Source of the DNA: Saliphagus infecundisoli
GTDB taxonomy: Archaea > Halobacteriota > Halobacteria > Halobacteriales > Natrialbaceae
Assembly (NCBI RefSeq): GCF_020177375.1
Contig: NZ_JAIWHV010000007.1
Location: forward strand, 62,001 to 126,000
DNA length: 64,000 bases
Direction of reading: 5' to 3'
Part shown: positions 1 to 64,000 of the stretch, piece after piece
Numbering within the stretch: position 1 is the first letter of the stretch
Layout of the letters: the number at the start of each line of letters is the position of its first letter
The notes under the pieces: model-generated
The model's input: only the letters and a program-made list of their open reading frames with translations
What the model was told of the DNA's origin: nothing
Databases searched by the model: none
Made by a program: the position numbers and the translations under genes

Positions 1-414
1 CCCCAGGTCAGAGACACGATCGACGAGCGGGCGAGAGACGACGACCAGACGCTGTACATCGGCTACCTCGATCACACCCCGATGAGCTACTGGGAGTCCT
101 ACTGGGCCGCCAGGGACCGAATAGGGGAGTACTACGACGCTGAACCGGCCGACCAGGGGATCCACCTGCTCATCGGTCCCCCCGAGTATCTCGGGAAGGG
201 GTACGCGAGCCCGCTCGTGACGGCCATGGTCGCCTTCCAGTTCCAACATCCGGAAACCCGGCGGATCGTCACGGAGCCCGACGCCCGGAACGAACGCGCC
301 ATTCGCGCCTTCGAGAGGAGCGGCTTCGAGCGCCAGCGCGAGGTCGAACTGCCCGACAAGACGGGCGTTCTCATGTTCTGTGACCGGGATCGGTTCGAGG
401 AGGAGATCGTATGA
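1..414 (+). CDS. Siderophore-type GNAT acetyltransferase (IucB/RhbD-like), 5' end outside window
   Basis: The frame is already open at base 1 and stops at 414, so only the last 137 residues are present. The stretch LIGPPEYLGKGYASPLV looks like the acetyl-CoA pyrophosphate loop of a GNAT fold, and the following PDARNERAIRAFERSGF is the usual second conserved block. The family acetylates (or acylates) the N-hydroxylated side-chain amine of lysine or a diamine during hydroxamate siderophore assembly. The stop codon overlaps the start of the N-hydroxylase gene (ATGA at 411-414), so the two are probably translationally coupled. The role is inferred from family resemblance plus this neighbour; the acyl donor and amine cannot be told. 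Confidence 0.82.
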   Translation, partial: PQVRDTIDERARDDDQTLYIGYLDHTPMSYWESYWAARDRIGEYYDAEPADQGIHLLIGPPEYLGKGYASPLVTAMVAFQFQHPETRRIVTEPDARNERAIRAFERSGFERQREVELPDKTGVLMFCDRDRFEEEIV

Positions 415-1772
415 CCGACCGCGTCCGCAACGTCGTCGGCATCGGAATCGGCCCGTTCAACCTCGGGCTGGCGGCGCTCGTAGACGACGCGCCCGCCGAC
501 GTGGACGCCGTCTTCCTCGAGCAGGAACCGGAGTTCAACTGGCACGAGGGGATGCTCATCGAGGAGACCACCCTCGAGGTCCCCTTCCTCGCGGATCTGG
601 TCACGATGGCCGATCCGTCGAACCCCTACAGTTACCTCAGCTACCTCCACGACCGCGACCGCCTCTACGAGTTCTACTTCTACGAGGAGTTCTTCATCCC
701 GCGTCGCGAGTACAATGACTACTGCCGGTGGGTCGCCGACCAGCTACCGTCACTGGCGTTCGACCGGCGGGTCACCGACGTCCGGGAGGAGGGAGGCGTC
801 TTCGTCGTCGAGACGGTCGATCCCGGGACGGGCGAGCGGACGAGCTACGCCGCCGAGAACGTCGTGATGGGGATCGGGACCCAGCGCCACGTCCCCGACC
901 AGTTCGAGGACGTCCTCGGAGGCGACGTGTTCCACTCGGCGTCATATCTGCACAATCGCGAGCGGTGTCTGGAGGCCGACTCGGTCACCGTCGTCGGCTC
1001 CGGCCAGAGCGCGGCGGAGGTGGTTCGGGACCTCCTCGAGCGCCAGCCCGACCACGACTACGGCCTCGACTGGATCACCCGGTCGCGGGGATTCTTCCAG
1101 ATGGCTGACGGCAAACTCGGCCACATGGTCTACACCCCCGACTACATCGGCTACTTCTACGATCTGGATCGGGAGACCAAAGACGAGTTGCTCGGGAGCC
1201 AGGACCTCCTCTACAAGGGGATCGACGAGCGCACGAGCGCGCGGATCTACGACGCGCTCTACCGGAACTCCATCGGCGACGCCGATCCCGACGTGGGGTT
1301 GCTCGCGGCGACGGAGGTCACCGACATCGAGAGCCGGGAGTCGCGGGGAGGCTACCGGATGATCTGCCGGCAGTGCCAGGAGGACGAACGGTTCCTCCAC
1401 GACAGCGAGGTGGTCGTCCTGGGAACGGGCTACGCCCGGAGCGATCCGCCCTTCCTCGCGCCCCTGGAGGACCGGCTCCGGCGCGACGGGCAGGGCCGTC
1501 TCGAGATCACGCGGGACTTCCGCTTCGTGACCGACGGACTCGACGGCGAGATCTTCGTCCAGAACGCGGAGTTACACACCCACGGAATCAACGCGCCCGA
1601 CCTCGGGCTCGGTCCCTACCGGAACGCCACCATCGTCAACGCCGTCGCCAGCGAGGAGCTCTACGAGCCCGCAAGCGCCGACGTCTTCCAGAGCTTCGCG
1701 GCCGGCGACTTCGTTGCCGACCGGGGAGCGCGCCGGCTCTCGGACGCACCGCGAGTGGGCGACGAGGACTGA
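411..1772 (+). CDS. L-lysine / diamine N6-monooxygenase for siderophore synthesis (IucD/RhbE-like)
   Basis: A 453-residue flavoprotein of the lysine/ornithine N-monooxygenase family, full length for that family. An FAD-binding GIGPFNLG motif sits near residues 11-18, an NADPH-binding VVGSGQSAAEV near 192-202, and the conserved C-terminal GTGYA near 338. The enzyme hydroxylates the terminal amine of lysine, or of a decarboxylated diamine, using O2 and NADPH; this is the first committed step towards a hydroxamate siderophore. It overlaps the upstream acetyltransferase by four bases and is followed one base later by the asparagine-synthetase-like gene, so all three look like the tail of one operon starting outside the window. 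The exact amine substrate is not deducible. Confidence 0.9.
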   Translation: MTDRVRNVVGIGIGPFNLGLAALVDDAPADVDAVFLEQEPEFNWHEGMLIEETTLEVPFLADLVTMADPSNPYSYLSYLHDRDRLYEFYFYEEFFIPRREYNDYCRWVADQLPSLAFDRRVTDVREEGGVFVVETVDPGTGERTSYAAENVVMGIGTQRHVPDQFEDVLGGDVFHSASYLHNRERCLEADSVTVVGSGQSAAEVVRDLLERQPDHDYGLDWITRSRGFFQMADGKLGHMVYTPDYIGYFYDLDRETKDELLGSQDLLYKGIDERTSARIYDALYRNSIGDADPDVGLLAATEVTDIESRESRGGYRMICRQCQEDERFLHDSEVVVLGTGYARSDPPFLAPLEDRLRRDGQGRLEITRDFRFVTDGLDGEIFVQNAELHTHGINAPDLGLGPYRNATIVNAVASEELYEPASADVFQSFAAGDFVADRGARRLSDAPRVGDED

Positions 1773-1773
1773 G

Positions 1774-3597
1774 ATGGTCGGCCTCTCAGGGGTTTTCGGC
1801 GACGCGGCCGACAGCATCGAGGTCGAGACCGTTCCCGAAACCGTCGCCGGCGAGGTCGCCGACACCTATCGCGAGCACGGCGTTTCCGTCCGCTCTGCGT
1901 TCCACGAGGGGACGGCGACCGACCAGCCCGCCGAGGCCGGGGGCGCGCTCGTCTGGACATGGGGCGAGGTGTACAGCGTCACCGATTCGAACGGTACGCG
2001 GACCACCGTCGATCCCAACGAGTCGGCCCGCGTCTGCGCCCGGGAGTACGCCGACCACGGCCTCGAGTTCGTCACCCGACTCGACGGCGAGTTCGTCGGC
2101 TGTGTCTACGAGCCGGCCGCCGACACCGTCTCCTTTTTCCTCGACAGGCTCGGCGCGCGCCCGCTGTACTACGCCGCTACCGAGGACGGCCTCGCCTTCT
2201 CGACGAACGTCCAGACGGTGCCCGTGGTGCCGGGGAGAGAGCTCCGCTTCGAGGAGGAGTACCTCGCGGAGTACCTCTACTGTCGGCGCACGATCGGCAC
2301 GCGGACGCCGGTCCGGGGCGTCTCACAACTCCCCCCGGCGACGGTTCTGACGTACGATATCGCAAGCGGCGACGTAGACCGGCGCCGGTACTGGGAACCC
2401 CGTTACCGCCCGATCGACAGGCCCCTCTCGTACTTCGTGGGGGAGCTGACCGAGCGCTTCGACCGGGCGGTCGCCGACCGGACGAGCGACGACCGCGACC
2501 ACGGGCTCTTGCTCTCCGGGGGAAGCGACTCCCGGGCGGTGTTGGCCGCCGCCGACGAGCCGCCGACGGGCTTTCACCTCGGCGACGGCTGGAACCGGGA
2601 GGCACGGATCGCCAAACGGTCGGCCGACGCCGCGGGCGCGGAGTTTCGCCTGCTGGATCGCGGGCCGAACTACCACGCCGAGTTGCTCGAGCGCGCGGGC
2701 CCGATCCAGGAGTTCATCGGACCGTTCCACACGGGCCACGCGCTCGGGTTCGCCGAGGAGATCCGCGAGGAGGCCGACACGCTGCTGACGGGGCTGTACA
2801 GCGACGACCTCTTCGGCTCCTGGAGCGTCTCGCAGGCGACGCTCGACCTGCCCGCCGGCGTTCGGTTCTGGCTGCCGTTCGCGCGCCTGCCGGAGGCCCT
2901 TCCCGAGTTCGTCTCCGAACTGGCGAACTCGGGACCCGTCCGACGGCCGCCCTTCCTCGATTCGACCCCCCTGGAGGGGATCCTGTGGCGCAACGTCGAT
3001 TCGAGGGGCGGCCGGGTCGACTTCCACGGCGTCGAGTACGAGTCCGTCGGGGGACTCAGCCTCGCCTCGACGCTGTACCCGATCACGAACGGGATCGGGT
3101 TCGACCTCTACAGCGCCCTCCAGATCGCCCCGACGCGGAACCCGTTTCTGGACCGGCGGCTGATCGACCTCCACTGTGCGATGCCGTTGAAATACCGGCT
3201 CCGCCACGACCCGCTCCACCGGGCGATCGAGCGTCTCGACGGCTCGCTCGCGGCGATCCCCCACGCCGGGACCGGGATTCCCCTCGACTATCCGAAGGCG
3301 GCCCACGCGGTCGGCAACCGCGTGACCAACCAGGTCGACAAGCTCAGGGCGACCGGCTCCTACCGGACGGACGGCCCCTGGCAGAACAAAAACGAGGTCG
3401 TCCGGGGCGACGACTTCGTGGGTCGGGCCCTCGACAGACACGAGGCCAACGGCCGGCAGCTTCCCGGCGTCGACTGGCCGGCGGTTCGAGAGACCTACCG
3501 GCGACACCGCGAGGGGGAGCTGAACGTCGCCGAGGAGCTCTACCGGCTGGTCTCCGTCCTGGAGATGCCCCTGACGGAGCGGGTCGTCGGGGAGTGA
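1774..3597 (+). CDS. Asparagine-synthetase-like ATP-pyrophosphatase protein lacking the glutaminase Cys
   Basis: A 607-residue protein with the two-domain plan of class II asparagine synthetases: an N-terminal Ntn-hydrolase-like part (about 1-195) and a C-terminal ATP-pyrophosphatase part with the PP-loop SGGSDS near residue 248. The ATG at 1774 is preferred over 1714 because the longer form overlaps the hydroxylase and the protein then starts MVGLSGVFG, aligning with the family start MCGIAGIFG. The nucleophilic Cys2 is therefore Val, so glutamine hydrolysis is unlikely. The protein may use free ammonia or another amine, as in beta-lactam-synthetase-like members, to form an amide or amidate a siderophore precursor; that is inference from its position one base after the N-hydroxylase gene. 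Confidence 0.75.
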   Translation: MVGLSGVFGDAADSIEVETVPETVAGEVADTYREHGVSVRSAFHEGTATDQPAEAGGALVWTWGEVYSVTDSNGTRTTVDPNESARVCAREYADHGLEFVTRLDGEFVGCVYEPAADTVSFFLDRLGARPLYYAATEDGLAFSTNVQTVPVVPGRELRFEEEYLAEYLYCRRTIGTRTPVRGVSQLPPATVLTYDIASGDVDRRRYWEPRYRPIDRPLSYFVGELTERFDRAVADRTSDDRDHGLLLSGGSDSRAVLAAADEPPTGFHLGDGWNREARIAKRSADAAGAEFRLLDRGPNYHAELLERAGPIQEFIGPFHTGHALGFAEEIREEADTLLTGLYSDDLFGSWSVSQATLDLPAGVRFWLPFARLPEALPEFVSELANSGPVRRPPFLDSTPLEGILWRNVDSRGGRVDFHGVEYESVGGLSLASTLYPITNGIGFDLYSALQIAPTRNPFLDRRLIDLHCAMPLKYRLRHDPLHRAIERLDGSLAAIPHAGTGIPLDYPKAAHAVGNRVTNQVDKLRATGSYRTDGPWQNKNEVVRGDDFVGRALDRHEANGRQLPGVDWPAVRETYRRHREGELNVAEELYRLVSVLEMPLTERVVGE

Positions 3598-3604
3598 GCC
3601 GGGC

Positions 3605-4762
3605 TCAGGCCGACGGGAACCAGACCAGCGGGTGGTTCGCGACGAGGTCGAGGCGAACCGACTCGCCGACGTCGAACACCTCCGTGTGGCCGTGGAGCGA
3701 CTGGACGGTGTCGCCGCCGTCGGTTTCGACGCGGTAGACGAACGACGGCCCCTGGTACTGGCGCCGGGTGATCGTGCCGTCGGCGTCCGCGGGAGAGGTG
3801 GGCGTCACCCGGAGGTCGTCGGGTCGGACCAGGACGTCGACGGCGGCCTCCTCGGACAGCGCCCCCCAGTCAGATCGCTCCACCCCGACGAGCGCGTCGG
3901 CATCCAACTCGCCGACCTCCGTCAGGAGGACGCCGTCGGCGACGGTCGCCGAGAGGAAGCCGGCGCGACCGAGGAAGGTGGCGACGAACCGCGAGGCGGG
4001 ACGCTCGAAGACCGTCTCCGGGCGGCCGATCTGCTCCAGGCGGCCGTCGTTCATGATGCCGACGCGGTCGGCGACCGACAGCGCCTCCTCCTGGTCGTGG
4101 GTGACCCAGATCGCCGTGACGCCCGTCTCGTCGATGATACGGCGGATCTCCTCGCGCATCGAGACCCGGAGGCTCACGTCGAGGTTCGACAGCGGCTCGT
4201 CGAGCAGGAGCACGTCGGGTTCGGGCGCGAGCGACCGTGCGAGCGCGATCCGCTGTTTCTGGCCGCCCGAGAGCTCGCCGGGGTAGTCCTCGCCGTGGTC
4301 CGCCAGATCGACGAGCGCGAGCAACTCCTCGACGCGGGCCCGGCGTTCGGCCTTGCTGTGGTCGTTCAACCCGAACCCGACGTTCTCGGCGGCGGTCATG
4401 TGAGGAAAGAGCGCGAAGTCCTGGAAGACGAGGCCGATATCGCGCTCCTCGGCGGGGACGAACCCGCCCCGGTCGGCGTCGGCGATGGCGTCGTCGTGGA
4501 GTTCGATCCGACCGGCGTCCGGTCGCTCGAGCCCGCCGACCAGCCGCAGGGTCGTCGTCTTGCCACAGCCCGATGGGCCGAGCAGGGTGAGCACCTCGCC
4601 GTCGCGGACGGACACGGAGAGCTCCGAGAGGGCGGTTTCGGTGGCGTACGACCGGGCGATGCCCTCGAGGGAGAGGACGGGATCGCCCTCCGGCTCGCGG
4701 GTGGATTCGGCGGATCGGTCGGTCGAGACGGCGGACCGTTCGTCGTGGACGTGTCGTGTCAT
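3605..4762 (-). CDS. Ferric iron ABC transporter ATP-binding protein (FbpC/PotA-like)
   Basis: A 385-residue ABC ATPase. Walker A GPSGCGKTT is at residues 62-70, the signature LSGGQKQR at 164-171 and Walker B VLLLDEP at about 184-190. A C-terminal TOBE-like regulatory domain follows, as in the FbpC/PotA/MalK group. The start at 4762 gives a four-base overlap (TCAT on the plus strand) with the permease gene upstream in the operon; longer in-frame starts would run deep into the permease and are rejected. With the permease and the binding protein it forms a complete importer, energising ferric-iron uptake at the cytoplasmic face. Substrate is inferred from the binding-protein type and the DtxR-like box at the head of the operon. 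Confidence 0.88.
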   Translation of the reverse strand: MTRHVHDERSAVSTDRSAESTREPEGDPVLSLEGIARSYATETALSELSVSVRDGEVLTLLGPSGCGKTTTLRLVGGLERPDAGRIELHDDAIADADRGGFVPAEERDIGLVFQDFALFPHMTAAENVGFGLNDHSKAERRARVEELLALVDLADHGEDYPGELSGGQKQRIALARSLAPEPDVLLLDEPLSNLDVSLRVSMREEIRRIIDETGVTAIWVTHDQEEALSVADRVGIMNDGRLEQIGRPETVFERPASRFVATFLGRAGFLSATVADGVLLTEVGELDADALVGVERSDWGALSEEAAVDVLVRPDDLRVTPTSPADADGTITRRQYQGPSFVYRVETDGGDTVQSLHGHTEVFDVGESVRLDLVANHPLVWFPSA

Positions 4763-6420
4763 GCGTTGTCCTCCTGTGACAGGATGACGACCATCGAGAG
4801 CGCGGAGACGACGATGAGCGCGAGCGCGGGGACGGCGACGGCGCCGTAGTCCGCGCTCTCGCGGAGTCCCCAGATATAGGTGACGAGCGTCTCGAACCCG
4901 GTCGGGTGGAGCAGGAGCGTCGCGGGAAGCTCCTTCATCGTCGTGAGAAAGACGAGCGCGCTCCCGCCGATCACGCCCGGCGCGATCAGTGGGAGCGTGA
5001 TCCGGCGGAACGCGGCCGATCGGGTGCGCCCGAGCGTCCGCGCGGCCTCGGTGAGACTCCGATCGACGCGCCGGACCGACGAGCGGGTCGCGCCGACGGC
5101 CTGGGGGAGGAAACGGACGACGTAGGCGAAGATCAACAGCGGGAGCGTCTGGTAGAGCCCCGGCGCGACGTTGCTCCCGAGAAGCGTCTCCGAGATCCCG
5201 CCCGCGGACGCGTCGTACCAGACGCCGAAGAACACGAGCGCCAGCCCGAGGACGATCCCCGGCATCGCGTAGCCGACGTACGTCGCGCGATCGAACAGCT
5301 CCGCGAGCCGGGAGCGGTGTCGCGCGGCGAGGTAGGCCACCGGGACGGCGGCGACCGCACAGACGAGCGCCGCAGCCAGGGAGACCTGCACCGAGTTGAG
5401 CACGAACTCCAGCCGGAACCCCGAGGCGATCCTGGTGGCGCCCTCGGGACTGCGGACCAGCCACTGGAGCAGGATTCCGATCGGGAGGACGAGACAGAGA
5501 CAGACGACGAGCGCACAGAAGCCGAGCGCCGGAGCCGTCCACCGCCCGAGGGAGACGGTCGTCTCGCTTTCCTTGGGGCTCGTCCCGACGTACGCGCCCC
5601 GGTTCGAGTCGCCGATCCGCGATTCGATCGCGAGGATCACTGCCGTGATCGCGAGCAGTTGGACGGAGAGCAACGCCGCGGTCTCCCGGCCGAACGCGTT
5701 GTACTCGACGTAGATGACCCGCGTGAAGACGTCGAGGCGCATCAGCGACGGCGTCCCGAAGTCAGAGAGAGCGTAGAGCGCGACCAGAAGCGCCCCCGAG
5801 GTGATTCCCGGAAGGAGCTGTGGGAGCGTCACCCGCCTGAACGCCTCCCGCCGCGAGGTGCCGAGGGTTCGGGCGGCCTCGACGAGCCCCTGGTCGAACG
5901 AGAGCAGCGACGCCCGCGTGGTGATGAACACGTACGGATACGTATACAGCGTGAGCACGAGCGTCGTCCCCCAGAAGCCGTAGATCGACGGGATCGACCC
6001 GATTCCCAGTGGCGCGAGCGCGTCGGCGAGTTCGCCGCTGGGGCCGAACGCCATGACGAACGTGAAGGCGCCGATGTAGCTCGGGATCACCAGCGGCAGC
6101 GCCACGGCGATGGTCCAGAACCGCCGAAAGGGGAGGTCGGTCCGCACGGTCAGGAAGGCGAGGGGAACGCCGAGGAGGATCGAGGCGCCGGTGACGGCGG
6201 CGACGAGCGCGAGGCTCGTCAGGAGGATCTCGACCGTCGTCGGGCGCACGAGGATCGATCGCGCGTACTCCGTATCGACCTGGAGGACCCGCATGGCGAT
6301 CCAGACGAGCGGCGAGAGCACCGCGGCGGCGATCGCGCCGCTCAGCAGGGTCAACCCGATCGGGTGGCTGCCCTTGCCCCCCCGATCGAACGGTTCGGCC
6401 AGCCGGTCGGCGACGGACAT
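4759..6420 (-). CDS. Ferric iron ABC transporter permease (FbpB/SfuB-like, fused double permease)
   Basis: A 553-residue membrane protein with about twelve hydrophobic segments arranged as two homologous halves, the usual form of FbpB/SfuB iron permeases. Each half carries an EAA-type loop that contacts the ATPase: LVEAARTLGTSRREAFRRVTLP in the first half and LTEAARTLGRTRSAAFRRITLP in the second, both recognisable by EAARTLG followed by the RxxLP end. It lies one base downstream of the binding-protein gene and overlaps the ATPase gene by four bases, so the three are transcribed together on the minus strand. It forms the trans-membrane channel of the importer. Confidence 0.9.
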   Translation of the reverse strand: MSVADRLAEPFDRGGKGSHPIGLTLLSGAIAAAVLSPLVWIAMRVLQVDTEYARSILVRPTTVEILLTSLALVAAVTGASILLGVPLAFLTVRTDLPFRRFWTIAVALPLVIPSYIGAFTFVMAFGPSGELADALAPLGIGSIPSIYGFWGTTLVLTLYTYPYVFITTRASLLSFDQGLVEAARTLGTSRREAFRRVTLPQLLPGITSGALLVALYALSDFGTPSLMRLDVFTRVIYVEYNAFGRETAALLSVQLLAITAVILAIESRIGDSNRGAYVGTSPKESETTVSLGRWTAPALGFCALVVCLCLVLPIGILLQWLVRSPEGATRIASGFRLEFVLNSVQVSLAAALVCAVAAVPVAYLAARHRSRLAELFDRATYVGYAMPGIVLGLALVFFGVWYDASAGGISETLLGSNVAPGLYQTLPLLIFAYVVRFLPQAVGATRSSVRRVDRSLTEAARTLGRTRSAAFRRITLPLIAPGVIGGSALVFLTTMKELPATLLLHPTGFETLVTYIWGLRESADYGAVAVPALALIVVSALSMVVILSQEDNA

Positions 6421-6421
6421 G

Positions 6422-7867
6422 CTACAGGGCGCCGACCTCCCGGAGCAGTTGCAGGGTGGGTTCGACGTCCGAGAGCTCCGCGAGGTTGAGCTCGGGCGGG
6501 TTCAGTTCGTCGATCGTCGGCAGGTCGCCGATCGGCGGGACGCCCGGGACGAGCGGGTACTCGTAGCCTCGCGTCCCGAGGAACTCCTGGGCCTCGATGC
6601 TGAGCAGGTGGTGGATGAAGTCGGCCGCGAGCTCTTCGTTGTCGGTTCCCTGGATGATCTCGGTCCCCGAGCAGTTGATGAGTGCGCCGGCGTCCCCCTG
6701 GGTGAAGGCGAGATCCAGCGGGGCGTCCGGGCGCTCCTCGTACACCAGCCTCGAGTAGTAGTGGTTCGAAAAGCCCGCGTCGAGTTCGCCGCTCGCGACC
6801 GTGTTCGCGACGACCAGCTCGTTGTCGTAGGTCTGGACGCCCTGCTCTAGCATCCCGTTCAGCCACTGTCGGGTCTCCTCTTCGCCGTTGATGAGCCGCA
6901 TCGCCGTGACGAACGACTGGAACGCACCATAGGTGGGTGCCCACCCCATCGCGTCCTGGAAGCGCTCGTCCTCGGCGAACGCCATGACGTCGTTCGGGAC
7001 GTCCTCGGCGTCGAACTCATCGGTGTTGTAGGGGATGCTCCGGGCGCGGCCCATGATCCCGACCCACTGGTCGGTCGGGTGGAACGTGTCCGGCACCCCC
7101 GAGACGACCCGCTCTGGAAGCTCGACGGTCGCGTCGTTGGAGGCGACGATGCCGATGGAGCCGGCGTCGATCGCCCAGAAGACGTCCGCCGAACTCGAGC
7201 CCGCGGACGTCTCCTCGATGATCGTGTTGGCCAGCTGTGCCGACGGCGCGGGACGGATCGAGACCGAGAACTCCTCGTAGGCCGACTGGATCCGATTCAT
7301 GAGATTCTGGTACAGCCCTCCCTCGCCGCCGCCGAGATAGACGGTGAGCTCGCCGCTGAGATCGGGGAGATCCAGCATCGAGATGCCCGTGTACTCGCTG
7401 GGGCGATCCTGAATCAGTGGTCCGTCCCCGCGCCAGTCGTCGATGTTGAACAGTTCGTCCTCCGTGTAGGTCCGCTCCTCGGCCGTCCCGTTCCCGTCAG
7501 TGTCGTTCGTCTCGTTCCCCTCGATGTCGTTCGTCTCGTTTTCGGACTGGTTGTCGTCGATCTCGGTCTCCTCGGTGTCGTTCGTCTCGGTGTCGTTCGA
7601 GTCCTCCGGCGTGGTCGTCGCGTTTCCGGTTTCGTTGTCCCCGTCCGCGTTCTCGCTGGCCGTTTCGGTTTCGTCGTCCTCGTCGGTCTCGTTCTCGCTC
7701 TCGCCGTTTCCGTTCCCCCCGTCGCCGCCGAGACAGCCCGCGACCACCAACGCCCCCGCCGTTGAGCCGGCTACTTTGAGGACCTCTCGTCGTCTCGAGT
7801 CGGTACCACGGTCGCGTTCGGACCCACCGTGGTCCCCATCGCGGTCGTCGCTCGTGTCGCTGGTCAT
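6422..7867 (-). CDS. Ferric iron ABC transporter substrate-binding Tat lipoprotein (FbpA-like)
   Basis: A 481-residue binding protein. The N-terminus has a Tat signal (SRRREVLKV, arginines near 25-27), a hydrophobic stretch and a lipobox VAGC with Cys45, so it should be exported folded and anchored by lipid. A linker of about 90 residues rich in D, E, N, T and G follows; it contains ten N-x-S/T sequons, suggesting AglB-type N-glycosylation. The rest resembles periplasmic ferric-binding proteins. It is the first gene of a binding protein-permease-ATPase operon, and a DtxR-like palindrome sits directly upstream. Iron as ligand is inferred from family resemblance and the box. Confidence 0.87.
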   Translation of the reverse strand: MTSDTSDDRDGDHGGSERDRGTDSRRREVLKVAGSTAGALVVAGCLGGDGGNGNGESENETDEDDETETASENADGDNETGNATTTPEDSNDTETNDTEETEIDDNQSENETNDIEGNETNDTDGNGTAEERTYTEDELFNIDDWRGDGPLIQDRPSEYTGISMLDLPDLSGELTVYLGGGEGGLYQNLMNRIQSAYEEFSVSIRPAPSAQLANTIIEETSAGSSSADVFWAIDAGSIGIVASNDATVELPERVVSGVPDTFHPTDQWVGIMGRARSIPYNTDEFDAEDVPNDVMAFAEDERFQDAMGWAPTYGAFQSFVTAMRLINGEEETRQWLNGMLEQGVQTYDNELVVANTVASGELDAGFSNHYYSRLVYEERPDAPLDLAFTQGDAGALINCSGTEIIQGTDNEELAADFIHHLLSIEAQEFLGTRGYEYPLVPGVPPIGDLPTIDELNPPELNLAELSDVEPTLQLLREVGAL

Positions 7868-7877
7868 GTACGCCGTG

Positions 7878-7895
7878 TTTTTGGCCGACCTAAAA
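7878..7895 (-). promoter_or_regulatory. DtxR/SirR-type iron box before the ferric-iron ABC operon
   Basis: The plus strand reads TTTTTGGCCGACCTAAAA, matching the two boxes near 51.1 and 52.5 kb (consensus TTTTAGGNATGCCTAAAA) at 13 of 18 positions. It ends ten bases before the start codon at 7867, much the same spacing as the other boxes, where binding would block a leaderless or short-leader transcript. Inferred function: repression by a metal-bound DtxR-family regulator (Idr/SirR in haloarchaea) when iron is plentiful. Confidence 0.6.
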
Positions 7896-7998
7896 AGCTT
7901 TTACATCCGCCGGTCGAACGGAGGGGTGAACGGGTCCATCGAGGCCCGACGGAGAGAAATGTCCACCGATACCCATCGCCCTACTGACCGATCCGACC

Positions 7999-8910
7999 GT
8001 GAGTGACCCGAAGACCAGCGTCGTCGTCCCGGTCTACAACGATCCCGACGGGTTGGAAACGACCATCGAGTCGCTGGGAGACCAGACGGCGACCGACTAC
8101 GAGGTCGTCATCGCGGACAACGGATCGACCGACGGGACGACGGAAGTCGCCCGGAGCCTCGCCCGACACGAGCGGGTTCGCTACGTCGGAGAGGAGAGGA
8201 TCCAGAGCTCCTACGCCGCACGAAACGCGGGGATCGAGGCGGCAGAGGGGGAGATCCTCGGGTTCGTCGACGCGGACATGTGGGTCGAGCCGGATTATGT
8301 CGAGTCGATCACCGACCGGATGGAGGCCGGGGATCGGGAGTACATGGGCTGTCGAGTCGAGGTCGTCGCCGACGGCGGACTCGTCGCCCGCTACAGGGCC
8401 GCGACCGGGTTCGACGTCGAGACCTACGTTCGGGAGAAGCGGTTCGCGCCGACCTGTTGTCTCGTGGTCCGCCGGGGGGTGTTCGACGCCGTCGGCCGCT
8501 TCGACGGCCGACTGCGCTCGAACGGCGACCTGGAGTTCGGCCGGCGCGCCCACGACGCCGGGTTCGACCTCGTCTACGAACCCGGGATCACCCTCTATCA
8601 CCCCGCGCGGTCGACGCTTCGTGAACTCGTCGCCCAGAGCGCCCGGATCGGCCGCGGCCAGGGGAAGTTGCGCGAGCGACACGGGGACCGGTTCGACGTC
8701 CGGGACCCGGCGAATCCGCGGAACTACTTCCCGGTGAACCCCGTCGCGTTCCGCGAGCGAGTGGCCGGCGGATCCCCGAGCTTTGCCGAGGCGGTCGGCT
8801 GGTACCTGATCGCGTGCCTCCAGAAGTGGTCGATCGCGGCCGGCCATCTCCGGCGGACCGCGGGCTCGGCCGTCGCGACGCGGGCCCCGGGCCGGTCGCG
8901 CCGTCGGTAA
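7999..8910 (+). CDS. Family 2 glycosyltransferase
   Basis: A 303-residue GT-A fold glycosyltransferase. The N-terminus TSVVVPVYNDPDGLETTI is the nucleotide-sugar binding strand typical of GT2, NGSTDGT follows, and FVDADMW supplies the DxD metal-binding motif near residue 93. No membrane anchor is obvious, though the stretch around AVGWYLIACLQKW is mildly hydrophobic. The GTG at 7999 is the best start because the next conserved residues follow within seven codons. It probably adds a sugar to a lipid-linked or surface glycan; donor and acceptor are unknown. It stands alone, divergent from the iron operon, with 131 bases between the two starts. Confidence 0.82.
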   Translation: MSDPKTSVVVPVYNDPDGLETTIESLGDQTATDYEVVIADNGSTDGTTEVARSLARHERVRYVGEERIQSSYAARNAGIEAAEGEILGFVDADMWVEPDYVESITDRMEAGDREYMGCRVEVVADGGLVARYRAATGFDVETYVREKRFAPTCCLVVRRGVFDAVGRFDGRLRSNGDLEFGRRAHDAGFDLVYEPGITLYHPARSTLRELVAQSARIGRGQGKLRERHGDRFDVRDPANPRNYFPVNPVAFRERVAGGSPSFAEAVGWYLIACLQKWSIAAGHLRRTAGSAVATRAPGRSRRR

Positions 8911-8932
8911 GCGTTCGCGGAATCGGCCGGGC

Positions 8933-9169
8933 CTACTCGTGGGCCGCGTCCCACTCGGTGGGCTTGCGGAGGTTGCCACACCGATTGCACTCGACGCGGC
9001 CCATCGAGTCCATCGCCGCGTCGGCCCCCTCGCAGTTCGTACAGAACCAGCCGTAGCGCTCCTTGCCGTCGGGGCTCTCGTAGGCGACGAGGAAGGGCCC
9101 CTTCGAGCCGCGAGAGCCCTCCCGCCCGACGTAGACGGTGACGCCGTCCTCGACCGTACGTGCGTCCAT
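8933..9169 (-). CDS. Small haloarchaeal zinc-ribbon protein (DUF5816-like)
   Basis: A 78-residue protein with two CxxC pairs, CTNC near residue 43 and CNRC near 61, spaced as in a single zinc ribbon. The first half (GVTVYVGREGSRGSKGPFLV and on) resembles a small conserved haloarchaeal family of unknown function that I believe is catalogued as DUF5816. No partner gene is evident: the glycosyltransferase converges on it and the nucleotidase gene diverges from it. Zinc binding is inferred from the cysteines; role unknown. Confidence 0.7.
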   Translation of the reverse strand: MDARTVEDGVTVYVGREGSRGSKGPFLVAYESPDGKERYGWFCTNCEGADAAMDSMGRVECNRCGNLRKPTEWDAAHE

Positions 9170-9273
9170 GGACCGGATAGCGGCCGGCGGGGTAAAATCC
9201 GTGCGGTCCGTTCGCGGGCCGAGACGGGAACCGAATGAGGGAAGTCGCCCCTCGGCCTACTCCGGCGAACGCG

Positions 9274-10632
9274 ATGCCCCTCCGTCTGCTTCACTACTCC
9301 GACGTCGAGAACGCGCCCGACGACCCCGCCCGGGTCGGCCGGCTCGCGGCCGCCATCGACGCCCGCCGCGATGGGGCGCTCGTCGTCGGCACCGGCGACA
9401 ACACCGGTCCCGGCGTCCTCCCGCTGGTCACCGAGGGCCGCCACGCCCTCCGGCTGTACGACGCGATCTCCCCCGACGTCGCAACGTTCGGCAACCACGA
9501 CTTCGACTTCGGGCTCGAGGCGACCCGCGAGATCCTCGAGAACTCGCCCCAGACATGGGTGAGCGCGAACGTCCGCCGGAACGGGGATGCCTTCGCCGCC
9601 GATGCCGGAGTTACCCCCTGGACGATCCGCGAGCGGGCGGGCGTCCGCGTCGGCTTTACGGGCGTCACGGACCCCGACACCGCCGCGACGAACCCGATGG
9701 CCAACGGACTTCGCTTCTCCGAGCCGATCCCCGCGGTGCGGAAGGCGATCGGAAAGCTCCGCGAGCGCGACGTCGACCGGGTCGTCGTCTGCTCGCATCT
9801 CGGCCGGGGCGACGACGACCTCGCGCGGGCGGTCGACGCCGACGTGATCCTCGGCGGTCACGTCCCGACCGCCCGCGTCGACCGCGTCGCGGGCACCCTC
9901 CTCACCCGACCCGGCGACGGCGGCCGCGCCGTCGTCGAGGTCTCCCTCGAGGGCCGATCGACCGCCACCGTGCGTTCGACCGTCGAACGCGAGCCCGACC
10001 CCGCGGTCGCGGCCACCTTCGCGGACCTCGCGAGCGAGACCGGCCTCTCGGAGACGCTCGCGACGGTCTCCCGGCCAATGGAGCGCACCGAGGCGACGCT
10101 GTTCGGCGGCGAGAGCCGCGTCGGCAACTTCGTCGCCGACGCCTACCGCTGGAAGACGGGCGCCGACGTCGCCCTCCAGAACAGCGGTGGCGTCCGTTCG
10201 GGCGAACCCCTGGCGGGCGCAGTGACCGCCGCCGACGTCGTCGGGCTCGTACCGTTCGACGAACCGGTCGCGGTCGTCGAGGTATCCGGAGCCGAACTCG
10301 CCGCCATCCTCTCGGGGGCCGCGGGCCTCGACGTCGGCTTCGCCGAACCCGACTGGTGGCACGCCCAGGTCAGCGGCGCGGTCCTCGAGTGGGACACGGA
10401 GAATCACGGCGTCTCGGTCAGGTCGGTCGGCGGCGAGCCCGTCGACCCCGGGGACACGTACCGGCTGGCGACCTCGGACTTCCTCGTCGAGACCGACGCG
10501 GAGTTCCCCGGCCTCGATGCCGACGACCGCCTCGGGACGACCGCGGTCCCCCAGTACGAGGTCCTGACGGAGTACGCGCGGGCGGAAGGCGTCGAGACGT
10601 CCCTGGAGGGACGGGTCAGACGCGTCAACTGA
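9274..10632 (+). CDS. 5'-nucleotidase / 2',3'-cyclic-nucleotide phosphodiesterase-like metallophosphatase (UshA family)
   Basis: A 452-residue two-domain metallophosphoesterase. The N-terminal calcineurin-like domain shows LHYSDVEN (normally HxND-type metal ligands), GTGDNTGPGVL, FGNHDFDFG and SHLGRGDDD; the C-terminal 5'-nucleotidase domain contains NFVADAYRWKTGADVALQNSGG, the family's substrate-binding signature. The start at 9274 (MPLRLLHYSD) fits the family better than 9235, which adds a proline-rich tail. No signal peptide is visible, so it is probably cytoplasmic, unlike bacterial UshA. The first ligand motif reads YSDVEN rather than the usual TNDxHG, so the first metal site may be altered. 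Confidence 0.85.
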   Translation: MPLRLLHYSDVENAPDDPARVGRLAAAIDARRDGALVVGTGDNTGPGVLPLVTEGRHALRLYDAISPDVATFGNHDFDFGLEATREILENSPQTWVSANVRRNGDAFAADAGVTPWTIRERAGVRVGFTGVTDPDTAATNPMANGLRFSEPIPAVRKAIGKLRERDVDRVVVCSHLGRGDDDLARAVDADVILGGHVPTARVDRVAGTLLTRPGDGGRAVVEVSLEGRSTATVRSTVEREPDPAVAATFADLASETGLSETLATVSRPMERTEATLFGGESRVGNFVADAYRWKTGADVALQNSGGVRSGEPLAGAVTAADVVGLVPFDEPVAVVEVSGAELAAILSGAAGLDVGFAEPDWWHAQVSGAVLEWDTENHGVSVRSVGGEPVDPGDTYRLATSDFLVETDAEFPGLDADDRLGTTAVPQYEVLTEYARAEGVETSLEGRVRRVN

Positions 10633-10667
10633 AAGGTTTACGGCACACCGTCGCGTTCGCTTCCCTG

Positions 10668-11078
10668 ATGACGCTGGTCGTGGTCCCCGTCCGCTATCCC
10701 TTGACCGAACACTCGCGGCGCACGTTGGAGGAGGCCCTTGAGGTCGCCGAGGAGCGAGAGGCGGCACTGACGGTGCTTCACGTGAACCTGTATCAGACGA
10801 GCAAGAACGTGACGCGGACGGACCTGAAACGTGCCGTCGAGCGGGCGGTAGGCCGGATCGAGAACGTCCGGTACGTCGTTCGGACGGGGTTTCTCGTCGA
10901 GGAGTCCATTTTGGACGAGGTCGCCGGCGAGGAGGCCGACATCGTCGTCATCGGCCACAAACAGGCCGGGCGGTGGCGCCGGCTGCTCCGGCGGTTTACC
11001 GACAACCCGAACATCGACCGCTACCTCCGGGACCACCTCGACTGCGAGGTCATCACGGTCGAGGGCGCCGCGGCCTAG
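10668..11078 (+). CDS. Universal stress protein UspA family
   Basis: A 136-residue single-domain USP: an N-terminal MTLVVVPVRYP strand, a long first helix (HSRRTLEEALEVAEEREA), the strand ALTVLHVNL and the C-terminal IVVIGHKQAGRWRRLL. The usual ATP-binding pattern G-2x-G-9x-G-S/T is not clearly met near HKQAGRWRRLLRRF, so it may belong to the non-ATP-binding branch. It converges on the mechanosensitive-channel gene, and the two stop codons overlap through the shared CTAG at 11075-11078. Confidence 0.82.
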   Translation: MTLVVVPVRYPLTEHSRRTLEEALEVAEEREAALTVLHVNLYQTSKNVTRTDLKRAVERAVGRIENVRYVVRTGFLVEESILDEVAGEEADIVVIGHKQAGRWRRLLRRFTDNPNIDRYLRDHLDCEVITVEGAAA

Positions 11079-12040
11079 CGGCGGTCCGCCGGCGGTTCTC
11101 GGTTCCCATCGACCCTCCCGCCGTCGTCGAGGCGGACTCGAGGGGATCCGCTCGTCTCGTCGAAGACGTGGTGGGTGTGGGGGTAAGCGATCTCGACGTC
11201 GGCGTCGGCGTAGCGCTCCCGGATCCGTTCTTGGACCTTCGAGCGGGCCGCGAGCAACTTGTAGGGGCTCGTGATCCAGTACCGGAGGGTGAGACGCATA
11301 CCGCTTGCGGCGTACTCGTCGATGTAACACCGGGGGCCCGCGGGATACCGGGCGCTGCCGACCCGGATGTCGGGGCCGCCGCCGATCACTTCCTCGACGC
11401 TTCTGGCGGCCTGTTCGGCCTGTGTGCGGGCCAGATCGACGTCGCTCTCGTAGGTGACCTCGAAGCTGATCCCCAGTCGGGTCCGCTCGTCCTCCGCGGA
11501 GTAGTTGATGACGTCCCGGGTCCGTATCTCGGCGTTGGGGACGACCATGAACGTGTTGTCGAGGGTGGTGATCTTCGTGTACCGGATCGTGATGTCCTCG
11601 ACGAACCCCTGGTGGCCGGCGTCGGCGATCTCGACCATGTCGCCGATCTCGTAGGGCTGGTCGGCGAGCACGAACAGCCCGTTGATGAAGCTGCCCACCA
11701 GGGGCGCGAGCACGATACCGATGACCGCTGAGAAGACGGCCACCGAGACGACGGCCTCGAAGCCGTCGAAGAGGATCGTGACGACGAGCATCACGGTGAA
11801 AAAGAGCACCGATCCCCGGACGCCACGCAGGACCATCCGGGTGACGCTCGGCCGGGAGATCCGCTGGGCGACCGTCCGGCCGGCCAGCCGGACGGCCACC
11901 TTCGAGAGGTACCAGCCGGCCAGCAGGACGATCAGCGCGAAGAGGACCTCGCCGGCGCTGTCGGCCACCCAGTTCGGGAGGGCGTTTCCCCCCTCGCCGG
12001 TCGCGGTCTCGGTCTCCGTCTGGAGCGGTACCCCCGCCAT
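11075..12040 (-). CDS. MscS-type small-conductance mechanosensitive channel
   Basis: A 321-residue membrane protein with three or four N-terminal hydrophobic segments and the MscS pore and beta domain: the region GIVLAPLVGSFINGLFVL followed by YEIGDMVEIADAGHQGFVEDI is the hallmark of TM3 and the start of the cytoplasmic vestibule. The channel opens under membrane tension to release solutes, which matters for a halophile facing dilution. It is a single-gene unit, convergent with the UspA-like gene and divergent from the TrmB-like regulator. Confidence 0.9.
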   Translation of the reverse strand: MAGVPLQTETETATGEGGNALPNWVADSAGEVLFALIVLLAGWYLSKVAVRLAGRTVAQRISRPSVTRMVLRGVRGSVLFFTVMLVVTILFDGFEAVVSVAVFSAVIGIVLAPLVGSFINGLFVLADQPYEIGDMVEIADAGHQGFVEDITIRYTKITTLDNTFMVVPNAEIRTRDVINYSAEDERTRLGISFEVTYESDVDLARTQAEQAARSVEEVIGGGPDIRVGSARYPAGPRCYIDEYAASGMRLTLRYWITSPYKLLAARSKVQERIRERYADADVEIAYPHTHHVFDETSGSPRVRLDDGGRVDGNREPPADRR

Positions 12041-12168
12041 TGGCAGATCCTCACGACCGCCGTGGTTAAGCGTCCTTTGACATCCCGCCGGGGGATCCCA
12101 CGCCGTTTCGAAACCGAGTGTTACTCGGGATCCAATACTGGTTTATCCGGGGGCGTTCTGGCGACCGT

Positions 12169-13230
12169 ATGGCCAGAGACGAGCTCCGCTCGACGGTCGA
12201 GCGGGTCGGGGATCGCTTCAGCCTGGGCGAGTACGAGATCGACGCCTACCTCGCGGTACTCGAGCACGGAACGCTCACGGCGAGCGAGATTGCGGACCAC
12301 ACCGAGATCCCCCAGCCGCGGGTGTATGACACCGTTCGGAGCCTGAACGACCGGGGGCTGGTCGAACTCCAGGAGTCGCGCCCGATGAAGGTCGTCGCGA
12401 TCGACCCCGGCGAGGCCTTCGAGGACGTCGAGGCGGCCCTGGGGGAGATGATCGACGGGCTAGAGAGCCGGTACACCGCACCCGCCCGCGAAACCGAGGC
12501 GGTCACCCTCGTCAAGTCCCGCTCGACGATCCTCAGGTACCTAGAGGAGATCATCGAGAGCGCGGAGTACGAGCTCGCGCTCTCGCTGACTCCCGACCTC
12601 CTGGGGCGCTTCGCCGAGGACCTCCGGGCGGCGACCGATGCGGGGGTGAGCGTGGACCTGCTCGTGGCCCCCTCGGGGGGCGCGCCGCCGGCCGACGAGT
12701 TCGACTACGGCGCGGTCGCGACAACCGCCCGCACCCGTCGGGGGATCACGACGCCGGTGATCGCGGTCGCCGACGGCACCTACTCGATCTACGCGACCCA
12801 GGACGCCCTCCGGGACGACCGGGACCGCTACGGCGTGATCTTCAACCGCTCGGCGCTCGGATTCCTCGTCTCGGGCTTTTTCGGAACCGTCCTCTGGACG
12901 ACGACCGAGGAAACCGTAGCCGAGGACGGCGAGGGGCGGCCCTACCCCCGCCGGTACGCCTCGATCCGGCGCTGCGTGAAGGACCTCCTCGACGCCGGCG
13001 GCGAGTTCTACGCGACGATCGACGGCCGGGACGTCGAGTCCGGCCGCTCGAGGGTCGTCTCCGGGCGGGTCTCGGAGGTCTCCTTCGAGGTCAGCGAGGA
13101 GGTCGCCTCCCTCACTCTCGAGACCGAGGAGGGGGCGGTGGCCGTCGGCGGCCGGGTCGCCGCCCTGGAGGACGTCGAGGCCCACGAGATCCGGATCGGG
13201 CGCGACGAGCCCCCGGCCTACGAGGAGTAG
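12169..13230 (+). CDS. TrmB-family transcriptional regulator (orphan)
   Basis: A 353-residue protein with an N-terminal winged helix (residues about 20-75, [20 protein letters not shown] then [13 protein letters not shown]) and the TrmB C-terminal sensor domain. The ATG at 12169 is chosen because a TTTATC box lies about 26 bases upstream, fitting a leaderless transcript, and because the longer form adds a non-conserved hydrophobic tail. TrmB proteins sense sugars and control sugar transport or central carbon genes. No transporter is adjacent, so its targets are probably elsewhere. It is a paralogue of the regulator at 16.6 kb, sharing the PRxYDxxRxL helix. Confidence 0.87.
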
Positions 13231-13315
13231 CTACGGTCGTCCGGGGGAAAGCCAGTGCACCGTCGATCGCAGGGCCGTGCTGCGACCGATCGGTACACCG
13301 TTTCCTCCGACCCTA

Positions 13316-14590
13316 TCAGTCGCCCGTCCGGCCGCCGATCCGGCCCGCGAGCCGGGCTGAGGTCTCGGTCAGGTAGCTCGCCCCCAGGGTCGCGGCGACG
13401 ACGGCACCCACGAGATTGAAGAGGAGGTCGGTGACCGTGTCGTCGATCCCGTGCTGGGCGAGGACGGCGTCGCCGCCGACGAACCGCTGTGCAAGGAAGT
13501 CGACGCCGAACTCCGCGAGCTCCCAGACCACGCCGACGGCGAGGACGAACAGCAGGATGAATGCGAACATCGTCCGCGAGGGGAGGTAGACCTCCTCGGA
13601 GTGGAGGTCGACCGTCCGGACGACGGTGTAGCCCGTCGCGGCGACCAGCGAGGCCGACAGCGTATGGGTGAGGGTGTCCCACTGGCCCAGGAGGTCGTAG
13701 AGCCCCGCCGAGCCGAGGACGTGAAGAAAGGCCGCGGCCGTCAGCCAGACGACGAGTTCGGGCTCGATCGGGAGCCGGTAGTTGCGCTCGAGGACGGCCG
13801 GAAGAGCGGTGACCGACAGCGCGATGGCGGCGTTGGTGATCGTCGTGACGTCGCGGGCGAGCAGGCCGTAGACGAGCAACACGCCGAGCGCGAGTTGCAT
13901 CGCCCACGAACACTGTGCGAGCCGTTCGTCGGGGAGTGCGAAGCGCTCGCGGGAGAAGGATGGCGTCGGCTCAGGCACCTCCTCGGGGGCCGATCGGGGG
14001 ACGCCGGCGGCGGTCGGGGCGAACGACCGCCATCGGAGGTAGCCCGCGAGGACGACCCCCGCGAGCAGGCCGGCGAGCGTCGCGTACAGGAAGTCGATCA
14101 TCATGGCGTGGTTTGCGGCGTCCCCGCTCCGGTCGCTGACGAGGTAGTCGGTTCCGAGTGCCGTATCCGAGACCCACTGGGCGACGTTCCAGGTCGCGGC
14201 GACCGCGAGCGTCGCGATGACGACGAGCGCGAGCGCGAACGCGCGGGTCATCCGGACGGCCGTGAACGTGTGGAGGTCGACGGCGACGATCAGCGCGACC
14301 GCCGCGACCGCGAGGTAGGTCGCGACCGGCGAGAGGAGGGTCTCGCCGAGCAGCGCCGCGTCGGCGACCGGGACCGCGACCAGCGCGATCAGCTCCCAGG
14401 GGGGCATCGCGCGGGGATCCCGCAGGGTCGCCGCGGGCAGGACCACCGGAACGATCGCCGCCGCGGTCAGCGAGAACCAGCGATAGGAGCCCGCGAGCCC
14501 CTCACGGATCGCCAGCCCCGCGAGGACGGCGACGGCCAGCCAGCCCAAGAGGGCGTTCGCTCCCGTCCCGTCGAACCGGCCGTCGTGCAT
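13316..14590 (-). CDS. Polytopic membrane protein (YjdF/DUF2238-like C-terminus)
   Basis: About 424 residues, nearly all in membrane segments (ten or more), with a short hydrophilic loop in the middle. The last third (LYDLLGQWDTLTHTLSASLV, then WELAEFGVDFL and GIDDTVTDLLFNLVGAVVAA) resembles YjdF/DUF2238 inner-membrane proteins, with acidic and histidine residues inside membrane segments. The ATG at 14590 is favoured over 14608 because a TTTAGG box lies about 27 bases upstream of it, but both are possible. Function unknown; a single-gene unit. Confidence 0.7.
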   Translation of the reverse strand: MHDGRFDGTGANALLGWLAVAVLAGLAIREGLAGSYRWFSLTAAAIVPVVLPAATLRDPRAMPPWELIALVAVPVADAALLGETLLSPVATYLAVAAVALIVAVDLHTFTAVRMTRAFALALVVIATLAVAATWNVAQWVSDTALGTDYLVSDRSGDAANHAMMIDFLYATLAGLLAGVVLAGYLRWRSFAPTAAGVPRSAPEEVPEPTPSFSRERFALPDERLAQCSWAMQLALGVLLVYGLLARDVTTITNAAIALSVTALPAVLERNYRLPIEPELVVWLTAAAFLHVLGSAGLYDLLGQWDTLTHTLSASLVAATGYTVVRTVDLHSEEVYLPSRTMFAFILLFVLAVGVVWELAEFGVDFLAQRFVGGDAVLAQHGIDDTVTDLLFNLVGAVVAATLGASYLTETSARLAGRIGGRTGD

Positions 14591-14676
14591 GGCCCGCGTA
14601 GTCGCCATCCGTTCCTAAACCCACGCCTTTCGACCCGGCGCCCGGACCGGGACCGTCGTCGTGGTTCCCCGAGCGG

Positions 14677-15459
14677 TCAGCTCTCGTCGTAGACGTAGAG
14701 CCGTACCGGACACGCCTCGCAGACGAGCTGGCGCTCGTCCGTCGCGGTCCCAGGGGGCGCCGCGCCACAGCACGGCGAGCGGGCGATCGCGAGAGTGTCC
14801 CCACAGAGCGGACAGCTCTCGAGCAGTGCCCGGAACGGATCGGCCGCGGCGAGGCGTTCGCGCTCGCCGGCCGGGCCCGCGGCCGCCTCCAGGGCGTCGG
14901 CGGCGGCGAGGTCGGCGACGGCGACCGGGCGCGGACAGAGGGTCTGGCCGTCCGGAGCGTCGAGGACCACGTAGTCGGTCCCCCACCTGCGCTCGGCCCG
15001 CGCCTCGGCCGGGACCCGGTCGGAGACGCGGGCGGCGAGATCGGGGACCTCGAGTTCCCGGTAGCGGGCCGCGGCCTCTCGCCACGCCCGGCGAGCGTCG
15101 GGAGCGAGGCGCCCGGACTCGAGGGCCTCATCGAGTATCGCCGCCGCCCGTTCGTCTCCCACGTCGACGACGTCCGCCAGCGACCCCACCTCGCGGGCGT
15201 GATCGAAGGGGTCGCCGGGCAACACGGCGGCGAGCCGTGGGGCAAAGCGGGGAGTGTAGGGCACGAGATAACCCCGCAGCCAGATCGCGGCGATCCCGAC
15301 GATCCCGAGAGCGGCGGCGAGCCGGAGGCGACCGGCCATCGCCACGACCGTGACGGCCATCCAGAGGATCGTTCCGTTGAGGACGGTACAGGGCCAGCAG
15401 CGGGCGTCACCGGTGAATTCGGGCCGCCGGAGACCGTCGAGGGCGTCGGGAACCGCCAC
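14677..15459 (-). CDS. Zinc-ribbon membrane protein, paralogue B of tandem pair
   Basis: A 260-residue protein. The N-terminus carries RCWPCTVLN and two hydrophobic segments (about 25-65) ending in the LRGYLVPYTPRFAPRLA block; a soluble middle follows, and the C-terminus has a four-cysteine-pair ribbon (CPLCG, CCG, CEAC). The start is GTG at 15459, one base after the stop of the upstream paralogue. Both proteins share the CWPCT motif, the GYLVPYTPRFAPRLA block, a GDPF motif and the C-terminal ribbon. I do not recognise the family; membrane-anchored zinc or redox protein is all that can be inferred. Confidence 0.68.
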   Translation of the reverse strand: MAVPDALDGLRRPEFTGDARCWPCTVLNGTILWMAVTVVAMAGRLRLAAALGIVGIAAIWLRGYLVPYTPRFAPRLAAVLPGDPFDHAREVGSLADVVDVGDERAAAILDEALESGRLAPDARRAWREAAARYRELEVPDLAARVSDRVPAEARAERRWGTDYVVLDAPDGQTLCPRPVAVADLAAADALEAAAGPAGERERLAAADPFRALLESCPLCGDTLAIARSPCCGAAPPGTATDERQLVCEACPVRLYVYDES

Positions 15460-15460
15460 T

Positions 15461-16381
15461 TCACTCGAAGACGTGGAGGTGGACGCGACAGTCCGGACAG
15501 GTCAGCCCCGTCTTTGCCCTGCCGTCGGCGCCGGTCTGGGGCGGGCCACAGCAGCCCCCCACGGGACGTTCGACGAGTTCGCTCCCGCAGTCGGGACACT
15601 CGGCGAGGAACATTCCCAAAGCGACGGCGGCACTCGGCCGGTCGACGTCGGAAACGCCCATCTCCGCGAGCGCGCGGGCGGCCGCGGTCTGTCCGATCGC
15701 GGTCGGCCGTCGCAGCCAGGACTCGTCGATCGTCCGGCCCGACTCCGCCGCGAGGGTGACGTACGTCCGGTCGTCGCGGGTGACGACGTCCGCGTCGGCG
15801 GCCGCGCTCTCCGCCAGGGCGGCTTCCGCGAGTCGGTCGTCGTCGACCCCCCGAAGGGTCTCGATCTCCTCGTCCCACCGCTGGCGGAACGCGTCGGTTG
15901 GAGCGACCGACTCCGCGTCGGCCTCGAGGACGCCCGCCTCCAGGAGGCCCTCGAGGAGGTCCTCGCCGGTCGCCGCGTCGCCGGGTGCAGAGATCGATCC
16001 CCGTGCCGGTTCGGACTCCCCGGTCCGGTCGCCGTCGCCTGCAGGCTCGTCGCCGCTGGCATTCCGGCCGTCCTCGGGCCCCGTGGCTGGCGGCCCCGAT
16101 CCGGACCCGGGTTCGATCGGGTCCTCGTGGAACGGGTCGCCGGGAAGCAGGGAGGCGAGTCGCGGGGCAAAGCGGGGGGTGTAGGGGACGAGGTAGCCCC
16201 GCAGCCAGATCGCGCCCGCGCCGACGATTCCGAGGGCGGCGGCGAAGGGCTTGCGGATCCTCCCGAGCGCGAGACAGGCGATGGCGAGGACGAGGAGGTT
16301 CGCAACCGTACACGGCCAACACCGGTGGACGCCGGTGTGTTCCGGCCGGCGGAGCCGCTCGAAAAGCGCGTACGCAGCCAT
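15461..16381 (-). CDS. Zinc-ribbon membrane protein, paralogue A of tandem pair
   Basis: A 306-residue paralogue of the next gene. It has HRCWPCTVANLL, two hydrophobic segments, the GYLVPYTPRFAPRLA block, a variable middle with a G/P/D/E-rich stretch (about residues 95-150) and a C-terminal ribbon (CPDCG, CCG, CPDC) ending in VHLHVFE. The start at 16381 (MAAYALFERLRRPEHTG) aligns with the paralogue's start; the longer open frame to 16567 has no conserved content and overlaps the regulator promoter. The tandem duplication and near-abutting genes imply co-expression and perhaps a hetero-oligomer. Function unknown. Confidence 0.68.
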   Translation of the reverse strand: MAAYALFERLRRPEHTGVHRCWPCTVANLLVLAIACLALGRIRKPFAAALGIVGAGAIWLRGYLVPYTPRFAPRLASLLPGDPFHEDPIEPGSGSGPPATGPEDGRNASGDEPAGDGDRTGESEPARGSISAPGDAATGEDLLEGLLEAGVLEADAESVAPTDAFRQRWDEEIETLRGVDDDRLAEAALAESAAADADVVTRDDRTYVTLAAESGRTIDESWLRRPTAIGQTAAARALAEMGVSDVDRPSAAVALGMFLAECPDCGSELVERPVGGCCGPPQTGADGRAKTGLTCPDCRVHLHVFE

Positions 16382-16433
16382 GCCCGCCCTTTCGTCGCGG
16401 GGGCCATGAGTGTGACGCCCGGGAACAGGTATT

Positions 16434-16450
16434 TTACAACGGCTGTGGTA
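16434..16450 (+). promoter_or_regulatory. Candidate TrmB operator upstream of the regulator gene
   Basis: The sequence TTACAACGGCTGTGGTA closely matches the reverse complement of the palindrome before the sugar ABC operon (TTACAACGGGTGTTGTT), differing at 3 of 17 positions. It overlaps or follows a TATTTTA box at 16430-16436 that would start transcription near 16460. Presence before both the regulator and its neighbouring operon suggests autoregulation plus control of the transporter. Confidence 0.5.
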
Positions 16451-16461
16451 TCGACCACCGA

Positions 16462-16569
16462 ATGACGGACGTAGAGGCGGAGGCGAGCGGCGAACCGATC
16501 GGCGTCCCCCCCGGATCGGCGAGACCCGTATCTGCCCGGCCGTCGTCCGTCCGGGCGCCCGACCCATGA
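16462..16569 (+). CDS. Possible 35-codon leader ORF overlapping the regulator start
   Basis: An ATG at 16462 lies about 26 bases downstream of a TATTTTA box, the geometry of a leaderless haloarchaeal transcript. It opens 35 codons (MTDVEAEASGEP then a proline/serine/arginine-rich end) and stops at TGA 16567-16569, which overlaps the regulator ATG at 16566 (ATGA). If translated, it would couple regulator translation to the leader. The peptide has no recognisable domain, so it may equally be untranslated leader. Low certainty. Confidence 0.3.
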   Translation: MTDVEAEASGEPIGVPPGSARPVSARPSSVRAPDP

Positions 16570-17639
16570 ACGGCGACGAACTCCGGGCGACCCTGGAGGA
16601 AGCCGGGCTCTCGCCGTACCAGGCCGACGCCTACGTGACGCTCTTGGAGCGGGGATCGGCTTCGGCGACCGACGTCGCCACGTCGAGTTCGGTCCCAGAT
16701 CCCCGGATCTACGATGTCCTCCGGGACTTAGAACAGCGCGGGTACGCCGAGACCTACGACGAGGGGAGCCTCCACGCGCGTGCACACGACCTCGCGACGG
16801 TCCTCGAGGACCTCCGCTCGCGGGCGACCCGCTTCGAGACCGCCGCCGAGGAGATCGAAGAGCGGTGGGACCGTCCGGACCTGGAGGACAACGACGTGAG
16901 CATCGTCACGCGCTTCGAGACGGTCCTCGCGCGCGCGGAGTCGCTGATCCGGTCTGCGGACAACCAGGTCCAGATCGGGCTGGCCCGCGGGGAGTACGAG
17001 CGCCTCTCGCCGGTGCTTTCGGCCGCCGTCGAGGACGGCGTCGACGTCAAGCTCTGTCTGTACGGGGACTGGGGAACGCTCCCGCGCGAGGAGCTCTCGG
17101 CGGTCTGTACCGAGGCGCGTCACCGGGCGATCCCCTCGCCGTTCGTCGCCCTGATCGACCGGACGTGGACCTGTTTCTCGCCGCCGGCGGACTCGACCAA
17201 CGAGTACGGGATCGTCGTCGACGACCGGAGCCACGCCTACGTCTTCCACTGGTACTTCCTGACCTGTCTCTGGGAGGTCCAGGAGACGATCTATTCGGCC
17301 TCCGACGGCGGGCTCCCGGCGACCTACGTCGACGTCCGCCAGTGTATCCGCCGAATCGAGCCCCTCCTCGAGTCGGGGAGGAGAGTCGAGGCGACCGTCA
17401 CTGGCCTCGCGGTCGGGACGGGAGAGCCCGTGGAGCATCGCGGCGTCGTCACCGACGTCACCTACGCCGGACCCTCCGGGGCGACCGAGGGAATGCCGCC
17501 GCTCTCGGCGCTCGCCGGGCGGGCGTATCTCACCATGGACGCCGGCGGGGACACCTACACCGTCGGAGGATGGGGGGCGACCCTCGAGGACGTCGAGGCC
17601 GAACGGGTCACGGTCGAACTCGCCGAGGGCGGCGACTGA
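16566..17639 (+). CDS. TrmB-family regulator of the adjacent sugar ABC operon
   Basis: A 357-residue TrmB-type regulator: an N-terminal winged helix (LSPYQADAYVTLLERGSA, then VPDPRIYDVLRDL), a coiled-coil-like linker and a C-terminal sugar-sensing domain. It sits directly upstream of and in the same direction as the sugar ABC transporter genes, 70 bases ahead of the binding-protein start, and a shared operator-like sequence precedes both. By analogy with TrmB members it likely represses the transporter and is released by the transported sugar, or acts the other way round; direction cannot be deduced. The ATG at 16566 is the first of the conserved N-terminus. Confidence 0.88.
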   Translation: MNGDELRATLEEAGLSPYQADAYVTLLERGSASATDVATSSSVPDPRIYDVLRDLEQRGYAETYDEGSLHARAHDLATVLEDLRSRATRFETAAEEIEERWDRPDLEDNDVSIVTRFETVLARAESLIRSADNQVQIGLARGEYERLSPVLSAAVEDGVDVKLCLYGDWGTLPREELSAVCTEARHRAIPSPFVALIDRTWTCFSPPADSTNEYGIVVDDRSHAYVFHWYFLTCLWEVQETIYSASDGGLPATYVDVRQCIRRIEPLLESGRRVEATVTGLAVGTGEPVEHRGVVTDVTYAGPSGATEGMPPLSALAGRAYLTMDAGGDTYTVGGWGATLEDVEAERVTVELAEGGD

Positions 17640-17645
17640 CACGTA

Positions 17646-17699
17646 GTTAACAACACCCGTTGTAACTCCTGCAGTAATTATAAGTATCTACCCGGTAGA
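17646..17699 (+). promoter_or_regulatory. Sugar ABC operon control region: palindrome, TATA box and second palindrome
   Basis: Three elements are packed in the 70 bases before the binding-protein gene. At 17646-17654 and 17659-17666 are the arms GTTAACAAC and GTTGTAAC of an imperfect palindrome, matching the operator-like site before the regulator. A TATA-like AATTATAAG follows at about 17677-17684. Then TCTACC and GGTAGA (17687-17692, 17694-17699) form a perfect palindrome around one base, just before the ATG at 17710. Inferred: the first palindrome is the regulator site at the BRE/TATA edge; the second could be a further site or an RNA start-site feature. Confidence 0.5.
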
Positions 17700-17709
17700 A
17701 TGGCGGTAC

Positions 17710-19191
17710 ATGTCCGAAAAGCGTTTACAGGGGACCGGGAGCGAAGAGACGGGTGTGTCGAGACGGACGTTCGTCAAGGCCGCCGGGGCTTCAGGCGCCG
17801 CGGTGGGGCTTGCCGGCTGTATCTACGGCGGCGACGACGGCGGCGACGGAACCACCCTCACGATCGCGATGGGGTCGACGACCATCTCGAACGTCGAGGA
17901 CAGCCTGCCGGACCTGCTCCACGAGAACGGCCTCAGCGACGACGTCGAGATCAGTTTCAGCGAACAGGAGCAAGACTCGGGGGCACAGCGGGACAGCTAC
18001 ATCGAACTGCTCGAGGCCGAGGAGACCAGCCCCGACCTGTTCATGATGGACACCGGGTGGGCGAACGTTTTCATCCAGCAGGGATACATCGCCAACCTCA
18101 CCGAGGAGCTAGACGACGAAACGCTCTCGACGATCAACGACAACTACTTCGAGGCGTTCACCAACACGGTCCGGGACACCGAGAACGGGGATCTCTACGG
18201 CATCCCGCTGTTTCCCGACTACGCGGTGATGATGTACAACAAGGGGTACGCCCGGGAGGCCGGCTACACCGACGAGGACTTCTCGCAGTGGGAGACCGAG
18301 CCGATGACCTGGCAGGAGTGGGCCGAGATGGCCGCCGAGATCACCGAGGCCTCCGACGCCGAGTTCGGCTTCTCGACCCAGTGGGACATCTACGAGGGAA
18401 CCGCCTGTTGTACGTTAAACGAGGTCATGACCTCCTTCGGCGGGGCGTACTTCGGCGGCGAGGAGAACCTCCAGGGCCCGGTCGGCGACCGACCCGTCAC
18501 CATCGACGAACCCGAGTTCATCGAGGCGCTGGCGATGGTTTACACCCTCGCGAGCGACGGGAGCGGCGACGGGGCTCTCGACGACTACCCCTCCGGGGTC
18601 GCCTCGTCGAACATCACCCAGTGGAGAGAGAACCCCGCCCTCTCGCCGTTTACCGAGGGGCAGGCCGCGTTCCACCGCAACTGGCCTTACGCGATCGTCG
18701 AGGCCCTGACCGGCGACTTCGACTTCGAGGGCCCCGACGACCTCGGCACGATGCCGCTTCCCTACGCCGTCGAGGACGGCGAGGGCGCCTACCCGGGAAC
18801 CGGCGGCTCGACCTCCGCCCAGGGCGGGTGGCACATCTGTCTGAACCCCAACAGCGAAAACCAGGACGCCGCCCTCGAGGCGATGTCCGCCATGACCGCC
18901 GACGACTTCAACCTGGGCATGCTCGAGGCCATCGCGTGGCTCCCGCCGAAACCCGACCTCTTCGAGTCCGAGGAGGCGACCGACCCCGACGCAGTCGGCG
19001 TCGTGGCCAACTACATGAACACGCTCCAGGTCGCCGGCGAGGGCGCGATGCCCCGTCCGGTGACGACCGAGTGGCCCTCCCAGGCCGAAACGATCGCCGA
19101 GCAGGCAAACCAGGCCGTCGCCGGCGAGAAAACACCCGAGGAGGCCGCCGCTGACCTCCAGACGGCGATCGAGGAGATCGAATCCAGCTAA
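17710..19191 (+). CDS. Sugar ABC transporter substrate-binding Tat lipoprotein
   Basis: A 493-residue extracellular binding protein of the MalE/UgpB type. A Tat signal (SRRTFVKAAG, arginines at 18-19) and lipobox LAGC (Cys37) start the protein. The remainder has the features of cluster-1 carbohydrate-binding proteins, including PLFPDYAVMMYNKGYAREAG and the WQEWAEMA segment. It heads an operon with two permeases and an ATPase and is preceded by the TrmB-type regulator. Ligand unknown; the neighbouring Gfo/Idh oxidoreductase hints at a sugar or polyol that is oxidised after uptake. Confidence 0.88.
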   Translation: MSEKRLQGTGSEETGVSRRTFVKAAGASGAAVGLAGCIYGGDDGGDGTTLTIAMGSTTISNVEDSLPDLLHENGLSDDVEISFSEQEQDSGAQRDSYIELLEAEETSPDLFMMDTGWANVFIQQGYIANLTEELDDETLSTINDNYFEAFTNTVRDTENGDLYGIPLFPDYAVMMYNKGYAREAGYTDEDFSQWETEPMTWQEWAEMAAEITEASDAEFGFSTQWDIYEGTACCTLNEVMTSFGGAYFGGEENLQGPVGDRPVTIDEPEFIEALAMVYTLASDGSGDGALDDYPSGVASSNITQWRENPALSPFTEGQAAFHRNWPYAIVEALTGDFDFEGPDDLGTMPLPYAVEDGEGAYPGTGGSTSAQGGWHICLNPNSENQDAALEAMSAMTADDFNLGMLEAIAWLPPKPDLFESEEATDPDAVGVVANYMNTLQVAGEGAMPRPVTTEWPSQAETIAEQANQAVAGEKTPEEAAADLQTAIEEIESS

Positions 19192-20210
19192 TGTCTACCG
19201 AACAGCGAGGATCGGAGGCCGGTCGAGAATCCCAGCGGTCGGGCCCGATCGTGGCGGTCACGCGGTGGATCGAGAACCTCGGCGAGACCGCCTTCGCCTA
19301 CCTCCTGTTGACGCCGATTTTCGTCCTGCTCGGGGCGATCGCGCTCTATCCGCTGTTGCGGACGTTCGAGCTGTCGATGTACACGGGCATCCTGGGCGAG
19401 GGCGAGCAGGAGTTCATTGGCCTCCAGCATTACGTCGACCTGTTCACGGGCGATGCGAACCCGGATCTGCCGGGATCGGTCATCTTCCTCCCGGGGATCT
19501 CGACCGACGGGAGCTTCCCGTTCGTCCACGTCGAGAACTGGGTCCGGAGCACCCTGCTCGTGACGCTTCTCTTTGCGGTCATCAGCGTCTTCTTCGAGAC
19601 GATCATCGGGTTCGGCCAGGCGCTCGTCCTCGACAAGGAGTTCCGCGGCCGCCGGTGGGTCCGGGCGGCGATCATCATCCCGTGGGCGATCCCGCTGGTG
19701 ATCCAGGGGATGATCTTCTACCTGATGTTTCACCCCAGCACCGGCTTCCTGACCCAGTATCTGTCGTCGTGGGGTATCGTCGCGTCGACGAACACGCTCA
19801 ACGATCCAACGAGTGCGTTCCTGATCGTCACCGTCGCGGACATCTGGAAGACAACGGCGTTCATGGCCCTGCTCATCCTCGCCGGCCTCCAGAGCATCGA
19901 CCGGAGCCTCTACGATGTCGCCAAGGTCGCGGGCGCGAGCCGCTGGCAGCAGTTCAGGCTCATCACGTTCCCGCTGGTGCTCCCCGCACTCGGGATCGCG
20001 GTCCTCTTTCGGGTCATCGACTCGATGCGGATCTACGGCCTGATCGACTCGGTTTCGAGCTGTACGACCGTCCCCTCGCTTTCGTGTATGGTCGTCGAGA
20101 CCTTCTACTCGAGCCGGGGGTTGGCCTCCGCGGTCGCGTTTGTGACCGCCGGGGTCATCGGCATCGTCGTCTCGGTCGTCATCTACCAGCAGTACAAGGA
20201 GGGGATCTGA
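19191..20210 (+). CDS. Sugar ABC transporter permease, MalF/UgpA-like
   Basis: A 339-residue permease with about six to seven membrane segments. The EAA-like loop reads LYDVAKVAGASRWQQFRLITFP, with conserved A-x-x-x-G and final P, near residues 243-264. The ATG at 19191 shares its A with the stop codon of the binding-protein gene. With the next gene it should form the heterodimeric channel. Confidence 0.9.
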   Translation: MSTEQRGSEAGRESQRSGPIVAVTRWIENLGETAFAYLLLTPIFVLLGAIALYPLLRTFELSMYTGILGEGEQEFIGLQHYVDLFTGDANPDLPGSVIFLPGISTDGSFPFVHVENWVRSTLLVTLLFAVISVFFETIIGFGQALVLDKEFRGRRWVRAAIIIPWAIPLVIQGMIFYLMFHPSTGFLTQYLSSWGIVASTNTLNDPTSAFLIVTVADIWKTTAFMALLILAGLQSIDRSLYDVAKVAGASRWQQFRLITFPLVLPALGIAVLFRVIDSMRIYGLIDSVSSCTTVPSLSCMVVETFYSSRGLASAVAFVTAGVIGIVVSVVIYQQYKEGI

Positions 20211-20211
20211 G

Positions 20212-21204
20212 ATGGCGACGACCACCGAACGCGACGACGACACCTCCGAGGGCGGACCCTTGGAGAGCTGGACGAACGGCGTCCTCAAGGACGAGGCCAA
20301 ACGCCAGCGCCTCTACCGGGCCCTGTTCTGGACGGCGTGTGGATTCTTCCTCGTCACGACGCTGTTCCCGTTCTACTGGCTGCTCGTCCTCGCGTTGACG
20401 CCGAACAACCGGATCCTCACGGGCGACTGGTCGCTGCCGGTCATCGGCGTCGAGTTCCCCCACCCACAGGGGTTCAATCCCGTCGCGTTCGTCGAGGTGT
20501 TCCAGGTGGTGCCGTTTCATTACTTCGTGTTCAACAGCTTCGTGCTCGCGACGACGACGACGATCATCGTCCTCGTCATCGCGACCCTCGCGGGCTACGT
20601 CTTCGGCCGGCTCGAGTTCCCCGGCCGGGGGGCGCTCATGCTCGGGATCCTGGTGATCTCCTACTTCCCGCCGGCGGCGTTTCTCATCCCGCTGTTCGAC
20701 GCCTTCCTCGGGAACCCGGTCGTCGTCCCGTTCCTGGGGATCGAGCTGTTCAGCCCGCCGCGACTCGTCAACACCCCCGGCTCGATGATCATGCCGTTTA
20801 GCGCGCTGTTCTTGCCGCTCGCGATCTTCATCCTGACGACGTTCTACGCCCAGATCCCCGACGGGTTGGAGGACGCCGCCCGCGTCGAGGGGACGACCCG
20901 GCTGGGCGCGCTGGTCCGGGTAATCATGCCGCTTTCAGCACCGGGGATCGCGACCGCCGCGGTGTTGACGTTTATCTCGGTCTACAACGAATACTTCTTC
21001 AGCTCGATCATGGCCCTCGAGAATAACCCCGAGAACTGGTCGCCGCTGGTCGGGGGCATCCTGAGCTACCAGACCCAGTATACGACCGACTTCAACCTGA
21101 TGGCGGCGGCGAGCATCGTCGGGGTGCTCCCCGTCGTCATCCTCGTCATCATCGCCCAGGAACGGATCGTGAGCGGACTGACCGCAGGCGCACTCAAAGA
21201 ATAA
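20212..21204 (+). CDS. Sugar ABC transporter permease, MalG/UgpE-like
   Basis: A 330-residue permease with six membrane segments and an EAA loop LEDAARVEGTTRLGALVRVIMP near residues 221-242. It starts one base after the MalF-like stop. The first 40 residues are hydrophilic and acidic (DDDTSEGGPLESW), probably cytoplasmic. It is the second half of the transport channel. Confidence 0.9.
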   Translation: MATTTERDDDTSEGGPLESWTNGVLKDEAKRQRLYRALFWTACGFFLVTTLFPFYWLLVLALTPNNRILTGDWSLPVIGVEFPHPQGFNPVAFVEVFQVVPFHYFVFNSFVLATTTTIIVLVIATLAGYVFGRLEFPGRGALMLGILVISYFPPAAFLIPLFDAFLGNPVVVPFLGIELFSPPRLVNTPGSMIMPFSALFLPLAIFILTTFYAQIPDGLEDAARVEGTTRLGALVRVIMPLSAPGIATAAVLTFISVYNEYFFSSIMALENNPENWSPLVGGILSYQTQYTTDFNLMAAASIVGVLPVVILVIIAQERIVSGLTAGALKE

Positions 21205-21211
21205 GATCACA

Positions 21212-22405
21212 ATGGCACGCGTAACACTCGATCACGTCACGAAACGCTACGAGGACGTCGTCGCCGTCAACGACATGAACCTCGACATCAAAGACGGCGA
21301 GTTCGTCTGTCTCGTCGGTCCCTCCGGCTGTGGGAAGTCAACGACGATGGAGACCATCGCCGGGCTCACGAAGCCGACCGAGGGGACGATCCACATCGGG
21401 GACACCGACGTCACCAGGCTCCCCCCCAAGGACCGCGGGGTCGCGATGGTCTTTCAGAACATCGCGCTGTTTCCCCACATGGACGTCTACGAGAACATCT
21501 CCTTTGGGCTCCGGCTCCGGAACTACGACAAAGAGGAGATCGACCGCCGGGTTGACGAGGCTGCCGACGTCGTCCAGCTCGAGGGCATGCTCGATCGGGA
21601 ACCCAACGAGCTCTCGGGGGGCCAACAACAGCGGGTCGCGATCGCGCGGGCGATCGTCCGGAACCCCGACGTCTTCCTGATGGACGAGCCCCTGGCGAAC
21701 TTAGACGCCAAGCTCCGGGTCCACATGCGCACGGAACTCCAACGCCTGCACAAGGAGTTGGACACGACGATCATCTACGTCACCCACGACCAGGCCGAGG
21801 CGATGACGATGTCCGACCGGATCGCCGTCCTCAACGCGGGCGAGCTCCAGCAGATCGATCCGCCGCTGGTCTGTTACAACGAACCCACGAACCGGTTCGT
21901 CGCCGGCTTCATCGGCTCGCCGTCGATGAACTTCGTCGAGGGGAACGTCGTCGAGAACGGGGTCGAGACCGACAACTTCGAGGTCGGGTTCGATCCGGCG
22001 GGGATCCCGAGTCTCGCGGTCGGCGACCAGGTCAGCCTCGGGATCCGTCCCGAGGACGTTTACCTCGTCGACCAGATCGAGGACCCCGACGCACCCCACC
22101 TGACCGACCGGATCGACGTCCGGACGGACGTCCTGGAGCCGATGGGCGACGAGATCTTCGTCTACCTCCTGCTCGAGGAGGACCAGGAGACGTCGATGGA
22201 GGACCAGGGGATGGCCGGACAGCTCCTGATGAGCGTCACCCCCGACACCGAGATCGAAGGGGACGAAGACGTCGACGTCGTCCTCGATCGCTCGAAGATC
22301 CACCTCTTCGATACCGCGACGGGCGAGGCGCTGGCCCACGGGGTCGCAGACCTCACGGGCATCGGGTCCGAGCCAGCCGCCGGCGAGGTCGAATCCGATA
22401 GCTGA
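21212..22405 (+). CDS. Sugar ABC transporter ATP-binding protein, MalK/UgpC-like
   Basis: A 397-residue ATPase with Walker A GPSGCGKSTT near residues 37-46, signature LSGGQQQR near 134-141, Walker B DVFLMDEP near 154-161 and the H-loop YVTHDQAEAMT. A C-terminal regulatory domain of about 150 residues (TOBE/MalK type) follows. It starts seven bases after the second permease. Proteins of this group often serve more than one sugar importer, so it may be shared. Confidence 0.92.
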   Translation: MARVTLDHVTKRYEDVVAVNDMNLDIKDGEFVCLVGPSGCGKSTTMETIAGLTKPTEGTIHIGDTDVTRLPPKDRGVAMVFQNIALFPHMDVYENISFGLRLRNYDKEEIDRRVDEAADVVQLEGMLDREPNELSGGQQQRVAIARAIVRNPDVFLMDEPLANLDAKLRVHMRTELQRLHKELDTTIIYVTHDQAEAMTMSDRIAVLNAGELQQIDPPLVCYNEPTNRFVAGFIGSPSMNFVEGNVVENGVETDNFEVGFDPAGIPSLAVGDQVSLGIRPEDVYLVDQIEDPDAPHLTDRIDVRTDVLEPMGDEIFVYLLLEEDQETSMEDQGMAGQLLMSVTPDTEIEGDEDVDVVLDRSKIHLFDTATGEALAHGVADLTGIGSEPAAGEVESDS

Positions 22406-22407
22406 TC

Positions 22408-22608
22408 ATGGACTGGATCCCTCTGGTCTACGTCGGCGGGGTGACGGTCCTGTTTTTCTTCTGGATCTACGGGATCGCCTCGTTCGCTCTCGATCTGAAG
22501 AACAAGATCCTGCCCGGTCTCCGCCAGTACTGGCGGGGTCGAAAGCGACGGACGGCCGAGAGCGAAGAGGAGCGAGAACGCGAGGAGCGGGAACGCCAGC
22601 TCTACTGA
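22408..22608 (+). CDS. Small single-span membrane protein in the sugar operon
   Basis: A 66-residue protein with one hydrophobic segment (LVYVGGVTVLFFFWIYGIAS, residues about 6-25) followed by a basic and then acidic, charged tail (RGRKRRTAESEEEREREER). The start is two bases after the ATPase stop, so it belongs to the operon. Topology and position suggest a small accessory or stabilising subunit of the transporter; no family is recognised. Confidence 0.65.
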   Translation: MDWIPLVYVGGVTVLFFFWIYGIASFALDLKNKILPGLRQYWRGRKRRTAESEEEREREERERQLY

Positions 22609-22659
22609 CCCGGCACTCGAATCACCCACACTGAAACCCCTGCGCTCGAACAGTCGGCC

Positions 22660-23727
22660 ATGAGCGCACAGCGCACCGATATCCGGACCGGGATCGTCGG
22701 GCTCGGAAACATCGGACAGTACCACGCCGAGCGCCTCCGGGAACTCGGCGTTCCGCTGGTCGGCGGGATGGACGTCGCCGAGGACGCTCGCGACCGCTTC
22801 GCCCGGCGCTACGACGTCTCCGTCTACGACGACCACCGGGAGCTGTTCGACGAGGTCGACGCCGTCATCGTCACCACGCCCAACAAGTACCACGAGGAGT
22901 ACGCCGTCGCCGCCTTAGAGCAGGACCGACATCTCCTCCTGGAAAAGCCCCTCGCTCACGACCTAGAGAGCGCCGAACGGATCGCCGCGGCTGCCGCCGA
23001 CACCGAGGCCCGGTGTATGGTCGGGTTCAACAACCGCTTTCTGAACACCGTCCGGATCGTCAGAAATCGGATCGAGGAGGGGGCTTTCGGGGATATCTCT
23101 CACATCGAGGCCAACTACGTCCGCCGTCGAGGGGTTCCCGGCCGGGGGTCGTGGTTCACCCGGCGGGCGATCTCGGGTGGGGGCGCCCTGATCGACCTGG
23201 GGGTCCACGCGATCGACCTCGCGCTCTACCTGCTCGGCTACCCGGCCGTCCGGGAGGTCTCGGGCACCACCCGGACCGAGTTCGGCACCCGCGAGGACTA
23301 CGCCTACCTCGACATGTGGGGCGAGGACGCCGGCCCCGAGGGGTTCGACGTCGACGACTCCGCGTCCGCGTTCGTCCGGTGTGGGGGCGACCGAACGATC
23401 TCTCTCGAGGTCGCCTGGGCGACCAACCGGCCGGCGAACCACGAGTTCGTCGTCCGGGGGACCGAGGCCGCCGCCCGCTTCGACCTACTCGAGAACGACC
23501 TCACGATCTACTCGGCGAGTACGGCGGGCTCGAACCACCTCGCGGACACCTCGATCGAGGCCCACCAGAACGACACCCACTCCGACGAACAGCGGGCCTT
23601 TTTCGACGCGATCGCCTCGGGGGACTCCCTGGAGGACAACGTCGACCACGCGCTGGACGTCCAGCGGGTGATCGACGGAATCTACCGCTCGAGCGAGGAC
23701 GGCGAGGGCGTCCGGCTCGACGACTAA
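22660..23727 (+). CDS. Gfo/Idh/MocA-family NAD(P)-dependent oxidoreductase
   Basis: A 355-residue sugar or inositol dehydrogenase-like enzyme. The Rossmann motif GIVGLGNIGQYHAERLRELG is at about residues 12-31, EKPLAHD near 94-100 carries the family's EKP lysine, and LIDLGVHAIDLALYL supplies the conserved D-x-x-x-H region. It follows the sugar transporter operon after 51 bases and may oxidise the imported sugar or a derivative. Its stop overlaps that of the convergent photolyase gene (CTAA at 23724-23727). Confidence 0.87.
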   Translation: MSAQRTDIRTGIVGLGNIGQYHAERLRELGVPLVGGMDVAEDARDRFARRYDVSVYDDHRELFDEVDAVIVTTPNKYHEEYAVAALEQDRHLLLEKPLAHDLESAERIAAAAADTEARCMVGFNNRFLNTVRIVRNRIEEGAFGDISHIEANYVRRRGVPGRGSWFTRRAISGGGALIDLGVHAIDLALYLLGYPAVREVSGTTRTEFGTREDYAYLDMWGEDAGPEGFDVDDSASAFVRCGGDRTISLEVAWATNRPANHEFVVRGTEAAARFDLLENDLTIYSASTAGSNHLADTSIEAHQNDTHSDEQRAFFDAIASGDSLEDNVDHALDVQRVIDGIYRSSEDGEGVRLDD

Positions 23728-25121
23728 TCCTCCTCGCGGGCGCGCTCGAAGGCTTCGATCGCCTCCTCGCGGCGCTCTCCGTGATCGACGATCGGCGCGG
23801 GGTAGTCGGGGGCGCGCTCCTCGCGTTCGGCGTCGCTCAGGTCGGGCCAGTCGTGGACCGTCCCGGGCTCGCAGTCAGCGAGTTCGGGGACGAATTCTCG
23901 GATGTATTCGGCGTCGGGGTCGTACTCACGGCCCTGTTTGGTCGGGTTAAAGACGCGAAAGTAGGGCTGGGCGTCGGCACCGGTCGAGGCCGCCCACTGC
24001 CAGCCGCCGGCGTCGTTCGCGGCGTCGTGGTCGGCGAGATGCTCGCGGTACCAGTCGTAGCCGACCCGCCAGTCGGCGAGCAGGTCCTTCGTGAGAAAGG
24101 AGGCGACGATCATCCGCACCCGGTTGTGGACGTAGCCCTCCGCGAGCAGCTGGCGCATCCCGGCGTCGACGATCGGGTACCCGGTCTTTCCCGTTTTCCA
24201 GGCGTCGATCTCGCCGGGATCGGAACGCCACTCGACGCGGTCGGGTCCCGAGAGGTTCTCGCCGACCATCTCGGGGTTGTGGGCGAGCACGTGGGCGTAG
24301 AACTCCCGCCAGGCGAGCTGCCGGCGGAACTCGGCGACTGAGTCGCGCTCTCCCTCGCCGCCGACCCTCGCCATCGCCTCGCCCGTCGCGGCGTATATCT
24401 CGCGGATCCCCAGGACGCCCCACTTGAGATCGACCGAGAGCCGGGAGGTCGCCTCGGCGGCGGGGTAATCGCGTTTTTCCGCGTACCGATAGATATCCTC
24501 CTCACAGAACGTCTCGAGGCGGTCGCGGGCGGGCTCGCGGCCCATCGCGGGCGGGTCGGCCTCGGGCTCGTCGAACCCCAGTTCGTCGAGCCCGGGGATC
24601 TCCCCCGGATCCTCGGGCTCGAGGAGGTCGTCCTCGAGAGGCGCGTCTACGGGTTCGTCCTTCTCTCGGTCCGCCCACTTCTCCCAGAAGTAAGAGAACA
24701 CCGAGTAGTGGTCGCCCTCGTTGGGCGAGATCGACCCCGGCGCGAAGAGGAGGGCGTCCTCGGCCGATTTCCACTCGAGCCCGCGATCCTCCATGGCGGC
24801 AATCGCGGCGCGGTCTCGCTCGCGGGCGAGCCCGGAGTAGTCGGCGTTCCAGGAGACCCGATCCGCGTCCCGCGAGTCGGCGAGTCGGGGGACGATCCCG
24901 GTCGGGTCGCCGCGTTCGACCAGGAGGTCGGCCCCGCGCTCGCGGTACCGCTCCCGGAGATCCGTGACCGCTTCGAGAAGACAGGCGACACGGATCGGGG
25001 AGGCCTGCCCGAGGACCGCGGGATCGAAGACGAAGACGGAGAGGACCTCCTCGGCGTCCTCGCCCGCGAGCCCGCGGTTGTCGGCGATCCGGAGGTCCCG
25101 GCGGTGCCAGTGGATGCGCAT
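23724..25121 (-). CDS. Deoxyribodipyrimidine photolyase / cryptochrome family
   Basis: A 465-residue flavoprotein: an N-terminal photolyase domain (MRIHWHRRDLRIADNRGL) and a C-terminal FAD-binding domain with WREFYAHVLAHNP, YPIVDAGMRQL, NRVRMIVASFLTKDLL and GGWQWAASTG, the blocks lining FAD and the DNA lesion pocket. It repairs UV pyrimidine dimers with blue light and is expected in sunlit brines. The start at 25121 is the conserved MRIHWHRRD; the open frame extends far beyond it into the MATE gene's opposite frame but only as a shadow. Class (CPD versus 6-4) is not certain; CPD is likelier. Confidence 0.9.
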   Translation of the reverse strand: MRIHWHRRDLRIADNRGLAGEDAEEVLSVFVFDPAVLGQASPIRVACLLEAVTDLRERYRERGADLLVERGDPTGIVPRLADSRDADRVSWNADYSGLARERDRAAIAAMEDRGLEWKSAEDALLFAPGSISPNEGDHYSVFSYFWEKWADREKDEPVDAPLEDDLLEPEDPGEIPGLDELGFDEPEADPPAMGREPARDRLETFCEEDIYRYAEKRDYPAAEATSRLSVDLKWGVLGIREIYAATGEAMARVGGEGERDSVAEFRRQLAWREFYAHVLAHNPEMVGENLSGPDRVEWRSDPGEIDAWKTGKTGYPIVDAGMRQLLAEGYVHNRVRMIVASFLTKDLLADWRVGYDWYREHLADHDAANDAGGWQWAASTGADAQPYFRVFNPTKQGREYDPDAEYIREFVPELADCEPGTVHDWPDLSDAEREERAPDYPAPIVDHGERREEAIEAFERAREED

Positions 25122-25234
25122 GGGGAGGAGTGGCGCCGGAGCAGTGAAAAGCCAGGGCCTAACCGGGTACCCCGTCAGGAGCCGGTGCCCTGGACCGTTG
25201 GCGGGGCGACGGGTCCCGTCGTCGAGCCTCCGCT

Positions 25235-26770
25235 TCAGTCGGCGGCCACCGCCTCCGTCTCCGGACGATACGTGCGGCTGACGGCCTTCCACCGGCCGGT
25301 CGAGAACCGGTAGCAGACGACGACGGCGGGGACGAGCGTTTCCGCGACGAGTGCGGCGAACAGCCCCGCGATTCCGAGAGCGGGGATCGTTCCCACGAAC
25401 GGGATCGCCAGGGACGTCGTTCCGAGGAACGCAAGCGGGAGCGCGAAGCCGTAGAGGCCGAGCAGACGGCCGTACAGCGGCCACCGGGTGTCGCCGCTGG
25501 CGTTCAGCGGGCCCGCGGCGGCGCCGTTTATCCCGTTGAAGATCACGCTCACGGCCGCGACCTGGACGAAGGTGGCCGTCAGCGCGAGCGAGTCGCCGGA
25601 CTCGACGAAGACGCCCGCGATCGGCTCGGCGAACGCGAACGCGCCCGCGGCGATCGCGAGGTAGACCAGGAGGGTGAGCTTGAGGACGTCGTCGCCGTAG
25701 GCCCCGGCCTCGAACTCGTCGCCCTGGCCGAGTTCCTGGCCGACGAGCGAACTCGAGGCGAGGTTGAGCCCCCAGTTGGGGGTGTCCATCAGCCCGCGGA
25801 CCCGCTGGGCGATGACGAAGGCGGCGACGACCTCGGGGCCGAAGACCGCGATCACGGCGAGCAGGGGGAACTGGGCGGTCGACCACACCAGGTTGGTGGC
25901 GACGATCGGCGTCGAGATGTCGATCAGGTCCCGGGTCAGCCCCCGATCGAGGTAGGGCCCCCGCAGCGAGACCGTGACCGGGAACCGCCCGACGAAGGGG
26001 ACCGTCCCTCCGAGGAAGCCGTAGACGAAGAGGGAGGTGACGAGCACGTTCGCGAGCACGGAGCCCGCGGCGGCGCCGGCGACGCCCCAGCCGAGGCCGA
26101 AGACGAAGACGGCATTGAACCCGATGTTGGCGACGGCGCCGCCCCCGCGAACGACCATCGCGGCGTAGGAGTCGTCGACGCCGACCAGCGTGCGGCTCGC
26201 GATCAGGTTGAGGCCGATGAAGACGGTCGCGACGCTCATCACCCGGAGGTAGGTCGCGCCGTAGGCGGCCATCGCGGGGTCGGTCGCGACCAGCCCGACC
26301 AACTCGTCGGGAACGGCCGCGAAGACGACCGAGAGCGGGAGCGTCACCAGGAGGGTCAGCCAGACGCTCTGTTTGACGACGAGGTCGAGTTCGCCGTGTT
26401 CGTCGGCGCCGAACCGCTGGGAGACCAGCGCGATCGTGCCGCCGGCGATCCCGCCGCCGAGGGTGCCCGCGAGAAAGGCGAAGGGGGTCGCGATCCCGAT
26501 GCCTGCGACCGCGCCCGAACCCAGGACGGCACCGACCATCGCGAGGTCGGCGACCGACTGGGAGGTCCGGGCCAGCCCCGTGACGATCCGGGGCCAGGCG
26601 AGTTCGGTCGCGCGTTCGACCCGGGAGCCGTCGACGTAGCCGGCACGGGCCAGCGGGGCACCGACCACCCACAGCAGCCACTTGACGGGGTTGCGGAGGG
26701 CTCTCGAGAGGACGAAGGCGACGATACGGGCGAGGCGCAGAGAGACGCGGAGGGGGTTCTGGGGGGACAT
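25235..26770 (-). CDS. MATE-family efflux transporter
   Basis: A 511-residue membrane protein with about twelve hydrophobic segments in two related halves. PRIVTGLARTSQSVADLAMVG at the start and the later DISTPIVATNLVWSTAQFP match the paired MATE repeats. MATE proteins export drugs or metabolites using Na+ or H+ gradients. It stands alone; the 112 bases before the photolyase start contain no gene. Confidence 0.87.
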   Translation of the reverse strand: MSPQNPLRVSLRLARIVAFVLSRALRNPVKWLLWVVGAPLARAGYVDGSRVERATELAWPRIVTGLARTSQSVADLAMVGAVLGSGAVAGIGIATPFAFLAGTLGGGIAGGTIALVSQRFGADEHGELDLVVKQSVWLTLLVTLPLSVVFAAVPDELVGLVATDPAMAAYGATYLRVMSVATVFIGLNLIASRTLVGVDDSYAAMVVRGGGAVANIGFNAVFVFGLGWGVAGAAAGSVLANVLVTSLFVYGFLGGTVPFVGRFPVTVSLRGPYLDRGLTRDLIDISTPIVATNLVWSTAQFPLLAVIAVFGPEVVAAFVIAQRVRGLMDTPNWGLNLASSSLVGQELGQGDEFEAGAYGDDVLKLTLLVYLAIAAGAFAFAEPIAGVFVESGDSLALTATFVQVAAVSVIFNGINGAAAGPLNASGDTRWPLYGRLLGLYGFALPLAFLGTTSLAIPFVGTIPALGIAGLFAALVAETLVPAVVVCYRFSTGRWKAVSRTYRPETEAVAAD

Positions 26771-26947
26771 AGGGGCAATCGGAAGTATAGTTCCTCAACG
26801 GAGTCGAGAGTATACCCGTTTCGATCCGGAGGCGCTTACTGACGAGGTACCACGGGACGGACCACCACACGGCTCGAACGCGCCGGTCAGCCGCCAGGTC
26901 GGGCGGTATCAGGCAGTTTATTACGGTCGCCTGAGTGTCCCCGGAGT

Positions 26948-28342
26948 ATGACTACGGGGAGCGAGCGTGCCGACGTCGCGATCGTCGGCGGCGGGCCGGC
27001 GGGGGCCGCCGCGGCCGAGCAGGCCGCCGCCTACGGCGCGGAGACGGTCCTGTTCGAGCAGGGAGTGCCGAGGGAGGACCGCGAGGGACTCGGCCCGGAC
27101 TCGACGGACGCCGCCGGGATGCTCGACTACTGGGTCGACATTTTGGACATCCCCTTCTCGGAGATCCCCGACGAGGTCGTCCTCCGGGAACTCGAGGGCT
27201 GTGACTTCGTCGGGCCGACGAGCGAGGTCGAACTGAACTCGACGGGGATCGACGCCTCCTACCCCGGCTTTGGCTTTACGTTCGACCGGACGCGCATGGA
27301 CGACTGGCTCCACGAGCGCGCCACGGATGCGGGTGCGGACCTCCGAATCGGGACCGGGGTCTCCGCCCTCGAGAGCGAACGCACGTCCTCGGGATACAGC
27401 CATCGGCTCACGCTCGCCTCCGGCGAGGAGCTGGTGGCCGACCGGGTCGTCCTCGCCGACGGCCCCCAGCGGCGGATCACCATCGACGCGCTCGATCAGT
27501 TCCTTCCCGACGATCGGAGCGCCTCGGATGCTCTCTCGCCGCCGCGGGCGAACCACATCGCCTACCAGGAGTACCGGGAGTTCCCCCCCGAACTGTTCTC
27601 CGAGTTCGATGACCGCCTGAAGTTCTGGTGGGGGCACATTCCGGGCGAAACCGCCTACCCCTGGATCTTCCCCAACGACGGCACCGTCGCCCGCGTCGGG
27701 CTGACGATGCCGATCGGAATGGACCTCACCGACGTCCCCAACCGTGACTCCTACAAACTCCTGCGCCCCGGCGACGCCCGAATTCCGACCGGCGGGGAGT
27801 ACGTCCGCCGGCTCCTCGAGGCGGAGTACGGCGACGAGTACGACGTCGAAAGCGAGATCCCGCGCGTCGAGGACCGCGGGAAGTCGAAGGGAACCGAAAC
27901 GTATCCCATCTCCTCGACCCGGCCGATCGACTCGCCGGTGGGGGCGGGAATTGCCGTCGCCGGCGGCGCGATGGGGACCACGTCGGCGTTTCACGAAGGG
28001 GGTTACCACGTCGCCGTCCGGACCGGGTCGATCGCGGGCCGGCTCGCGGCCTCCGGCACCCTCGATCGGTACAACGACGTCTGGAAGCGCGCGATCGGGG
28101 CCGAGATCCTCCGGAACGTCTCCTTTGCGGACATGGTCGCCGACTATGAGCCCGACGACTGGGACCGCGTCTTCGAGGTCGTCAACGGGATGACCGACGC
28201 GGGGTCGGCGGGCGTCCTGCTCGACCGGAAGTACGCCGCCGGGATCGGTGCCTCGAAGATCCTCGCGGGCTACAAGCGCCGGAAGTTTCGCTACCGGAAC
28301 GGGCGGTACGTCCAGCTCGCCGAGGACGAGTACGCCGTCTGA
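26948..28342 (+). CDS. Geranylgeranyl reductase family FAD-dependent oxidoreductase
   Basis: A 464-residue flavoprotein. VAIVGGGPAGAAAAEQAA (about residues 10-27) binds the ADP of FAD, FTFDRTRMDDWLHERA matches the family's second block, and VAGGAMGTTSAFHEGG near 337-352 is the GD-like FAD-binding block. Members saturate the geranylgeranyl chains of archaeal lipids or of isoprenoid precursors; others act in FixC-like electron transfer. The C-terminal 90 residues, including FRYRNGRYVQLAEDEYAV, are consistent with the lipid-type branch. A TTTATTA box lies about 30 bases upstream of the ATG. It is the last chromosomal gene before the integrated element. Confidence 0.82.
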   Translation: MTTGSERADVAIVGGGPAGAAAAEQAAAYGAETVLFEQGVPREDREGLGPDSTDAAGMLDYWVDILDIPFSEIPDEVVLRELEGCDFVGPTSEVELNSTGIDASYPGFGFTFDRTRMDDWLHERATDAGADLRIGTGVSALESERTSSGYSHRLTLASGEELVADRVVLADGPQRRITIDALDQFLPDDRSASDALSPPRANHIAYQEYREFPPELFSEFDDRLKFWWGHIPGETAYPWIFPNDGTVARVGLTMPIGMDLTDVPNRDSYKLLRPGDARIPTGGEYVRRLLEAEYGDEYDVESEIPRVEDRGKSKGTETYPISSTRPIDSPVGAGIAVAGGAMGTTSAFHEGGYHVAVRTGSIAGRLAASGTLDRYNDVWKRAIGAEILRNVSFADMVADYEPDDWDRVFEVVNGMTDAGSAGVLLDRKYAAGIGASKILAGYKRRKFRYRNGRYVQLAEDEYAV

Positions 28343-28476
28343 TCGCGGTCGTCGGGCCGAGAGCTTTTCCCCGGCCGGCTCCTACGGGGAACGCGCGCCT
28401 TTAGTCCCCGGCCGAGCCGACCCGTTCGGGTGCGATGACAGCACGGCGAACCCGGGCGCGCGACATCCGAAGACTC
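28343..28476 (+). other. GC-rich spacer with a hairpin, possible start of a small ORF
   Basis: The stretch after the flavoprotein stop has a short T run (AGCTTTTCCCC) that could end transcription, then a stem CGGGGA / TCCCCG around 28385-28410. A TTTAGT box at 28399-28404 lies about 30 bases before an ATG at 28435 that opens a frame through the hairpin repeats. No convincing gene is seen here. Confidence 0.35.
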
Positions 28477-28629
28477 GGGATTCCGCTCGGAATCCCGGAC
28501 TCGACGGTTCACACCGTCTCACAAGTCGCGGTTCCGCCAGGAACCGCGCAACCGGCGGCTGACGCCGCCTCACAGATCGTGGGTTCTAGCGAACCCACGC
28601 GACGCCCGGCACGAGGGTTAGCCGACCGA
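28477..28629 (+). repeat. 51-base tandem repeat with compensated hairpins
   Basis: Three tandem units of exactly 51 bases start at 28477, 28528 and 28579. Each opens with a strong hairpin and the stem changes on both sides together: GGGATTCC/GGAATCCC (28477-28496), CGCGGTTCC/GGAACCGCG (28527-28548) and GTGGGTTC/GAACCCAC (28579-28598). Units 1 and 2 each have a second hairpin, GACGG/CCGTC and GGCGG/CCGCC, followed by TCACA. Unit length is a multiple of three and the frame starting at 28435 stays open through it. Paired changes suggest selection on RNA or DNA structure. Function unknown. Confidence 0.7.
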
Positions 28630-28662
28630 CACGGCATGCCGCCAGGGATGAGGTCGGACGTT

Positions 28663-28679
28663 AGTGTTCCGGGCGACAC
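28663..28679 (+). repeat. Left attachment site (attL core) of the integrated element
   Basis: AGTGTTCCGGGCGACAC, repeated exactly at 50848-50864. The left flank is GC-rich chromosome and the right side turns abruptly AT-rich. The core lies about 50 bases before the first element gene and about 690 bases before the integrase gene. The core also has complementary ends (GTGT/ACAC). A further shared octamer CCACTTTA lies just inside both ends (28683-28690 and 50821-50828). Confidence 0.8.
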
Positions 28680-28728
28680 ACTCCACTTTATAGATAATAC
28701 TTATAAAAGAACGCCTTGTTATGGGGAT

Positions 28729-29370
28729 ATGGGCGAGACAAACCCCGACCGGATGATACGTTTGTACTTTGGTCAACCTGGAGATCAACGACCTACGAAA
28801 GAGGAGGTCTCCAAATTCATTACAAACGAGATGGGTCTTGTAAGAGGAGATGACAAAGAACCACAGTGGTCGAAGGGGATTGGCGAGCTTATTCAACGAG
28901 GGATGGAAGCAGAGCAGGGACTACTCGACTCTGTTAACCACGACGAACGTGAACGGCTTCAGGAACTCGAGGATAAAGTAGATAATTACCGTGCTCAGGT
29001 GCAACGCCTGAAAACGCAACTCGATCGCCAACGTGGGGAAGAAAGCCACCTTGATGCGGCCGATCGTGTGCATCGAATTGAGGCCAGTATTCTCGAAGTC
29101 CTTTGTCAAAACGAGGCTGTTGGTCAGCATGCCGGCCCCCGTGGTATGAACTATATCGAACTGTACGACATCGCCCGAAAAACCGGCTATGAATTCAACA
29201 CCGTTCTCCAGTATGCTCGGACCTTATCTCGACCCGAGGGTGGCGGACACGTTCAACTGGATGACTACGACGAGAAAGCGAAAGCCACCAGCCGTGATGC
29301 ATTTGAAACCTACTGTGAGGCGACAAACATCGATCCGGATCACATCCGGCGACAAAACGGAGAACTATGA
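28729..29370 (+). CDS. Coiled-coil protein coupled to the integrase
   Basis: A 213-residue protein. Residues about 60-110 (HDERERLQELEDKVDNYRAQ and on) form a coiled coil, and the C-terminal part (HRIEASILEVLCQNEA ... YIELYDIARKTGYEFNTVLQYAR) looks like a winged-helix fold. The ATG at 28729 is chosen because TTATAAAA at 28701-28708 sits about 24 bases upstream, a leaderless promoter; an in-frame extension to 28435 crosses the attachment core into chromosome. The stop overlaps the integrase ATG (ATGA at 29367-29370), so the protein is probably a DNA-binding partner of the integrase, such as a directionality factor; that is inference. Confidence 0.72.
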   Translation: MGETNPDRMIRLYFGQPGDQRPTKEEVSKFITNEMGLVRGDDKEPQWSKGIGELIQRGMEAEQGLLDSVNHDERERLQELEDKVDNYRAQVQRLKTQLDRQRGEESHLDAADRVHRIEASILEVLCQNEAVGQHAGPRGMNYIELYDIARKTGYEFNTVLQYARTLSRPEGGGHVQLDDYDEKAKATSRDAFETYCEATNIDPDHIRRQNGEL

Positions 29371-30452
29371 CTGACAACGAGACTCTGGCGGAAATTCGTG
29401 ATGAAGTAAAAGCTATTCGAGAAGACAATCGCGAGTTACGAAAGGAGAACAGCGAGCTGCGTAAGGAACTCCGTGCCATTCGAAAGGGGGGTGATAAACC
29501 AGATCCGCCTTCGAATGACGACATTGTAAGTGGTTTCTTCACGACTCGAAACTACGCTAAATCAACTGAGAGACCTTACCGACTCAGCATCAAGTACTTT
29601 CGCGACTATCTTGGAGATGAGCCCCTTTGTCACGTGTCAGAACAGGATGCCCTCGACTTTGCCGCCAACTGGTCAGGAAGAGAAGGAAACGATGTAGCCA
29701 CCAGTACCATGGAGGCCTACCTCCGCCGCGTGAAGAAGCTCTACGACTGGATGTGTGATCGAGAATGGGGACCTGAGACGAACACAGTCGCGACCGCGCT
29801 CGATAGGTATAAGAGCCAGAATAGTGCTGAACTTCGGCGGAGTGGCCAGCACAATGGGACTGCACTTCAACCTCATGAGTACACCGCCCTACTAAAATGG
29901 AACCGATCGCCTCGTATCTATGCTCTACTGATGCTGGCTGCAAAAACCGGACTCCGTCGCAAGGAACTCGCCCTGCTGAAAGTTGAGGACGTCGATCTGG
30001 ATTCAAAGAAACTCTACAACCGATCACCAAAAGGTGTCGGTGACACACGACTCGCAGAGAACGACGCCGACCAGAAACTTTTGGATGATGAGACAGTCGA
30101 TGCAGTCCGGGACTGGCTGGAAACACATGGCGGTGACATGGACTGGATGTTCGCGAACGAAGAGGGTAACCATGTTTCGACGATGACGATCTCCAGATGG
30201 GTGGAGAAAGCGACTGATCGTGTAGTTCAGGCTACTGATGACGATGAGCTGGCCGAGGTAATCGACGAGTTCACGCCGCACGATGCCCGCCGCTGCTTCA
30301 CTACATGGCTCAACCGGGGAGGCTGTTCTCGTGATGTTATCAAGGGACTTCGTGGGGATGCCGCCGGTGACATGGTAACACTTTACACACAATATAATGA
30401 AGACGAAATTCGCGAGGAATACGAGTCTGCAATGCCTTCAATCGGGGTCTGA
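29367..30452 (+). CDS. Tyrosine recombinase / integrase
   Basis: A 361-residue XerC/D-like integrase. A coiled-coil start (residues about 4-32) precedes the SAM-like core-binding domain (YAKSTERPYRLSIKYFRDYL) and the catalytic domain. Catalytic residues seen are Arg in KTGLRRKELALL (about 196), HxxR in TPHDARRCF (about 303-306) and the Tyr of YTQYNEDE (about 339-342). The gene sits about 690 bases inside the left attachment repeat, as expected for the enzyme that integrates and perhaps excises this element. Confidence 0.9.
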   Translation: MTDNETLAEIRDEVKAIREDNRELRKENSELRKELRAIRKGGDKPDPPSNDDIVSGFFTTRNYAKSTERPYRLSIKYFRDYLGDEPLCHVSEQDALDFAANWSGREGNDVATSTMEAYLRRVKKLYDWMCDREWGPETNTVATALDRYKSQNSAELRRSGQHNGTALQPHEYTALLKWNRSPRIYALLMLAAKTGLRRKELALLKVEDVDLDSKKLYNRSPKGVGDTRLAENDADQKLLDDETVDAVRDWLETHGGDMDWMFANEEGNHVSTMTISRWVEKATDRVVQATDDDELAEVIDEFTPHDARRCFTTWLNRGGCSRDVIKGLRGDAAGDMVTLYTQYNEDEIREEYESAMPSIGV

Positions 30453-30866
30453 TACCCCCCACCCCACCGCACGTACATACATACGCGTATTCATGTACGT
30501 GCGCCATTTGACCCCCCACCGATATTCGCCCCTAAAAGCAAATTGTCAGGTTGGGATCAGTCTACGGGCTATTTTAGTTGGGGGCCTGTTTTCAGCGTCG
30601 GTTTGAACAACCCATTTAGATAGCTTGTGAGATCATTATTGAATTATAATGACTCTATGAGCTGACACAGGTTCAGTGCCCGTGTCTCCTGATTAGAAAG
30701 AATCGATTGCGTACTAATTCGTGGTTTACCGATTCGTATCAACATATAATAGATCAAATTAATCTCGCAAAGTAAAGAAGAGGCTGATGGCACTCCGGGT
30801 CGGTCAGTATTCGTGTAAAGATGGATTAGGATCTATTTCTGCTAAAGCCAGCGCCCGTATACACTC
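30453..30866 (+). other. Intergenic stretch with a perfect inverted repeat
   Basis: Directly after the integrase stop, GCACGTACAT (30469-30478) and ATGTACGTGC (30493-30502) form a perfect 10-base inverted repeat with a 14-base spacer. It could be a terminator stem, a recombination arm site or an operator. The remaining ~360 bases are AT-rich; I see no open frame with coding character. Confidence 0.5.
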
Positions 30867-31226
30867 TTAGGGCTCTGATTCAGGAGAATTCAACCATTGG
30901 AGCATCTTGCAACGTTTGTCGAACTCTTTCAATTGTCTGAAGAATATCCATGGATTGAAATCCTCAACCCGTTCCCATTCACGAAGAACGATCGAGATCT
31001 CCCAAATCGGAATCTCCGTCTCCCAGTCCTCAACCTGGAGTATCTTGAGTTCTGCGCGGTCCGGGTGGTTCTCTGGGACCGTCGCATGGATGAAGGTGTT
31101 ACCCTTCCGAGCGCGTACTTCTGTCTCGTTAATCGGGCCTCCCTCGCCGATCTCGAAGCCCATCCCATGAAGTCCTTCCTTCACCACGTCCGCCTTGTAC
31201 CTCCCGGTCGTGTTCGGTTGCTTCAC
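30867..31226 (-). CDS. Hypothetical protein of the element
   Basis: A 119-residue acidic protein starting at GTG 31226. The middle (GNTFIHATVPENHPDRAELKILQVED) reads like alternating beta strands; the C-terminus (WIFFRQLKEFDKRCKMLQWL) is an amphipathic helix. No cysteine or metal pattern and no signal peptide. No family recognised. It faces the integrase convergently and the primase genes divergently, so it may be a small regulator or immunity-type gene, but nothing in the sequence proves it. Confidence 0.55.
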   Translation of the reverse strand: MKQPNTTGRYKADVVKEGLHGMGFEIGEGGPINETEVRARKGNTFIHATVPENHPDRAELKILQVEDWETEIPIWEISIVLREWERVEDFNPWIFFRQLKEFDKRCKMLQWLNSPESEP

Positions 31227-31603
31227 ACCATCACCCCAAGCTGTGTATCTGTTAACTTCGTCACTATACCCCTAATAACGTCCGTGCAAGCGTTTCTAAC
31301 TTCCATCTTTGGATTACTTATCGATTGAAAATCGGTACCTCGTGTCAACTCACAATTGTGCTCTAACACAGTATTACCTACACTCTGATGTGTATTAAGA
31401 GTTGCCCCAGAAGAGTACAAGATTTTGATTATAGATATAGGAAAGCGGGTTTTAGGGCCTTTTGATTCCTTTTGAGGGTGTATTAGAGTGGTCTGAATTA
31501 TGTCCTGTTCCGTCCAATATGGATTAGATTCGGTCAAAATTAGTGCAACATACCCGGACAGAAACCTTATATAGCCTCTTCCTGTACGTGTTACTACAAA
31601 CAT
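31227..31603 (+). other. AT-rich intergenic region carrying the replication-operon promoter
   Basis: No coding frame of good quality is seen. A CTTATATAGCC TATA-like box lies at about 31566-31575, some 30 bases before the ATG at 31604, fitting the start of the regulator-primase operon. The long open frame on the minus strand across 31223-31846 is a shadow of the genes on the plus strand. Confidence 0.5.
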
Positions 31604-31927
31604 ATGGTGCGGAAAGCTGTTACAATTACGGAGGAACAGGACCACTACCTTAGCGACCGACACATCGAGTTCAGCGGTTGGGCACGGTCGCAAATCGAAA
31701 AACGCCGAGAAGAAGAAGGAGCCGAAGGCTTCCCCAGTAACCGAATAAAGCGCGAGGGGGACATGGTGCGGAAACAAGTCCGCATGGACGACGAGCTCGG
31801 TGCGTTCATCGATGATAATCATATCCGCCTTAGTCACTTCATCCAAGATCAGATTGAGGAGGAGAAAAAGCGGGAGATACGACTCTTAGAGCTTGAAGAG
31901 ATGATGGAAGAGAGTGAGGCCTGGTAA
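31604..31927 (+). CDS. Internally duplicated small DNA-binding-like protein ahead of the primase
   Basis: A 107-residue protein made of two copies of one unit: MVRKAVTITEEQDHYLSDRH and the following residues align with MVRKQVRMDDELGAFIDDNH (residues 1-38 and 54-91). Each has a short strand, then DxHI(E/R)xSxxxxxQIE and a charged tail. This resembles a ribbon-helix-helix monomer, whose dimer would here be formed in one chain. The gene ends one base before the primase ATG, so it is co-expressed with it. Inferred role: repressor or initiator accessory protein for the adjacent origin. Confidence 0.6.
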   Translation: MVRKAVTITEEQDHYLSDRHIEFSGWARSQIEKRREEEGAEGFPSNRIKREGDMVRKQVRMDDELGAFIDDNHIRLSHFIQDQIEEEKKREIRLLELEEMMEESEAW

Positions 31928-31928
31928 C

Positions 31929-33563
31929 ATGGCCGCTACTGAAGAGACGTCGGACGACGACCCAGTGCTCTCAGAAGATTACGACTACGAGAGCATCATG
32001 GAGGCCGTCGAGGACGATTCCGATGCGGTATGGGACGACACCCTCATCCACGCGCTCGCAAAGTCAAAGAACGACTCAGGGAAGCTCTGGGCGCGGTTCA
32101 GTGGCCAACTGACCGAGATCGATAGTATTGGCAATGCTAATTCATACAAAGGTGTCATCGGAGCAAGAGCCGAACAGCTCGCCAGCGAGTCACCATCCGC
32201 GGCGTCCTTCGATGCCGACGAGTTTGCGGACGAGCTTGACGTGTACGACATGAACGACCGCGAGCGAGCACGAAACGCATATGATTGGATAGCTGACAAT
32301 CTCGACATATGTGCGATCGAAGAAGAATCGATCGATAACGGCACATTGCTCGGCTACGATAACGGTATTTGGTCTGACGGAGGTGAGAAACCAATCACCC
32401 GTACTCTCAACACCCTCCTCCAAGGGACCAGCGCCCCGACAGTCACAAACACGGTGATCAATCAGTATATTAAAGCGGAGAACGAGACGAACGTCAGCGT
32501 CGAGAAACTCGGGCTTGACCCCGGTCTCGTCGCGGTCAAAAACGGTGTGCTCGATCTCTATGAGGGGGAGATTATCCGCGATCTCGAACCTGCTGACTAT
32601 GCCACGAAGATGGTTCCCCACGAGTACCACGCCGACGCCGAGTGTGAGCGGTGGGAGCAGTTCATCAACGAGATCATTGAGGTCGGGAAGCGAGCCATGA
32701 TCCAAGAGTACGTCGGCTACTGTCTATTCCAGGGCGGCTATCCCTACGCGAAGGCGCTCATGCTGCTTGGGGATGGTCGAAACGGAAAATCCACGTTTCT
32801 GGATACAGTAGAGAAACTTCTGGGTCACGACAACGTGATGGGGGCCGACCTTGGCGAGCTTTCCGAGGGACGGTTTAGCGCGTACCGTCTTGAGGGCAAC
32901 TTGGCGAACATTAACGCCGACATCGAGGGCGACGAGATCACCCACTTCTCGATGTTCAAGAACATGACTGGGGGAGATATATTTCAAGTTGAGCAAAAGT
33001 TCGGCGATCCATTCGATCTGCAAAACTCCGCGAAACTGATCTTCGCGGCCAACAAGATCCCGCAAGCCGATACGTACGAGACGGCATTCTACCGCCGATG
33101 GCTAATTGTCACGTTCCCGAACAAATTCACCCTCAACGAGGATGATACTCACGGTACAGTAGATCCCGATCTCGAAGACACCTTAGAGGCTGAAATAGAA
33201 GGGATCCTCGCGTGGGCGGTTGAAGGCTTTCAGCGCCTCTGCGAGAACGATGGCGTATTCACGAACCAGCGTGATCCAGAAGAGGTGATGGACGACTGGA
33301 GCGCGTTCGCCGAGCCGTACAGCGAGTTCATCCACAAATGTCTGCACCACTGCAACTCGGAGCCAGCAACTTCAACAAAGGAGATCTATGAGGCATACAA
33401 GGCCTTCATTAAACACCGACCGTCGTCACCGATCAGCCAGCAGAAGCTCACAGAGTACGTCAAGGAAGCATTTGACGACCCTAACTACGGTACATACCGG
33501 AGGGACGGTGACCAATTCCGAGGATTCAGGAACATCCACATCGACCCGCGAAAGGCCATGTGA
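31929..33563 (+). CDS. D5/P4-family primase-helicase (replication protein)
   Basis: A 544-residue protein of the phage/plasmid primase family. A D5_N-like region (VKNGVLDLYEGEIIRDLEPAD) precedes the SF3 helicase domain with Walker A GDGRNGKSTFLD near residues 281-292, Walker B-like NINADIEGDEI and the sensor region AKLIFAANKIP. A C-terminal winged helix (TKEIYEAYKAFIKHRP...) closes it. It would unwind and prime replication at the element's origin. The ATG at 31929 follows the upstream stop by one base. The stop codon lies inside the first TGTGACGG iteron, so the origin abuts the gene. Confidence 0.88.
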   Translation: MAATEETSDDDPVLSEDYDYESIMEAVEDDSDAVWDDTLIHALAKSKNDSGKLWARFSGQLTEIDSIGNANSYKGVIGARAEQLASESPSAASFDADEFADELDVYDMNDRERARNAYDWIADNLDICAIEEESIDNGTLLGYDNGIWSDGGEKPITRTLNTLLQGTSAPTVTNTVINQYIKAENETNVSVEKLGLDPGLVAVKNGVLDLYEGEIIRDLEPADYATKMVPHEYHADAECERWEQFINEIIEVGKRAMIQEYVGYCLFQGGYPYAKALMLLGDGRNGKSTFLDTVEKLLGHDNVMGADLGELSEGRFSAYRLEGNLANINADIEGDEITHFSMFKNMTGGDIFQVEQKFGDPFDLQNSAKLIFAANKIPQADTYETAFYRRWLIVTFPNKFTLNEDDTHGTVDPDLEDTLEAEIEGILAWAVEGFQRLCENDGVFTNQRDPEEVMDDWSAFAEPYSEFIHKCLHHCNSEPATSTKEIYEAYKAFIKHRPSSPISQQKLTEYVKEAFDDPNYGTYRRDGDQFRGFRNIHIDPRKAM

Positions 33564-33916
33564 CGGGGCCGTCACACTCGAATATTCTAACCGCAGTACG
33601 GCGGCGACCCCCATTCCGGTTTGTGACGGCCCCCTTCCCCCCGTCACACCCTAAAACCGCAAGCGTGCGTCGGGTTGATCCACATTTTGTGACGACCCCC
33701 TCTGCACTTCTTTCTCACTATAACCACCCCTCCCTCCTACTCATACATGGGGTGGGGGGTATGATTCTGTATTTCTTTTTGCTCCGAAAATCCGTCACAT
33801 GCGTCACACCCCCGACGCACGCTGGTGGTTTTCGTGTGACGGCCTCAATCCGGGATCGTCACACCCCCTCGCAGTCATGCGATTTATTGTGACGGGTTGA
33901 TTTTGAGGCCGTCACA
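33559..33916 (+). repeat. Iteron array, candidate replication origin of the element
   Basis: Eleven copies of the octamer TGTGACGN / NCGTCACA lie in 360 bases. Forward copies start at 33559, 33622, 33688, 33835 and 33888; inverted copies start at 33569, 33641, 33792, 33801, 33856 and 33909. Several form inverted pairs, the tightest being TGTGACGGGGCCGTCACA at 33559-33576. The first copy overlaps the primase stop. Spacers are C/T-rich and include an AT-rich patch near 33765-33780. Position beside a D5-type initiator and the many paired copies fit a replication origin or incompatibility region. Confidence 0.7.
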
Positions 33917-34007
33917 TAGAGGCGATTCAGGTGAGATTGTTGCTACTATCACCAAATCGAGATCGGAATGCCATCAGCTTCAATCTGGATGTAACGAACC
34001 ACGCGAC

Positions 34008-34232
34008 TCGAAGCGTGAGATGGTTGAGGATCTGGCTGCGAAGTTCGAGAAGGGAGAGGTGACGATCCCTGCGTCACTCACTCAGTTGCGACGAGAGCTC
34101 GAGCACTTCGAGTATGACGTGACGGCTCGGGGGAACGTGCGCTATCATGCGCCGGAGGGAGAGCATGACGACTGTGTTGATTCGTTAGCCCTTGCGGCTC
34201 GTGCTGGTGGCATGGTTTCGTCGACGTGGTAG
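34008..34232 (+). pseudogene. C-terminal fragment of a phage terminase large subunit
   Basis: The last 74 residues of the frame (SKREMVEDLAAKFEKGE, then RRELEHFEYDVTARGNVRY, then PEGEHDDCVDSLALA) match the end of the RNase-H-like nuclease domain of TerL proteins, including the conserved HDDxVDxLALA acidic pair. About 400 upstream residues of a real terminase are missing. Just upstream, a neighbouring frame reads ISFNLDVTNHAT, which may be the next part displaced by a frameshift near 34005. This is a remnant of a viral packaging gene and not a working enzyme. Confidence 0.7.
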
Positions 34233-34366
34233 AAAGAGTCCCAATTCGCAGATTCCGCGGGTTCCCAGATCTCTCCGGTAGGGGGTGCGAACGTGGGATT
34301 TTATTTTTTGTATTTTGGGCCGAAATGTATAGCAGATATTATATGTAGATAGTTCAAGCCCAGTGT

Positions 34367-35245
34367 ATGATCGAGACTCTGCGCGAAACTTTTGATGTTG
34401 TTCTGTTGGGAATTACTATTCTCATGGTGGCGTTTGTAGCGGCTTTTCTAAATGGTGCAGTAGAGATCGGGACGGGTGCCGCTATCTCGATTGCCGCTAC
34501 GCTCTTCGCGGTGTGGGTCGCGTATTTCCAGTCGTTGCAGAATTACAAGCAGGCTAAGGACCAACACGACGATCTGGCCGAATCGCAGCGTGAGATGATC
34601 GAACGGTACGATGAAGAACTTCAGCTTCTCAGAGAACAGATCAAGGAATCTCGGAAAGCACGACTTGAATCACATTTCACTGAACGCGTAGAGATTATTG
34701 AAGAAACCATATCGGTATTAGACACTCATTGGGAAAGTTTGGAAGACCCAGATGGGATAATTTTAAAAGAGCCTGTTTTTGATGAAGACTCTGTTGAAAC
34801 CATACATTTAGAATATTTTAAAGAAGAACACCCAGATCTATTCGAAGAACTTGATGAATACTATGATAAACGTCAAAAATACCACAATGGAATAATTGAT
34901 GTGCGAGACAAGTTGCGCCCACATGTAGAGATCTACCTAAGCAATTCAAAGGATGAACGGACAGATGATGGGGAAGCGATAACTGAATTTCTCCTGTTTG
35001 GAGCAGCACCTCCCCCAAACTGGATTCGAGAAAATCTTGACGTTAATCATGATACTTTTGACCTCAGGGAAGACATTGCTCGCTCAGGAGATTTCGATTC
35101 GGCCCACACAGGGATATTTCTCAATGAACATCCAAGTTGGTGGATGGGTTTTGTTGAGACTCAAAAAGAATTCCGATCAAAACACAAGCATCTGGAAAGA
35201 AAACTTGATGATGTTAAAACAGAACTGAAACGACAGGGCGTATAG
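34367..35245 (+). CDS. Two-span membrane protein with coiled-coil stalk
   Basis: A 292-residue protein. Two hydrophobic segments occupy residues about 10-31 and 35-55, followed by a coiled coil (QKQ-type heptads through QREMIERYDEELQLLREQIK, about 60-105) and a soluble acidic domain. The pattern (short hairpin in the membrane, long cytoplasmic part) is common in element-encoded membrane sensors and effectors, but no family is recognised. Its base composition is low in G+C. A TATTATATG box lies some 30 bases before the ATG. Confidence 0.62.
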   Translation: MIETLRETFDVVLLGITILMVAFVAAFLNGAVEIGTGAAISIAATLFAVWVAYFQSLQNYKQAKDQHDDLAESQREMIERYDEELQLLREQIKESRKARLESHFTERVEIIEETISVLDTHWESLEDPDGIILKEPVFDEDSVETIHLEYFKEEHPDLFEELDEYYDKRQKYHNGIIDVRDKLRPHVEIYLSNSKDERTDDGEAITEFLLFGAAPPPNWIRENLDVNHDTFDLREDIARSGDFDSAHTGIFLNEHPSWWMGFVETQKEFRSKHKHLERKLDDVKTELKRQGV

Positions 35246-35347
35246 CGTAATCATTGAATCATTCTCATCTAATTCATGATAATTAATTTAAATTTATTAT
35301 ATTAATGATTAGGTAGTTTCAAGCCCTGTCCTGTCTATCCCTCCAAT

Positions 35348-35995
35348 ATGCCGAAGCACGGGTACGAACGTATCTGGTTCGATGAAATCACGACGGAGGG
35401 TAAATTTCCACGTGGGGCGTTGACGATGGACGTAGTGTTTGAAGACGACGCTGGGAACGAGTATGTATGGACGCCGAAATGGGAGGAGATGCAGAACTTG
35501 TACTCGACGGCGGAGCGTGTCGAAGAGTTGAATGAAGGGGGTGGGGAATATCTGGAGGAGTTGAAGGCCTTGCAGCGGTTCAGCGGGCCAACAATTATCC
35601 GTCTGGCCAAGTGTATCAGCAATCATACTTCACGCAGTGGTGTTGAAAAGAAACTCAATGATGAGACGGTCATAGGAAAGGAAACAGCCGATAGAGAGCA
35701 GGTTGCCCAGATTTTCACCGAGGCCGATCTTCCGGCACCTGAGTATCCTCGAAAATTCACTATGTCTAATAGATGGAGGCTCATTCGAGATCACCTCCAA
35801 CAATTGAACGAGGAAGACTATCAGAACATCATCGACGTGATTGAGGTGATGGTACACCGAAACCGGCACGTAGATGCGGAGGATCGACGGCGCACGATTA
35901 TTGAGGAGATGAACAAGGTTCTAACGTATGAGAATATGGAGATCACGATTGAAGGGAAAGTGAAACTGATCGGAAGCGAATTTGACGAAGGGTAA
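35348..35995 (+). CDS. Hypothetical protein of the element
   Basis: A 215-residue soluble protein. The first 60 residues (YERIWFDEITTEGKFPRGAL ... WTPKWEEMQNLY) suggest a small beta domain, the rest is helical and basic, ending in MEITIEGKVKLIG. No metal or catalytic pattern is evident and I recognise no family. It follows a very AT-rich 100-base spacer and stands alone. Confidence 0.55.
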   Translation: MPKHGYERIWFDEITTEGKFPRGALTMDVVFEDDAGNEYVWTPKWEEMQNLYSTAERVEELNEGGGEYLEELKALQRFSGPTIIRLAKCISNHTSRSGVEKKLNDETVIGKETADREQVAQIFTEADLPAPEYPRKFTMSNRWRLIRDHLQQLNEEDYQNIIDVIEVMVHRNRHVDAEDRRRTIIEEMNKVLTYENMEITIEGKVKLIGSEFDEG

Positions 35996-36025
35996 TACCG
36001 TTCCATCGTAGCGCGAACCGTGGTG

Positions 36026-36130
36026 TCAATAATATAATAATATCTGACTTTCTTCAAGCTTCTGTTTGGCGTCCTCGATCTGATTCTGGTTACGTTCGAC
36101 CTGATCCATGTTCTCCTGTACGAAGTCCAC
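36026..36130 (-). CDS. Possible short coiled-coil ORF, perhaps a gene remnant
   Basis: The minus-strand frame ending at 36026 reads as a helix rich in E, Q, D and K (VDFVQENMDQVERNQNQIED and on) that extends upstream to a stop without any ATG. The nearest plausible start is GTG at 36130. A TTATAAAA box lies further upstream. Coding character is good but the lack of a proper start suggests a truncated or frameshifted gene. The remaining bases of 35996-36309 contain no other gene that I can support. Confidence 0.25.
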   Translation of the reverse strand: MDFVQENMDQVERNQNQIEDAKQKLEESQILLYY

Positions 36131-36309
36131 GATCCCCTGATCGATCTCTTCATCACCACTAATCTCTCTAAGATATAAGAAATTTTATAACCCCTCACGT
36201 GTTATTCTAATATAAGGAATCACGGATAGCGGTTGCTCTGGGACTAACCGTCTCAGAAACCCGGTGGTAGGTCACCGGATTCGTGCTTCCCACTGCGAGG
36301 TGACAAGCG

Positions 36310-36549
36310 ATGCAAAATACAGGCCGACGAGTGGAAACGCTTTCGAATCAGTATCCCGACGCCGAACGAGTCGGGGATCACATCGTTCTCGACAAATCCG
36401 AGTGGTGTCCTGGGAAACACCCGGAGCCCCACCTCCGCGATGAGCACCAAGTCGGGTACGTCGAGTCGTACTACCGTTGTATTCGGTGTGGGGTCGAGGT
36501 CATGCGGACACGCGATCTTCCTGATGAGTGCGAGGGGGACAAGCAATGA
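36310..36549 (+). CDS. Small zinc-finger-like protein of the element
   Basis: A 79-residue protein with cysteines arranged CPGKHPEPH and CIRCGVEV, compatible with one Cys/His zinc site (about residues 33-60). It begins a run of four or five short, tightly packed genes; its stop overlaps the next start (ATGA at 36546-36549). Such small zinc-finger proteins are common in haloarchaeal plasmids and viruses; function unknown. Confidence 0.62.
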   Translation: MQNTGRRVETLSNQYPDAERVGDHIVLDKSEWCPGKHPEPHLRDEHQVGYVESYYRCIRCGVEVMRTRDLPDECEGDKQ

Positions 36550-37037
36550 GGGTCGTAGATGCTCGAGTCGATTGGAAAGAAGACGTCGGAAACGATCCGG
36601 TTCTCTACGTCCTTGCCGATGAGATCTCACAACTCGATGAAATGCGCTTCGAGCGTCACGAGGACGGCCTGTGGTATGCCGAGAGGGACGGACTTGCACG
36701 CTATTTCTCGTGGTCGGGACCGGGCAACGAGGGCGGGTTCAGCGGCCAATGCTACGCGATCACGACGGTCGACGGCGAAGAGGTGACGCTCAAAGGGCCG
36801 TGGTCAAGCCGGGCGGGCGTCTTCAACAAGCGAGGGTTCGGTCCCGTAGTCGATGTGAGGCTGACGACCGATCCCGAGGGCTTCGAGCGAGGGAGGACGT
36901 TTCGGGGGAGATCGATTACCCTCCGCCAGGCGAAGACAGCGGCCGATATCGTCGGTGGATGCCACCTGGAGAGTGAAATTCGCTTCAACGCTGAGGAGCC
37001 TTACTGGGTTGTCAGGGGCAACGGGGGTGGGGGGTAG
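36546..37037 (+). CDS. Hypothetical protein of the small-gene cluster
   Basis: A 163-residue protein starting at ATG 36546, overlapping the previous stop. It reads as a mainly beta protein (DGLWYAERDGLARYFSWSG, YAITTVDGEEVTLKGPWSS) with a glycine-rich end. The core resembles the element-borne proteins that have a WSSRAGVFN block, but I cannot name a family. It abuts the SWIM-type gene without a gap. Confidence 0.58.
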   Translation: MRVVDARVDWKEDVGNDPVLYVLADEISQLDEMRFERHEDGLWYAERDGLARYFSWSGPGNEGGFSGQCYAITTVDGEEVTLKGPWSSRAGVFNKRGFGPVVDVRLTTDPEGFERGRTFRGRSITLRQAKTAADIVGGCHLESEIRFNAEEPYWVVRGNGGGG

Positions 37038-37418
37038 TTGTCCGAGAGCGTCCAGCCCGACCTCGATGACCGAACGCTTCGGGCGGCGACACAGGAGATG
37101 TGCGTCGAGGAAAAGGCCCGTGCCTTATTCGAGGTCACCAGTGAGTCGGGGAGGACGTACACTGTGGATCTCCGTGAGGGCGTCTGCTCGTGTCCCGATT
37201 TCGAATATCGGGATGGCGTCGAGGAGTGCAAGCATCTGCGGCGAGTTCGGATCGAGGTGAATCAGGTGGACATCGAAGCCCTGCAATCGGAACTCGCCTC
37301 GAGAGCGACGGACCTGCAAGCGGATGCAGAACAGCTCGAAGACGAGGCCCGGAAACTCGATGAACAAGCGAGGGAGATCGAGAACGCACTCGATTCTCTC
37401 CAGGAGGTCGCGCGATGA
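37038..37418 (+). CDS. SWIM zinc-finger protein with C-terminal coiled coil
   Basis: A 126-residue protein. The pattern CSCPDFEYRDGVEECKH gives CxC...CxH, the SWIM zinc finger (about residues 50-66), preceded by the usual strand SGRTYTVDLREGV. A coiled coil rich in E, A and D (about 78-123) follows. Translation appears to begin at TTG 37038, which directly follows the stop of the previous gene. SWIM fingers bind DNA or proteins and are frequent in haloarchaeal plasmids. The stop overlaps the next tiny ORF (ATGA at 37415-37418). Confidence 0.68.
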   Translation: MSESVQPDLDDRTLRAATQEMCVEEKARALFEVTSESGRTYTVDLREGVCSCPDFEYRDGVEECKHLRRVRIEVNQVDIEALQSELASRATDLQADAEQLEDEARKLDEQAREIENALDSLQEVAR

Positions 37419-37507
37419 CCCAGTCTTCACCGCCTCAACCTGGGGGTCGGACTCCGGAAACACCCTTCCACTGGGCGTCCATCGACCGGAGAGGGACGAA
37501 AGGGTAG
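37415..37507 (+). CDS. Possible 30-residue ORF in the small-gene cluster
   Basis: ATG at 37415 overlaps the SWIM-gene stop and opens 30 codons (MTQSSPPQPGGRTPETPFHW and on, ending in TAG 37505-37507). The overlap is the same ATGA coupling as in the neighbours. There is no domain, and proline/threonine-rich content gives little support, so this may be non-coding. Confidence 0.3.
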   Translation: MTQSSPPQPGGRTPETPFHWASIDRRGTKG

Positions 37508-37544
37508 TGAAACAGCTGAACCGAGGTCAGAGTCGGTGCGTTCG

Positions 37545-37799
37545 ATGACCGGGCCTGCGAAGGTACTCCCAGGAGCACAGGTTGGGAACATTTGTTCAGG
37601 CTGTAACAAGGGTATCCAAACAGGTGATCTCGTGCGGCCGTACGCGACCCGGTTTGAGTACGATGGATGGGTGGTCCGACGGCTTTGGTTGACGGCTGTG
37701 GGGAGTCAACGATTGGACGAGGAACAGATGGCGGACGAGGCGATTATCAGGGCGGTCTTCTGGAAACATCGGCTTGCGGCGGTTGTGGTCAATGATTGA
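37545..37799 (+). CDS. Small CxxC protein of the element
   Basis: An 84-residue protein with one CSGC pair near residue 20 (GNICSGCNKGIQTGDLVRPY), which resembles the first half of a LIM- or HNH-like zinc site; the expected second pair is absent, as the matching position reads RRLWLTAVG. It may therefore be a decayed zinc finger. An in-frame GTG at 37536 is an alternative start. It ends the small-gene cluster. Confidence 0.5.
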   Translation: MTGPAKVLPGAQVGNICSGCNKGIQTGDLVRPYATRFEYDGWVVRRLWLTAVGSQRLDEEQMADEAIIRAVFWKHRLAAVVVND

Positions 37800-37921
37800 A
37801 GCAGAGAAAAATGGATCGTAAGAAACCAGAAATCACGCCTATTCATGATTTTATGCATTCAACCGTCTCAATTTGTTCGTTATGTATTTGTAAGTCGCCT
37901 ATCCAGTATAGGACATCCTGC

Positions 37922-40900
37922 ATGAGTCAAGCGACTCTCCACGAACGTCCTTTCGTAAATTCGGGCCTCTTCAAGAATCACTACCTTGACGAACGAGTTA
38001 GTGAACGGAATGAGTGGGAGTGCGACGATGACGCCCGAGAAGCGATGGAAGAACTTCAGTCTCTTTACGAACTGGAGGGTGATCTCGTCATAGGTAAAAA
38101 AGAAGGTGAACTTATCGATGACTGGATTGATGGGGTACTGGAGGCACTCGGCTTCGGTACTCAGAAGGAAATCACCCTACCAGAAGGTGGTGGTTTCGTT
38201 GACGAATTATTATTCGAAAGTCCGGCCGCACGTCGTGATGCCGCAAGGGTTTATTTGGATACCAAGGACACGACTGATCTATTCGAGCGCGCCGTTAGTG
38301 TGGTGGAGGCCAAACAGTGGGATGCCAGTTTCACTGAACGCTTCAGCGAACAACGGCCCTACCGAAACGCCTCACACCAAATTAAACACTACCTCGAAAA
38401 CACAACACCAAATCTCCAGTGGGGTGTCCTCACGAATGGTCGTAAGTGGCGGCTCTATGGCACAAACGACTACGAGACCCAGACCTACTACGAAGTTGAT
38501 CTCCCTGCACTGTTGGAACGTGGTGATCTGGATGCGTTCAAATATTTCTATGTGTTCTTTCGGCCGGCGGCGTTTCATGAATCGATGGGAACCACGTTTC
38601 TCGATGAGGTTTGGTCCGAAAGCGAACTCGCGTCGCAGGAACTCGGAGAAGACCTTCAGGATAACGTCTTTACCGCGCTTCGGGTTCTCGGGCGGGGATT
38701 CATCGAGACCAACGAAGACCTCAACATAGGCTCGAACGACGAGAAGGCGCTGGACGAACTCAAAGAGCAATCGCTGGTGTTACTCTACCGGTTGATGTTC
38801 GTACTGTATGCCGAGGCGCGGGGACTGATCCACCCCGAGAACCAGTCGTCCCAGGACGAATATGAGGAGAATTTCAGTCTTGATGCACTCCGGCTGGGGA
38901 TCCACGAGGAGATCGGTGAAGTTGACGAAGGCTTCGAGGAGGAGTTCAGCGAGTATTCGACCGGAATGTGGGGTCGTCTGGAGGATCTATTTCGACTTAT
39001 TGACCAGGGCGAGGAGAAACTGGGGATCCCGCCGTACAATGGTGGGTTGTTCGACGATGAGGAACACGAATTCCTGGCCGAGCATGAGGTAAGTAACCAG
39101 TATCTTTCTGAGGTCATATACCGGCTTTCAACCACACAGAATGATGATAACCGATATGTATTGGCCGATTATATCGATCTCGATACTCGTCACCTGGGAT
39201 CGGTTTACGAGGGGCTGTTGGAACACCAGTTTCGAATCGCACCCGAACAGTACGTGGCGGTTGCAGAGGACGGGAGCCAGGTCTGGAAGCAAGCCACCGA
39301 AGTGACGGGTGCTGATGCCATCGAGGCGGTGCCCGAAGGTGGGTTATACGTCGTCAATGACGAAGGAGAGCGCAAGGCGACAGGAGCCTATTACACCCCG
39401 GACTATGTGGTGACGTATATCGTCGAGGAAACGGTCGGGCCGCTTGTCAAGGAGACACGGGAAGACCTCATCGAACAGGGTTTCGACCCGGGGACCAAGG
39501 AGTATATCGGCCCGTTCTTCCAGCGCGTAACCGACTTACGAATTCTTGATCCCGCGATGGGGAGTGGTCACTTCTTAACAAAGGCAACGGGCTATCTCTC
39601 TGAACAAGTAATGGCGGAGGTACGCGATGTGGAATCCGAGTTCGGTGTCGCGTTCAACGAACAACACGTCCGTCGAGAGATCGCCAAGGAGTGTATCTAC
39701 GGTGTTGACTTGAATGGAATGGCTGTGGAGTTAGCGAAGCTCTCGATGTGGTTAGAGACGCTTGCAGCGGATCGTCCGTTAGCATTCCTCGATCACCATT
39801 TCAAGCAAGGTAACTCGCTCATAGGGTCGGACATCGAATCCATTGATGAGTTAGAATCAGATGCCAACGATGATGAGGAGCAGTCGTCACTGGCGGAGTT
39901 TGGTGCGACCACAGAGGGGACTATTGAGCGGCTGATGGAGATCTACGGTGAGTTCCTCGCTATCGGAAACGATACAGTTGAAGGCGTCAGGAAGATGAAG
40001 AAAAAATATAATGAGATCGAACAAGATGAATTGCGTCAGCGTTTGGTAGCGATGGCAAACGTCTATTCTGCTGAGAATTTTAAATTAGATCCTCCCAGTG
40101 GAATATATGAAAGGATGGCAAAGGCGCTTGAAGATGATGAGGAGTGGAGTAATGTTACTGAAACAGACTGGTTTAGTCAAGCCCAGGAAATTTCTGATAG
40201 GCATAATTTCTTCCATTGGAGATTATCTTTCCCAGAGGCTTTTTATCGAGAGAACACGGGCCAGGGTGAAAAATTAGAACGGGAAGACCCCGGTTTCGAC
40301 GTAGTAATCGGAAATCCCCCATATTTGAATGCCTGGTCAATGACCGAGAAGATGCCAGAGTTGCGCGAAGCGTTGAAACATCGGTTCGATGATTCTGGGG
40401 CCTTAGAAGGACATTGGGATCTGTATATTCCCTTTGTAGCACATTCAATTGAACTCACCCGAGATCATGGCCATCATTCGTTTATCCTTCCAAACACGGT
40501 ATTAACAGAAAAATACTCAAAACAGTTGAGGGAAATAATCCTTTCAGAACATAAGCTGAAGAGCATACTCGACTTCGAAGAACGGGAGGTCTTTCCTGGA
40601 GTTGATCGACAATGTGTTATTTATACAATCGAGACAAATCACGGTCATTCTGAAGATGAGCATTCACTTCGAACATGCCTACAACAGGACCCCTTCAAAT
40701 ATCAGGAAGAAACTAAAGCAACTCCAGATATCTGGTTGAATGTATATAATCATCAAATCCGCGTTGATGAGGATTATGTTGAAAACCATCTTCAACTGGT
40801 TAAAAAGATAGACAATAATTCTAATGAATTAGGCCAGTATCTCTATGTAAATGTCGGTGCTACCGTCTCAAGTAAGGAATCGGGCGAGTTCACTAAATCA

Positions 40901-42079
40901 GATGTTGTGTCTGATGAACCCGTTGGTAATGCTGAAAAATTCTTTGAAGGAACTGATGTGCAACGGTGGCATATTGACTGGAAAGGTCAATGGCTTGACT
41001 ATAGGGAAGATGAGATGTCGGGATCTCGTCAGTCAGAGATGTTTGAATCTGAAAAGGTTGTAGTCAGGAAGCGAACGGATGAAGGTGGTCAACTCGCAGG
41101 AGCTCTCGACGACGCTTTCATGTACTGTGACGACACAGTGATTGTCTGTTGTGACTACGAACCATTAGAAGGAACCGGTGCGACTACTGATTTCGAAGGG
41201 TTCGAAAGATTAGATGCAACCCCTGATCTGTCATTTATTACGTCACTGATCAACTCTACGTTCATGTCATGGCTGTTCAAATATAAGTTCGAAACCGGGG
41301 CCCTGCAAGGATCATACTCTGACGTCTGGCCACAATCTGTTCGCCATTTTCCGATACCAGATGAAAATACGTACAACTCAGGGTATGGTGATAACAGTAA
41401 CATTACAAATTATGAAGAGAAACTATCCAGTTTATTTTCTGATATTGTTGAAAGTAAATCTGAGAAGGAAAACCTGAATCTTGATTTAGCGGATTATCTC
41501 GGCAATTATGACGATGGATCGACCCTTTCTGATCTGTCGCCGATTCGTCCAGAGGGTTTTGCTGATAGCATACTGAATGAGAGCGAGGGAACGACTGATG
41601 AGTTTGAAACTCTTCGAGTCACAGATATTGAAATACATCGAGAAAATGACACTCTAACTATCGTTGCCATCCCATATGTGAAACCAAATGAGTCTGTCCA
41701 AGATGAATATGACACAAATAACCGGGATTACACAACGCTTGATCCAGAGCCAGCGATGGTCTTCCAGGGACTTGATGAAGAGATGATCGCACTGATCAGT
41801 GGATTTGTCCCGTACGCTATAGCCAACGAAGAAGGAGGATTCTCAGATAATGCAACGAAAACGATTTCACTAATTGATCGGCTTGAAGACATCACCCTTC
41901 CGGAATTAGATGATGTGAAGGAAGATATAGGTCGTTACCGAGAGAAGGTTAATCGTGCGGATGAGCTGAATGACCGGATACAGGAAAAAGAGCGTATTAT
42001 CGACGAACTGGTATACGAATTGTACGACCTGACAGAGGAAGAGATCGAAATTGTAGAGGACGCAGTAGCTGATGACTGA
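37922..42079 (+). CDS. Type IIG-like restriction-modification enzyme (Eco57I/PglX-type methylase)
   Basis: A 1385-residue protein. Near residues 85-130 a PD-(D/E)XK-like pattern ends in VVEAKQW. Between about 520 and 830 lies an N6-adenine methyltransferase: the GAYYTPDYVVTYIV block, motif I ILDPAMGSGHF (about 540) and motif IV GNPPY (about 797). The last third should carry target recognition and a coiled coil (about 1345-1380). Size and order match single-chain restriction-methylases and BREX PglX-like enzymes. The ATG at 37922 gives MSQATLHERPFVNSGLF; the upstream extension to 37796 is cysteine-rich and not conserved-looking. It overlaps the next gene by eight bases. Confidence 0.85.
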   Translation: MSQATLHERPFVNSGLFKNHYLDERVSERNEWECDDDAREAMEELQSLYELEGDLVIGKKEGELIDDWIDGVLEALGFGTQKEITLPEGGGFVDELLFESPAARRDAARVYLDTKDTTDLFERAVSVVEAKQWDASFTERFSEQRPYRNASHQIKHYLENTTPNLQWGVLTNGRKWRLYGTNDYETQTYYEVDLPALLERGDLDAFKYFYVFFRPAAFHESMGTTFLDEVWSESELASQELGEDLQDNVFTALRVLGRGFIETNEDLNIGSNDEKALDELKEQSLVLLYRLMFVLYAEARGLIHPENQSSQDEYEENFSLDALRLGIHEEIGEVDEGFEEEFSEYSTGMWGRLEDLFRLIDQGEEKLGIPPYNGGLFDDEEHEFLAEHEVSNQYLSEVIYRLSTTQNDDNRYVLADYIDLDTRHLGSVYEGLLEHQFRIAPEQYVAVAEDGSQVWKQATEVTGADAIEAVPEGGLYVVNDEGERKATGAYYTPDYVVTYIVEETVGPLVKETREDLIEQGFDPGTKEYIGPFFQRVTDLRILDPAMGSGHFLTKATGYLSEQVMAEVRDVESEFGVAFNEQHVRREIAKECIYGVDLNGMAVELAKLSMWLETLAADRPLAFLDHHFKQGNSLIGSDIESIDELESDANDDEEQSSLAEFGATTEGTIERLMEIYGEFLAIGNDTVEGVRKMKKKYNEIEQDELRQRLVAMANVYSAENFKLDPPSGIYERMAKALEDDEEWSNVTETDWFSQAQEISDRHNFFHWRLSFPEAFYRENTGQGEKLEREDPGFDVVIGNPPYLNAWSMTEKMPELREALKHRFDDSGALEGHWDLYIPFVAHSIELTRDHGHHSFILPNTVLTEKYSKQLREIILSEHKLKSILDFEEREVFPGVDRQCVIYTIETNHGHSEDEHSLRTCLQQDPFKYQEETKATPDIWLNVYNHQIRVDEDYVENHLQLVKKIDNNSNELGQYLYVNVGATVSSKESGEFTKSDVVSDEPVGNAEKFFEGTDVQRWHIDWKGQWLDYREDEMSGSRQSEMFESEKVVVRKRTDEGGQLAGALDDAFMYCDDTVIVCCDYEPLEGTGATTDFEGFERLDATPDLSFITSLINSTFMSWLFKYKFETGALQGSYSDVWPQSVRHFPIPDENTYNSGYGDNSNITNYEEKLSSLFSDIVESKSEKENLNLDLADYLGNYDDGSTLSDLSPIRPEGFADSILNESEGTTDEFETLRVTDIEIHRENDTLTIVAIPYVKPNESVQDEYDTNNRDYTTLDPEPAMVFQGLDEEMIALISGFVPYAIANEEGGFSDNATKTISLIDRLEDITLPELDDVKEDIGRYREKVNRADELNDRIQEKERIIDELVYELYDLTEEEIEIVEDAVADD

Positions 42080-42785
42080 TTACCCTTTGTTAGAAGAAGA
42101 GTATCCTACTGCTCGTATAATTCGGAGCACCCTCACGGAGTTCGTTAGGGAACTCGCTGACGAACTATCTCGATCAACAGTCACGAAGCTCGTGTTTGGG
42201 ACCGTCAGCTTGTCTGATTCCGACCTCAATTTTGGCTACAAATGCGAAGAGTTCACCCGAATCCTTCTTGTCGATAATCTTTTAGACGCAGTGAACCTAC
42301 AGTATCGTCCCGAACCGAAGGCGCGGGGTCTCGAGCGTGATCGTTGGCCCGATTTTGAACTATCAAATACTGTGATTCCAGTAGTAGGAGAGATTAAACC
42401 GCTCAACGATATTTCAGCCGGTGAGGATCAGATCAAAGCCTACCTGAGCATTGACGGCTTCGACACACCATACGGGATCTTAACTGATGGAATTGAATGG
42501 CGAGTATACGGTCCTGACCGCTCGGGAGCGGGATACTCCATTTGGGAACAGGTCCGGTTGGATAACGCGTTTCAGATGGTAGCGGATGATCAAGAAGTGA
42601 TTAGGAGTACTGGCTTGAGGTCAACAATCCGCAAAGAAGGAGTGGCTCAAATCACGGACTTCGTCCGGACGTTTGAACGCAATCAATTCGATGACCGGAC
42701 GCTAATTGCCCTACCAAAACCAGAACGTGAACTATACATTCCAGACAACTACGATTCGCAATCGTCCTTCGACGATTTTCAATAG
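42072..42785 (+). CDS. PD-(D/E)XK-like partner of the restriction-methylase
   Basis: A 237-residue protein with the pattern WPDFELSNTVIPVVGEIKPL near residues 92-111, the Asp...Glu-x-Lys arrangement of restriction-endonuclease folds, followed by DQIKAYLSIDGFDTPYGILTDG, the helix and strand usual in type I HsdR-like N-terminal domains. Its ATG lies eight bases inside the methylase gene, so the two are made together. It may supply or modulate cleavage; alternatively it could be a specificity or anti-self factor. Family name not recognised. Confidence 0.65.
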   Translation: MTDYPLLEEEYPTARIIRSTLTEFVRELADELSRSTVTKLVFGTVSLSDSDLNFGYKCEEFTRILLVDNLLDAVNLQYRPEPKARGLERDRWPDFELSNTVIPVVGEIKPLNDISAGEDQIKAYLSIDGFDTPYGILTDGIEWRVYGPDRSGAGYSIWEQVRLDNAFQMVADDQEVIRSTGLRSTIRKEGVAQITDFVRTFERNQFDDRTLIALPKPERELYIPDNYDSQSSFDDFQ

Positions 42786-42969
42786 ACCGCCAACACAATG
42801 GTAAGTAGAAATTCCCCCGTTTAATAACCATATTATTGTATTATACGGAACGGTTGAGAGTCCCATTCTACAACTGAGCGCACCCTGCTATCAGCCTCGC
42901 AATCCGCACCACCATTATCCCGAGTTGATACTCCACTATTGATTTAGTGTCCTATCTCAAAGACGGACT
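42786..42969 (+). repeat. Intergenic stretch with a solo TIR copy
   Basis: CTGCTATCAGCCTCG at 42885-42899 is identical to the right ends of the two short repeats at 46.8-47.0 and 49.2-49.4 kb, preceded by a similar ACTGAGCGC. No matching left end occurs upstream, so this is a solo end or a decayed copy. The remaining ~170 bases contain no gene. Confidence 0.5.
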
Positions 42970-43923
42970 ATGGAGAGATACGTCGCACAAATCCAAGATC
43001 ATAACCTCCGGACTGTATGGGAAAACGAAGAGCGTGGTTTCACTCGATGGCTCGCGGAGAACATTGATCTACTGGGCTCAGAACTCGGAATTGAGCTTGA
43101 AGATGCGCGCACTGAGGAAGCAGTAGGGGATTTTTCGTCCGACATCGTGGCTCGGGAGATGAATACCGGCGAAACGGTTGTAATCGAGAATCAGTACGGT
43201 AACACCGATCACGATCACCTTGGGAAGCTATTGACGTACTCTTCTGGGAAGAATGCTGGTTTCACAATTTGGTTAGCTGAAAACTTTAGGCCCGAACATC
43301 GTAGTGTTCTGGAATGGCTTAATGAAAGTGGCCCCAAAGATGTGAAGTTCTTCGCCATCAAACCACGGGTACTGAGCATAGAGGGCTCAGACGAACGAGG
43401 GTTTGAATTTGAGATTGTCGTTGAACCCAATGACTGGGAACGGGAGATTGTTGATGACTCTCTTACGGAGACGGAACACAGCTATCGTGAGTTTTTCGCA
43501 GAGATGGTGGACACATATTCGGCAAGACGACCTACTTGGAACAAGCTGAAACCGGGCCCTCGAAATTACCTTACTTTTAGTGCTGGGACGAGTGGTGTCA
43601 GTTTCGGGTGGGTCTTTCATCAGACACCTGGTTTCTCCGTGGAGCTGTATATTCAGACCTCAGACCCCGACCGAAATTTGGCTATCTTTGAGGCTCTGAA
43701 GGAGGAAAGCGACAAGATCGAGTCGAATCTTGATGCTGAATTGATTTGGCAACGGCTTCCGGAAAAAGCCGCTTGTCGTATCAAGTGGGCAAAGCCGATT
43801 GAACGAAGGATCACCGAGTTGAGTATGGATCAGCGAGCGCAACTGATCGAGTGGGGTGCGGAAACGATGGACGAGTTCCAGGAGGACTTGGAACCTCGTA
43901 TCCGTTCCTTGGACGTGAGTTAA
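42970..43923 (+). CDS. DUF4268-like protein with PD-(D/E)XK-type N-terminus
   Basis: A 317-residue protein. The N-terminal domain has SSDIVAREMNTGETVVIENQ near residues 55-74, the Asp...Glu-x-Gln/Lys pattern of a restriction-endonuclease fold, then HDHLGKLLTYSSG. The C-terminal half (RPTWNKLKPGPRNYLTFSAG, then RIKWAKPIERRITE) matches what I know of DUF4268, a domain found in mobile-element and defence contexts. The third catalytic residue is Gln (ENQ), as in some active members. It has its own promoter region. Likely role: nuclease in defence; not proven. Confidence 0.7.
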   Translation: MERYVAQIQDHNLRTVWENEERGFTRWLAENIDLLGSELGIELEDARTEEAVGDFSSDIVAREMNTGETVVIENQYGNTDHDHLGKLLTYSSGKNAGFTIWLAENFRPEHRSVLEWLNESGPKDVKFFAIKPRVLSIEGSDERGFEFEIVVEPNDWEREIVDDSLTETEHSYREFFAEMVDTYSARRPTWNKLKPGPRNYLTFSAGTSGVSFGWVFHQTPGFSVELYIQTSDPDRNLAIFEALKEESDKIESNLDAELIWQRLPEKAACRIKWAKPIERRITELSMDQRAQLIEWGAETMDEFQEDLEPRIRSLDVS

Positions 43924-44233
43924 TTCTGTGACCTGTTTGCTCTCACCTAATCCTACTTCCGCGGTTGAGCGTAGAGTGTGTTTATCCTCGTTCGAGACTT
44001 GTACCACAGAGGCTGCAATCAGAGAGAACAGGCTGATTCGGGTTCTGAAGCCGAAGTGTAATCGATAAATTAATTTATTCAATAGCACTGAATGACATCT
44101 TCAGCGGAGGCAAAATTGCTATACTTCGGGGGCTTCAACCTACTCCAGAGGGCGACTCCATGCTACTCGCTCATCGTGAACCGCGGGAGTAGGACTAAGG
44201 AAGTGAGTACAATCCCATCGGAGGCGTCCTTCT
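43924..44233 (+). other. Intergenic stretch without a recognisable gene
   Basis: About 310 bases between a forward gene and the end of a reverse gene. An AT-rich patch (AATTAATTTATTCAAT near 44066-44081) is visible. Short open frames here have no coding character. Confidence 0.4.
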
Positions 44234-45541
44234 CTAATCGCTTCCAGTACGACGCTGTTCGCAGGCTGAGGCGATTTGCTTCATCTTCTCAGTCTCATGG
44301 TTTACAGGCTCGAGAGCACTTGACAACCCACGGGCTGCATAGAGGAAGAGCCGGAAGTGTCCGTTCTCGTCGGGGTTCATCCTACTGGTGTTTTTCGCGT
44401 ACCACACTTGATAAGCTGAACTGTGGTCGGGTGCTACCGTGATGGCTGGACTGGCCCACTCAACGCATCGAGCACGAAGTACGGGTTCAACGACATTCTG
44501 GTGGTAGTGGGGAGCAAGGTCAGACCAGTGATTAAGGAGGAGCAACCGTTTGCTCTCAATGTCCGGCACCGATAGAATCTCTTGGTACAGTCGCTCAGGT
44601 TTCAGAATCTCATCACTTTCAATAGCGGCGAGGTAAAAGTCCTCGTCGGCGAGAGTGAACGGCTGTGATTCAAAGTTACCGATATCGATTGAATCCGATT
44701 CATAGGTGATGCGAAGACCGTTGTAATCGGCTTGAACGCTAACCCGTGGCTCGCTCAGTGAGACGCTCTCGGAGGTCGAATCTTGAATGCGGGTGATTGA
44801 CGGCCGGTCGTATTGGTTCGTCAGCGTCTGGCGTGCCTTTGATGTTCGCGCTGGATCGACTGAGACCGTGTAGATATTGTCGGGTGTTGTCTCAACGAGA
44901 TCTCGCTTGCCATCGGTTCCCAACTCAGTGAGGATAATTGGATCACCGAACGGATCGAAGGCGAAGACGTGGGCCTTATTCCCTCGTTTGACGGTTCCAT
45001 CGGGGCCGGATCCATGCGTCGTACAAACGACGTAGGCGCCGTTTTCGATTGCTCGCGCTTGGAGTACCTCACCCCATTTTTTCGCTACAACTGGTGTTGC
45101 ACTCACGTTGAGCAACAGAGAAGCGCCGGCCAGTCCTTCGTATCCCATGAACGGCGAGAAATACTGGTCGTGACAGATCGTGGTCCCGACAGTCGTTCCC
45201 CGAAATTCTGTCGTCTTGAGTGCGTCTTCGGGGTGCCAGTCGTCCAGTTCAAGCGCAAGCTTCCCGGCGGAACTGTGTTTCGTATAGGTGAAATCGGTAT
45301 CCGTCGCTGGATCATAGAAGATACCCCTGATCCAGTCACCGTCATCGAACCCTGCATAGAGCGCCACATCAAGCTCGTCAGCGGTCTGCTTCCAGTGATC
45401 ACGGTTCTTCCAGTGGTCGTGGTTCTCGGGCACGAGCAGGAGGTCAAGGTCGCTCTCGGCAATCTGTGTTCGCTCCTCGTCGGTAAATTTACGGTGCCAG
45501 TGCTTCGGGAGCCATGCTCCGACGTGGATCGGGTCAGTCAT
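44234..45541 (-). CDS. Nitrilase-superfamily (carbon-nitrogen hydrolase) protein of the defence-like pair
   Basis: A 435-residue protein. Residues about 1-240 are a C-N hydrolase domain with the Glu-Lys-Cys triad recognisable as E39 (LLVPENHDHW), K88 (FTYTKHSS) and C123 (TTICHDQYF), and the family block WGEVLQARAIENGAYVV. The remaining ~195 residues form an unrelated C-terminal domain that I cannot name, with no membrane segment. The start codon lies eight bases inside the upstream nuclease-like gene, so the two are coupled. C-N hydrolases cleave amides, nitriles or ureas; here the substrate could be a nucleotide-, cofactor- or protein-derived amide, which is inference. Confidence 0.75.
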   Translation of the reverse strand: MTDPIHVGAWLPKHWHRKFTDEERTQIAESDLDLLLVPENHDHWKNRDHWKQTADELDVALYAGFDDGDWIRGIFYDPATDTDFTYTKHSSAGKLALELDDWHPEDALKTTEFRGTTVGTTICHDQYFSPFMGYEGLAGASLLLNVSATPVVAKKWGEVLQARAIENGAYVVCTTHGSGPDGTVKRGNKAHVFAFDPFGDPIILTELGTDGKRDLVETTPDNIYTVSVDPARTSKARQTLTNQYDRPSITRIQDSTSESVSLSEPRVSVQADYNGLRITYESDSIDIGNFESQPFTLADEDFYLAAIESDEILKPERLYQEILSVPDIESKRLLLLNHWSDLAPHYHQNVVEPVLRARCVEWASPAITVAPDHSSAYQVWYAKNTSRMNPDENGHFRLFLYAARGLSSALEPVNHETEKMKQIASACEQRRTGSD

Positions 45542-46628
45542 GGTCCATCACCTGAGTTTCGACGTTCCGGATGCCCAGTGCCTGCTCGTACGTCTCGATC
45601 TTCGTCTCTATGCGGCGTCGTTTCGTTTCGTTCGGGACTACGATCTGACCAACGGTTGGATAGGCACCCAGATTGAGTACCCCACCAGCCGCGTGTTTCC
45701 CGGCGGAGCTCTCGAGCTCGAACCCATAGAGTGGATGTAGGCTTTCGGCTTCCCGAAGGAGTGGGGTATGCGTCTCGAAGTCAGGGTCGAGGTCAACAAC
45801 TGCGGTAAGGAACTCTTTGAACGATGCTGGATACGGCATCGTCCATGTGAGATCAATTTTTGACCCCGTGTAGTAGGTTCGCCACCCTCGGAAGGTCTTC
45901 CGCTCCCCCTCGGGGTCCCACGCGTACTGCTCATGGTCCGTGGTCCCGTCAGCCTCTTGCCAGAGGTCGCGATGGCGATCGTAGGCTTGGCTAAGGTCGT
46001 CAGGGATCCAGTCCTCTTTGACGACGAAGCCCATCTCTTTGCCCATATCGGCGAGCTGACGCCGCGTTCGGGTACTCCACTCCTTTTCTCCGCCAGCACC
46101 CTCAGAGATATCGTGTTCGAATGCTGGCTGATCGGTTGATCCACCCCACTCCCGATTAACGAGATCCGTCAGATGGCTTCGGTCAAGACAGAGACAGTTG
46201 GTATGACCGTGGAGTTGCCTGAAGGTCCGGACAATACGCTTGCCACGGCGATAGAGACCGCCCTCGCGTTCTTCGTCTACGATTAGGATTCCAATCGGTG
46301 CCCCGATCGCTTGGAGGTTCGCCAGATCGGCTGTCATCGTTTTCGTCGTGGGATCCGACGCTTCGATCTCGAAGGCAACCAGGGGGAACCGCCGATACTG
46401 CTCGTCATCTTCGAAGCCGAAGTAGTCGGATAACTGTGTGGTATCGAGTCCTAATTCCCGGAGATCGAGATACCAGACGACATCGACTCGCGGGGTGTAG
46501 CTCTCCTCGAGCGCCACCGAGAGAAAGGTATCATCGATTTCCTCGGCGGTCGAGAATCCGAGTTGGGTACCTAACTCGTGGACCTCCTCTTTGATCGGGG
46601 TGGCCCGATCTGTGTATGACATGGTCAC
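45534..46628 (-). CDS. Restriction-endonuclease-like protein paired with the nitrilase gene
   Basis: A 364-residue protein. The N-terminal half has a PD-(D/E)XK-like layout: D49 in RVDVVWYLDL, then E87-x-E89 in FPLVAFEIEASD, then a helix and strand (NLQAIGAPIGILIVDEE). The usual third Lys is replaced by Glu, with Lys96 nearby, so activity is uncertain. The C-terminal half (GKEMGFVVKEDWIPDDL, then KIDLTWTMPYPASF) may be a second degenerate nuclease-like domain with Asp and a following strand. An ATG at 46622 is an alternative start. It overlaps the nitrilase gene by eight bases and precedes it in the operon. Confidence 0.65.
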   Translation of the reverse strand: MTMSYTDRATPIKEEVHELGTQLGFSTAEEIDDTFLSVALEESYTPRVDVVWYLDLRELGLDTTQLSDYFGFEDDEQYRRFPLVAFEIEASDPTTKTMTADLANLQAIGAPIGILIVDEEREGGLYRRGKRIVRTFRQLHGHTNCLCLDRSHLTDLVNREWGGSTDQPAFEHDISEGAGGEKEWSTRTRRQLADMGKEMGFVVKEDWIPDDLSQAYDRHRDLWQEADGTTDHEQYAWDPEGERKTFRGWRTYYTGSKIDLTWTMPYPASFKEFLTAVVDLDPDFETHTPLLREAESLHPLYGFELESSAGKHAAGGVLNLGAYPTVGQIVVPNETKRRRIETKIETYEQALGIRNVETQVMDHD

Positions 46629-46769
46629 TGATTCAAACGACTTCTTGATTAAAGTTCGCCATAGAGAGAAAGTCCGAAGTTGAGTACGCTTGCCTGGATT
46701 TGGAGGGGTGCACCACTAATCAGAGAATGCGGAGTAGTCCCAGCTCTGTGGGCCAAGTTTCGCTAATGA
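46629..46769 (-). other. Upstream region of the nuclease-nitrilase pair
   Basis: Promoter-sized stretch between the start at 46628 and the short repeat. On the minus strand a frame ending near 46719 reads SLAKLGPQSWDYSAFSD after the repeat's left end, which looks like the tail of a lost gene. No intact gene. Confidence 0.35.
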
Positions 46770-46967
46770 CGGAGCTGATAGCAGTGACCGCTCAAGTGAT
46801 ACAGAGATTGGTGGTTCGTGTCCGAATCTTCGACGAATGCTATACGTTAGCGTGGCCAGCCGATAGGTAGGTCAAATTTCATCCGTCGCATTCGTGCTGG
46901 ATAGGACAGATTTCGCAGCGACTTACGTCCCTATATACCGATCTGACCCTCACTGCTATCAGCCTCG
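46770..46967 (+). repeat. Short TIR-bounded repeat, copy A (MITE-like)
   Basis: 198 bases bounded by CGGAGCTGATAGCAG (46770-46784) and its inverted counterpart CTGCTATCAGCCTCG (46953-46967). Inside, CGCTCAAGTGATA beside the left end and GCCGATAGGT in the middle are shared with copy B. A partial further end, CGTAGCTGATAGCA, lies at 46987-47000. There is no transposase inside. Whether it is a non-autonomous insertion or a decayed gene with flanking repeats is open. Confidence 0.55.
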
Positions 46968-47089
46968 GAAGCACGCTTTTTTAGAACGTAGCTGATAGCA
47001 CCTCGAGACAGCGAGAATGCAGACCCGTATCTCGTAGTTGTCGATAGCCCACTGTAACTGACCTTATTATACCTCATGTAACCAAATTC
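46968..47089 (-). other. Short intergenic stretch with a partial repeat end
   Basis: After repeat A comes a T run (GCACGCTTTTTT, read on the plus strand) and a partial repeat end at 46987-47000. No gene is seen before the convergent end of the winged-helix gene at 47090. Confidence 0.35.
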
Positions 47090-48127
47090 TCAGGGAGAGA
47101 CGGACAATATGTTAGTTATCTCTCCTTTAGCTATTTTCAGCCCTTCAACAACTTTTCGCTTCCTCATCCCATCTTTCATATCACCATTTCTGGAACAATC
47201 AAATAAGCCGTTGAGGAAATCACGTATTCGGTCATTGTCGCTTAGAATACTATCAGATATGATTCCGCTTTCAATTACTGCATAATTTCCGTTCTCAGGT
47301 GAAAAAGAATCTTCGGATAACTCTACGTCTCGGACTCCAAGTTCTTGATCCGCCACAACAAGTGATGGATAATCACTAATGTCAAATCCACTGATTAAGG
47401 CATCCCACAATTCTATTCGGATCCGATCCCGATCGATCATTGCAACTTCCAGTTGACTACGATTTCGCCCAAGTAAGGTCAATTCATCATCTAAGGCCTT
47501 GAATTTACTATCTTCCCGAGAGTATGAATCATCGGTGAAGTAATAAAAATATGCGTTAGTCTCGCGCTTTGGCATCTGATATAACGTATGTGGTGTAGCT
47601 TGTAGACGTTCTCCAAAGGTTGTGGGGGTATTAGAGCTTCTTTTGGGTAGCCGCTCAAATTCTGATCTGGCATCTGGGTCAAAGAGCGTCTTTGTATCTG
47701 CATCTGTCACGTCCGTATATCCATCATATTTATTATATACATATTCAAGTATCTCGGAAATAGTTTTATTATTGTATTTCCCCTTTATATCATTGACAAT
47801 GTCAAATACACCATCATTCCCAAGTCCAAGAAGTCGTTGTGCTTCTTGCACTCCTTTGTTAGTTAAGCTATATGTTATTCTGGAGTATCCATATTCATTT
47901 GTGTTGACTTCTCTTTCAATATATCCCTCATTATCAAGTGTTTCCAGGTCGGAACGAAGTTGAACTGAAAAGGGTCCGAAACGATCCGCTCGATAGTCAT
48001 ATACATCTTTCAACTTTGTTTCTTCCTGAGCCAGGAAAACAAGCTTTTGGAAGCGTGTCGCTCCATCAATCGACGTAGTATTATCCGTATAAAGGAAGAT
48101 GACAGGGAGCTTTGATTTAGAACTCAT
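47090..48127 (-). CDS. Winged-helix-like protein of the element (Panacea/SocA-like N-terminus)
   Basis: A 345-residue protein. The N-terminal ~100 residues (RFQKLVFLAQEE, then YRADRFGPFSVQLRSDLETL, then YSLTNKGVQEAQRLL) follow the pattern of small winged-helix antitoxin-like or protease-adaptor-like domains that start with a LxKLxFLxQ helix and a FGPFS block. The C-terminal ~200 residues are unrecognised. The start at 48127 (MSSKSKLPVIFLYTDN) is preferred over 48220, whose extra 31 residues are basic and unlike the rest. Low G+C content. Possible regulator or toxin-antitoxin-type gene; not certain. Confidence 0.6.
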   Translation of the reverse strand: MSSKSKLPVIFLYTDNTTSIDGATRFQKLVFLAQEETKLKDVYDYRADRFGPFSVQLRSDLETLDNEGYIEREVNTNEYGYSRITYSLTNKGVQEAQRLLGLGNDGVFDIVNDIKGKYNNKTISEILEYVYNKYDGYTDVTDADTKTLFDPDARSEFERLPKRSSNTPTTFGERLQATPHTLYQMPKRETNAYFYYFTDDSYSREDSKFKALDDELTLLGRNRSQLEVAMIDRDRIRIELWDALISGFDISDYPSLVVADQELGVRDVELSEDSFSPENGNYAVIESGIISDSILSDNDRIRDFLNGLFDCSRNGDMKDGMRKRKVVEGLKIAKGEITNILSVSP

Positions 48128-48235
48128 AACGGTTTTGTTTTGATCGTAGCGATGAGGTCGAACGGGATAACCAAAGAAACTTTTGGTAATCCTGACAAGC
48201 GTTCTTCGCTTGTGTACCACTCCGATACTGCGTGA

Positions 48236-48347
48236 GTCGCGGCCAATAAACAGAGAGGAAGACGCAGGTAGCAGCGATTAAGACGGCTGGGAGTACGAGA
48301 ACGAAGACAGCGAATGGGTTCCGATCAACGAACTCACGGAGGGATAA
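48236..48347 (+). pseudogene. Decayed duplicate of the small acidic gene at 48535
   Basis: In one frame this stretch reads INREEDAGSSD, a TAA stop at 48279-48281, then DGWEYENEDSEWVPINELTE and a final TAA at 48345-48347. This parallels the 45-residue ORF downstream (GEDARASYSYDGW ... GEWVPIRELSE). The internal stop and missing start mark it as a broken copy. The duplication brackets the small gene at 48350. Confidence 0.5.
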
Positions 48348-48349
48348 CC

Positions 48350-48523
48350 ATGGAACGTTTGCCTGACCATCTTAACCTGAAGCTCGGACAGTTGGGTGAC
48401 AGCACTACCTTACGCCACGTCTACAAGCGAGGGGACTACAGCGGCAATACGGTAACGGCGACGATAAAAGGCGAACGAATCGATGTCAGCGGTGATCCTG
48501 AATCGGATAACTCTGATAGTTGA
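48350..48523 (+). CDS. Small hypothetical protein of the element
   Basis: A 57-residue ORF starting MERLPDHLNLKLGQLGDSTT three bases after the preceding decayed copy, with a middle that looks like beta strands (NTVTATIKGERIDVSG) and an acidic end. A longer in-frame start at 48314 overlaps the decayed copy. No family recognised. Spacing of 11 bases to the next small ORF suggests joint expression. Confidence 0.42.
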   Translation: MERLPDHLNLKLGQLGDSTTLRHVYKRGDYSGNTVTATIKGERIDVSGDPESDNSDS

Positions 48524-48534
48524 CCCGAACGCCG

Positions 48535-48672
48535 ATGGGTGCTGCTCGGGTCGCTGATCGCCACTATCGAGGCGAAGATGCCCGCGCTTCCTACAGTTAC
48601 GACGGATGGAGCTGGTGGGAATATCAAAACAAAGACGGGGAATGGGTTCCGATCAGGGAGCTTTCAGAGTAG
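48535..48672 (+). CDS. 45-residue small protein, intact copy of a duplicated gene
   Basis: ATG at 48535 opens 45 codons reading MGAARVADRHYRGEDARASY, then SYDGWSWWEYQNKDGEW and VPIRELSE, ending in TAG. The last two thirds are tryptophan- and tyrosine-rich and are mirrored by the decayed copy at 48282-48347, where WVPI(N/R)EL(T/S)E is conserved. That conservation is the main support for coding. Function unknown. Confidence 0.42.
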   Translation: MGAARVADRHYRGEDARASYSYDGWSWWEYQNKDGEWVPIRELSE

Positions 48673-48745
48673 CGTGTAAGTGAATTTATATTCCTCTCTG
48701 ATTTTAATCGTTACTATGATTAGATCGGGCTGATATTATACCTTT

Positions 48746-49057
48746 ATGAGCATTAGTAGTAAGCTCAGACAGGAACTGGACAACTTGGCTTCAGATACAG
48801 AGATTAATAACCTCACAAGTGGGGATGCAGATCTACACATCGTACATAATCCTAACGATATAGATTACTACCATATTGAGGGCGGAAGTATATACAAAGC
48901 GTCTATGGAGTTAGAGCTTGATAATAATACAAGCCAAATGGCATTCATATTTCCGGTTGACACCTCCTCTGAGGGTGAACTGATAAGTGACCTGAATAAC
49001 GCAAATCAAGCAGAGATCACTTATAAAATGGGTGATTGGAGTAGCCTTCTACCTTGA
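48746..49057 (+). CDS. Hypothetical acidic protein of the element
   Basis: A 103-residue acidic protein beginning MSISSKLRQELDNLASDTEI, helical at first and then beta-like (DLHIVHNPNDIDYYHIEGG). A GATATTATACC box lies about 15-20 bases before the ATG. No motif or family recognised; low G+C content. Confidence 0.5.
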   Translation: MSISSKLRQELDNLASDTEINNLTSGDADLHIVHNPNDIDYYHIEGGSIYKASMELELDNNTSQMAFIFPVDTSSEGELISDLNNANQAEITYKMGDWSSLLP

Positions 49058-49219
49058 TTGAGAAGTATTCTCGTCCGGCGTAGGACACAAGTCGGTGGCC
49101 GCCGTTGTGTAGGTCCCTGTCTTCGAGCTGGTCATATACGGTTTCGCCCACTCACGCTTCCGGGTAACCGTCGCATACGTCAGGGTTTCGTAGTAGGGAT
49201 ACATGGAGTTCTCTTCGTA
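49058..49219 (-). other. Stretch with coding-like remnant on the minus strand
   Basis: On the minus strand a frame ending near 49049 reads SMYPYYETLTYATVTRKREW and on, emerging from repeat B. It has plausible protein character but its only start lies in the repeat. It may be the end of a gene broken by the repeat. No intact gene is supported. Confidence 0.35.
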
Positions 49220-49407
49220 CGAAGCTGATAGCAGTGAGCGCTCAAGCGATATTAGAGAGTAGTGGTTTGCGTTCGAAACCCCAGCGTTACCAACTGTTAC
49301 CATTCCCGGCCGATAGGTGGATCGTGTCTCTATCTTGAGCCAATATGTTTCATGAGCCTTCAGACCAATCGTAGCTTCCCTTACTGAGCGCCCTGCTATC
49401 AGCCTCG
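49220..49407 (+). repeat. Short TIR-bounded repeat, copy B (MITE-like)
   Basis: 188 bases bounded by CGAAGCTGATAGCAG (49220-49234) and CTGCTATCAGCCTCG (49393-49407), a near-perfect 15-base inverted pair. CGCTCAAGCGATA beside the left end and GGCCGATAGGT in the middle match copy A. Copy B reads through as an open frame on the minus strand, copy A does not. Confidence 0.55.
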
Positions 49408-49703
49408 CCATCGCGCTACAACAGACTCGCGATTCGAGATCCGTTTCTCACCCAGAAGGTCGCTCTCCCCTAATAACTGCATAGAGGCCATCAAAATAGT
49501 TAATTCGACTGAACCAGATTTTGGCTATAGTTAATTAATAGTAATTCATCGTATCTACCGAATTAACTGTGTTCCGGCCTTGAGGGGACTGAATGACTTT
49601 GAATACCCGGAAGTGTGCCTCACAATTGTGCCTTGGAACTGAATCCAGCGACGATCTGGGATGGGGCCCGTAGAGTTTTACTGCACGTGTTCGTTCTTCT
49701 GGT
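49408..49703 (+). other. Intergenic stretch before the right-end gene
   Basis: No gene is supported. An AT-rich patch (TAGTTAATTAATAGTAATTC near 49526-49545) and a GAGTTTTACTG box about 27 bases before the ATG at 49704 are the only features noted. Confidence 0.4.
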
Positions 49704-50678
49704 ATGCCGTTCAACGTCTCGTGGCACACGCTCCTCGACCAGCTTGACGAGTTATCACAGGGGGCGACACTCATTACGCCATTGTCCGGCGACCGGTTCC
49801 ACATCACCGACGTTCAAGAACACCGTGTCGTGATCGAACTCGAAGACTCGGGTGAATCACGTCCGCTCCAGCGGGACCAATTCGAGACACTCTTTCGGCG
49901 GATCACGGAGGATGCGGGCCGATTCAAACTCGAGCGGCTCCCACCCGATGCGGACCCGTATCCAACTGTGTTGAGTCTCCACCCGCGCTTCGAGATCGAC
50001 GAGGACGACGGCGTGATCATCGAGAGGGATGGCCCGACGACAACCCAACTTCTCGATGACGACCACGCTCACGATGAGGAGAACGAAGAACGGACGGAGC
50101 CGGATCTGGACGTCTATGCGGACGCGCTCTTGCTTGTTGACGCGCTTGAGCGCCACGACGTGAGCACACTTGCAGAGGTGGAGTCGAACGCCCTGGTGAA
50201 CCTCTACACGCTTCTCTCGGACGTTCAGCGAAACGCGGATACTCTCCGGAAGGACGTCGCTGACGTGCTCCTGAATCGCCTGCATCACGATCGACCGGTC
50301 AGTGGGCCGTTTGGATCCGTCCAGCGGACAGCACGCCGTAATCGCTCTCTCAAGGACGATGAGGAGGTGCTGGCGGCCCTCGAGAACGAAGGTATTGATC
50401 GGGAGCGGGTGATGGGTGTGGATCGATCAAGAGTCGATGAGGCGCTGGAAGTGACCGAGTTGGCTGAGTCAGATGTCTACGAGATTCAGGAGAGCGAGTA
50501 CGTTCGGAAGGCCGACGTAGACGAGGACGTAAAGGAAACCCGCCTCCAGGGACTAAAGGATCAGCTCGCTGCGACTGAGGATGAGGGTGCCGAAGAACTC
50601 CGCCAAGAGATTGAGGACTTGGAGGGGCGGATCGAGGAGTTGACGAGCTTTCGAACAGGGACTCAGATGCACGAATGA
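49704..50678 (+). CDS. Conserved-looking hypothetical protein at the right end of the element
   Basis: A 324-residue acidic protein. The N-terminal ~90 residues (SWHTLLDQLDELSQGATLIT, DRFHITDVQEHRVVIELEDS) look like a small beta domain; the middle is helical; the C-terminus is a coiled coil (LQGLKDQLAATEDEGAEELR, about 280-315). It has higher G+C content and better haloarchaeal codon use than the rest of the element. I have the impression that similar proteins occur on haloarchaeal plasmids but cannot name the family. Confidence 0.6.
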   Translation: MPFNVSWHTLLDQLDELSQGATLITPLSGDRFHITDVQEHRVVIELEDSGESRPLQRDQFETLFRRITEDAGRFKLERLPPDADPYPTVLSLHPRFEIDEDDGVIIERDGPTTTQLLDDDHAHDEENEERTEPDLDVYADALLLVDALERHDVSTLAEVESNALVNLYTLLSDVQRNADTLRKDVADVLLNRLHHDRPVSGPFGSVQRTARRNRSLKDDEEVLAALENEGIDRERVMGVDRSRVDEALEVTELAESDVYEIQESEYVRKADVDEDVKETRLQGLKDQLAATEDEGAEELRQEIEDLEGRIEELTSFRTGTQMHE

Positions 50679-51093
50679 TTGGACGCGATGTGGGGAACTC
50701 TACGGGCGAAGATTGGAATATACATCAGAACCCGATCACACTACGCGGCGACAGAATGATAGATAAAAGCAACTATTTAGTCTGATTAGTGCGTTAGATG
50801 GCCCGTAGCTCGACTAATCACCACTTTAGACTTATATATAATATCGAAGTGTTCCGGGCGACACTCTCTCGATCGCGGGCGGTTCTCGCAGAATCTCGAC
50901 CGTCTGGGTACGTACCGGCTACCGGCGTAACCTCGACCGATGACGACACGCAGACCACCTCCTGTCCTCTGATTTGCGTGGTTTCGGAGCGACGTCGGGA
51001 CGCGTTCGTCGCAGAAACGTCGGCCCGTCCGTAGCCCCCGGCGGCTGTGCTGCCGGGCGCTACCCCGCAGAAGGACGCTTCGGAACGCCGTAT
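50679..51093 (+). other. Right end of the element and chromosomal junction, no gene
   Basis: The stretch crosses the right attachment core. Left of it the sequence is AT-rich (CTTATATATAATATCGA), right of it GC-rich chromosome. Joining the left flank to the right flank through the core would restore one frame that stays open for about 25 codons past the core. Open frames here are not convincing as genes. Confidence 0.45.
50848..50864 (+). repeat. Right attachment site (attR core) of the integrated element
   Basis: Exact copy of the 17-base core AGTGTTCCGGGCGACAC at 28663-28679, in direct orientation. Base composition changes sharply here. The octamer CCACTTTA at 50821-50828, just inside, matches one just inside the left core and may be an integrase arm site. 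Confidence 0.8.
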
Positions 51094-51107
51094 TTAGGCA
51101 CGCCTAA
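51094..51107 (+). promoter_or_regulatory. DtxR/SirR-type iron box, distal copy
   Basis: TTAGGCACGCCTAA, a perfect palindrome apart from its centre, 33 bases upstream of the start-proximal copy at 51127. Two boxes before one gene suggest cooperative binding by a DtxR-family repressor such as SirR or Idr. Confidence 0.62.
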
Positions 51108-51126
51108 GAATCGGAACGGCTTTATG

Positions 51127-51144
51127 TTTTAGGCATGCCTAAAA
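51127..51144 (+). promoter_or_regulatory. DtxR/SirR-type iron box, proximal copy
   Basis: TTTTAGGCATGCCTAAAA is a perfect 18-base palindrome ending three bases before the ATG at 51148. The TTTAGGCATG part leaves little room for a separate promoter element, so bound repressor would cover the transcription start. It shares the AGGCNNGCCT core of iron-dependent DtxR-family sites. Confidence 0.7.
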
Positions 51145-51147
51145 CGT

Positions 51148-52419
51148 ATGCACGAACCGAGCCGACGGCAGTTGTTGAGAACCGGCGCCGTGGCCGCCGG
51201 GATCGGGGCGATCGCCGGCTGTCTGGGCGGCGGTGGGAACGGCGGCGACAGTAGAAATGGAAACCCCGACGACGGGACCAACGAGACCGGCGCGGAGACG
51301 GAAGGCGAATCGGACGACGACACGAGCGACACCGACAGGAAGAACCGAACGGACGGAACCGGCGGGAGCGACGAAAACGAAGGCGGGGAAGACGCCGGGA
51401 CGCGCGGCGACGAAAGCGACGACGCCGAGGACGGGGGTTACTCGGTGACGATGGAGCCCGTCGGCGAGGTCGAGTTCGAGGCGATCCCCGAGACCTGGCT
51501 CTCGTATACGGGCGACTACGCCGACATGGGCGTCGCGCTCGGCCAGGGCGACGGGCTCTCGGCGGTCGGCGTCCGCGCCCGGTTCGGCTCGCACCTCTAC
51601 GAGGAACTCCCGGGGGTTTCCGTCGAAGACGACGACCTCACCGAACTCTACCAGAACGGCACCGGCAAGGAGGTCTTTCACGAACTCGACGCCGACGTCC
51701 ACCTGATCGATCCGAACTTCATGGTGAACCGCCTCCAGTGGAGCGAGAGCGACGTCGAGAAGATCGCACAGACCGTCGGCCCGTTCGTCGGGAACACGAT
51801 CTTCTCGCGGGTCTACGACTGGCACGACTACCCCCACTACACGCTGTACGAGGCCTTCGAGACGGTCGCCGAGGTCTTCGGGGAGCGAGAGCGCTACGAG
51901 GCGTTCGCGGCGTACCACGACGAGGTGCTCGCGGACGTCCGCGGGCGCCTGCCCGAGGAGACCCCCGACGTCGCGGTGGTGTACCCCGCCGACGTCCCGC
52001 CGGAGTCGTTCTATCCCTACCGCATCGGGGAGGGAACCCAGTCCAAACACTGGACGGACCTCGAGGTCGGCGACGCCCTCGCCGACGTGACCGACGCCCA
52101 GGCCGGCGGCGGCGAGATCGACTACGAGACGCTCCTCGAGATCGATCCCGATGCCCTCGCCATCAGGCTACAGGGAGCGGTCACGCCCGACTACTTCGAG
52201 CGCGAGATCGTTTCCCATCTCGAGTCCCACGACGTCGCGAGTCGGCTCCGGGCAGTATCGGAGGGACGGGTCGTCTACGGGGGGCTGACTTACCAGGGGC
52301 CGATCATCCATCTCTTCCAGCTCGAGCGGGCGGCTCGGGATCTCTACCCCGATTCGTTCGGCGACGGGCAGTTGTTCGACCGCGAGCGCGTCGCCGGGAT
52401 CGTTACGGGCGACGCCTGA
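51148..52419 (+). CDS. Iron-type ABC substrate-binding Tat lipoprotein, paralogue 1 (FepB/BtuF fold)
   Basis: A 423-residue protein: a Tat signal (SRRQLLRTG, arginines at 6-7), lipobox IAGC with Cys25, an acidic G/N/D/E-rich linker and a class III (FepB/FhuD/BtuF) binding domain. MEPVGEVEFEAIPETWLSYT is the usual first strand region and EGRVVYGGLTYQGPIIHLFQ the usual last. Two DtxR-like boxes precede it. It is homologous to the next gene along its length. No permease or ATPase is adjacent, so it must feed a transporter encoded elsewhere, or bind iron-siderophore at the surface. Ligand not deducible. Confidence 0.85.
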   Translation: MHEPSRRQLLRTGAVAAGIGAIAGCLGGGGNGGDSRNGNPDDGTNETGAETEGESDDDTSDTDRKNRTDGTGGSDENEGGEDAGTRGDESDDAEDGGYSVTMEPVGEVEFEAIPETWLSYTGDYADMGVALGQGDGLSAVGVRARFGSHLYEELPGVSVEDDDLTELYQNGTGKEVFHELDADVHLIDPNFMVNRLQWSESDVEKIAQTVGPFVGNTIFSRVYDWHDYPHYTLYEAFETVAEVFGERERYEAFAAYHDEVLADVRGRLPEETPDVAVVYPADVPPESFYPYRIGEGTQSKHWTDLEVGDALADVTDAQAGGGEIDYETLLEIDPDALAIRLQGAVTPDYFEREIVSHLESHDVASRLRAVSEGRVVYGGLTYQGPIIHLFQLERAARDLYPDSFGDGQLFDRERVAGIVTGDA

Positions 52420-52472
52420 CCGACCGCCCCGACGGTGGTCGCCGGCCGAGCGGAAGCGAAAGCACTATGAGA

Positions 52473-52490
52473 TTTTAGGGATGCCTAAAA
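52473..52490 (+). promoter_or_regulatory. DtxR/SirR-type iron box before the second binding-protein gene
   Basis: TTTTAGGGATGCCTAAAA, one base different from the box at 51127-51144, and ending two bases before the ATG at 52493. The same motif, position and target type argue for shared iron control of the two paralogues. Confidence 0.68.
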
Positions 52491-52492
52491 AC

Positions 52493-53872
52493 ATGGCACG
52501 AGAACGCAGGAACGTGACGCGCCGGAGAGCTCTCACGTACGGGACGACGGTCGTCGGCGGGTCGTTGCTCGCGGGCTGTCTGGGTGGGGAAGAGGGGAAC
52601 GGCGAAGACGGCGAAAACGGGACCGAGAGCGGGAACGAAACCGAGGCCACCGAGACGGAAACACGGACCGAAACCGCCGAGAACGACACCGACAGCGGGA
52701 ACGAAACGGAAACCGGGTCCGACGGGAGCGAGAACGCCGACGCCGGAAACGAGTCGGAGGCCGAAGACGAGTCCAACGGTGGAAACGAGACCGACGGCAG
52801 TAGCGGGCCGTACACCTCCTCGCTTGCGCCCGTCGGCGAGGTAACGCTCGAGGCGATCCCGGAGGACGTCATGGTCTACAGCCTGCTGTACGCCGACATG
52901 GCGGTCGCCTACGGCCACGGTGACGCCGTCAACTCGCTGGGTTTCGACGCCGAAACCGGCGGCGGGACCCTGGACGCCTACTACGACCACCTCGAGGGCG
53001 TCTCCTTCGACCGGGAGGATCTGACCCAGCTCAACACGGGGTCGGGAGCGATCAGCGTCGATCAGGAGCTGTTCTACGAACTCGACTCCGACCTCCACCT
53101 CGCCGATCCCGCGCTCATCGCGTCGTTCGAGGGCTGGGACCGCGAGACCGTCGAGGAGATCGCGGAGAACGTCGCCCCGTGGTTCGGCAACGCCTACAGC
53201 CGCGCACACGGCGAGCCTCCCGAGTCCTACGCCGACGACTACGAGTACTACACCCTCTGGGAGATCGCAGAACGGGTCGCGGCGCTGTTCGGGGCCGGCG
53301 AGCGCTACGGCGAGCTGTCGGCGGTCCACGACGACCTAGTCGCGACGATCGAGGAGGGGCTTCCGCCCGAAGAGGAGCGCCCGACGGTCGGCGCGATCAT
53401 CTTCATGGAGGAGACGTTCTACCCCTCCGCCCTCGACGCGCCCGGGTTCGCCACGGCGGATCTGCGCCCGCTGGGAGCGACCGACGCCTTCGCGGGCGAG
53501 GAGCTGACCTACGAGACGAGCTACGACTACGAGGCCATGCTCGAGTTCGATCCCGACGTGCTCCTCCATCGCTACGGCGTCGCCTCCTACTACGACGTCG
53601 GGGCGATCGCCGAGACGCTCGCGGACCACCCGGTCGCGAGCCGGATCACGGCCGTCGAGAACGGACGAGTCTACCCCTCCGGCGACCCCGAGCAGGGACC
53701 GCTGATGAACCTCTTCCAGCTCGAGATGGCGGCCAAACAGCTCTACCCCGACCAGTTCGGCGCCTGGCCCGAGGACAACCACGGCGAGGCCTATCCCGAG
53801 TTCCCCGAGGAGGAGCGGCTGTTCGACCGCGAGCGGGTCGCCGACGCGATCGGCGGTGCGGGCCAGGAATGA
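52493..53872 (+). CDS. Iron-type ABC substrate-binding Tat lipoprotein, paralogue 2
   Basis: A 459-residue paralogue of the previous gene. Tat signal with RRR at 10-12, lipobox LAGC with Cys29, then a linker of about 75 residues rich in G, N, E, T and D with six N-x-S/T sequons. The class III binding domain contains APVGEVTLEAIPEDVMVYS and ends with NGRVYPSGDPEQGPLMNLFQ. The ATG at 52493 is chosen because an in-frame ATG at 52481 lies inside the DtxR-like box. The stop overlaps the reductase-like gene (ATGA at 53869-53872). Confidence 0.85.
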   Translation: MARERRNVTRRRALTYGTTVVGGSLLAGCLGGEEGNGEDGENGTESGNETEATETETRTETAENDTDSGNETETGSDGSENADAGNESEAEDESNGGNETDGSSGPYTSSLAPVGEVTLEAIPEDVMVYSLLYADMAVAYGHGDAVNSLGFDAETGGGTLDAYYDHLEGVSFDREDLTQLNTGSGAISVDQELFYELDSDLHLADPALIASFEGWDRETVEEIAENVAPWFGNAYSRAHGEPPESYADDYEYYTLWEIAERVAALFGAGERYGELSAVHDDLVATIEEGLPPEEERPTVGAIIFMEETFYPSALDAPGFATADLRPLGATDAFAGEELTYETSYDYEAMLEFDPDVLLHRYGVASYYDVGAIAETLADHPVASRITAVENGRVYPSGDPEQGPLMNLFQLEMAAKQLYPDQFGAWPEDNHGEAYPEFPEEERLFDRERVADAIGGAGQE

Positions 53873-54807
53873 CTGCGGGAGAGGGGACCGACTACGACGT
53901 CGCCGTCGTCGGCGGCGGTCCCGCGGGCTGTTCGACCGCCGTCTTCGCCGCGCGCTACGGCCTCGAGACGGTCGTCTTCGACCGCGGGCGCTCGTCGCTC
54001 CGGCGCTGTGGCTACCTCGAGAACTTCCTTGGCTTTCCCGCGGGGATCGACGTCGAGACCTTCTACGGCCTGATCCACGACCACGTCGAAGAGGCCGGCG
54101 CCGAACTCCGGCCCGATCTCGTCGAACGGGTCGAACGGATCGAGCGCGTCGGGGACGACGGGGAGGGCAACGACGGAGCCGGAGGATTCCGGCTCGAACC
54201 CCAGGAGGGCGAACCCACGAGCGCCGATCGCGTCGTCGCGGCCACCCGGTACGGAGCCGGCTACCTCCGCCCGCTCGACGAGGGGTCGATGTTCGTCCCC
54301 GACGACCACGGCGAAGAGGGCGAGGAGCGGTTCGACCGCGACTGTCCCGCAGACGACGGCACGACGCCGATCGACGGGCTGTACGTGGCGACGCCCGCGG
54401 GCGACGCGGGGGCACAGGCGGTCGTCGCCGCCGGTCGGGGCGCACGCGTCGCCCGGACCGTGATCGCCGACGCCCGCCGCGACCGGGGCTACCCCGAGGC
54501 CCTGAGCGAGCACTGGGACTGGGTCCGCCGGGAGAGCGAACTGACCGCCGAGTGGGCCGACCGCGACCGCTGGCGCGAGCACTTCGACGACCGGCTTCCC
54601 GACGATTCCGACGCCAGCGACGAGCGCCTCCGTGAGCTCCGCGAACGCGAGATCGATCGCCGGCTCGACGCCTACCTCCCCGACGAGGAGATCGACCGGC
54701 GGGCCACGCGCGGCCACCGGCGCCTGCTCAGGCACGTCGACGACGACGCGATCCTCGAGGCGGCCCACGAGATCGAGGCTCGGGGGTCCGTTGACGGCGC
54801 GAGCTGA
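53869..54807 (+). CDS. NAD(P)/FAD-dependent oxidoreductase in the iron operon
   Basis: A 312-residue flavoprotein of the thioredoxin-reductase-like group. VAVVGGGPAGCSTAVFAARYG (about residues 11-31, minus its middle in other members) binds FAD; DGLYVATPAGDAGAQAVVAAGRG is the second FAD block. The redox CxxC of thioredoxin reductases is not seen. The C-terminal ~120 residues are charged and helical. It overlaps the binding-protein gene and thus falls under the same iron box, so it may reduce ferric iron or a ferric siderophore after uptake. That role is inferred from position. Confidence 0.75.
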   Translation: MTAGEGTDYDVAVVGGGPAGCSTAVFAARYGLETVVFDRGRSSLRRCGYLENFLGFPAGIDVETFYGLIHDHVEEAGAELRPDLVERVERIERVGDDGEGNDGAGGFRLEPQEGEPTSADRVVAATRYGAGYLRPLDEGSMFVPDDHGEEGEERFDRDCPADDGTTPIDGLYVATPAGDAGAQAVVAAGRGARVARTVIADARRDRGYPEALSEHWDWVRRESELTAEWADRDRWREHFDDRLPDDSDASDERLRELREREIDRRLDAYLPDEEIDRRATRGHRRLLRHVDDDAILEAAHEIEARGSVDGAS

Positions 54808-54877
54808 TCGACCCTCGTCCGGCGGGCCCGACCTCGGGAGCCCCGACACCCTTACTGCCGGCGGTCGAAGCGGAGCC

Positions 54878-55090
54878 ATGGATCAGCAGCGATTCGTCCG
54901 GCTCGCGCTCCTCGCGGTGGGCCTCGCCGTCGCGAGTTTCGTCGTCCTCGGGACCTCCCGGCTCCTCGTCCCCTACCGGACCGCCCAGCTCCTCGCGGCA
55001 CCGATCGGGCTCACAGCCTTCGCGCTCCTGAGCTATCTCTTCGTGCGGGCGACGCTGTCGGCGGTCGGCCTCCGGACCATCGAGGAGTAA
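54878..55090 (+). CDS. Two-span small membrane protein
   Basis: A 70-residue protein with hydrophobic segments at about 7-28 and 40-62 (LALLAVGLAVASFVVLG and TAFALLSYLFVRATLS) and a short charged end. It follows the oxidoreductase gene after 70 bases and might be read with it. No family recognised. Confidence 0.6.
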   Translation: MDQQRFVRLALLAVGLAVASFVVLGTSRLLVPYRTAQLLAAPIGLTAFALLSYLFVRATLSAVGLRTIEE

Positions 55091-55142
55091 TCGAGGGCCA
55101 CGACTGGAAACGGTTTTCCACGCGCCCTTCGAACCCACGGCT

Positions 55143-56456
55143 ATGACCACGACTCTCGAGGTGGACGAACTCGCCGACCTCGGGCCGGCCGATCGGGCTG
55201 CGCTGTTCGAGCGATCGGCCGGCATCGAGGACGTCCGCGAGGACGTCCGGGGGATCGTCGAGCGCGTTCGCGAGGAAGGCGACGTCGCCGTCCGGGAGTT
55301 CACCGAGGAGTTCGACGGCGTCTCCGTGGGCAACCTGGAGATCACCGACGAGGCCGAACGGGCAGTCGAGGAGGTCGATTCCGAGATTCTGGCGGCGATC
55401 GAGGCCGCCGCCGACAACGTTCGCGAGTTCCACGAGGCCCAGGTTCCCGAGGACTGGCGCCGCGAGTTCTCCGACGGGCGGGAGCTCGGCCGACGATTTC
55501 GCCCGATCGAGCGGGCGGGGGTCTACGTCCCCGGCGGGACCGCCGCCTACCCCTCGAGCGCGATCATGGGGATCGTGCCGGCGGTCGTCGCGGGCGTCTC
55601 CCACGTCGTCGCCGTCACACCGCCCGCAGAGGAGGTGAATCCGGCGACGCTCGCGGCGATCCATATCGCGGGCGCCGATGCAGTCTACGGCGTCGGCGGC
55701 GCCCAGGCGATCGGGGCCCTCGCCTACGGAACGGAGTCGATCCCGCGGGTCCAGAAGGTCGTCGGTCCCGGCAGTCCCTGGGTGACGGCGGCCAAAGCCG
55801 AGGTCAGGGGCGACTGCGAGATCGATTTTCTGGCGGGGCCGAGCGAGATCGTCGTCGTCGCAGACGACACCGCCGACCCCGTCGCCGTCGCCACCGACCT
55901 GCTCGCCCAGGCCGAACACGGGCCGACGTCGCCCGCGGTCGCGGTCACCGACGACCGGGAGACCGCCCAGGGAATCGTGGAGGCGGTCGAGAACCGGCTT
56001 CCCGAGCGCGAGCGCGAGGAGACGATCCGGGAGGCCCTCGCGGGCAAGGGGAGCCGGGTCCTGCTCGCCCGGTCGATGAGCGAGGCGATCCTCTTCGCCG
56101 AGGAGTACGCCCCCGAACACCTCTCGATTATCGCCGACGACGACGACGCAGTCTTGGAGCGGATCGACAGCGCGGGCAGCGTCTTTCTCGGGTCGGCGAC
56201 CCCCGTCGCAGCGGGCGACTATGCCAGCGGGACGAACCACGTCCTGCCGACCAACGGCCTCCCGAAGGTCACGGGCGGGCTCTCGGTCGACACCTTCCTC
56301 CGGGCGACGACGGTCCAGCGACTCTCGGCCGACGCACTGGTGGACCTGAGCGGGACGATCACGACGCTCGCGGAGGCCGAGGGCCTGGAGGCCCACGCCG
56401 AGAGCGTCCACGTACGGACGCAGACGGGCGGCGAGAACGGGGGCGGCGACCAGTAG
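55143..56456 (+). CDS. hisD: Histidinol dehydrogenase
   Basis: A 437-residue enzyme covering the full family length. Signature blocks include GVYVPGGTAAYPSSAIMG, VYGVGGAQAIGALAYGTESI and LAGPSEIVVVAD; the zinc ligands are expected in AQAEHGPTS and in the ASGTNHVLPTNG region. It catalyses the last two steps of histidine synthesis, oxidising L-histidinol to L-histidine with NAD+. It stands alone rather than in a his operon, as is usual in haloarchaea. Confidence 0.95.
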   Translation: MTTTLEVDELADLGPADRAALFERSAGIEDVREDVRGIVERVREEGDVAVREFTEEFDGVSVGNLEITDEAERAVEEVDSEILAAIEAAADNVREFHEAQVPEDWRREFSDGRELGRRFRPIERAGVYVPGGTAAYPSSAIMGIVPAVVAGVSHVVAVTPPAEEVNPATLAAIHIAGADAVYGVGGAQAIGALAYGTESIPRVQKVVGPGSPWVTAAKAEVRGDCEIDFLAGPSEIVVVADDTADPVAVATDLLAQAEHGPTSPAVAVTDDRETAQGIVEAVENRLPEREREETIREALAGKGSRVLLARSMSEAILFAEEYAPEHLSIIADDDDAVLERIDSAGSVFLGSATPVAAGDYASGTNHVLPTNGLPKVTGGLSVDTFLRATTVQRLSADALVDLSGTITTLAEAEGLEAHAESVHVRTQTGGENGGGDQ

Positions 56457-56505
56457 CGCTACCTGGGGCGTCAACGTTAACACCGTCGCGCCGGAAGGAA
56501 CGGGT

Positions 56506-56871
56506 ATGAGTACAGAGAGCGCGGACGGCGAGAGCCGCCCCCGGATCGAGGTTACCGAAGCGGCCGCCGAGCAGGCCATAGACCTCCTGACCGAGGAGGG
56601 CCTCGACACGGACGTCGCGGGCCTCCGACTGTTCGTCCAACAGGGCGGCTGTGCGGGGCTCTCGTATGGGATGCGCTTCGACGACGAGCCCGAGGAGGAC
56701 GACTCGATCTACGACCACCACGGGCTCAGAGTGTTCGTCGATCCCGCGAGCCTGAAGTACATCGAGGGCTCGGTGCTCGACTTCGAGAGCGGCCTCCAGG
56801 CCGAAGGGTTCCACGTCGAGAACCCCAACGTGGTCAGCGAGTGTGGCTGTGGAGAGTCGTTCCGAACGTAG
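56506..56871 (+). CDS. Iron-sulfur cluster assembly protein, IscA/ErpA (HesB) family
   Basis: A 121-residue A-type carrier. The three cluster-binding cysteines are visible: one in QQGGCAGLSYGM (about residue 47) and the CGCG pair near the C-terminus (SECGCGESF). It accepts or delivers Fe-S clusters to apo-proteins. An acidic N-terminal stretch is a halophilic feature. It converges on the dodecin gene with 12 bases between stops. Confidence 0.92.
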   Translation: MSTESADGESRPRIEVTEAAAEQAIDLLTEEGLDTDVAGLRLFVQQGGCAGLSYGMRFDDEPEEDDSIYDHHGLRVFVDPASLKYIEGSVLDFESGLQAEGFHVENPNVVSECGCGESFRT

Positions 56872-56883
56872 TTTCTGGAGGTT

Positions 56884-57084
56884 CTACTCCTCGAGTTCGA
56901 AGGCGACGGTGACCTCCGCCTGATACTCCCGGTCGTCTGCGGTCGCGATCTCGACGCTGAACTCCTCGACTTCGACCCAGTGAACGTTGTTCAGCGTGTC
57001 CTCGGCGCGGTCGATGGCGTCGTCGGCCGCGTCGTCGAAGCTCTCCGAACTCGACCCGATCAGCGTGATCTTCTTGAAAACCAT
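56884..57084 (-). CDS. Dodecin (flavin-storage protein)
   Basis: A 66-residue protein with the dodecin fold: [20 protein letters not shown], then the flavin-stacking Trp in [13 protein letters not shown] and the closing strand [13 protein letters not shown]. Halobacterial dodecins form dodecamers that bind riboflavin or lumichrome and quench them. Size and Trp position fit well. Start at 57084 (MVFKK); upstream in-frame extension is not conserved. Confidence 0.93.
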
Positions 57085-57241
57085 GATCCGGTCGGATCGA
57101 TGCGGGCGGTTCACTAAAAGCTCACCCCTTCGTGGATACCCCAAGGGCGACCGACGGTCGGGTCGGGTGCCGTCGCCGGCCCGGGAGACGAGCGTGTGCC
57201 GGTACCCCGCAGTTGAAATACGTCCGGCCCAAGCACAGGTG

Positions 57242-58852
57242 ATGACCTCGGTTGCCGTCCTCGGCGGCGGGATCGGCGGGTTGAGCGCGGCCCACGAACT
57301 CGCCGAACGCGGGTTCGCCGTCACGGTCTACGAGGCCAACGAGCGGATGGGCGGGAAAGCCAGGAGCATCCCGATCGACGGGAGCAAGGACGCGATCCTC
57401 GGCGAACACGGCTTTCGGTTCTTCCCCGGGTTCTACCGCCACGTCACCGACACGATGGCGCGGATTCCCTACCGCGATCGAACGGTCGCAGACAACCTCG
57501 TCCCGACCTCCGAGTCGCTGCTCGCGCGGGCGACCGGCGAGGAGGTCGTCGCGCGGACGGCGACCCCCCGGACGATCGGCGAGTGGCGCGAGGCCCTCCA
57601 GCCGCCGACCTCCGACGGCCTTCCTCCGCGCGAGGCCGCCGTGCTCGGCGAGCGTCTGTTGACCCTGCTCACGAGCTGTGACGCCCGGCGGGAGGACGAC
57701 CTCGAGTACCGCTCGTGGTGGGAGTTCGTCGAGGCCGATCGCCTCTCTCCGGCCTACCGGAAGCTCGCGGCCGTCACCCAGTTGCTGGTCGCGCTTCGCC
57801 CACAGGACGGCAGCGCGCGCACCTTCGGGAAGATCTACCTCCAGTTGATCCGCGGACAGCTCGATCCCCGGATGGACGCAGAACGAATCCTCAATGGACC
57901 GACGAGCACGGTTTGGATCGAGCCCTGGGTAGCGTATCTCGAGGACCTCGGCGTCGAGTTCGTCCGGGAGACGCGAGTGACGGGCATCGACTGCGACCGC
58001 GAGCGGGTGACGGGCGTCGAGACGATCCGCGGAGAGGTCGGGGCGGAGTACTACGTCGCCGCCCTGCCCGTCGAGGCAATGGTCGAGCTACTGAGTCCGG
58101 ATCTCAAACGGGGCGCGCCCTCGCTGGCTCACATAGATCGCCTCGAGACGGGCTGGATGACCGGGATCCAGTTCTACCTCGAGAGCGACCGGCCGCTGGT
58201 CCACGGCCACCAGCTCTATCTCGACTCGCCGTGGGCACTGACTGCGATCTCACAGGGCCAGTTCTGGTCGGAATACGACCTCTCGGAAGCGGGATCCGGA
58301 GCGGTCGGAGACGTTCTCTCGGTCATCATCTCGGACTGGGACGCTGCCGGCGAACTCACCGGCAAGCCCGCCCGGGACTGTTCGCCCGAAGAGATCAAAG
58401 CCGAGACGTGGGACCAGCTCACGACCCACCTCAACCGCGACGAGACCCGACTCGCCGACGACGACCTCGTCGAGTGGTTTCTCAACCCCGCGATCGAGAA
58501 GACCGACGATGGGGTCGTAAACCGCGAGCCGCTGCTGGTCAACACCGCGGGCTCGCTGCGATATCGTCCCGAGGCCGCGACGGGAATGAAAAACCTCGTG
58601 CTCGCTTCGGACTACGTCCGGACGGAGACCGACCTGGCGAGCATGGAGGGAGCAAACGAAGCCGCACGCCGCGCGACGAACGCGATTCTCGATCGGAGTG
58701 GGAGCGACGCCCCCCGATGTGAACTCTGGGCGCTCGAGGAGCCCGCGGTGTTCGAGCCCCTGCGGGCCCACGACGCCGTCCGGTATCGTCTCGGGCTTCC
58801 CCACGCCAGCGAGGGCGCGTGGTCGCCGGTTCGGGAGGCCCTCGTTCCCTGA
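57242..58852 (+). CDS. Phytoene-desaturase-like FAD-dependent amine oxidase family protein
   Basis: A 536-residue flavoprotein. [20 protein letters not shown] and then ERMGGKARS (about residues 4-52) form the FAD-binding start of the amine-oxidase/desaturase family; the C-terminal [20 protein letters not shown] followed by EGANEAARR is the second FAD block. The middle ([20 protein letters not shown]) resembles hydroxysqualene dehydroxylase or carotenoid desaturase relatives. The ATG at 57242 gives the canonical N-terminus; longer starts overlap the dodecin promoter. Isoprenoid or carotenoid substrate is likely but not fixed. Confidence 0.82.
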
Positions 58853-58953
58853 GGGCACCGGAGCCGGCTCTTTCCACGTCAAGAACTATCCGCCCCTCGT
58901 GCGTACCGACGTCCGACGCGCCCGATCCGACCGGCGATCGGCGCGAACGACCC

Positions 58954-59235
58954 ATGAATCCCAACTCCTACATCGACACCGAATCGTACGACGACGTCCT
59001 GAGCCATGAACTGACGCAGTTTCTCGTCCGCGAGGCGGTCGGGGTCGCGATGGAGTCGCCGCTTCGCGAGCCCATCCTCGAGGGCGTCGAGCGTGGCGAG
59101 CGCGAGTTCGACGGGACCGACGTCTCGCCGGCCCCCGAGGCCGAGTCGGGCGGGCGCTCCCTGAAGGGTGTTTTCGTCCTCGCCGTCCTCCTCGCCGTAG
59201 CGTACGCCGCCCTCGGGCGTCGCGGCGGGGAGTGA
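58954..59235 (+). CDS. Small protein with C-terminal membrane anchor
   Basis: A 93-residue protein: a soluble acidic start (MNPNSYIDTESYDDVLSHEL), helical middle and one C-terminal hydrophobic span (GVFVLAVLLAVAYAAL, about 71-86) followed by GRRGGE. This is a tail-anchored layout. It is of a type often seen in haloarchaeal genomes but I cannot name it. Start at 58954 chosen for the conserved-looking acidic N-terminus. Confidence 0.62.
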   Translation: MNPNSYIDTESYDDVLSHELTQFLVREAVGVAMESPLREPILEGVERGEREFDGTDVSPAPEAESGGRSLKGVFVLAVLLAVAYAALGRRGGE

Positions 59236-59310
59236 GGACGGGGCCCGTCGCCGGCCATCGTAGCAGCCACGGTCAACGGATTTATTATTTATCCGCCTAA
59301 ACGGCGGGGT

Positions 59311-59562
59311 ATGGCAGACGAAGCCGAACTCCGCCGACAGTTCACCGACGCGTTCGAGGGCGCCGACTACCCCATCTCGAGCCCGATGGACCTCGTTCCC
59401 GCACTCCCCAACGGGCCGGGAACGACCTTCGAGTCCGAGGAGTTCGAGATGACGGCGATGGAACTCAACACCAAGCTCTCGGGCGGGGACTTCCCCTACG
59501 AGAGCGTCGACGCCTTCGTCGACGACGTCATCGCGGAACTGAAAGCCGAAGGTCACATCTAG
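59311..59562 (+). CDS. MTH865-like family protein
   Basis: An 83-residue protein with the pattern of the MTH865 family: an N-terminal helix (LRRQFTDAFEGADYPISSPM), then DLVPALPNGPGTTF and VDAFVDDVIAELKAEGHI. The family is small, helical and of unknown function. An AT-rich TTTATTATTTATC lies about 20-30 bases before the ATG, a strong leaderless promoter. The stop overlaps that of hutH through CTAG at 59559-59562. Confidence 0.85.
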   Translation: MADEAELRRQFTDAFEGADYPISSPMDLVPALPNGPGTTFESEEFEMTAMELNTKLSGGDFPYESVDAFVDDVIAELKAEGHI

Positions 59563-61139
59563 AGCGCCTCGCCGACCGACTCGAGCAGGTCACCGTTCTC
59601 GAGCAGTTCTAGGACCCCCTCGACGTCCTCGCGGACCGGCCGGTCCTCCCGTAGAGGCGGGACGACCCCGCGAACGGCGTCGTAGGCGGCGCCGGTACCC
59701 CTCCCCAGCGAGAGCGCTCCGGCGTCGAACGCCCGATCGACGAACTCGGCCGCCTGGGAAGCGGCGACGAGTTCGCTCGCGACGACTCTGCGGGCGTTTT
59801 CCAGCACCTGCCGTGCGTTGTACGCCGACTGGGCGCTCATGCTGACGTGGTCCTCCTGGCCGCCGCTGACGGGCGTGTTGTCCGTCACTGAAGCGCCGAG
59901 GGACCGACTCTCGTTGAGAAGCGCCGCGGCCGTATACTGGAGGAGCATGTACCCCGACTGGAGACCGCTCTCGGGCGCGAGGAAGGGGGGAAGGTGGTCC
60001 TCCTGGAGATTGGGATTGAGCAGCCGGTCGATCCGGCGTTCGGCGATCGCCGTCAGATCCGTGAGCGCGAGGCGGGCGTACTCCAGGCGGAGCGCGAGCG
60101 GTTCGCCGTGAAAGTTGCCCCCCGAGAGCACGGCCGCGCGGTCGGTGCCGGAGGCGCGGTCGTCAGCCCGGCCCGCCGAAAAGACGAGGGGATTGTCGGT
60201 CGCGCTGTTGAGTTCGACCTCGACGGCCTCGCGGAGGTGGGAGATCGAATCCCGGGCGGCGCCGTGGACCTGCGGGAGACAGCGAAGCGAGTAGGCGTCC
60301 TGGACCCGATCGCAGTTGCGGTGGGCCTCTACGACCTCGCTTCCTGCCGTGAGTTCCCGGACGTGCTCGGCGCTCGCTCGCTGGCCCTCGTGGGGCCGGA
60401 CGTCGTGGATCGCGGGGTGTGAACTCGCCGTCGTCCCCAGGGTGACCTCCGTGGTGAGCGCGCCCGCGACGTCGGCGGCGAGCAGGAGTTCCTCGCCGTT
60501 GACGATCGCGAGCGCGGCGATCCCGACGGTGAGTTGGGTGCCGTTGATGAGCGCGAGGCCCTCCTTGGGCGCGAGCGTGAGCGGCTCCGCACCGATCGAC
60601 GCGAGCGCCTCCTCGCCGGGGAGACGTTCGGGGCCGTCTCCGCTCTCGACCCACGCCTCGCCCTCGCCGACGAGCACGAGCGACATGTGCGCCAGCGGCG
60701 CGAGGTCGCCGCTCGCCCCCAGACTGCCGTGGGAGGGGACGACCGGGCGGACCCCCTCGTTCAATAACTCGAGGAGGCGGTCGACGACGACCTCGCGGAT
60801 CCCCGAGTGGCCCACGAGAAGGGCGTTGATCCGGGTAACCATCATCGCCCGCACGGCCTCCCGGTCCAGTTCGCGGCGGCCGCCGGCCGCGTGGCTCCGG
60901 AGCAGGTTGGTCTGGAGGGTCTCGAGGTCTTCGCGCGGGATCCGTTCGTCGACCAGTTCGCCGAACCCGGTGTTGACGCCGTAGACGGCCTCGCCGCCCT
61001 CGAGGACGTCCTCAACGCGCGAGCGCGAGGTCCGGACCCGCTCGCGGGCCTCCGAGGCGATCCGGGCGTCCTCGCCGCCGCGGGCGACCGCGGCTACGTC
61101 CTCGGGGGTGAGCGTCTCCCCGTCGAGGATGACGGTCAC
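59559..61139 (-). CDS. hutH: Histidine ammonia-lyase
   Basis: A 526-residue enzyme. The MIO cofactor triad Ala-Ser-Gly is at 142-144 (SLGASGDLAPLAHMSL), YGVNTGFG near 53-60 holds the catalytic Tyr and NTGFG loop, and QDAYSLRCLPQVHGA and SGGNFHGEPLAL are typical family blocks. It converts histidine to urocanate, the first step of histidine degradation. No hutU, hutI or hutG gene is adjacent in the window; upstream lies a DsrE-like fragment. The pairing of hisD and hutH 3 kb apart looks coincidental. Confidence 0.95.
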   Translation of the reverse strand: MTVILDGETLTPEDVAAVARGGEDARIASEARERVRTSRSRVEDVLEGGEAVYGVNTGFGELVDERIPREDLETLQTNLLRSHAAGGRRELDREAVRAMMVTRINALLVGHSGIREVVVDRLLELLNEGVRPVVPSHGSLGASGDLAPLAHMSLVLVGEGEAWVESGDGPERLPGEEALASIGAEPLTLAPKEGLALINGTQLTVGIAALAIVNGEELLLAADVAGALTTEVTLGTTASSHPAIHDVRPHEGQRASAEHVRELTAGSEVVEAHRNCDRVQDAYSLRCLPQVHGAARDSISHLREAVEVELNSATDNPLVFSAGRADDRASGTDRAAVLSGGNFHGEPLALRLEYARLALTDLTAIAERRIDRLLNPNLQEDHLPPFLAPESGLQSGYMLLQYTAAALLNESRSLGASVTDNTPVSGGQEDHVSMSAQSAYNARQVLENARRVVASELVAASQAAEFVDRAFDAGALSLGRGTGAAYDAVRGVVPPLREDRPVREDVEGVLELLENGDLLESVGEAL

Positions 61140-61321
61140 CGGTAATCACCGCGGGGAAGGCGAGTAACGATTGACGGACGCGACCGGGGATCCGAAACGG
61201 GGTCGATCATGCACGATCGTTTGGGATGGAAGTACAAGACCTTCGGTGTCTTCCGGCGGTCGTGTCCAGCATGCACACGAGCGCCCAACCGAGTTACGTG
61301 GTGACCTCCCGGGACGGACGC

Positions 61322-61591
61322 ATGCCCGACGCAGCAATCGTCATCCTGGCAGGAACGGACAGCCCCTCCGACCTCGGTCGTGTCGTCAACGCCCTCCAGA
61401 CGGCCACCGAGTTCATAGATGAAGGCGACGACGCCGAGGTGATCTTCGACGGCGCGGGAACCCAGTGGATCCCCGAACTGGAAGACGAGGACCACGACTA
61501 CCACGACCTCTATGCCGACCTCACCGATCACATTCAGCAAACGGTAGCGAGGAGCCTCCTTCCTCAACGAGCGACCGACGGGAGCGAGTAG
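61322..61591 (+). CDS. DsrE/DsrF-like protein, probably truncated at the C-terminus
   Basis: An 89-residue frame beginning MPDAAIVILAGTDSPSDLGR, then VIFDGAGTQWIPELEDEDHD and YHDLYADLTDHI. This follows the haloarchaeal DsrE-like pattern, but the usual cysteine-containing end after DLTDHI is replaced by a basic unrelated tail (QQTVARSLLPQRATDGSE). The break at about 61540 coincides with the start of the sequence leading to an IS200/IS605-type end, so insertion truncated it. Upstream in-frame ATGs at 61226 and 61271 are less like the family start. Confidence 0.5.
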   Translation: MPDAAIVILAGTDSPSDLGRVVNALQTATEFIDEGDDAEVIFDGAGTQWIPELEDEDHDYHDLYADLTDHIQQTVARSLLPQRATDGSE

Positions 61592-61861
61592 GGTGGAGAG
61601 GAATCGCGTTGCGAAGCTGGACGAAACCGCAAGGCTTAGGCCGTCTCCGCCCGTTATGTGAGATACTGCCGTCCTCGCACAAGCCGGGGTCGGTAGGAGC
61701 CACGAGTAAACTGGCTCCCGTGGTGTGACGGCGTGGCCGTCGCACCCTATACTCGGGAACGACGACCGCGAACGGGTTCGATCCCCGTCCCCAGTGTTGG
61801 GGTAGAGTGAGAGAACACCGGGAATTAAATCGGCGGGACAATCCACGGAACGGATCCGGTA
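61592..61861 (+). other. Non-coding, fold-rich stretch of the orphan insertion element
   Basis: No gene is supported. Hairpin-forming segments include GTGTGACGGC/GCCGTCGCAC near 61720-61745 and CCCCA/TGGGG near 61791-61805. A T-arm-like ACGGGTTCGATCCCCGT lies at about 61773-61789, but no tRNA acceptor or anticodon arms fit. The block is probably the degenerate body of the insertion element whose right end follows. Confidence 0.4.
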
Positions 61862-62035
61862 GGCGGGTCGCAGCAACAACTCCGACCCGCCGTCCGCCCG
61901 TGGACGGTAAGAGGAAGCCGGGCCGCGCCCTTGCATGGGGTCGCGGGGTACAATGTCGTTGCGGTAAAGCCCCGCCCTCAAGGAGTGACCGACCGCCGCA
62001 AGGCGGGAGGGTGCGAGTAGGGCGGGGTAGTTTAC
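61862..62035 (+). ncRNA. Orphan IS200/IS605 (TnpB/IS1341-type) right end, possible omega/reRNA
   Basis: Four successive stems are visible: GGCGGGTCG/CGACCCGCC (61862-61891), CCGTCC/GGACGG (61890-61907), a CCGCGCCC/GGGGTCGCGG stem (about 61923-61947) and a long terminal stem GTAAAGCCCCGCCCT (61964-61978) with AGGGCGGGGTAGTTTAC (62019-62035). The terminal stem, with CCCCGCCCTCAAGGAG and GGGCGGGGTAG, is what I recall at the 3' end of haloarchaeal TnpB-type elements, whose ends produce the guide RNA scaffold. No tnpB or tnpA reading frame remains nearby. Function as RNA is inferred. Confidence 0.5.
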
Positions 62036-62134
62036 AGGAGGACGTCATGCGGAGAGAACACGCCTGGGGGCGTGTCCGTCTGGAGTAGTTTCGCTCCGAG
62101 GACCGATAATACGCGGGTGTGGTACCGGTGACAC
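62036..62134 (+). other. Flank beyond the insertion-element end
   Basis: About 100 bases between the terminal stem and the stop of the DUF389 gene. If the element were an active TnpB guide source, the first ~16-20 bases after 62035 (AGGAGGACGTCATGCGG) would be the guide. A short stem CACGCC/GGCGTG near 62060-62076 is seen. No gene. Confidence 0.35.
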
Positions 62135-63592
62135 TCACGGGTCGTTTATCGTTTCTCCGTGCAGGACGAACCGATGACGTCCCGCTCGTGGAACGGTCCT
62201 CCGCTCCCCCGGTTGTCCCGCCGGGGATTCGGTGACCCTTCGGGTTGTGCTTGGACCGATCTCTCCGTCGGGACGGTGGAAACGGCCGACCTCCGTCGGC
62301 GGAAGCGGCTCGGTTTCCTGAGTGACGACGAACTCGACCCGTACGGCCACATCCTCCCCGGTCGCCTCCTCGATGTCCCGTTCGAGGCGGTCTGCAAAGT
62401 CGGGAGGTGCAGCTGCAGGCTCGGCTTGTCCGACCACGACGGTGACGGCCGGTTTCGTGCCGACGAGGAGGTCGTGTGGCTCGTAGGTTATCCGTACCGA
62501 ATCGAGTACGTACGCCGACCGGTCCGGGCCGTCGAAAAAGCGCTCCGTCTCGGTGGTTGCCTGATGGTCGAACGTCGTCGTCTGGTACGATGCAAGCGTA
62601 ACGACTCCGAGCACGGCGGAAAGCACGACGAGCGCGACGACGAGTACCGTGGCACGCTTTCGAACCGAGGTGAACGCGGTCGTGTGGTGTTCGGCCCGTT
62701 CGGGTCGGTAGCCGCTGAGCCAGAAAACCACCAACGCCGAGAGATTGATCGAGAGGAGGTTGACCAGCACCAGCACCGACGCGGCCCCGGCGACCCCCAG
62801 ATATCCCCAAGCGAGACCCAGTCCTGCCGTTGCTGCGGGTGGGATGAGCGCGACTGCGATGGCGACGCCAACCAAGGTCGATCCCGACCCCCGCGAGACG
62901 CTGATCGCACCGGCGATCCCCGAGCCAAACGCGAGAAACAGCGAGAGGAAGTTCGGGCTCGTCCGTTCGGCGACCTGGGGAATCGTCCGGATATCGATCC
63001 CCGGCGGAACGAGCACCGTCCCCCGAAGCACTGCCCCGAGCACCGCGGCGACACCGATCGCCAGCAGGAGGCCGGTAACTTGGAGGGTAACACCTCTGCC
63101 TGCGAGGTCGGGCTCGTTGAGGACGCTCCCGACGCTTGCAGTGATCGCCGGCCCCATCAGCGGTGCAACGACCATCGCGCCGATGATCGTGGCTGCCGAG
63201 TCGAGTAACAATCCGGTCGTGGCGATGAGCGTACTCAACACGATAAAGGCGAAGTACATCGAGATCGCCGGAGCGAGTTCCAGGGCGTTTGCACGGAGTT
63301 CCCCCCGAGAGAGACGGGTTCCTGGATAGAGGGCCTGAAGGGCGTGAAGTCGTTGCGAGACGACGGTTCGAGTCGGGATGACGATCGTGTACGCGTTCTC
63401 ACTGATGCCTGCGTGCCGGAGGTCGTGGAGGATTGGCTCGACGCCGGTCGGTGGAACCGGAAACTGGACCAGTGCTTCGAACTCGCCTCGACCGGTCTCG
63501 TCGAAGACGGCATAATCGATCCCGTGGTCGTCCAACGCACTCAATACCGACTCGCGGTTTCCGTTCGGAATCAGAACCTGTACGAGTCGCAT
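62135..63592 (-). CDS. DUF389 / TIGR00341-type membrane protein
   Basis: A 485-residue protein. The N-terminal ~100 residues form a small ACT-like domain (MRLVQVLIPNGNRESVLSAL), then five or six membrane segments with LIATTGLLLDSAATIIGAMV, VVAPLMGPAITASVGSVLNE and GSGIAGAISVSRGSGSTLVG, the conserved DUF389 core. The C-terminal ~100 residues are extramembrane. The function of DUF389 proteins is unknown. Start at 63592 matches the family N-terminus. Confidence 0.86.
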   Translation of the reverse strand: MRLVQVLIPNGNRESVLSALDDHGIDYAVFDETGRGEFEALVQFPVPPTGVEPILHDLRHAGISENAYTIVIPTRTVVSQRLHALQALYPGTRLSRGELRANALELAPAISMYFAFIVLSTLIATTGLLLDSAATIIGAMVVAPLMGPAITASVGSVLNEPDLAGRGVTLQVTGLLLAIGVAAVLGAVLRGTVLVPPGIDIRTIPQVAERTSPNFLSLFLAFGSGIAGAISVSRGSGSTLVGVAIAVALIPPAATAGLGLAWGYLGVAGAASVLVLVNLLSINLSALVVFWLSGYRPERAEHHTTAFTSVRKRATVLVVALVVLSAVLGVVTLASYQTTTFDHQATTETERFFDGPDRSAYVLDSVRITYEPHDLLVGTKPAVTVVVGQAEPAAAPPDFADRLERDIEEATGEDVAVRVEFVVTQETEPLPPTEVGRFHRPDGEIGPSTTRRVTESPAGQPGERRTVPRAGRHRFVLHGETINDP

Positions 63593-63896
63593 GGCGACCG
63601 GACGACCCGTTCACGAATAAGTAATCACAGTCATATCGGCCCACGCGCGACGGGATTCGCCGAACAGCCACTGGCATCGTCCATACGGCTGCTGTCCCAG
63701 GTTTTCGCGTGGTTCGTCTCGAGGAAGCGCGCTCGAGACCGCCAGTGACCGGTTCGTGGAGGCATCTAACGGCCGACCCGAGACCTGTTCGGTCGGTGGC
63801 TCGCGACTGCCACTCGTCGCCGTGGTTCCACCTGAACTGTATTATAGGCGGTCGTGTGAAGGATTTATCACGCTTCTAGCTGTCCGACCCTTGCAG
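63593..63896 (+). promoter_or_regulatory. Divergent intergenic region with leaderless promoter for the last gene
   Basis: 304 bases between divergent starts. GGATTTATCACG near 63871-63882 sits about 25 bases before the ATG at 63897, the usual haloarchaeal TATA spacing without leader. For the DUF389 gene, the plus-strand AATAAGTAATC near 63616-63626 would serve in the reverse sense. No gene is seen. Confidence 0.5.
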
Positions 63897-64000
63897 ATGA
63901 AAGAACTCATCGTGCTCGCGTTCGATTCCATGGACGGCGCGAAAACCGTCCGTGACGAACTCTACGACCTCCAGAAACAGGAGTTGGTACAGCTCGACGA
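63897..64000 (+). CDS. DUF1269-like protein, 3' end outside window
   Basis: Only the first 34 codons are present, reading MKELIVLAFDSMDGAKTVRD and then ELYDLQKQELVQLD. This is the typical start of DUF1269 proteins, which have a glycine-zipper membrane hairpin further on (not visible here). Role unknown, sometimes linked to stress. It diverges from the DUF389 gene. Confidence 0.7.
   Translation, partial: MKELIVLAFDSMDGAKTVRDELYDLQKQELVQLD

Follow-up and report, generated by a model that had tools for sequence, protein, structure and literature searches.

Overlapping genes for a nitrilase-superfamily enzyme and a nuclease-like protein on an integrated element of Saliphagus infecundisoli: a possible antiviral cargo module

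Our data tentatively point to two co-translated proteins that would form an accessory antiviral (or anti-element) module and are encoded in the cargo of an integrated element of the archaeon Saliphagus infecundisoli, the sole member of its genus in our genome set. One protein, P0001, belongs to the nitrilase superfamily, and the other, P0002, is plausibly a tandem PD-(D/E)XK-like protein. We consider this the best explanation of the locus and give it somewhat less than an even chance, our confidence being modest at best because the pair occurs only once. The features discussed lie in a window of 64,000 nucleotides (i.e., the whole stretch of DNA analysed here) and are collected in Table 1.

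Table 1. Features of the integrated element and of the P0001-P0002 locus, in window positions
Feature	Position	Strand	Evidence or remark
Integrated element	28663..50864		17-bp direct repeats, integrase, primase-helicase, GC drop
Tyrosine recombinase (integrase)	29367-30452		left end of element
D5/DUF5906 primase-helicase	31914-33563		inside element
Type IIG-like restriction-modification (RM) enzyme, 1427 aa	37796..42079	+	Eco57I methylase, TaqI_C specificity domain
237-aa protein with GEIK-type (D/E)xK motif	42072..42785	+	8-nt overlap with RM gene; motif read from sequence
DUF4268 gene, PADLOC candidate PDC-S11	42970..43923	+	E 1.4e-100; convergent with P0001-P0002 pair
P0001, nitrilase-superfamily (CN_hydrolase) enzyme, 435 aa	44234..45541	-	Pfam, haloarchaeal alignment, PDB match
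8-nt overlap of P0001 and P0002 genes	45534..45541	-	ORF coordinates
P0002, probable tandem PD-(D/E)XK-like protein, 364 aa	45534..46628	-	motifs, half-to-half alignment, low-confidence models
TATA-like TTTAAT	46648..46653	-	25 nt before ATG 46622; read from sequence
Winged-helix-like protein	47090..48220	-	PDC-M19A and DarG C-terminal likeness; 461 nt upstream of P0001-P0002 pair
phrog_35116 protein, end gene of element	49704..50678	+	PHROGs match

P0001 is a nitrilase-superfamily enzyme with an additional C-terminal region

Judged by its sequence, P0001 is a genuine nitrilase-superfamily enzyme. Its CN_hydrolase part (residues 1-252) matches Pfam PF00795 with an E-value of 8e-8 (32.3 bits against a cut-off of 23.2), and P0001 also matches a solved protein of the superfamily in the PDB (3p8k, E 2.5e-6). 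We aligned P0001 with 10 haloarchaeal nitrilases, to which it is 27-33% identical, and found that E39, K88, E98 and C123 sit in invariant columns, so that the catalytic tetrad is complete. An earlier note on this DNA had described the Glu39/Lys88/Cys123 triad as intact, as it indeed is, and E98 can be added to it as the fourth catalytic residue. With its fold signature and tetrad P0001 resembles CN_hydrolase enzymes such as Nit2/omega-amidase and deaminated glutathione amidase; in contrast to these, it scores well below the NCBIfam equivalog cut-offs and carries an extra C-terminal region, and its E39-K88 segment is shorter by approximately 20 or more residues than in housekeeping nitrilases. 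Furthermore, KHSSAGK stands where housekeeping nitrilases keep KHHLFGY after the lysine. The short segment and the altered motif suggest that the substrate of P0001 may have changed. The C-terminal region (approximately residues 253-435, i.e., some 180 residues) matched no Pfam family at cut-off, in agreement with the earlier note, which had called this domain unknown, and a likeness to DUF6969 (E 0.006) was rejected as below cut-off. No PADLOC model matched P0001.

The chemistry of nitrilases allows for modification-dependent restriction, in which P0001 would act on the nitrile or amide of a modified base (e.g., a viral 7-deazaguanine such as preQ0) and P0002 would cut the DNA. The case for it is a chemical one, namely that preQ0 is a nitrile and that the DNA of some viruses is known to contain 7-deazaguanine bases. 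It is highly improbable, however, given that nitrilases bind free metabolites in a small active-site pocket and that we recognised no domain for base flipping or DNA binding.

P0002 is plausibly a tandem PD-(D/E)XK-like protein

P0002 has no match in Pfam, NCBIfam, PADLOC or PHROGs, and its assignment as a plausible tandem PD-(D/E)XK-like protein draws on motifs, an internal alignment and structure models. The motif D...E-x-E occurs in the first half (D49/E87xE89) and again in the second (D259/E304xE306), which recalls the E-x-E type of PD-(D/E)XK enzyme (i.e., a BamHI-like motif). An end-to-end alignment of the two halves gives 25% identity and places D, P-L, F-E-x-E, K and N-L in register. 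The half-to-half score lies at a z of approximately 3 against shuffled sequences and was reached by 28 of 3000 shuffles (p approximately 0.01), and two of 258 control fragments from real proteins equalled it. We regard this as suggestive of diverged repeats. The second motif, and with it the apparent duplication, had escaped the earlier note, as had the PADLOC listing of the DUF4268 gene.

AlphaFold models from the single sequence and from a two-row alignment were of low confidence (pLDDT 37 and 44, respectively) and showed, in the N-terminal half, which is the best modelled, an alpha-beta-beta-alpha-beta order compatible with a PD-(D/E)XK core (alpha-beta-beta-beta-alpha-beta). A PDB fold search returned nothing significant and, like the models, was set aside as uninformative. 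P0002 differs from the PD-(D/E)XK enzymes in lacking a recognised family, in its apparent tandem duplication and in carrying E where the motif has K. The earlier note had called P0002 PD-(D/E)XK-like, a proposal that the D...E-x-E motifs make plausible and that no profile or structure match corroborates.

The missing matches in profiles, PDB and structures, together with a duplication significance of only about 0.01 and two controls that score as high, would fit a P0002 that is no nuclease, its repeated E-x-E likeness being due either to chance or to a degenerate fold that only binds. We judge this improbable, as a chance likeness is at odds with the motif residues being in register in both halves and with the expected order of secondary structure. 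It is also at odds with a short archaeal protein, found in two phylum-level genomes (L105:1195-1770 and L103:1402-1773), whose P-[LI]-x-x-FEIE...K block resembles that of P0002 (E 0.01-0.02). The short protein has no aligned D strand, and its L105 copy ends in a weakly rubredoxin-like tail (E 5e-4, below cut-off). A P0001 query found no match in either of these genomes.

The two genes are tightly coupled

As the earlier note claimed, P0001 and P0002 are encoded by two minus-strand reading frames that share eight nucleotides. Both are coding-like in their GC content by codon position (0.60/0.42/0.61 for P0001 and 0.64/0.42/0.65 for P0002), position 2 being the lowest. From the overlap we infer co-translation. 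P0002 may start at the ATG at 46622, and the TTTAAT before this codon would fit a possible leaderless archaeal promoter.

Overlapping genes, a possible promoter of their own and a mobile element are also what a toxin-antitoxin-like or element-maintenance pair would offer, in which one protein restrains the other (e.g., P0002 holds the nitrilase inactive) and the element is stabilised. Such a pair appears quite improbable to us, since both proteins are large, unlike classical toxin-antitoxin pairs, and neither matches a known toxin-antitoxin family.

The genes lie in an apparently recurrent slot for defence genes

Within the window the GC content drops from approximately 70% to approximately 42-57% between 28 and 51 kb. 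A perfect 17-bp direct repeat, AGTGTTCCGGGCGACAC, at 28663-28679 and 50848-50864 bounds a 22.2-kb element in this region, and with the integrase at the left end these data bear out the integrated element of the earlier note. Its description of the neighbours was likewise correct: we found an Eco57I-type RM methylase followed by a 237-aa protein, and the DUF4268 gene. The N-terminus of the RM enzyme is weakly HSDR_N/MmeI_N-like, and the 237-aa protein has no family match. On the other side of the pair, the winged-helix-like protein resembles PADLOC PDC-M19A and the DarG C-terminal region (E 2e-11, 2.5e-5) as well as the end of a type I specificity subunit, and might be a further defence or regulatory gene.

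In a related element (L082, genome G309), homologues of phrog_35116 and of o36528, o37038 and o37536 flank a type I RM system and a relative of PDC-S11, and in a second region (L075, genome G119) a type IIG enzyme and an SNF2/HKD helicase lie near the same end gene, phrog_35116. The slot, which carries defence genes here and in L082, thus seems to be used repeatedly for defence cargo. This recurrence backs an antiviral role of the P0001-P0002 pair by association only. PDC-S11 shares the cargo slot with the pair and stands beside RM genes in L082 too; it differs in being a separate, convergent gene outside the P0001-P0002 operon. The genes o36528, o37038 (SWIM-like) and o37536 (36528-37799) are small and are kept as a block in L082, to the left of the slot. 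Homologues of the phrog_35116 protein occur in 102 of the 125 family genomes, with up to 12 matches in a single genome, and lie close to RM or helicase genes in both related regions scanned.

The pair was found in one genome

Across 391 genomes of the class, P0002 was found in its own genome alone. The same genome gave the only convincing match when P0002 and the P0001 tail were queried against 125 family and 393 phylum genomes (overlapping samples), and when a profile of the P0002 half-repeat was run on the class sample. Plasmids and phages were searched by tblastn, and viral and genome contigs were scanned for close relatives. These searches yielded no P0002, and for P0001 they gave generic nitrilase matches or none, the close-relative scans finding nothing. 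P0002 and the P0001 tail thus seem to have no recognisable full-length relatives in the genome samples, phages, plasmids and viral contigs, a result bounded by search sensitivity because single-sequence searches can miss distant relatives. As a check, the earlier note had proposed to see how often homologues are neighbours and lie in defence islands, and no such recurrence was seen: the pair was absent from every other genome searched. Haloarchaeal genomes gave some weak matches (L033-L044, L047-L050), and those inspected were put down to chance (an integrase, Elp3-like and TenA-like proteins and out-of-frame sequence). Nitrilases on viral contigs (L085-L088) were judged by eye to be ordinary YafV/Nit2-like enzymes and were dismissed as relatives of P0001.

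These distributions lend weight to a serious rival, namely two independent passengers: P0002 would be a lone restriction-type nuclease, P0001 an acquired metabolic amidase or nitrilase, and the overlap a matter of compact packing. Nitrilase matches turned up in 323 of 391 genomes, such enzymes being common in haloarchaea, and the two genes were not seen as a pair elsewhere in the genome samples. Against this, the 8-nt overlap implies co-translation, and the low identity of P0001 to housekeeping enzymes, its short E-K segment and its extra 180-residue region set it far apart from them. We regard independent passengers as somewhat less likely than the antiviral module.

Comparison with nitrilases in known defence systems

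Prior studies have validated the reverse transcriptase (RT)-nitrilase systems DRT1 (UG1) and UG5 as antiviral (PMC13275509, PMC9122126), and the nitrilase effector of DRT1 leads to abortive infection (PMC13275509). P0001 shares with them a nitrilase domain whose active site is intact and which in DRT1 and UG5 serves antiviral defence, whereas its own C-terminal region, its nuclease-like partner and the absence of a PADLOC match set it apart. Pfam and PADLOC searches detected no RT domain in either protein of the locus, and the pair is therefore not a member of DRT1 or UG5; by analogy it may nevertheless work like them. The earlier note knew of no described defence system with both folds. The nitrilase fold itself is not new in defence, given the DRT1/UG5 precedent; the pairing of a nitrilase with a nuclease or nuclease-like protein does appear to be undescribed, no description having been found in the literature searched.

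Returning to the antiviral module, we propose that P0002 would bind or cut invading DNA and so serve as the sensor or first effector, while P0001 would perhaps be kept inactive by its own C-terminal region or by P0002. Infection would then free P0001, whose hydrolysis of an essential amide or nitrile metabolite would stop the cell, by analogy with the proposal for the DRT1 nitrilase. The data partly support the earlier guess of a sensor or effector nuclease joined to an enzyme for an amide-type signal or cofactor: the intact nitrilase, the tight coupling, the mobile element, the recurrent defence slot and a probably nuclease-like P0002 speak for it, and the pair was not seen to recur. That the locus represents a new type of antiviral system, with a tandem E-x-E nuclease-like protein that senses or cuts DNA and gates a stand-alone, RT-less nitrilase with a regulatory C-terminal region, is in our view rather unlikely. 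In the literature searched, defence nitrilases are known only as fusions to reverse transcriptases. If the proposal is true, a nitrilase with a nuclease-like partner would show the nitrilase to be a portable effector, and P0001 would offer a simpler protein for finding the substrate.

The left repeat of the element ends a conserved, probably non-coding RNA gene

The left attachment repeat forms the 3' end of a conserved RNA gene (28603-28679), probably a non-coding one. Of 41 haloarchaeal genomes, 34 matched, and in most of these a block of mostly 73-90 nt is conserved at 81-94% identity. In an alignment of the plus-strand loci alone (minus-strand loci were not reoriented and were left out), conservation ends at the attachment repeat. 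The match of the RNA to Rfam HgcG is weak, involves the 3' part of that family and stays under the gathering threshold (12.6 bits, E 0.29). The tyrosine recombinase of the element seems to use this RNA gene, in place of a tRNA gene, as its attachment site.
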